From a virus, in the IMG/VR virus record IMGVR_UViG_3300032050_005976, positions 1-20,933 of that record: a stretch of DNA of 20,933 bases, one strand, 5' to 3'. Below, in pieces: positions 1 to 20,933 of the stretch. The stretch's first letter is position 1. Each line of letters begins with the position of its first letter. The position numbers and the translations under genes were made by a program. The notes beneath the pieces were generated by a model that was not told where the DNA came from, did no database searches, and saw nothing but the letters and a program-made list of their open reading frames with translations.

Positions 1-680
1 ATGGCCTTTACTCCGATACCGTTGCCAGTGTTGGCTGCGATAACTCCGGAGCAAGCTGTTCCGTGCTTTTCGAATTCTGAAATAGGATTAACGTCAGCAG
101 CGTCAGTCACGCAGTTCCAACTAGCAGAGCTAATCATACCAGCCAAGTCCTCGTGGTTTGTCTCGCAAGCAATGTCGAGTACGGCCACGTCACCAACGAA
201 GTCTGTGTTGATTTGATCCCATGCCTCTTGACACTTCATGTTTGGAAGATGCCAGTGTGCAGAGTATTCGTACTCAGCGTGTGCAGTCATAGACACGATG
301 TAGTCAGGCTCCACGCTAATGAAATGACCTGTAGCCATAAGGCTGCCGTAGAATGAATCGAATGTGGCGAATGCTGGGGTTTCCACGAAGAATGTCTTGG
401 ACATTTCAAATGAATCCTTCACAACGATACCACTAGCGGCAAAGTACTTTTGCGCCTGATCAAAGTCCTTGGCAATTACAATCGCCATACCTGTGTCGAT
501 GTGGTCAAGCGATTCGTCCACGCTGTTAGACTGAGATACCTTGGCAGGATCTGGAGTTACTGGTTGCTCGTCACGGAACACGATGATGCCAAATGGCTCA
601 TGCACCTCAACCACGTTCGGTTTGTTTTTGTTTTTCTCAAAGGACGCCTTGTCCTTGAATTTTACTGAATTTAAACTCAT
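1..680 (-). CDS. Subtilisin-family (S8) serine protease, 3' part outside the window
   Basis: The reading frame is open from ATG at 680 to the window edge (226 codons), so the Ser part of the catalytic triad is not visible. The segment WHLPNMKCQEAW (about residues 143-154) matches the lead-in of subtilases. It is followed by VAVLDIACETNHEDL, with the catalytic Asp at residue 169, and by HGTACSGVIAA, with the catalytic His at 206. The His block with its Cys resembles the proprotein convertase/kexin branch (HGTRCAGE) rather than classical subtilisin. The usual D-(T/S)-G around the Asp is D-I-A here, which is unusual. Residues 1-140 could be a propeptide. I see no signal peptide, so action in the cytoplasm, in the virion or after lysis is all possible. 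The gene starts 16 bases after the endolysin stop, which places it at the end of the lysis cassette. A role in virion protein processing or host protein breakdown is inference. Confidence 0.85.
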   Translation of the reverse strand, partial: MSLNSVKFKDKASFEKNKNKPNVVEVHEPFGIIVFRDEQPVTPDPAKVSQSNSVDESLDHIDTGMAIVIAKDFDQAQKYFAASGIVVKDSFEMSKTFFVETPAFATFDSFYGSLMATGHFISVEPDYIVSMTAHAEYEYSAHWHLPNMKCQEAWDQINTDFVGDVAVLDIACETNHEDLAGMISSASWNCVTDAADVNPISEFEKHGTACSGVIAANTGNGIGVKA

Positions 681-696
681 TATTTTGTTTTTATGT

Positions 697-1284
697 TTAC
701 CCTCTAAAACGAGTGGCTTTCTTCCACCTCGTTATGTGTGTATTCTTGGATAATGGTCTTATCTTGATGTAAACCCCGTCTCGTGAACGGCTGTCTCGCA
801 TCCCCTGCTCGTTTGTGTTTCCCTCAATCGTCCTTATGGAATGCTCGCCAATCCTGTCTACAATCCCGGTATGACCAATGCCCTTAAATCGTTTGCCCTT
901 AAAGTTAGAGTACGTAAATGTAGCAACAAGAACATCGCCATCTTGGAATAACCTGTAAAATTTACCGTCAGTGAAGACAACATCCTGTTTATTGTAAGCC
1001 GTTGGTGACCAGCCTGTTATGTTGCTTGGTATTCCACATTCATCCAAAATGGCCCTGACAAAATAGGCACACCAAGCATGACCGGGTTTCCACCCTACAG
1101 CAGCCATCATCTTCTGGAGTTCTTTATCTCCAAAGCCTTGGTTGTTGCCTCCCTTCTCCTTTACTCCGACAAAAGATGCGGCAGTGGCGCGGACGCAGTA
1201 GCCGTCATTATCAGCCACAATGTGAATAGGAAGAGCAAGAAAAGCCCAAAGTAAACAAGTAGATATAATTTTATTCTTTCCCAT
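697..1284 (-). CDS. Secreted endolysin, CHAP/NlpC-P60-type cysteine peptidase
   Basis: The 195-aa product has a Sec-type signal peptide (positive MGKNK, hydrophobic residues 6-20, likely cleavage after IVA at 24). A papain-like peptidoglycan hydrolase domain follows. The block GWKPGHAWCAYFV carries the catalytic Cys72, GIGHTGIV carries His138, and EGNTNEQG (154-161) gives the third polar position. The lead-in GVKEKGGNNQG is typical of phage CHAP-like amidohydrolases/endopeptidases. A signal peptide suggests the enzyme is exported by the host Sec system, so the holin may only time or trigger lysis. The start at 1284 is supported by the signal peptide that begins there, although it lies inside the preceding holin-like gene with a 124-base overlap. 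Whether it cuts as an amidase or an endopeptidase cannot be told from sequence alone. Confidence 0.86.
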   Translation of the reverse strand: MGKNKIISTCLLWAFLALPIHIVADNDGYCVRATAASFVGVKEKGGNNQGFGDKELQKMMAAVGWKPGHAWCAYFVRAILDECGIPSNITGWSPTAYNKQDVVFTDGKFYRLFQDGDVLVATFTYSNFKGKRFKGIGHTGIVDRIGEHSIRTIEGNTNEQGMRDSRSRDGVYIKIRPLSKNTHITRWKKATRFRG

Positions 1285-1559
1285 GGTGATGCGGAATATT
1301 CAACCTCTTTCTTCGCCTCCTTGGAGTAGAAGTAGTTCTGTATTCCACGGAAGTTCATGAACGATCCTAGGAACACCACAAAGTTACCAATAATCATGAT
1401 AAGTACGGCAAGAAGAACCTGCTGTATGTACTCCGTGGAGATGAGTCCGTCGCCGAAATATTCCGCGCTGTAGGACCCCGCGAGTAGGAATAAAAAGAAC
1501 GCTAGGGGGATAGTCCATATCCCGTCGAAGAGTTGAAGTTTGCGAAGAATCTTTTTCAT
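1161..1559 (-). CDS. Holin-like membrane protein with three transmembrane segments
   Basis: The 132-aa protein has a basic N-terminus (MKKILRKLQ) and three hydrophobic segments at about residues 14-30, 46-68 and 97-119, then a short tail. This matches the size and topology of class I holins, and its position just before an endolysin supports a lysis role. A charged loop (residues 79-87, KEAKKEVEY) separates segments 2 and 3. The start codon overlaps the stop of the 86-aa gene as ATGA, which implies translational coupling. The last 41 codons overlap the endolysin start in another frame. No sequence family is recognised; holins are too divergent to name by eye. It could instead be a membrane accessory protein such as an antiholin. 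Confidence 0.7.
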   Translation of the reverse strand: MKKILRKLQLFDGIWTIPLAFFLFLLAGSYSAEYFGDGLISTEYIQQVLLAVLIMIIGNFVVFLGSFMNFRGIQNYFYSKEAKKEVEYSASPWERIKLYLLVYFGLFLLFLFTLWLIMTATASAPLPHLLSE

Positions 1560-1816
1560 ATAAGCGTTAGGTTTAATTGAGCTGCCGCAAGCGTGTAAGC
1601 CTCTGAATTAGAGTCGCCGCTGCTTCCCCAATCAATGTAGGTCTGGTCTTTAAAAAATATTTGCCCTTCATAAATAGACGAACCATCTACATCCAGTAGC
1701 TTGTATATCAAGGCCGCTTGGGTTGATAGGTCGTCATAACTAATGTAAAGGCTCAAGGTAACAGCTGTCTTTACATCGCCATTACTCCAAATGTCCAAAG
1801 GTTGTATATTTCTCAT
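1556..1816 (-). CDS. Small protein of unknown function downstream of the fibre gene
   Basis: The 86-aa product is acidic and has no membrane segment or signal peptide. It contains a beta-rich pattern (TAVTLSLYISYDDL, then YEGQIFFKDQTYIDWG), and its sequence suggests a small compact fold. I do not recognise it. Its start overlaps the stop of the 1799-aa fibre gene by four bases (ATGA), and its stop overlaps the holin-like start in the same way, so it is translated in a coupled chain. A gene of this size right after a tail fibre could be a fibre tip, an assembly factor or a minor virion protein. That is inferred from position only. Confidence 0.75.
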   Translation of the reverse strand: MRNIQPLDIWSNGDVKTAVTLSLYISYDDLSTQAALIYKLLDVDGSSIYEGQIFFKDQTYIDWGSSGDSNSEAYTLAAAQLNLTLI

Positions 1817-4800
1817 AATTGTTCAATTATAAATGATACTGAAACTACGACTGCGCTTACGTTGGTGTGATTGTTTTGTAATCTAAAGACCAACTTATCT
1901 CCAGCTACAGCCGTAAAAGTGTCGGTTGTATTGCTGCGTACACCACTTAATCCCAAGGCGGGGACACTAATCGATAACGCAGTATTGACTCCGTTTTTTG
2001 CAACACTAACTTCTAATGATCCGCCAGCACCTTGTTGATTTGAAGTGTGTAAATATAGATTTTTGACTGTTCCTCCAAATGGTATAGTAAACTCGCGGTT
2101 ATTAAAATTAGTATTGAATGCAAGAGTCCCTGAGGTAACAACACCATAAGTAGTAGTACCTGCTAACACTGTTGCCACAAATGCAGTTCCATAAGCAACC
2201 ACCCCGTAGGGAGTAGTGGCAAGCAATTCAGATTTTAAAGTTGCCGCTGTAATTGCGTCAACGGTATTGTCCGCGTTAATTCGTATGTAACGAACCGCAC
2301 TAGGGTTAGGTAGAGTTACTAGTTCAAGCCCCACGGTGGTTGCTCCCAATATTGTTGGAATGCTCTTGGCTACCCAAAGGTCAGGAGTTGTACTTGTGTC
2401 AAACACAAGCACGTCGTTGTTGACTGGAGGGGTTGTTATAAGATCCACGTCATGAATTTCATCCAACTCATATCCGTTCTGACAGCGGACATATATCTGC
2501 CCGTTACCGGCATTGGCCTTTTCAACTATGCCGACATATACACGGTGTACAGGAGCATAGGTAGGAGTTGAAACGTAGCCGCCTGGGGTAGATCCGCTCA
2601 AGTATAGCGTGTCTCCCGCAGCAAAGGCTGCTGTGTTAATTCCCTCAATGACACCCTGGATGATGATGTAACCCTCGCCGCCAGATGCGATGCTAGAGTC
2701 GTAAACCATTCCAATGGTCTTGGCCGAAGTTGCGTCTGCGTCAGCCATAGCCAACTTAACGCTCATCCTGTCCCCGCTTGCACCAAAGGCGTAAACCACT
2801 TGACCTTTAGTAATTGCGGTTGCTTCACTATTGTGAACGTATGCGAGAAGTTGGTTGGTCACAAGTCCGATGGCTTGGAATGCCGTGCCGTCGTATACTA
2901 TGGTGATCTCTTGGTCTGTCTTTATATCGCCACTAGATATCTTGACGTCCGTGTTTTTGAATATATCGAACGCGCTTAACGTGTTTATCTCTAAAGTAGA
3001 GGCTCCCTGGTTTGCGCTATCGAACTGAATCATGAACGTGTCCCCGGCAGCTAATGCTGTTACTCCAGTAATAGTAGCCTCATAGACACCTGGAGACACT
3101 TGAGTCGCAATTCCAGACTTCAAACCGCCTCCTCCACTTGGAGTAAACTCAACCATCTTACCTGTAGAGTCAACACCAAGCGCCCATACAGGAGATGCGT
3201 CTGGGAATTTGGCCGGAGTTTGACCGTACTCGTTGAGTCTGGCTTGACCAAGAGTATCTATTTCTAGTTTGTTAGTAGGAAGAGCAATACCAGACTCTTT
3301 TGTTGAAACAAAGAACTTAGACGTCTCAGCATCCGCAGCGGAGGTTACCGATGTAGACAAAAACCCTACACCACCCGCGTCAAAAGAGGCTGCAACATCG
3401 TTGTTTAAAGTGTATAATATTTGTGCGCCATGATCAACAACTCCACCCCCTAAACGAGTAGCAAACACGTTGAGCGGACTCCTTAAAAGTCTAGTAGCAT
3501 CCGTATCTGCGTTAAGACTTCCAAATGAGCCGCCAAATGCGCGGGTTGTACTTGTGGCCAAAACATTATTTGTAGTTCCGATAACACCTATTCCGGCAGA
3601 ACCTCCCTGGCCAAAAATAGCGCCAGAAGTTCTTGACACGGTGCTGTCATTACTTGCATACACACCAAATGTATTTGAGGCTGAGCTAGACTTATTAACA
3701 ACCCTTATAACTCCATTTGACGCATTTGGAGTCCCGTTCACATTAAACACGCTTACTCCAGTGTCCACAAATCTGTCAACACTAAATTGGTTTCCTGCGA
3801 GTATTGAATCAGCCAATGTCAAATAACCAAGTTGGAACGTGTCATTAGCGAGCGCTGTATTTTTATACACGCCCTCATTCCCGTCGTAGGTTGCGCCTAG
3901 TCCTGCATTTTGAAACTCTACCTCTCCAGTGGTAGCGTTTTGTAATGTCAAAACTTGTCCGACAGTAGCCGTTCCCGCCAAAACAGCTGGAGTAAAAGTT
4001 TTTATTCCATCTACATCAATACCTATTGTGTAAGCATCCGGTGCTAATATGGGGTCAGAATATGATAAAAGTATTTGTGCTACCTCGGCCTTTAATCCAG
4101 TACCAATTCCTGAGGGACCAGAAAAGCCAATGTCAGCTGATGCCGCTTGACAGACTACAGTTGCCGCTGAGCCATCGGGTTCTACGTGTTGAATGTAAGA
4201 TGATCCTTCAGCGGCGTATAATTCAGAGAACCTAGCAGGGTCGGCTAGGTCAAAGTTTTTAAGTATTATCTTACTGGCGTTACTAGAGTTTACTGTAAAG
4301 TTTTTCATCTCGTCAAACACCATGTTGTAGGTGTTTGATGCGCCAACTATAGTTGTGTCTTGAATAAGCAGTCCGCCCAGTTGAAAGTTGTTGGGGTCTG
4401 GACTTGGAAGTGTTTGTGGTGAAAGACCGTTGTTTACCGTGTAGGTTCCCCCGCCTCCGCCTGGATCAATCTCAACTATGTTACCGCTTCCATCTACTCC
4501 TAAAGCCCATACTGGAGAAGCGTCATAAAATGTTCCGTCTCCATAGAAATTAAACTGAACAAGTCCATTTTGTCCATATAAGGTAGTTATATCAATTCTA
4601 TTTCCAACAAAATCATACGCTTCTGTTACGATATTTGTAGCGTGTAATACAGCAGCTCCTTCTGGTTCACTCCTAGCTGTAATATGACCTGCTATTTTAG
4701 GGATTGATCCATTTGCTGGATTAGGAATATAAAAAGTTAGTGAGGTTTTCTTGTCAAACCCAGGAGCAGAGGAAACAGTAGTTCTAGATAGATATAAAAC

Positions 4801-7212
4801 ATCTTGCTCCGTATCACTTTTGTTTTCTATATATGAGCCAAATCCTTGATAGATTTCATATCCAAAGTTGCTAGGAGTGTTAATCTGTATACCCGCTGAG
4901 GTAGAACCATCTATATTTAACAAGGAGCCACCAAGACCAGATCCATTACCTATAATATTGACCATGCCTTCCGCGCCATAACCAGGCTCAGCTCCGTTGA
5001 TAAAAAACTTTTTATCATCCACGTCTATCTCTCGATCGACTTGGAATGAAATGGTGCTACCAAACCCAATGGGGGCGCCGAGCATGAACGTGTCGTTGAC
5101 TAGGGCGGTGTCTTTATAAACACCCTGATCGCCATCGTAAGTTGCGCCTCCGCCATCCGCGCTCAACGTGTCTCCTGTCAACGTAAGGCCATCTCCAATA
5201 GTAATCTGTTGGAACACGCCTGTTCCAGGGCTGTAACGACCCACCAAGAATCCACTTGCCATCTCAGACGTCACGACTCCTGAAGTGGTAAATGGGTTGG
5301 TAGCAGTCGTAGTCAAAAGACCTGTAGCACCCACGGATGTAACGGTTCCTCCGCCGGTAGCCAACTTCTTCCATACCCTGCCCAAGTTATCTACCGATAG
5401 GACGTAAGTAAGGGCGTTGTTTCTGTTATCACTACCGTCTGAAAAAACGTCTGCACCATACTCGTTCAACCAAAGCTGCCCTTTACCTTCCATGATGAGC
5501 TTCACCTGCTGTGAACCCCCTTGGAAAATCATCAGTTCAAGATTAGCTGTCTCGTTGTTAACCGTGAAATTGGTAACCTCAGCCGTCAATTGAACCGCCG
5601 GAAACAAATCAAGGTTTGGATTTGGGTCATTATTTCTAAATGAGAAATCCATAGCTGTCCGAGCATTTGCCGGAGCGCCATCGTACTTCAAACGCAACAA
5701 CGAGATGCGATTCGCTAAGACAGGGGCTAGGTTGGGAAGGTTACCCTGCATGGTCAACTCTAGAATCGGCTGATACAAGTCATTGTCCGTTAGCATTTGA
5801 ACGGTCGGGTTTGGCCTAAATCCAGCCCCGTAATCAGCAAACACAGCAGTACCACCAAGACCTAAGTTAGAAACAGCAAGAGGCTGTCGAGTGTCTTGGT
5901 TAACAGTACCCGCCACTCCAAGAACGTACTCCGTTAGTCCGTTTGTAGCGGTTATAACGGTGTCCTCAATAAGAAGTCCCCCAAGGTGGAACAAGAAAGG
6001 ATCAGCTGGAGCCTCTCCGGGAACCCCACCAAAGGCATGGAGACCGTTCTCTACCGTATAGGTTGGAAAAGTTTGAAGGTTTCCTGTTCCGTCGATGTAT
6101 TGTAAATCGGTTCCCGCACCAGTCACCGTGAAGCTGCCATTGCTCGTGAGAGGGTTTGGCGTACTTACCGTGAAGGCAGGAGGCATGAAGAGTCCAATAG
6201 AACTTATAGTTCCCGTACCCGCCTCAACGTATTCTACGTGGCCCAATGCATCAAGAGCCAACACCCAACCCGTACTTGCTGACGCATAGTCGGGCGTGAT
6301 TATATCGATATAACTTGCGTTAACAGTTATGGACTGAGAACCCGAAACCAAAGACGATCCGCCCGAATTAATCTCAAGGGAGCCCCCTGGTGAGTTGACT
6401 GTAAAGGAGTTATTGTTATTAAATACAAAGTCAAAGTTTCCTCCATCAACCGTGTTGTCTTGAGTCAACACAGAATCAACAATCAAGGTGTCCTGCCATC
6501 CTTGAACAAGAGATCCACCAACGCTAGTTACGTCTACACAAAGCTCAGTGCCTTCTGGGAAGGTGTCTGTACCTGCAAGAAGGGTTATACTAAATTGAGC
6601 AAACGTTCCTCCGTCAAAGTAACTAGATAGTTGAAATACGCCGTATACCGTTGGGTCTGTTTTACTGAATATGAATATCCAAGAACCGTCCTGTATGATT
6701 GGCCAGAAGCCAGTGAAGTCTTGGTTGTTGGCGGTGAAGTAGTTTATTCTAGTATCTGATCCGTCAATCAACAAAGTACCGGGATCAACTCCGTTGCCCG
6801 AAGTATATTGAATGGAACACTCTGGCTCGGTGTTACCACACTCGCAACAACCTTTGAATATAGCAGTTACAAGCAGTCGGTAGACTTCCTGTGTCTTTCT
6901 GGCTACAACATCAGATGTATCAAACGAAGTTAGAGCGGTAAACGTATTACCTCCAACGTCTGTAATGCTATAGGTCGTGAATGTAAAAGACTCGCCAGCT
7001 ACCTGCGAAATTGTGATCGTATCATAACGATACGAGATGTAGGCAGGATTCTGATCCATGATCTGGCTCATGCCCCGCACCCATTGATACGGTGGAGTTA
7101 CACCATACAGGAAAGACACGGTGTCGTTACCCTCTACTTGTATTCGAGTAATTTCAGGAACGCTAACCGGAGTAATCGCCCTAGTATTGTTAACTGCTTG
7201 TCTTGTAGCCAT
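1813..7212 (-). CDS. Giant modular tail fibre / receptor-binding-type virion protein (1799 aa)
   Basis: The protein is rich in Gly, Thr, Ser, Asn and Val with short beta-type repeats and no signal peptide, as in long phage tail fibres. The N-terminal part holds a Cys cluster (C122, C123, C125, C132). Modules of two types alternate. Type A opens with TVENGL at 386 and TVNNGL at 925, each followed by LGGLLI(E/Q)DT. Type B opens with GATYDG at 689 and 1106, followed by GVYK(D/N)TAL. Several modules end in a W/Y-x-L-x-V-D-x-x-G motif (W316, W902, W1343) and a glycine linker. Residues about 1460-1590 match a domain common in phage tail proteins (GQVVYAFGAS to NGYELDEIHDV). The last 120 residues look like a beta-sandwich head (AGDKLVFRLQNN) that may bind the receptor. 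The start overlaps the previous stop (TAATG). The general class is firm; the exact position in the virion is not. Confidence 0.85.
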   Translation of the reverse strand: MATRQAVNNTRAITPVSVPEITRIQVEGNDTVSFLYGVTPPYQWVRGMSQIMDQNPAYISYRYDTITISQVAGESFTFTTYSITDVGGNTFTALTSFDTSDVVARKTQEVYRLLVTAIFKGCCECGNTEPECSIQYTSGNGVDPGTLLIDGSDTRINYFTANNQDFTGFWPIIQDGSWIFIFSKTDPTVYGVFQLSSYFDGGTFAQFSITLLAGTDTFPEGTELCVDVTSVGGSLVQGWQDTLIVDSVLTQDNTVDGGNFDFVFNNNNSFTVNSPGGSLEINSGGSSLVSGSQSITVNASYIDIITPDYASASTGWVLALDALGHVEYVEAGTGTISSIGLFMPPAFTVSTPNPLTSNGSFTVTGAGTDLQYIDGTGNLQTFPTYTVENGLHAFGGVPGEAPADPFLFHLGGLLIEDTVITATNGLTEYVLGVAGTVNQDTRQPLAVSNLGLGGTAVFADYGAGFRPNPTVQMLTDNDLYQPILELTMQGNLPNLAPVLANRISLLRLKYDGAPANARTAMDFSFRNNDPNPNLDLFPAVQLTAEVTNFTVNNETANLELMIFQGGSQQVKLIMEGKGQLWLNEYGADVFSDGSDNRNNALTYVLSVDNLGRVWKKLATGGGTVTSVGATGLLTTTATNPFTTSGVVTSEMASGFLVGRYSPGTGVFQQITIGDGLTLTGDTLSADGGGATYDGDQGVYKDTALVNDTFMLGAPIGFGSTISFQVDREIDVDDKKFFINGAEPGYGAEGMVNIIGNGSGLGGSLLNIDGSTSAGIQINTPSNFGYEIYQGFGSYIENKSDTEQDVLYLSRTTVSSAPGFDKKTSLTFYIPNPANGSIPKIAGHITARSEPEGAAVLHATNIVTEAYDFVGNRIDITTLYGQNGLVQFNFYGDGTFYDASPVWALGVDGSGNIVEIDPGGGGGTYTVNNGLSPQTLPSPDPNNFQLGGLLIQDTTIVGASNTYNMVFDEMKNFTVNSSNASKIILKNFDLADPARFSELYAAEGSSYIQHVEPDGSAATVVCQAASADIGFSGPSGIGTGLKAEVAQILLSYSDPILAPDAYTIGIDVDGIKTFTPAVLAGTATVGQVLTLQNATTGEVEFQNAGLGATYDGNEGVYKNTALANDTFQLGYLTLADSILAGNQFSVDRFVDTGVSVFNVNGTPNASNGVIRVVNKSSSASNTFGVYASNDSTVSRTSGAIFGQGGSAGIGVIGTTNNVLATSTTRAFGGSFGSLNADTDATRLLRSPLNVFATRLGGGVVDHGAQILYTLNNDVAASFDAGGVGFLSTSVTSAADAETSKFFVSTKESGIALPTNKLEIDTLGQARLNEYGQTPAKFPDASPVWALGVDSTGKMVEFTPSGGGGLKSGIATQVSPGVYEATITGVTALAAGDTFMIQFDSANQGASTLEINTLSAFDIFKNTDVKISSGDIKTDQEITIVYDGTAFQAIGLVTNQLLAYVHNSEATAITKGQVVYAFGASGDRMSVKLAMADADATSAKTIGMVYDSSIASGGEGYIIIQGVIEGINTAAFAAGDTLYLSGSTPGGYVSTPTYAPVHRVYVGIVEKANAGNGQIYVRCQNGYELDEIHDVDLITTPPVNNDVLVFDTSTTPDLWVAKSIPTILGATTVGLELVTLPNPSAVRYIRINADNTVDAITAATLKSELLATTPYGVVAYGTAFVATVLAGTTTYGVVTSGTLAFNTNFNNREFTIPFGGTVKNLYLHTSNQQGAGGSLEVSVAKNGVNTALSISVPALGLSGVRSNTTDTFTAVAGDKLVFRLQNNHTNVSAVVVSVSFIIEQL
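3178..6057 (-). repeat. Tandem duplication of an A-B module pair inside the fibre gene
   Basis: Unit 1 covers residues 386-924 and unit 2 residues 925-1345 of the 1799-aa protein. Each begins with T-V-(E/N)-N-G-L and LGGLLI(E/Q)DT, contains GATYDG(D/N)(Q/E)GVYK, and ends in SPVWALGVD followed by four or five glycines. Similarity remains visible in DNA, for example 5091-5148 against 3838-3897. The copies have diverged strongly between the anchors, and their lengths differ (539 and 420 codons). Confidence 0.75.
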
Positions 7213-7859
7213 TATTTACATTCTTCTTCAGAAGCAAAGGTACAAAACTCGTCGAGACTTTTATACATTTTCGCATACTTAGAAGATGCAAATTTATCGC
7301 GCCATTCCATCTTGACACGCGCCCACTCTGGGCCGGTTCGTACAGGCTGCGCCCGCTTTTCTTCCTTGGCGCCCGAAAAGATAAAATCAATGACCGACCT
7401 CTTGCTTGGACGCCCGCCCTCCTTGCGCTTGTTCTCTATCATCGTCTTTACCTCCGACAACTTTTCGTGGTTCGCATCTTCGAGCAGCTCCACTAATTGA
7501 CGCAAGGAAACGCAGCCATCGAGCCTCCCACGGGTTATCGAAACCTTCTCACGAACCGGCGGATCGCTGTCCAAAAACTTGATATCAAACCCAAGTTCGC
7601 GCATAGCGAAGGTAAGGGCGAGAATATCCGCCTTGATTTGCGCTGTTCCCCGGTTGGGAACCGAGGGGTAGATAGCGGAGTGCCAGTCAGTTTTTCGATC
7701 ATCTTCTATCCAAATTGATGTAGTACATATAGCGTAATCACTAGCCCCTCGATCAACCATCACCCAGGCTTCCGGTAACTTGTTTTTCAGTTCCTTAATT
7801 AACTCTCTATATTCTCCTAATTCGTGCGGGGTTGGATCCGCTAATTTTAGTTCAATCAT
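7212..7859 (-). CDS. Protein of unknown function (215 aa) heading the fibre-lysis operon
   Basis: The start is set at the ATG at 7859 (MIELKLADPTPHELGEY). The frame stays open back to 7991, but that stretch would run through an intrinsic terminator and a promoter box, and its residues look non-genic. The middle of the protein has a mixed alpha/beta pattern with several hydrophobic strands (AWVMVDRGASDYAICTTSIW, GFDIKFLD). A basic segment GGRPSKRS near residue 155 resembles an AT-hook-like GRP core, and the C-terminus is charged and lysine-rich. I do not recognise a family. The TAA stop shares one base with the ATG of the fibre gene. Its own promoter box lies 18 bases upstream. It may be a virion component or a late regulator; position alone cannot decide. 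Confidence 0.8.
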   Translation of the reverse strand: MIELKLADPTPHELGEYRELIKELKNKLPEAWVMVDRGASDYAICTTSIWIEDDRKTDWHSAIYPSVPNRGTAQIKADILALTFAMRELGFDIKFLDSDPPVREKVSITRGRLDGCVSLRQLVELLEDANHEKLSEVKTMIENKRKEGGRPSKRSVIDFIFSGAKEEKRAQPVRTGPEWARVKMEWRDKFASSKYAKMYKSLDEFCTFASEEECK

Positions 7860-7876
7860 ATCATTTCGTTGTGGTG

Positions 7877-7884
7877 CAAATATA
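7877..7884 (-). promoter_or_regulatory. Bacteroidota-type promoter (-7 box TATATTTG) for the fibre-lysis operon
   Basis: On the minus strand TATATTTG fits the Bacteroidota -7 element TAnnTTTG. It lies 17 bases before the ATG at 7859, giving a leader of only about ten bases. A -33 TTG is present at 7902-7900, but its spacing is short (15 instead of about 19), so the upstream element is weak or replaced by a phage factor. The box begins two bases after the T-tract of the terminator. Confidence 0.55.
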
Positions 7885-7886
7885 CT

Positions 7887-7917
7887 AAAAAAGAAAACCC
7901 AAGCCGTTGCCTGGGTT
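7887..7917 (-). terminator. Intrinsic terminator (minus strand)
   Basis: On the minus strand the bases AACCCAGGC and GCTTGGGTT form a nine-pair stem (one G-T pair) with the four-base loop AACG. TTCTTTTTT follows at once. This is a textbook Rho-independent terminator. It would end transcripts coming from the 70-aa gene and from the structural operon upstream. Confidence 0.85.
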
Positions 7918-7935
7918 ATCCAACAATAAATACTA

Positions 7936-7947
7936 AATACGTGTATT
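7936..7947. promoter_or_regulatory. Short inverted repeat, possible operator
   Basis: AATAC and GTATT flank a two-base centre (GT), giving a compact dyad between the two divergent promoters. It could bind a dimeric regulator, but a dyad this short in AT-rich DNA can occur by chance. Confidence 0.2.
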
Positions 7948-7996
7948 ACCAAAACCGGGGCGAAGGTATGTGCAGATTTTGCATAGACCAAATTAT

Positions 7997-8027
7997 TTTG
8001 TATTAATTAAGATTTGTTGTATATTTG
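7997..8027 (+). promoter_or_regulatory. Consensus Bacteroidota promoter on the plus strand
   Basis: TTTG at 7997-8000 and TATATTTG at 8020-8027 are separated by 19 bases. This matches the known Bacteroidota layout of a -33 TTTG and a -7 TAnnTTTG. Transcription should start near 8033, exactly where the predicted RNA structure begins. It is the best promoter in the window and faces against all protein genes. Confidence 0.8.
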
Positions 8028-8032
8028 TCCCG

Positions 8033-8106
8033 CAAGTTCGCGCATGTTAGTGCAGTCGGGAGACGAGAACTTTGAGGGCGGGCTGATCACCGCCCTCTGT
8101 GTTTTC
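8033..8106 (+). ncRNA. Predicted structured small RNA, about 74 nt, unknown class
   Basis: The RNA is framed by a consensus promoter and a terminator hairpin. A closing stem AAGTTC (8034-8039) pairs with GAACTT (8067-8072). Inside it lie a hairpin at about 8040-8053 (GCGC/GTGC or GCAT/GTGC) and a hairpin GTC-GGGA-GAC at 8055-8064, which together make a three-way junction. The terminator stem follows within two bases. It does not fold as a tRNA, and I recognise no known riboswitch or ribozyme signature. It is antisense to the 3' region of the minus-strand transcript from the 70-aa gene, so it may pair with that message, or it may act in trans on host RNAs. Both functions are inference. The pairing was worked out by hand. 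Confidence 0.62.
8074..8106 (+). terminator. Intrinsic terminator of the plus-strand small RNA
   Basis: GAGGGCGG (8074-8081) and CCGCCCTC (8090-8097) form a perfect eight-pair GC-rich stem with an eight-base loop containing TGATCA. TGTGTTTTC follows on the plus strand. On the minus strand the stem is followed by AAAGTTC, so it should terminate only in the plus direction. Confidence 0.75.
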
Positions 8107-8139
8107 AGAAGGTATACAAAAACAATCGGGAGAATTTTA

Positions 8140-8352
8140 CTAGGAACGAGGCTTTTTCTTGCTCTTCTTGTAGTGGCCGTAAAGAACCACCATAGACACA
8201 GTGCAAGCGAGGAATAGAGAGAAGATACGGAAGGCCCATTCAGCCTGCTCTTGCCATGAAACTACGGCGGCGAAGCTGGTTAACAAAACCGACGCCAATC
8301 CATCTACATATCCCTGTCCTGTCATCTCTGTATGATTGATATCATGCTGCAT
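8140..8352 (-). CDS. Small protein with two membrane segments, holin-like (70 aa)
   Basis: Two hydrophobic segments lie at about residues 17-33 and 40-60. They are separated by a short polar turn (WQEQAEW) and followed by a strongly basic tail (KKSKKKPRS). This size and topology are typical of class II phage holins. The start at 8352 lies nine bases after a TATATTTG box, so it appears to have its own promoter. It is far from the endolysin and close to the predicted plus-strand RNA. Since another holin-like gene sits beside the endolysin, this one could be a second holin, an antiholin, or a membrane protein with a different job such as superinfection exclusion. No family is recognised. Confidence 0.72.
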   Translation of the reverse strand: MQHDINHTEMTGQGYVDGLASVLLTSFAAVVSWQEQAEWAFRIFSLFLACTVSMVVLYGHYKKSKKKPRS

Positions 8353-8360
8353 TGCGCTTA

Positions 8361-8368
8361 CAAATATA
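8361..8368 (-). promoter_or_regulatory. Bacteroidota-type -7 box upstream of the 70-aa membrane protein
   Basis: TATATTTG on the minus strand sits between the stop of the 1221-aa gene (8377) and the ATG at 8352. The leader would be very short. No clear TTTG is found about 19 bases upstream, so the -33 element is poor. Confidence 0.5.
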
Positions 8369-8376
8369 GTTAATGA

Positions 8377-11300
8377 CTATTGTTCGTCCAGTGGTTTTTT
8401 TACATAATCTTCCATGAATTTTTCTAGCTGTGCTTTGTCTGCACTAAAAGAAGCCTTTGCAAAATTGGTTGCCTTTGATTTTACATTCTTGAGATACTCA
8501 GCAAAGTCTTTATTATCCATTTTGGCGAGCTTATCGTAATTCTTTTCCAAAGACTTCTTGATATAGCCACCACGGATCTTCGTAAATTGATACGCTTGAT
8601 CATCAGTTACTTGAACTTCTTTCCCACTCTTGTCTACATAAGTTTCAGGAGCTGTAGCAGTACCGATGGTCTGCTTCTTATCGATGACAAGTTTCCAAAG
8701 TTTATCTTCTGGCTTACCTTTTTCGGTGCTGAACATTAAGTCGGTATCGTAAGTAACCTCATCACCTAAGGCATTAATCATGTTGTTGTACTTATCCCTT
8801 GCAACAGGAACATCACGTAGCATACGACCTAGGTATGTTTCCTTGATATCCTTCTGTGGGATCTCCATGATTTCAGAAATCTTCTGAGCGGTCTGAGTGT
8901 AGATGTTTGGAAGAAGAATAGCTCCAGCTGTTTTCTTGAGTGATTCTCCCACGTTATCAAGTAAGTTCTCATCCTTCTCATCAAACATGGCCGACAAGAA
9001 ATCCTCGCCGCTTGATAAGAATGTTTGGTCAAGGAATGACCTCATGAGAGCTGTCGTAGCAAAACCGGCCTTAGCGTATCCGTTCTCGGATATGTCCTCT
9101 CCTCTATACTTCTCAGCATCATTCAATGCCCCGATGTAAGAAAGGCCAACCATGAATGGAGTTGTCTTGTACGACATCCAAGCAGAGTACTCGCCGGTTA
9201 TTGGATTCTTAATACGCAATGAATACTGCTGCCAACCTGTTTCTGCAAGCTCCTTATTCTTTTTGTACTCACCAAATCCGTTGGTGGTAATCTCCAGAAT
9301 CGGCTCGTCATCATCGTCATTTAATTTGGTCAATAGATAAACCGTAGCCATCAAAGCTGTACCCATGGTGGCTTTGATCATAAGCTCGGTCCTGTGCTGA
9401 GCGTTCCAGTCCCTTTGAGGTTTGAGACCGGTAATAGTACCTCCCTCTCTAGCCCCTCTAACAAATCCAACTGGCGTGTAATTCAGCGTCTCGTTAGCCA
9501 CGTTAGAAATTACGTTAACGAATGGGATCACAAATTTAAGCGGTGGAAAATCTCTGGAAGCAGAGTTCATGTAAGTGGAAAGCATTCCAAGCAGTCCAGT
9601 TGGCTGGTAGTTGAATGTTCCCCTTGCAGCATAGTCTTTAGCCTCCTGCATGATTTCTTCCGGACGACCCTCTTCAAGAAGTTCGTGGATTCGGAAACGC
9701 TCATCTGTACGAGCAAAGTCCATCTGTTTTTTGAACTCTTCTTTGGTTATTTCACCATTGGCAAGCTGTTGATTAAGTTGAGTTTCTTTATCCTTACGTT
9801 CTTTTTCTGCCTGAGCAATTGCATTATTCAAAGTCTCATCATTACGATTCAATATCTCAAGAGTCTTGTCACGCAAATCCTTTCGAGACATCCCCTCGTT
9901 CTCAGCAGCAGCCTTCTTGTAAGCCATTTGGAATGATCGCATTTGACGAAGACCCTCAAAGGCCACAACGTCTACAGCGGTCATAAGACGACGAACGTAT
10001 TTCGCGTAGTTAAGTGGGTTGAATTTACCGCCCTTGAACTTAGTTCTTTCAAGAATGGTAGGCGTTTCAGACTTATCGCGAATAGGACTGTATCCTGTTT
10101 TCAAGGTATCCAATCCTTCGAAGAATCCCCTCTTCCAACCAACTGCCAGACCTTTTGCAAGCATTCTGCGGCTTGTGTTCTTTTGAGCAGAAGCAGTTAT
10201 GAATAGCGCTCCTGTATTGTACAAGTTTGCTATCGCGTTAATAGTCTGAGTCTTCCAACCAGAAAGGATGCTTGCCATCCATACAGCCTGAGTTGCGTCA
10301 AACCATGAGAAGCCCTTCATGTTCTCCTGGTAGGTCAAAAGATCCTGAACTGCCCTCAACTCCTCACGCTCTGTCTCGGCTTCCTGCACCTTGTTGGCCA
10401 AGTCTTGTATATTCTTAGCATCATCAGCGGACAATCCTTCGATACCCAGTGACTCAGCAAGGGCGTCATTAACCATAGCCTCGGTTACCGCACCAAGGTT
10501 AGATGCTTCAACCAACTTCTCAAAGGCTTCCTTCTTCTTGGAAGGTTCGCCCTTGCGTGGCATATATCTTTTTATGGCACTTTCCTTTCTTTCCTTTACG
10601 ATCTTTTCAAATTCTGCTTGCACCTTATCGGCAAGGGCATCAGCCTCCGCCCCAGTCAAACCAGCCTCGTTAACAAACTTATCTACCAGATCTTGCTTGG
10701 TAGCTTCAACTTCGGAATAGTGCTTTTTGATCAAGTCACTAATCTTCACGTTCATTTCCTTCAAGCCCTTCTTAACTCCGGCCTCGGTAGCCATGTAAGC
10801 CACCAGCTTGTCAAGTTTCTTCTGGGCCTTTACAGCATCTTTGTCAAGCTGCTCCTGGGCCAGAATCGCTTTGTAGTCATTTAGGATTTGATTGAACGCA
10901 TCATTACCGGTAGCCGCATCGATGGCGTCAGCCATTTCTTGCAACTTCTCTATCTTAGATCTTCTGTCTGGTTGCTTGGGAAGCTGCTGGGACATCATAG
11001 TCCCAAACTTCTTTACATTCTTGTCAATCTCTTTCTGTGCAGCCTCCGCGTTCAAACGATCGGTAGCCGCATCATAACTAGACTGTAAGTACTCAGAAAC
11101 TTTGTCACCAAAGTCTTCAGCCATGCGCTGTGCAAAGTCTGCAAAGTTTCTAGCTCCAGCCTCAATGTGGAACATCGCCACCTCAACCAGTTCGGGCGGA
11201 GGAGCCACAGCACTAAACATTTTTCCCTTTAGGCTTTGTCTAGCCTTTTCGTAACGCTCCTTGCTTACGATTTTGTTCTTGGCCCCATACGCAGCAGGGC

Positions 11301-12042
11301 GCTTAGGCATACGAACCGTGGTTGTAGTCTTCTCTACATCCTTTTCTACAATATTAGCAACCTGTTTAGCCGCATCTTTATTGATGTCGTTTAATTCCTT
11401 TTGAATCTTCTTGACATTTGACTTGTATTTAGCCAGCTGTTTCTCGCGAGACTTCTTAATCTGACGAGTAACCGCAAGCACCGCCCCTTCTGGGGTTAGG
11501 CGAGCAAACAACGATAATGCTTGAATGGCCTGACCAAAGTCAGTTGCCAATTCAGCAATACTCTCTACAAGCTCAACCGCACGTTGGGTTTCACCGCTTG
11601 CTGAGAATCGCTTAATCAATACCTGAGCAAGTGCCACTCTAAATGCCGTGGGCATATTTTTACTTCCTGTAAGGGCAATCTTCTCTGCCTCATCTATTCC
11701 AACCGAATCTATAATTCCGTTGGCAGCAGATACCGATAAATCATTAGGAAGAACTTCGTAATTCACACGATCCTCGGAGAAGGCAGCCTTCACGTTGTCC
11801 GGGATGTCGTCGTTGTCTTCTACAGACTTGACAAAACCACGTCTCTTGGTAGGCCCAGCCTTTGGTGGCGTCTTAGCCTCGAATGGACTATCTCCTTTAA
11901 GGCCGTCTACGCTTACAAATCCATCTTTAATGAACTGCTCCAGCCCTCCGTTATAGAGCATCTCCATGTACTCCTCATAGGACATTTCCTTGGGAGCTGC
12001 ATTTGGGGATGTTTTTATGGTTACCTTACAGGGTGCTGCCAT
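8377..12042 (-). CDS. Large polyvalent / internal virion protein (1221 aa)
   Basis: Conserved blocks known from giant phage proteins appear in order. Residues about 131-192 contain a helical block ending in RLTPEGAVLA. Residues 290-325 contain FHIEAGARNFADFAQRM, a signature shared with many phage polyvalent proteins. Long lysine- and glutamate-rich coiled-coil stretches follow. A block around 588-618 (WMASILSGWKTQTINAIAN) recalls the W-x-x-x-L-S-G...T...N motif of these proteins. Residues 804-856 hold ARGTFNYQPTGLLG and FVIPFVNVISN. A likely membrane segment lies near 886-903 (MGTALMATVYLLT), followed by four aspartates. Membrane-active parts inside a soluble giant protein suit an ejected inner-core protein that crosses the cell envelope. 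No enzymatic motif is visible. It is coupled to the ferritin gene by a TAATG overlap. Confidence 0.78.
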   Translation of the reverse strand: MAAPCKVTIKTSPNAAPKEMSYEEYMEMLYNGGLEQFIKDGFVSVDGLKGDSPFEAKTPPKAGPTKRRGFVKSVEDNDDIPDNVKAAFSEDRVNYEVLPNDLSVSAANGIIDSVGIDEAEKIALTGSKNMPTAFRVALAQVLIKRFSASGETQRAVELVESIAELATDFGQAIQALSLFARLTPEGAVLAVTRQIKKSREKQLAKYKSNVKKIQKELNDINKDAAKQVANIVEKDVEKTTTTVRMPKRPAAYGAKNKIVSKERYEKARQSLKGKMFSAVAPPPELVEVAMFHIEAGARNFADFAQRMAEDFGDKVSEYLQSSYDAATDRLNAEAAQKEIDKNVKKFGTMMSQQLPKQPDRRSKIEKLQEMADAIDAATGNDAFNQILNDYKAILAQEQLDKDAVKAQKKLDKLVAYMATEAGVKKGLKEMNVKISDLIKKHYSEVEATKQDLVDKFVNEAGLTGAEADALADKVQAEFEKIVKERKESAIKRYMPRKGEPSKKKEAFEKLVEASNLGAVTEAMVNDALAESLGIEGLSADDAKNIQDLANKVQEAETEREELRAVQDLLTYQENMKGFSWFDATQAVWMASILSGWKTQTINAIANLYNTGALFITASAQKNTSRRMLAKGLAVGWKRGFFEGLDTLKTGYSPIRDKSETPTILERTKFKGGKFNPLNYAKYVRRLMTAVDVVAFEGLRQMRSFQMAYKKAAAENEGMSRKDLRDKTLEILNRNDETLNNAIAQAEKERKDKETQLNQQLANGEITKEEFKKQMDFARTDERFRIHELLEEGRPEEIMQEAKDYAARGTFNYQPTGLLGMLSTYMNSASRDFPPLKFVIPFVNVISNVANETLNYTPVGFVRGAREGGTITGLKPQRDWNAQHRTELMIKATMGTALMATVYLLTKLNDDDDEPILEITTNGFGEYKKNKELAETGWQQYSLRIKNPITGEYSAWMSYKTTPFMVGLSYIGALNDAEKYRGEDISENGYAKAGFATTALMRSFLDQTFLSSGEDFLSAMFDEKDENLLDNVGESLKKTAGAILLPNIYTQTAQKISEIMEIPQKDIKETYLGRMLRDVPVARDKYNNMINALGDEVTYDTDLMFSTEKGKPEDKLWKLVIDKKQTIGTATAPETYVDKSGKEVQVTDDQAYQFTKIRGGYIKKSLEKNYDKLAKMDNKDFAEYLKNVKSKATNFAKASFSADKAQLEKFMEDYVKKPLDEQ

Positions 12043-12533
12043 TAGAACAGTTTTTCTTCGAGAAGTAACAACTTGAATTTATCCTTGCCATCTACGTCTT
12101 CAAGCAGGTTCAGCTTGTCGCTGTATTCCGCCACAGACTTGGTCTGGATAAGACGGAACTGCTGCAAGAAGTCAAACGTGCAAAGGTCCATGTTGAAAAG
12201 TTTCTTTGATGTTTCTTCGTATGCTTCGTATAGATCGTACTCGATCTTGTAAGCCTCTTCCAGAATTTCCAAAAGTCCAGAGAACTCTACCTGTGGCTTG
12301 GCTACGCTTGGGAGCGAAACTGTGATGTTCCAGTCTACCAAGTACTTCTCAATCTTGCCAGCGTGTTCGAGTTCGTCTTGAGACTCGGCAGCGAAGAATT
12401 CAGCAGCCTTGAAGTATCCAACACCCTGACACCAGTTGCTGGCGGCACGATAGAAATAAAATGCGTCCATCTCGTCAAGATGACGTGGCGCTAATAGGTC
12501 TACTACACCTTTGTCTAAGCTATGAGGTTTCAT
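12042..12533 (-). CDS. Ferritin (FtnA-type) encoded in a phage late operon
   Basis: The 163-aa protein aligns by eye with E. coli FtnA over its whole length, including helix E. The diiron ferroxidase ligands are all present: Glu21 (FtnA E17), Glu54 and His57 (E50, H53, in DELEH), Glu93 (E94, in EEAYKIE) and Gln130 (Q127). Other anchors are SNWC at the end of helix A and DFLQQF in helix D. The third iron site (FtnA C site) is lost: positions equal to E126, E129 and E130 are Ile129, Lys132 and Ser133. There is no signal peptide and no cargo tag I recognise. It starts six bases after the stop of the 2255-aa gene, and its stop overlaps the start of the 1221-aa gene, so it is made together with putative virion proteins. 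It could oxidise and store Fe(II), protect DNA from Fenton damage, or be packaged in the virion. It is not Dps-like or bacterioferritin-like in its motifs. Confidence 0.9.
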   Translation of the reverse strand: MKPHSLDKGVVDLLAPRHLDEMDAFYFYRAASNWCQGVGYFKAAEFFAAESQDELEHAGKIEKYLVDWNITVSLPSVAKPQVEFSGLLEILEEAYKIEYDLYEAYEETSKKLFNMDLCTFDFLQQFRLIQTKSVAEYSDKLNLLEDVDGKDKFKLLLLEEKLF

Positions 12534-12539
12534 GTTTTA

Positions 12540-15500
12540 TTACGGGCAACCGTCGGTTTTATCTGTTATCACACCTGCGGATTGCAGTTGTTTGTTAATA
12601 CTTGAAATATTGTCGTAAATATACTTCAACTTAGGGTCAGACTCCAAAATCTGCTTGTTATCCAGCTTAGATTGTCTGTCTCCCTTGTAGTAATTGTCGA
12701 TGATGTTTGCAATCGTAGCCTTGATTCCAGTAGGCTTTGCCACCGGAGCCTTTGGTGTTACGCCGAACTCATCCTTGATAATTTCATCGAACTGCTGCTT
12801 CTGCTTTGGAGTCAACTCACCGTACCAATCCTGGCTGGTTATGTTGTCTTCTACAGCTGTCTGAGCATCAACTCCGTCAGCAATATCCTGGTCAACAGCG
12901 TCCATTGAGTCTCCCATCAATTGCTGAACCTCGGCTGAGGTACGCTTGACCATTGATGGTTGGCCTCTTTTTGTATTTTCAGATGCAACTAGATCTAATA
13001 CTTGATCCCTAGCCTTAACTGCTTCATCATAAAAATAATTTCCAGGCTCTTTAGTGCCTGTCATTTTCTTGACCCTAGCATTGAATGTGTCGTTGATGAG
13101 TTTGATTTTCTCTTCAGAAGACATATTCATAATCTGAATAACATTGGCCTTGGTATATGGTCCGAATTTATTCAGATATTTAGAAGCATATGAAGCAATT
13201 TCTCTGTCATTCTTTGTTCCAAAATCCTCTCGCTTAGTTAAAGCGATCATTTTTTTCTCTCCCCACTTCCTATCAATCTCTTCTTGTGAAACAATCTTTG
13301 GCAATCTACCCTCAGACAAGTCCTTAGCAATCTCAGCAAGCTCTTGAGCCGTGAATTTGCGCGGGTTCTTACCGTCCGAGCCGGTTTTGATGTTCTCAAA
13401 CGTATCAAGATCGAAAAGCGATTCCTGACCAGCGAGTTCGCCAAACTTCAATGCCACATCGCGGTACTCCCTTGGGATTACGATGTTCAAGTCGTATGAA
13501 ACTTCCGGACGATCCGGGAACCTGTACAAACCAATCTTGAAGATATCGCTGGAAATATTCCCCTCGTTATCCTTCAAGAACTCAAACAATCCCTCTGCGC
13601 TAACGTCATCCTGAGCCACGTTAATTGAACCAGCGGGAACCACAAGACCTCCGTCCTCATATGTACTACCGTCGAGGTTCAGTGTTGCGCCATCCTCGCT
13701 TGTAGCGGTCTTGATGCGGTCAACGGTTTCTGATACATTATCAGAGAACTGTTTCACACTACGAGGAATGCCAATAGAAGCCTGACCTTTTTTACCGAAC
13801 AACAATCCGCGAACACGAGCAGCATCTGCCTGCATTGACTTAGGAAGAACCTTGGTCATCGTATCGTACTCCTCAGGAGTAATGTCGCGCTTGAATTCGT
13901 TATCCTCGTCCTTGTTCTCGGTAACCTGACCGTTCATGTATACGCTATCCGCAAGCTGGTATTCCTTGCTTGAGAACTTCTTCTTAGAAGACATGATATC
14001 ACGCACCTCGGAGGCAATAGACTCAAGCTCTTGCTTGGCCTGTTCGCTCTGCTGGCTTGGGAATGGAATACGCTCCATGCCCTTCTCGGCGTTGGATGTA
14101 AATGAATCCGGCTTCTCTTTAGTTGGCTTGAGTGGAACTAGGGCATCTGCACGAAACTCTGGGAGTTCACCAGCTGGCTTGCCTGTTCTGCTGTAGGACC
14201 ACTCTCCGACGATCATCTCATAGCCGTTCTTCTTGGCCATGTCTGCGATTTCACGCTTCACAGCCTCACCACGGAATGGAGTGCCTTGTGGAATTTTAGC
14301 CTCCGCCTTCTCGCCGTATCCAAGTGGATCGGAGTCGATCGGATAAACCTTGGCCTTAGGAACACGCACGGCATACTTCTCTCCACCTACCATTCTCTCT
14401 CCATCCTCTGGACGAGTGTAGTAGGAAGCAACTCCATACTGAAGACCTTTCTCTTCCCTTGCAGTTCTAAGTGAGGTGTACTTCGTGCTGTCGATGCCCT
14501 TTCTGATCGATGCTTCCGGGGCTGACGAGACGTGGAAGAATACGTAATCGTTCTTGTCTTCTGTCAGACCTGATTCGTAGTAGGTATCCTTTACAAGATT
14601 GCTTCCGCGCTTGATGCCCTTGGACGGCTGAACTGTTGGAGCAGTTTCTTCATCTATATCTACCTCATCTATAGTTTCACCTTGCTCAGAATCTTTGATC
14701 GTGTAATTAAATGAGTTGCCTGAGTTTTTCCACTTTTCGTATGTTTTGTTTGCAGCATCCTCATAACTTATACCCTGGATTGGCTTGGTAACCCCAAGTT
14801 TTTTGTATAGGTTTTTCTCGAAATACCACAATATAGCCTGGATATCAGCTATGGTAACATTTATTCCAGATCGCTTTAATTTCTTTTGCGTTTCAATAAA
14901 TGCGTCATACATGAATTGACGATCTTTAGCTCCAAAAGGAGCATCGTTCAATTCTACATATAATTTCTTGTAAAGAGTATTAGCAGCTTTTTCAGCTGGA
15001 GTACCTTTCTTGTATCCCTTATCTTCATAAGTATCGTGATCTTGAACGATCCTGGCTAACACCTCTTCTTCTGAAGCATCTTTTAATCCAGCAATTTCGC
15101 GATATCTATCTATACCTAACGCTTCTCCTTTTTTGTTGTAACCTCTGGTTATTTGAGGAATAAGAGTGCCTCGATATCTATTGAATGTTCGAGACCACCA
15201 TCTGTCAAGGGTTGGATACTGTTCCATGCCGCTTAGGTTGGCGTAGAACATCCCGAGTTTAGGGCCAAAAATAGAAGCTGCCAAAGGAACCTTGAAAGAA
15301 GCTGGCCACTTCGTGTCAAGTTTCTCAAGACCCTGGGCTTTTCTTTGTTGATTTAATTCAGATATCGACCCTATGGTCAACAATTCTTTTTTAATAGCTT
15401 GAATATCGCCATTGTATTTATCAAGCAGTGTCTGGATGTTGTTAAAGTTAACTAGGTAAGATTCCGCACGTTGAGCCTTTGCTGCTGTAGGCATCTTGCC

Positions 15501-18500
15501 TGTTTCCTTGTAATTCTTGTACGCCAAACTAGCTTGCTGGAAGTTTTGCATAACCTCAGTTCCATCTGAAGTTATAGCAACCAACATCGTAAAGAGATCT
15601 CTTGCATTTTGATCATCTTTCATTTCTGGGAAAACCGCAGCCATCGCATCAAGTCCTTTTTGGAACTTTTCACCATACCAACCCTTACCGCTGTTTTCAC
15701 CAAACTCTTCCACAAAAAATCTAACCTCATCAGCCATGAAAGATGATATCGCCTTTAAAGCCTTTTCAGATCTGTCCTCTCTGGATATAATCCCATACAA
15801 CTCTCTTGATCTTTTCTCAAGGGCCTCTCCAATCTTTCTAGTGGTATTGACACCTTTTTTCAGTCCATACTTAACAAGGCTTTCCTTGCCTTTAGCGATG
15901 CTAACTGCTCTTTTTTGAGCGCCAACTTTATCCTGGAACTTACCCACATTCTCCTTCCCAACAATATCACTCAGCTTGCCGCCTTCATTCAGTGCCTTTG
16001 ACAACTGATCAGCCAAACGCTTCACTTCCATTCGTGGAGAGTTTACCGCAATAGCCTTCAGTCCAAGCATCTTGGCCAGCTTGTTCATGAACTCGATGAA
16101 CTTCTCACGGAAGCTCGGCTCGAATGTATCGATGTCAATATCCCCGGCAGCTACACGAGCCATAGTTTCTACTACGGTTTCGTCTTCGATTGCTGAAGGA
16201 CCTTGCTCTTGGTAGTATTCAGAAGAAGCGACAGCCTCAGCAGCCTCAGCCACTCCAGCGTTCTTAACAGCCTCTGCTTTCAGACCATCAACAATGGCGC
16301 TGTATAGTTTCGGGTTGGTATTGCGAATGATGTTTACCACTGGGTGGATACCCTCGTGGAATGCGATCGTCTTACCTTCCGCGCCCTTGATTCTCTCCTT
16401 GTTGAGGTAAATCTTACCAGTGTTATTATCTACTAAGAATATACCGTCAGCACCACCCTCGAAGTTACGTTGCTTACCCTTTTCTTCAAATGATTTAGGA
16501 TCGAGAACCTCAACTCCGATGTTTGCCTCTCCAAGGAAACTAGCCACCTTCTCAGCGGCAATCTCTCCGTCGGATGTTTCAAACATCTTTGCCAGACGCT
16601 CACGGCGGCTAGGCTTGACGGTTGGTTCGGCTGTGACTTCGGGAGTTACTTCTTCTTGTGCTTGAAGAACTCCACCTGTTTCAACCGCTTCTGCGCTTGG
16701 GACTTCGACAGGTTGGGCTGCGACAGGTTCTTGCCCTTCTCGGACTTGACTTGGTATCCCTTGGATGTTTTCTTGATCACGTGCTTCTGTTTTTGTTTCG
16801 GCAGTTCCTTCGAGTGTACGAATGTCCTGCTCTAATTGTTTTTGAACGCTTGCAATTTGCTGACGAGTCATCATCCGGTTTGGATCGGACTTCATGTCGG
16901 TCAACTCCTTGTACTTCTTATATAGATAGTTTGACGCAGCCTGCTTTACAGACTGAGCCACAGGCAATCCTTGTTCTGTTCTTTCCACCGCGAATGGAAC
17001 CATTGGCTTCATGTCACCGAGGAATGTATCGAGTTCGCTTACACCCTTTTCCTCGCGCTGCTTTTGAAGTTCTACGATCTCCTGGTCGCGCTCGTCCTCT
17101 TGCACCGGGAACTCTTCACCCTCCATAGACTTGTTGAACTCGTCTTCGATGGCCTTGAGCTTTGCGTCCTTGGCCTTCTGCTTATCCTGCTCCATTTGAA
17201 TGGAGAACATCTCGTTCACCTCATCCTCAAGTCTCTTAATCTCGGCATCTTTTCTTTCATCAGGAATACGCAGTTCTTTCATACGCTCCTGCTCCTTCTT
17301 CATCACCTCAATCTGTTGGGCCAAGGCAAGAGCTTGGTTCTGTTCCTCACGTCCCATTTGATTCCAAGCACTATGAGAACTCATAGACTCATAAATCACA
17401 ACAGCCTCTTCTATGTTGCTTAGGTCTACTTTGTTTATTTTATCAGAAGCAGTACCTTTCATTTTTTCGTGAGGACGTCTCTCAACGATTTCCCGCATGA
17501 CCTCCGCCTGAACTGGACTCTTTTGAGTTGGACGAGAAAATACGGCTGACATACCAGGACCAGCTATAAATCCACCAAGAATGGCGTCAGTGTAAGCCTC
17601 CGGATTAAATGTATCGTTGAAATATTCGCGTTCACCTATTAGGTTGATTGCTTCCTTAGTAATGTCTTCTGCGCTTTGACTAATAACTTCTTCTCCCGCT
17701 TCTTTTGTACCAACCTTACCGTATGATCCAATTGACCCAGGAGCCGCCCTTAATATGCCTTGTACAGATGTTTTCAGGGCTTCTTTAGCTGGTAAACCCT
17801 TCCCTATTCCAGACTTGAAGCCTTGCCAAATACTAGCTCTAGCAGCTCCCGCTTCAAGATACTTAAAATCAGGAATCATCAACTCTAATGCCGACTGTTG
17901 AGCTGCTAAATAAGTTCCAGCCCAAGCCGCGTCTTCAGGAGACATACCAGCGTCTAATGCCTCTTGGTAATAGTTACCTTCTGCGGTTAAAAATCCTGTT
18001 CCAAATTGCGATGCAAGTCTGCCTATTTTTGTCGCTCCACCAGCAGCTCCTCCAAGTGCAAGCACTCCAGCAGAACCTATTGCGTTACCACCAATAACAG
18101 CTAAACGAGCGGAAAATGGTAGGTCAGACATCCTCTTCCCCGCAGGTAATGGTGCGCCAAAATCTTCCTCTAAGGTTCTTTCAGCCCCCATGACGCTATC
18201 GTACATCTTGTCAAAAACATCATAGTCTGTATCGCCAGTAAGATCACCAAAAACTTTGGCTACTTTATACGGACTCAACGCTAGGTCTACACTAGCGTCT
18301 CCGAGTTTTTTAAAGAACTCGACCGTCTTACCGTCTCCTGCCTGTATCGCCTCAAACCTTTTCCTCTTGCCTTCTTCAATTTGCGATTCCTCTCCTGCTA
18401 TTTTGCCGTACTGTAGCGCGTTTTGACTATACGTAGCAGCGATACCCCTTATGTTATTTTTGATATCAGCGTACTCACCGTACATATAATTCAACCGGCT

Positions 18501-19307
18501 CTTGTCCGATGGAGTAACGGCCATCTTTTCAAGTTCATCAATATTGCGAGCAAGCAAATCCAACCTAGAGTAGTTAGAATCGTAAGCCTTGTCTATCGCC
18601 TCAAGCTCAATTTGTCTCAAAAAACTTTCATCCTCTGAGATTCTATCTTTCTTGCTTTTTGATTTTAACTGGTTGTATTTAGACTCGTAATACTCACCCT
18701 TGTTTGGGTCAACTGACTTGACGTATTGAAGGTAGTCCTTAGTTATATCAGAGGCGTACTCTTCAGACTCACCGCGAGTCGGCATTTGAAATACTTCTTT
18801 TTCAAGGACATTTCGATTAAACTGATCGTCTGCGGCTTTGGTTTCTAATCTTTTTACACCTTTTGCCGCTGCCTCTTTTTTCGCTATCTCAACAGGACTT
18901 TCAATTACAGGAACCTTGGTAGCATCAGCCTTTTCAGCTACATCAACCTCAAAGTATTTTGACTGAGGTTTAGTCTGCTGCTTTTCTTTAACAGGTTTTT
19001 CTTCAGCCCTGTATGGAACCTCTATTGCAGACTTGGTTATCTTCTCAGTTAGCTTCTGCCCAAAACTCGGCGCAGAAGGCTTGCCAGGCTGCTCTGAACC
19101 TGTTGTAGTAGGTTCTTTTTTTTTTGAACCAGCGAAATACTCGCTATAGAAATCATCCGCACCCTTTGTGGTTAAACCATTGTCAGTCATAAACTTATGA
19201 AGTTCAGCTGACTTTTGTGGGTTAGAATATTCAGATACAAAAGTGGCCTCATCCTTTTGGGTGAGACCATTGTCCTTCATGAATTTGTATATAGGGTTGA
19301 TTTCCAT
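12540..19307 (-). CDS. Giant polyvalent virion protein with zincin-like HEGIH motif (2255 aa)
   Basis: Parts in order: two copies of a short helical repeat (residues 7-27 and 37-57); long charged helices; a glycine/alanine-rich hydrophobic stretch at about 396-440 and a second near 540-600 (AGEEVISQSAEDITKEA), suitable for membrane contact; coiled coil at about 600-750; a Pro/Glu linker at about 850-905; and a metallopeptidase-like domain with HEGIH at 984-988 and Glu1043 or Glu1047 as possible third ligand. A conserved block at 1300-1515 contains FGPKLGMFYANLSG, PTLDRWWSRT and ILWYFEKNLY. A block from His1592 (YVFFHVSSAPE) loosely recalls ADP-ribosyltransferase-like folds. A further block at about 1840-1960 contains DLNIVIPREY and GELAGQESLF. 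The chain of enzyme-like modules fits large polyvalent proteins ejected with DNA. Only the HEGIH motif is a clear catalytic signature. A strong AAGGAGGA sits before the start. Confidence 0.82.
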   Translation of the reverse strand: MEINPIYKFMKDNGLTQKDEATFVSEYSNPQKSAELHKFMTDNGLTTKGADDFYSEYFAGSKKKEPTTTGSEQPGKPSAPSFGQKLTEKITKSAIEVPYRAEEKPVKEKQQTKPQSKYFEVDVAEKADATKVPVIESPVEIAKKEAAAKGVKRLETKAADDQFNRNVLEKEVFQMPTRGESEEYASDITKDYLQYVKSVDPNKGEYYESKYNQLKSKSKKDRISEDESFLRQIELEAIDKAYDSNYSRLDLLARNIDELEKMAVTPSDKSRLNYMYGEYADIKNNIRGIAATYSQNALQYGKIAGEESQIEEGKRKRFEAIQAGDGKTVEFFKKLGDASVDLALSPYKVAKVFGDLTGDTDYDVFDKMYDSVMGAERTLEEDFGAPLPAGKRMSDLPFSARLAVIGGNAIGSAGVLALGGAAGGATKIGRLASQFGTGFLTAEGNYYQEALDAGMSPEDAAWAGTYLAAQQSALELMIPDFKYLEAGAARASIWQGFKSGIGKGLPAKEALKTSVQGILRAAPGSIGSYGKVGTKEAGEEVISQSAEDITKEAINLIGEREYFNDTFNPEAYTDAILGGFIAGPGMSAVFSRPTQKSPVQAEVMREIVERRPHEKMKGTASDKINKVDLSNIEEAVVIYESMSSHSAWNQMGREEQNQALALAQQIEVMKKEQERMKELRIPDERKDAEIKRLEDEVNEMFSIQMEQDKQKAKDAKLKAIEDEFNKSMEGEEFPVQEDERDQEIVELQKQREEKGVSELDTFLGDMKPMVPFAVERTEQGLPVAQSVKQAASNYLYKKYKELTDMKSDPNRMMTRQQIASVQKQLEQDIRTLEGTAETKTEARDQENIQGIPSQVREGQEPVAAQPVEVPSAEAVETGGVLQAQEEVTPEVTAEPTVKPSRRERLAKMFETSDGEIAAEKVASFLGEANIGVEVLDPKSFEEKGKQRNFEGGADGIFLVDNNTGKIYLNKERIKGAEGKTIAFHEGIHPVVNIIRNTNPKLYSAIVDGLKAEAVKNAGVAEAAEAVASSEYYQEQGPSAIEDETVVETMARVAAGDIDIDTFEPSFREKFIEFMNKLAKMLGLKAIAVNSPRMEVKRLADQLSKALNEGGKLSDIVGKENVGKFQDKVGAQKRAVSIAKGKESLVKYGLKKGVNTTRKIGEALEKRSRELYGIISREDRSEKALKAISSFMADEVRFFVEEFGENSGKGWYGEKFQKGLDAMAAVFPEMKDDQNARDLFTMLVAITSDGTEVMQNFQQASLAYKNYKETGKMPTAAKAQRAESYLVNFNNIQTLLDKYNGDIQAIKKELLTIGSISELNQQRKAQGLEKLDTKWPASFKVPLAASIFGPKLGMFYANLSGMEQYPTLDRWWSRTFNRYRGTLIPQITRGYNKKGEALGIDRYREIAGLKDASEEEVLARIVQDHDTYEDKGYKKGTPAEKAANTLYKKLYVELNDAPFGAKDRQFMYDAFIETQKKLKRSGINVTIADIQAILWYFEKNLYKKLGVTKPIQGISYEDAANKTYEKWKNSGNSFNYTIKDSEQGETIDEVDIDEETAPTVQPSKGIKRGSNLVKDTYYESGLTEDKNDYVFFHVSSAPEASIRKGIDSTKYTSLRTAREEKGLQYGVASYYTRPEDGERMVGGEKYAVRVPKAKVYPIDSDPLGYGEKAEAKIPQGTPFRGEAVKREIADMAKKNGYEMIVGEWSYSRTGKPAGELPEFRADALVPLKPTKEKPDSFTSNAEKGMERIPFPSQQSEQAKQELESIASEVRDIMSSKKKFSSKEYQLADSVYMNGQVTENKDEDNEFKRDITPEEYDTMTKVLPKSMQADAARVRGLLFGKKGQASIGIPRSVKQFSDNVSETVDRIKTATSEDGATLNLDGSTYEDGGLVVPAGSINVAQDDVSAEGLFEFLKDNEGNISSDIFKIGLYRFPDRPEVSYDLNIVIPREYRDVALKFGELAGQESLFDLDTFENIKTGSDGKNPRKFTAQELAEIAKDLSEGRLPKIVSQEEIDRKWGEKKMIALTKREDFGTKNDREIASYASKYLNKFGPYTKANVIQIMNMSSEEKIKLINDTFNARVKKMTGTKEPGNYFYDEAVKARDQVLDLVASENTKRGQPSMVKRTSAEVQQLMGDSMDAVDQDIADGVDAQTAVEDNITSQDWYGELTPKQKQQFDEIIKDEFGVTPKAPVAKPTGIKATIANIIDNYYKGDRQSKLDNKQILESDPKLKYIYDNISSINKQLQSAGVITDKTDGCP
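19137..19289 (-). repeat. Two 21-residue repeats with a 30-residue period at the N-terminus of the giant protein
   Basis: Residues 7-27 and 37-57 share the pattern (Y/H)KFM(K/T)DNGLT(Q/T)K, then (A/D)xF(V/Y)SEY. The DNA copies are 90 bases apart and still partly alike. Short helical repeats at this place may dock the protein to a virion partner; that is inference. Confidence 0.85.
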
Positions 19308-20551
19308 TAGAATCCTCCTTGTGGTACGCCTGTAAATGTTTTTCCGGTAGCAGAACTAGTACTTGATGTCCTGGTTCTAAACTCGTCAAAGATATTGGGA
19401 TATCCTTGAGCATCAAAGTTACCTTTGTTTTTATTGTAATCGATTTCTACTTGAATTTGCTTAGCGAGTTTGGTTCCATCTAATTGAACCTCTTCAATAG
19501 TTCCGTAACCCACAGCCGCCACAGCTCCTCCAGGCTTCAGATAAAAACCGTCAGCCGGAACGAAATTCATTACAGGATTTCCGTTAACATCGTATACGTA
19601 AACAGGCTTTGTTTTACCAAGGGCTATCTTGTTAACGCTATAAGACTGATCCCATTTTGGATCAGTTTCTTTGCTTTGACCAGTAATCAAAACATCTGGT
19701 TCTTTTTTGGTTCCGCCGCTACCGCTACCTCCACCGCCACTTCCACCTCTCTTTACTTTACTTGGCTGATAAAGACTATTAAATATAGAAACGGCCTCAT
19801 TAATAAGGTCGTCTTCGGTTTTGTATTTACCACTTCCCATAAGCGCCTCGTAGTCATCCATACCCGCTTGGTCGGCAAAATAAATAGAAACCAGGTTCTT
19901 AAAGTCTTCCTCAGTTTTTTGAGTTATATCGTACCCACCCTGAGTCAGTTTTTGCTCTTCCATTTTATTGGTAAGATCAGAAACGATATCTACAAGGTCT
20001 ACATTTTTAAGATATGGATTACCTTCCTGACGCATTTTAGCCCTTTCAACCGGGCTTAAATTAGGATCTGCATATTGCTTAAACCATTCTGTAGCATGGC
20101 CCTGATCCCAAGTTTTACCAGCATCTTCATTGATGTTGAATGTGTTCTTGTCCCACCATTCCTTATTGGCCTTAGCTGCGTTAGTTTCTCGGACAAGTTC
20201 TGATTGTAGCTTATTGAGTTCCTTCATCTCGCTTGGAGGAAGGTTGTACGGGTCGTATCCCTGCTCCTTTAGACCAATAACATAATTGTTATAAACCTCG
20301 GCTTTTTCTCTAACCTTCTCAAAGTCAATATTCCATACATCAGGATTTTCCTCAAGCATGGAATTCCATGCGTTGGCCTTTTGTTGAGCCTCTTTCTTTT
20401 TCAGTTTTTCGTTTTCACGAATATCCTTTAGCCATTGATTTGTATTCTCTAGTGTAGAGCTTACATCCTCAGCATAGGCCGCACCCCTTCCTGAACCCGG
20501 CATATTGCCAGATTCTCCTGTATAAACTATTGCCGCACTTGGTACTCCCAT
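19307..20551 (-). CDS. Putative virion protein of unknown function (414 aa)
   Basis: The N-terminal two thirds are mostly charged helix with coiled-coil character (for example NEKLKKKEAQQKANAW) and tryptophan-rich turns. A flexible Gly/Ser linker lies at about residues 268-281. The C-terminal 130 residues are beta-rich (PVYVYDVNGNPVMNFVPADG) and end in a Ser/Thr-rich tail and GVPQGGF. No signal peptide, membrane segment or catalytic motif is visible. The two-part build, with a helical body, a linker and a beta domain, and the coupling to the giant polyvalent gene (TAATG overlap) suggest a structural or internal virion role. No family is recognised. Confidence 0.8.
   Translation of the reverse strand: MGVPSAAIVYTGESGNMPGSGRGAAYAEDVSSTLENTNQWLKDIRENEKLKKKEAQQKANAWNSMLEENPDVWNIDFEKVREKAEVYNNYVIGLKEQGYDPYNLPPSEMKELNKLQSELVRETNAAKANKEWWDKNTFNINEDAGKTWDQGHATEWFKQYADPNLSPVERAKMRQEGNPYLKNVDLVDIVSDLTNKMEEQKLTQGGYDITQKTEEDFKNLVSIYFADQAGMDDYEALMGSGKYKTEDDLINEAVSIFNSLYQPSKVKRGGSGGGGSGSGGTKKEPDVLITGQSKETDPKWDQSYSVNKIALGKTKPVYVYDVNGNPVMNFVPADGFYLKPGGAVAAVGYGTIEEVQLDGTKLAKQIQVEIDYNKNKGNFDAQGYPNIFDEFRTRTSSTSSATGKTFTGVPQGGF
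19313..19320 (-). promoter_or_regulatory. Strong Shine-Dalgarno sequence for the 2255-aa gene
   Basis: AAGGAGGA ends five bases before the overlapping TAATG of the stop and start codons. It lies within the last Gly-Gly-Phe codons of the 414-aa gene, so part of it may reflect protein coding. No other gene start in the window has a comparable site. Confidence 0.55.
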
Positions 20552-20564
20552 TTTAATTTATTTT

Positions 20565-20930
20565 TTATCCTGGAATCCACGTTTGTAAATTAGGATCATA
20601 GTATCCACCTCCAAACGATCCCCCTATTTGACCTTGCCAATTAGCTCCCATTCCAGAACCGCCGGCTGGATTGCCGTAATTACCGAACTGACTTGCCTGC
20701 ATAGAAGTGGCATTTGTTATAGCATTTGCAGCGGCATTAGCTTGAACACCTGGCATTGCACCGGTCATCCCTCCTCCTCCGCCTCCGCCACCAAAACCAC
20801 CAATCAAAGTTCCAGCAACATTTCCAAATGCATCAAACATATTGTTAGATTCTTGATACCTCTTCTCGCGAAGGGCAGAAATCGCTGCTGACGTTCTCAA
20901 AAAAGGATTCAATTCATTCTGTTCATACAT
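20565..20930 (-). CDS. Glycine-rich small protein (121 aa), start near window edge
   Basis: The frame begins with ATG at 20930, three bases before the window edge. It may extend further upstream, since the codon before it (ACC) is open. The N-terminal 45 residues are helical and charged (LNPFLRTSAAISALREKRYQESNN). A run of eight glycines and a Gly/Asn/Ala-rich region follow, and the protein ends in YYDPNLQTWIPG. Such low-complexity, glycine-rich small proteins are common beside virion genes and may be minor structural or connector proteins. The stop lies 13 bases before the next start (20551). Function unknown. Confidence 0.72.
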   Translation of the reverse strand: MYEQNELNPFLRTSAAISALREKRYQESNNMFDAFGNVAGTLIGGFGGGGGGGGMTGAMPGVQANAAANAITNATSMQASQFGNYGNPAGGSGMGANWQGQIGGSFGGGYYDPNLQTWIPG

Positions 20931-20933
20931 GGT

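Follow-up and report, generated by a model that had tools for sequence, protein, structure and literature searches.

A gene in the late region of a podovirus-like phage encodes, on the evidence of profile matches and a predicted structure, a genuine ferritin, which lies where a giant protein that is almost certainly ejected cargo appears to be broken in two. We lean towards the view that it is made late and remains active inside the infected cell, in an intracellular iron or oxidant role. The DNA analysed, here called the window, is a stretch of 20,933 nucleotides, and its relevant features are as follows.

12042 to 12533, minus strand: ferritin gene, 163 aa, ATG at 12533 and stop ending at 12042 (profile, PDB, AlphaFold and Foldseek matches)
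12540 to 19307, minus strand: upstream giant (giantN), 2255 aa; only Cys is the penultimate residue, 2254
8377 to 12042, minus strand: downstream giant (giantC), 1221 aa; sole Cys at position 5; matches DarB-like giant antirestriction proteins in part
19307 to 20551, minus strand: 414-aa cysteine-free late protein, at the position of phi46:3 gp118
20565 to 20933, minus strand: 3' part of the gene for a 266-aa T7 gp14-like late protein without cysteine; by profile it matches phi46:3 gp117, which is annotated as virion structural
1813 to 7212, minus strand: putative tail fibre, 1799 aa, at the end of the virion run, judged from position and repeats
697 to 1284, minus strand: CHAP endolysin

The window is contained at 100% in a contig of 66,429 bases that has a direct terminal repeat of 127 bases and can be regarded as a complete genome. 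In the 66.4-kb relative one strand carries, in this order, TerL, portal, virion structural proteins, the 266-aa gp14-like protein, the 414-aa protein, the 2255-aa giant and the ferritin, followed by the 1221-aa giant, a putative membrane protein of small size, a putative fibre and, last, a CHAP lysin and a subtilase. The subtilase (PF00082, window positions 3-680) closes the late run after the lysin and is 681 aa at full length (L048, 12649-14694). A family search with the 1799-aa putative fibre gave no match, and Pfam returned almost nothing on the giants apart from LPD23 and RadC, seen in just one or two of them; matches to HSP33 and SHOCT look like coiled-coil noise and were set aside. TerL and portal are distant relatives of Cellulophaga and Flavobacterium podovirus proteins. 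Cellulophaga phage phi46:3 (Pachyviridae) and the Flavobacterium elemo phages share homologous TerL and portal proteins and a similar late gene order with the window phage, and the virion structural proteins of phi46:3 are also homologous, but these phages carry no ferritin and their giants are without any cysteine. A BT4734-like primase domain suggests that the host belongs to the Bacteroidota. Limnohabitans phage DC33 (L065, PQ492659.1; 39 kb) has a 3125-aa ORF related to giantN and is filed under Inoviridae, a classification that looks wrong.

The ferritin assignment rests on several comparisons. The protein matches PF00210 with E=4.3e-19 (69.3 bits against a curated cut-off of 24.5) and solved non-haem ferritins in the PDB (best 1.8e-14). 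Its AlphaFold model (mean pLDDT 85.6) has helices at residues 8-38, 41-67, 87-113, 124-143 and 152-162, that is, the four-helix bundle of a non-haem ferritin plus helix E as the fifth, and Foldseek with this model retrieved FtnA-type ferritins at a TM of about 0.88 (maximum 0.89). An earlier reading of the letters alone, here the sequence-only reading, had called the product a full-length ferritin with helix E, and both the profile search and the structure prediction bear this out. Two other classes were considered and rejected. For bacterioferritin, NCBIfam returned only the non-haem ferritin model (2e-10, under its equivalog cut-off) together with a single weak match to an unrelated model. 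A Dps-type 12-mer is at odds with the presence of helix E and with site residues lying within the subunit, and Dps-annotated models were weak fold matches. Pairwise dN/dS of the phage ferritin is 0.007-0.11 (pairs with measurable dS), which indicates strong purifying selection and thus a gene that is not there by chance; in the same pairs the flanking giants are often just 25-40% identical.

We aligned the protein with what we take to be the sequences of E. coli FtnA and human H ferritin. The only six columns invariant among the three form the active site (E21, Y28, E54, H57, E98 and Q130), and none of these residues varies across 70 distinct phage relatives; by the alignment, both ferroxidase sites (A and B) lie within the subunit, as in the ferritin family. 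The sequence-only reading had proposed an intact ferroxidase site with five diiron ligands, and the invariance of the ligands supports the intact site. E21, E54, H57 and Q130 stand as named, while E93 was five residues off: position 93 is Glu in only 13 of the 70 relatives, and it is E98 that aligns with FtnA E94. The codons of the ligands, all invariant, are given below.

12471 to 12473, minus strand: E21, ferroxidase ligand (FtnA E17)
12372 to 12374, minus strand: E54, bridging ligand (FtnA E50)
12363 to 12365, minus strand: H57, ligand (FtnA H53)
12240 to 12242, minus strand: E98, ligand (FtnA E94), in place of E93
12144 to 12146, minus strand: Q130 (FtnA Q127)

The phage protein has the five-helix fold and the length of E. 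coli FtnA and the Helicobacter and Campylobacter ferritins (PF00210), with about 23-28% identity to FtnA-type bacterial ferritins and counterparts for FtnA E17, E50, H53, E94, Q127 and Y24. In the alignment it lacks the third-iron site C of bacterial FtnA, whose residues we take to be E49, E126, E129 and E130: D53 stands in place of the first, and I129, K132 and S133 in place of the other three. Site C is absent from H-type ferritins too, so that its loss is a feature of subtype and not decisive for family membership. In human H ferritin (20% identity) the two-iron site likewise contains Gln, with a small residue, presumably A144, at the place of FtnA E130 (S or A at phage position 133); the termini of the phage protein are of bacterial length. 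We therefore describe it, from alignment and model, as a genuine, catalytically intact-looking non-haem ferritin of the FtnA type with an H-like two-iron site, a member of a phage-specific subfamily that would assemble as a 24-mer and be active with iron. Residues E50, W68, N69 and E136 are invariant or nearly so in the phages (E50 and W68 invariant, E136 near-invariant) where FtnA has H, T, G and L; being specific to the phage group, they are candidates for a phage-specific function or an accessory iron site. Cys35 is kept in 66 of 70 phage ferritins and Cys118 in 35 of 70, and the window ferritin has both.

Ferritins in phages are not new. An uncultured Caudovirales phage 'Ftn' (A0A6J5MFB8, BFVD) is 51% identical to the window ferritin, and freshwater phage ferritins have been named as a defence against reactive oxygen (PMC6802176). 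A description of a seam position, a split giant or a cysteine pattern was found in neither source, and a partial search of the literature did not find the fixed seam place and the cysteine rule reported below. A 'four-alpha-helix bundle protein' encoded before the giantC homologue of podovirus ctQWt234 was considered as a possible relative; it is Gly-rich and on reading unlike a ferritin.

A profile scan of IMG/VR found 128 ferritin relatives on more than 120 contigs, and a scan of 84,980 genomes found one; as both scans used nearly identical conserved peptides, 'phage-specific' holds for the subfamily as so defined. The single genome match (L114) comes from an Actinomycetota metagenome bin; it stands among genes of phage type on a contig of 3.2 kb, which probably represents phage DNA that was binned along with a bacterium. 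Neither the window ferritin nor a T4-like relative, used as query, matched any of 50,697 annotated phage records. The subfamily occurs in two settings. In 45 podovirus-like loci it stands beside giants; in T4-like and larger phages it is found, partly by our reading of the sequence, after a tail-tube gene, before the scaffold and major capsid genes, beside an endolysin or thymidylate synthase gene, or near replication genes. One T4-like ferritin phage of 95 kb has a 539-aa product that, judged by its start alone, is GroEL-like (L061 2092-3711; G005 62092-63711), and several of its proteins have N-termini resembling T4 capsid-targeting sequences.

In the window the ferritin gene is on the minus strand. 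It is separated from the upstream giant by a 6-base gap and shares one base with the downstream giant, as had been noted from the letters. Across 44 loci the upstream spacing is -10 to +34 bases, which leaves no room for a promoter of its own, and late expression in step with the virion genes, also proposed in the sequence-only reading, is the natural inference. A survey of related phages for a ferritin at the same place, suggested there as a check, found the gene adjoining a giant late protein in all 45 podovirus-like loci and directly at the break in 42. The exceptions are L028 and L070, where an uncut giant is followed by the ferritin, and L029, with one further gene in the gap. Among 37 records with a close TerL the site is present in 13, and all 13 have the ferritin; judged from TerL position and contig ends, the remaining records stop before the site.

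The break itself can be seen by comparison with uncut giants. A TerL profile search revealed a large sister group without ferritin, four of whose genomes have a late run that closes with a single giant ORF of 2265-3113 aa. Two relatives that do carry the ferritin, L072 and L076, have this giant in two pieces. Residues 39-1198 of the downstream giant of L076 align with residues 1082-2247 of an uncut giant (5e-41), and the upstream giant of L072/L076 aligns with the N-terminal part of the uncut giant, with the ferritin at the break. For the window's own giants no homology to the halves of an uncut giant was detectable, and the split is carried over to them from L072/L076 by gene order and cysteine pattern. 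In a second TerL scan, for ferritin-less relatives of another branch, no contig clearly covered the site.

Among the close relatives L002-L027 the giants flanking the ferritin have been exchanged and fall to about 25% identity, while the ferritin stays 93-96% identical, a case of strong mosaicism around a fixed gene. This bears on one account of the position, that of a passive hitch-hiker, in which a working iron gene came to lie by chance at a joint of the late operon that tolerates it and is kept by linkage, so that its place is uninformative. The many different places of the subfamily in T4-like phages would fit, as would the different gene (c32) held by the joint of another seam, yet the ferritin is retained throughout the lineage as its neighbours are reshuffled, and we regard this account as very unlikely.

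The giants follow a cysteine rule, which we derived from the ejected proteins of T7, P22 and N4. T7 gp15 and gp16, P22 gp7, gp20 and gp16 and the N4 vRNAP (3500 aa) have no cysteine, and T7 gp14 has Cys2 only. Portals, nozzles, fibres and TerL have 0.2-1.7 cysteines per 100 residues; the N4 MCP also has none. Uncut giants, including elemoA (3667 aa) and phi46:3 gp120 and gp121, have none either. The 67 split halves (105,154 residues), which are sampled from related phages and not independent, contain 75 cysteines against about 1,000 expected from the 0.95% background of other proteins of these phages, and 75 of 75 are terminal: within three residues of the C-terminus in upstream pieces, in the first eight residues of downstream pieces, and at both ends of middle pieces. 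The two codons concerned in the window are as follows.

12546 to 12548, minus strand: single terminal Cys of giantN, C2254
12028 to 12030, minus strand: single terminal Cys of giantC, C5

The 414-aa and 266-aa proteins and the giants obey the rule of a cysteine-free body, and the ferritin does not. Since uncut giants share this feature with known ejected proteins and the halves have terminal cysteines only, the giants beside the ferritin are, by this sequence signature, almost certainly ejected cargo. The claim that the gene lies among virion genes thus holds, as the run also contains TerL, portal and structural proteins.

The ends that carry the cysteines are themselves conserved. In ferritin phages the upstream piece ends in ...KYIxxNxxxIxxQLExxGxxTKxGNCP and the downstream piece begins with MAxPC...EEFxxMLHDGxL, whereas the bodies are not conserved. 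The upstream giant can be split once more, at a place occupied by a different gene, c32, which has a conserved GCHECID segment.

Second split with c32: L020 3759-5183; L021 3784-5208; L022 2663-4165; L066 1173-2123; L068 5419-6117; L018 6249-6437

The downstream piece of this split starts with MAKGC and ends in CP. The first pieces (L018, L020-22, L066 and L068) fit more poorly, with their sole Cys 73-315 residues from the C-terminus, and were left out of the 67 halves.

Crassviruses show the same pattern. In five of them gp47 has a Cys near the C-terminus, gp50 at both ends (with up to three internal) and gp49 near the N-terminus, as if the cargo proteins were chained in the order 47-50-49.

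Crassvirus RNA-polymerase cargo: L305 34520-41545; L309 434-11724; L310; L311; L312; L314 98-16301

In phi14:2 the genes g067, g066 and g065 follow this first-middle-last order, and their products were found in virions by mass spectrometry. The giant cargo of crAss001 (gp47, gp50 and gp49) and phi14:2 thus resembles that of the window phages in its terminal cysteines, but has no ferritin in between and no detectable homology in the seam segments. The seam motifs were likewise not detectable inside uncut giants. The terminal cysteines of crassviruses have thus either diverged strongly or arisen by convergence. Disulfides of the tail are described in the structure paper on crAss001; its text does not use the word cysteine, and a mention of cargo disulfides was not found in it (PMC10172136).

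We consider it probable, from the placement of the cysteines, that the split giants are joined head to tail by disulfides between their terminal cysteines. In the proposed chain the cysteine-free halves would leave the virion as a single thread, to be set free in the host by reduction. It is a good deal less likely that the ferritin also takes part, as a ferroxidase source of oxidant for the disulfide in the reducing cytoplasm or as a tethered cage that holds the ends and aids their joining. Its place between a C-terminal and an N-terminal Cys in 42 of 45 loci would suit such a role. Against it, L073 has a second seam with a Cys pair and nothing between, so that the cysteines go with the seam rather than with the ferritin; crassviruses show the terminal pattern without a ferritin, and L028 and L070 have the ferritin without a seam. 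We hold this role to be improbable.

The main competitor of an intracellular role is a virion-borne ferritin, packaged in the head with the cargo giants to protect DNA or to bring iron to the next host (Ferrojan horse). The fixed place beside cargo giants in 45 loci argues for it, as do L028 and L070, where the ferritin still follows the giant when uncut, and some large phages with the gene directly beside tail-tube or scaffold/capsid genes. However, the ferritin breaks the cysteine-free rule seen in ejected proteins and shows no recognisable packaging tag, the neighbouring modules in T4-like phages are unrelated, and most ferritin N-termini in those phages are unlike capsid-targeting sequences. 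A 24-mer ferritin cage measures about 12 nm. This is too wide for exit through a tail channel that narrows to below 50 Å, as that of crAss001 does (PMC10172136). The retained Cys35 does not exclude packaging, as a folded cage kept in the head and never ejected needs no cysteine-free body. On balance we rate a virion-borne ferritin as possible but unlikely, and the sequence-only reading, which took the position to favour packaging or iron delivery, is not upheld on this point: Cys35 and Cys118 are kept, and members of the subfamily in T4-like phages lie in unrelated places.

The intracellular role is favoured by the same two observations. The conservation of Cys35 and, in half of the relatives, of Cys118 indicates that the ferritin is not under the constraint of ejected proteins, and the presence of the subfamily in unrelated places in T4-like phages indicates a function independent of the giants. 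The ferritin would be made late from the same gene run as the ejected virion proteins, would oxidise Fe(II) with O2 or H2O2 and store Fe(III), and may thereby limit Fenton damage and free iron during genome packaging and virion assembly. The giant halves would be rejoined by the disulfide of their terminal cysteines, with the ferritin staying in the cell and not threaded out with them. What speaks against this reading is that, in the podovirus-like lineage, the place beside the giants is almost absolutely fixed in spite of large divergence; this could reflect a physical partnership.

These results define a ferritin subfamily that is specific to phages, has its active site intact, occurs in unrelated phages and is fixed in the cargo module of one lineage. 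Given this spread and this fixed place, the question of iron in phage particles can be reduced to a single proteomics experiment. They also expose a sequence rule, by which cysteine is nearly absent from the proteins that T7, P22 and N4 eject, and the pieces of giant cargo, those of crassviruses included, have Cys at the ends that would be joined. If disulfide stitching is true, it would be a new way to pass multi-protein cargo through a tail, and would provide a test, from sequence only, for injected phage proteins.
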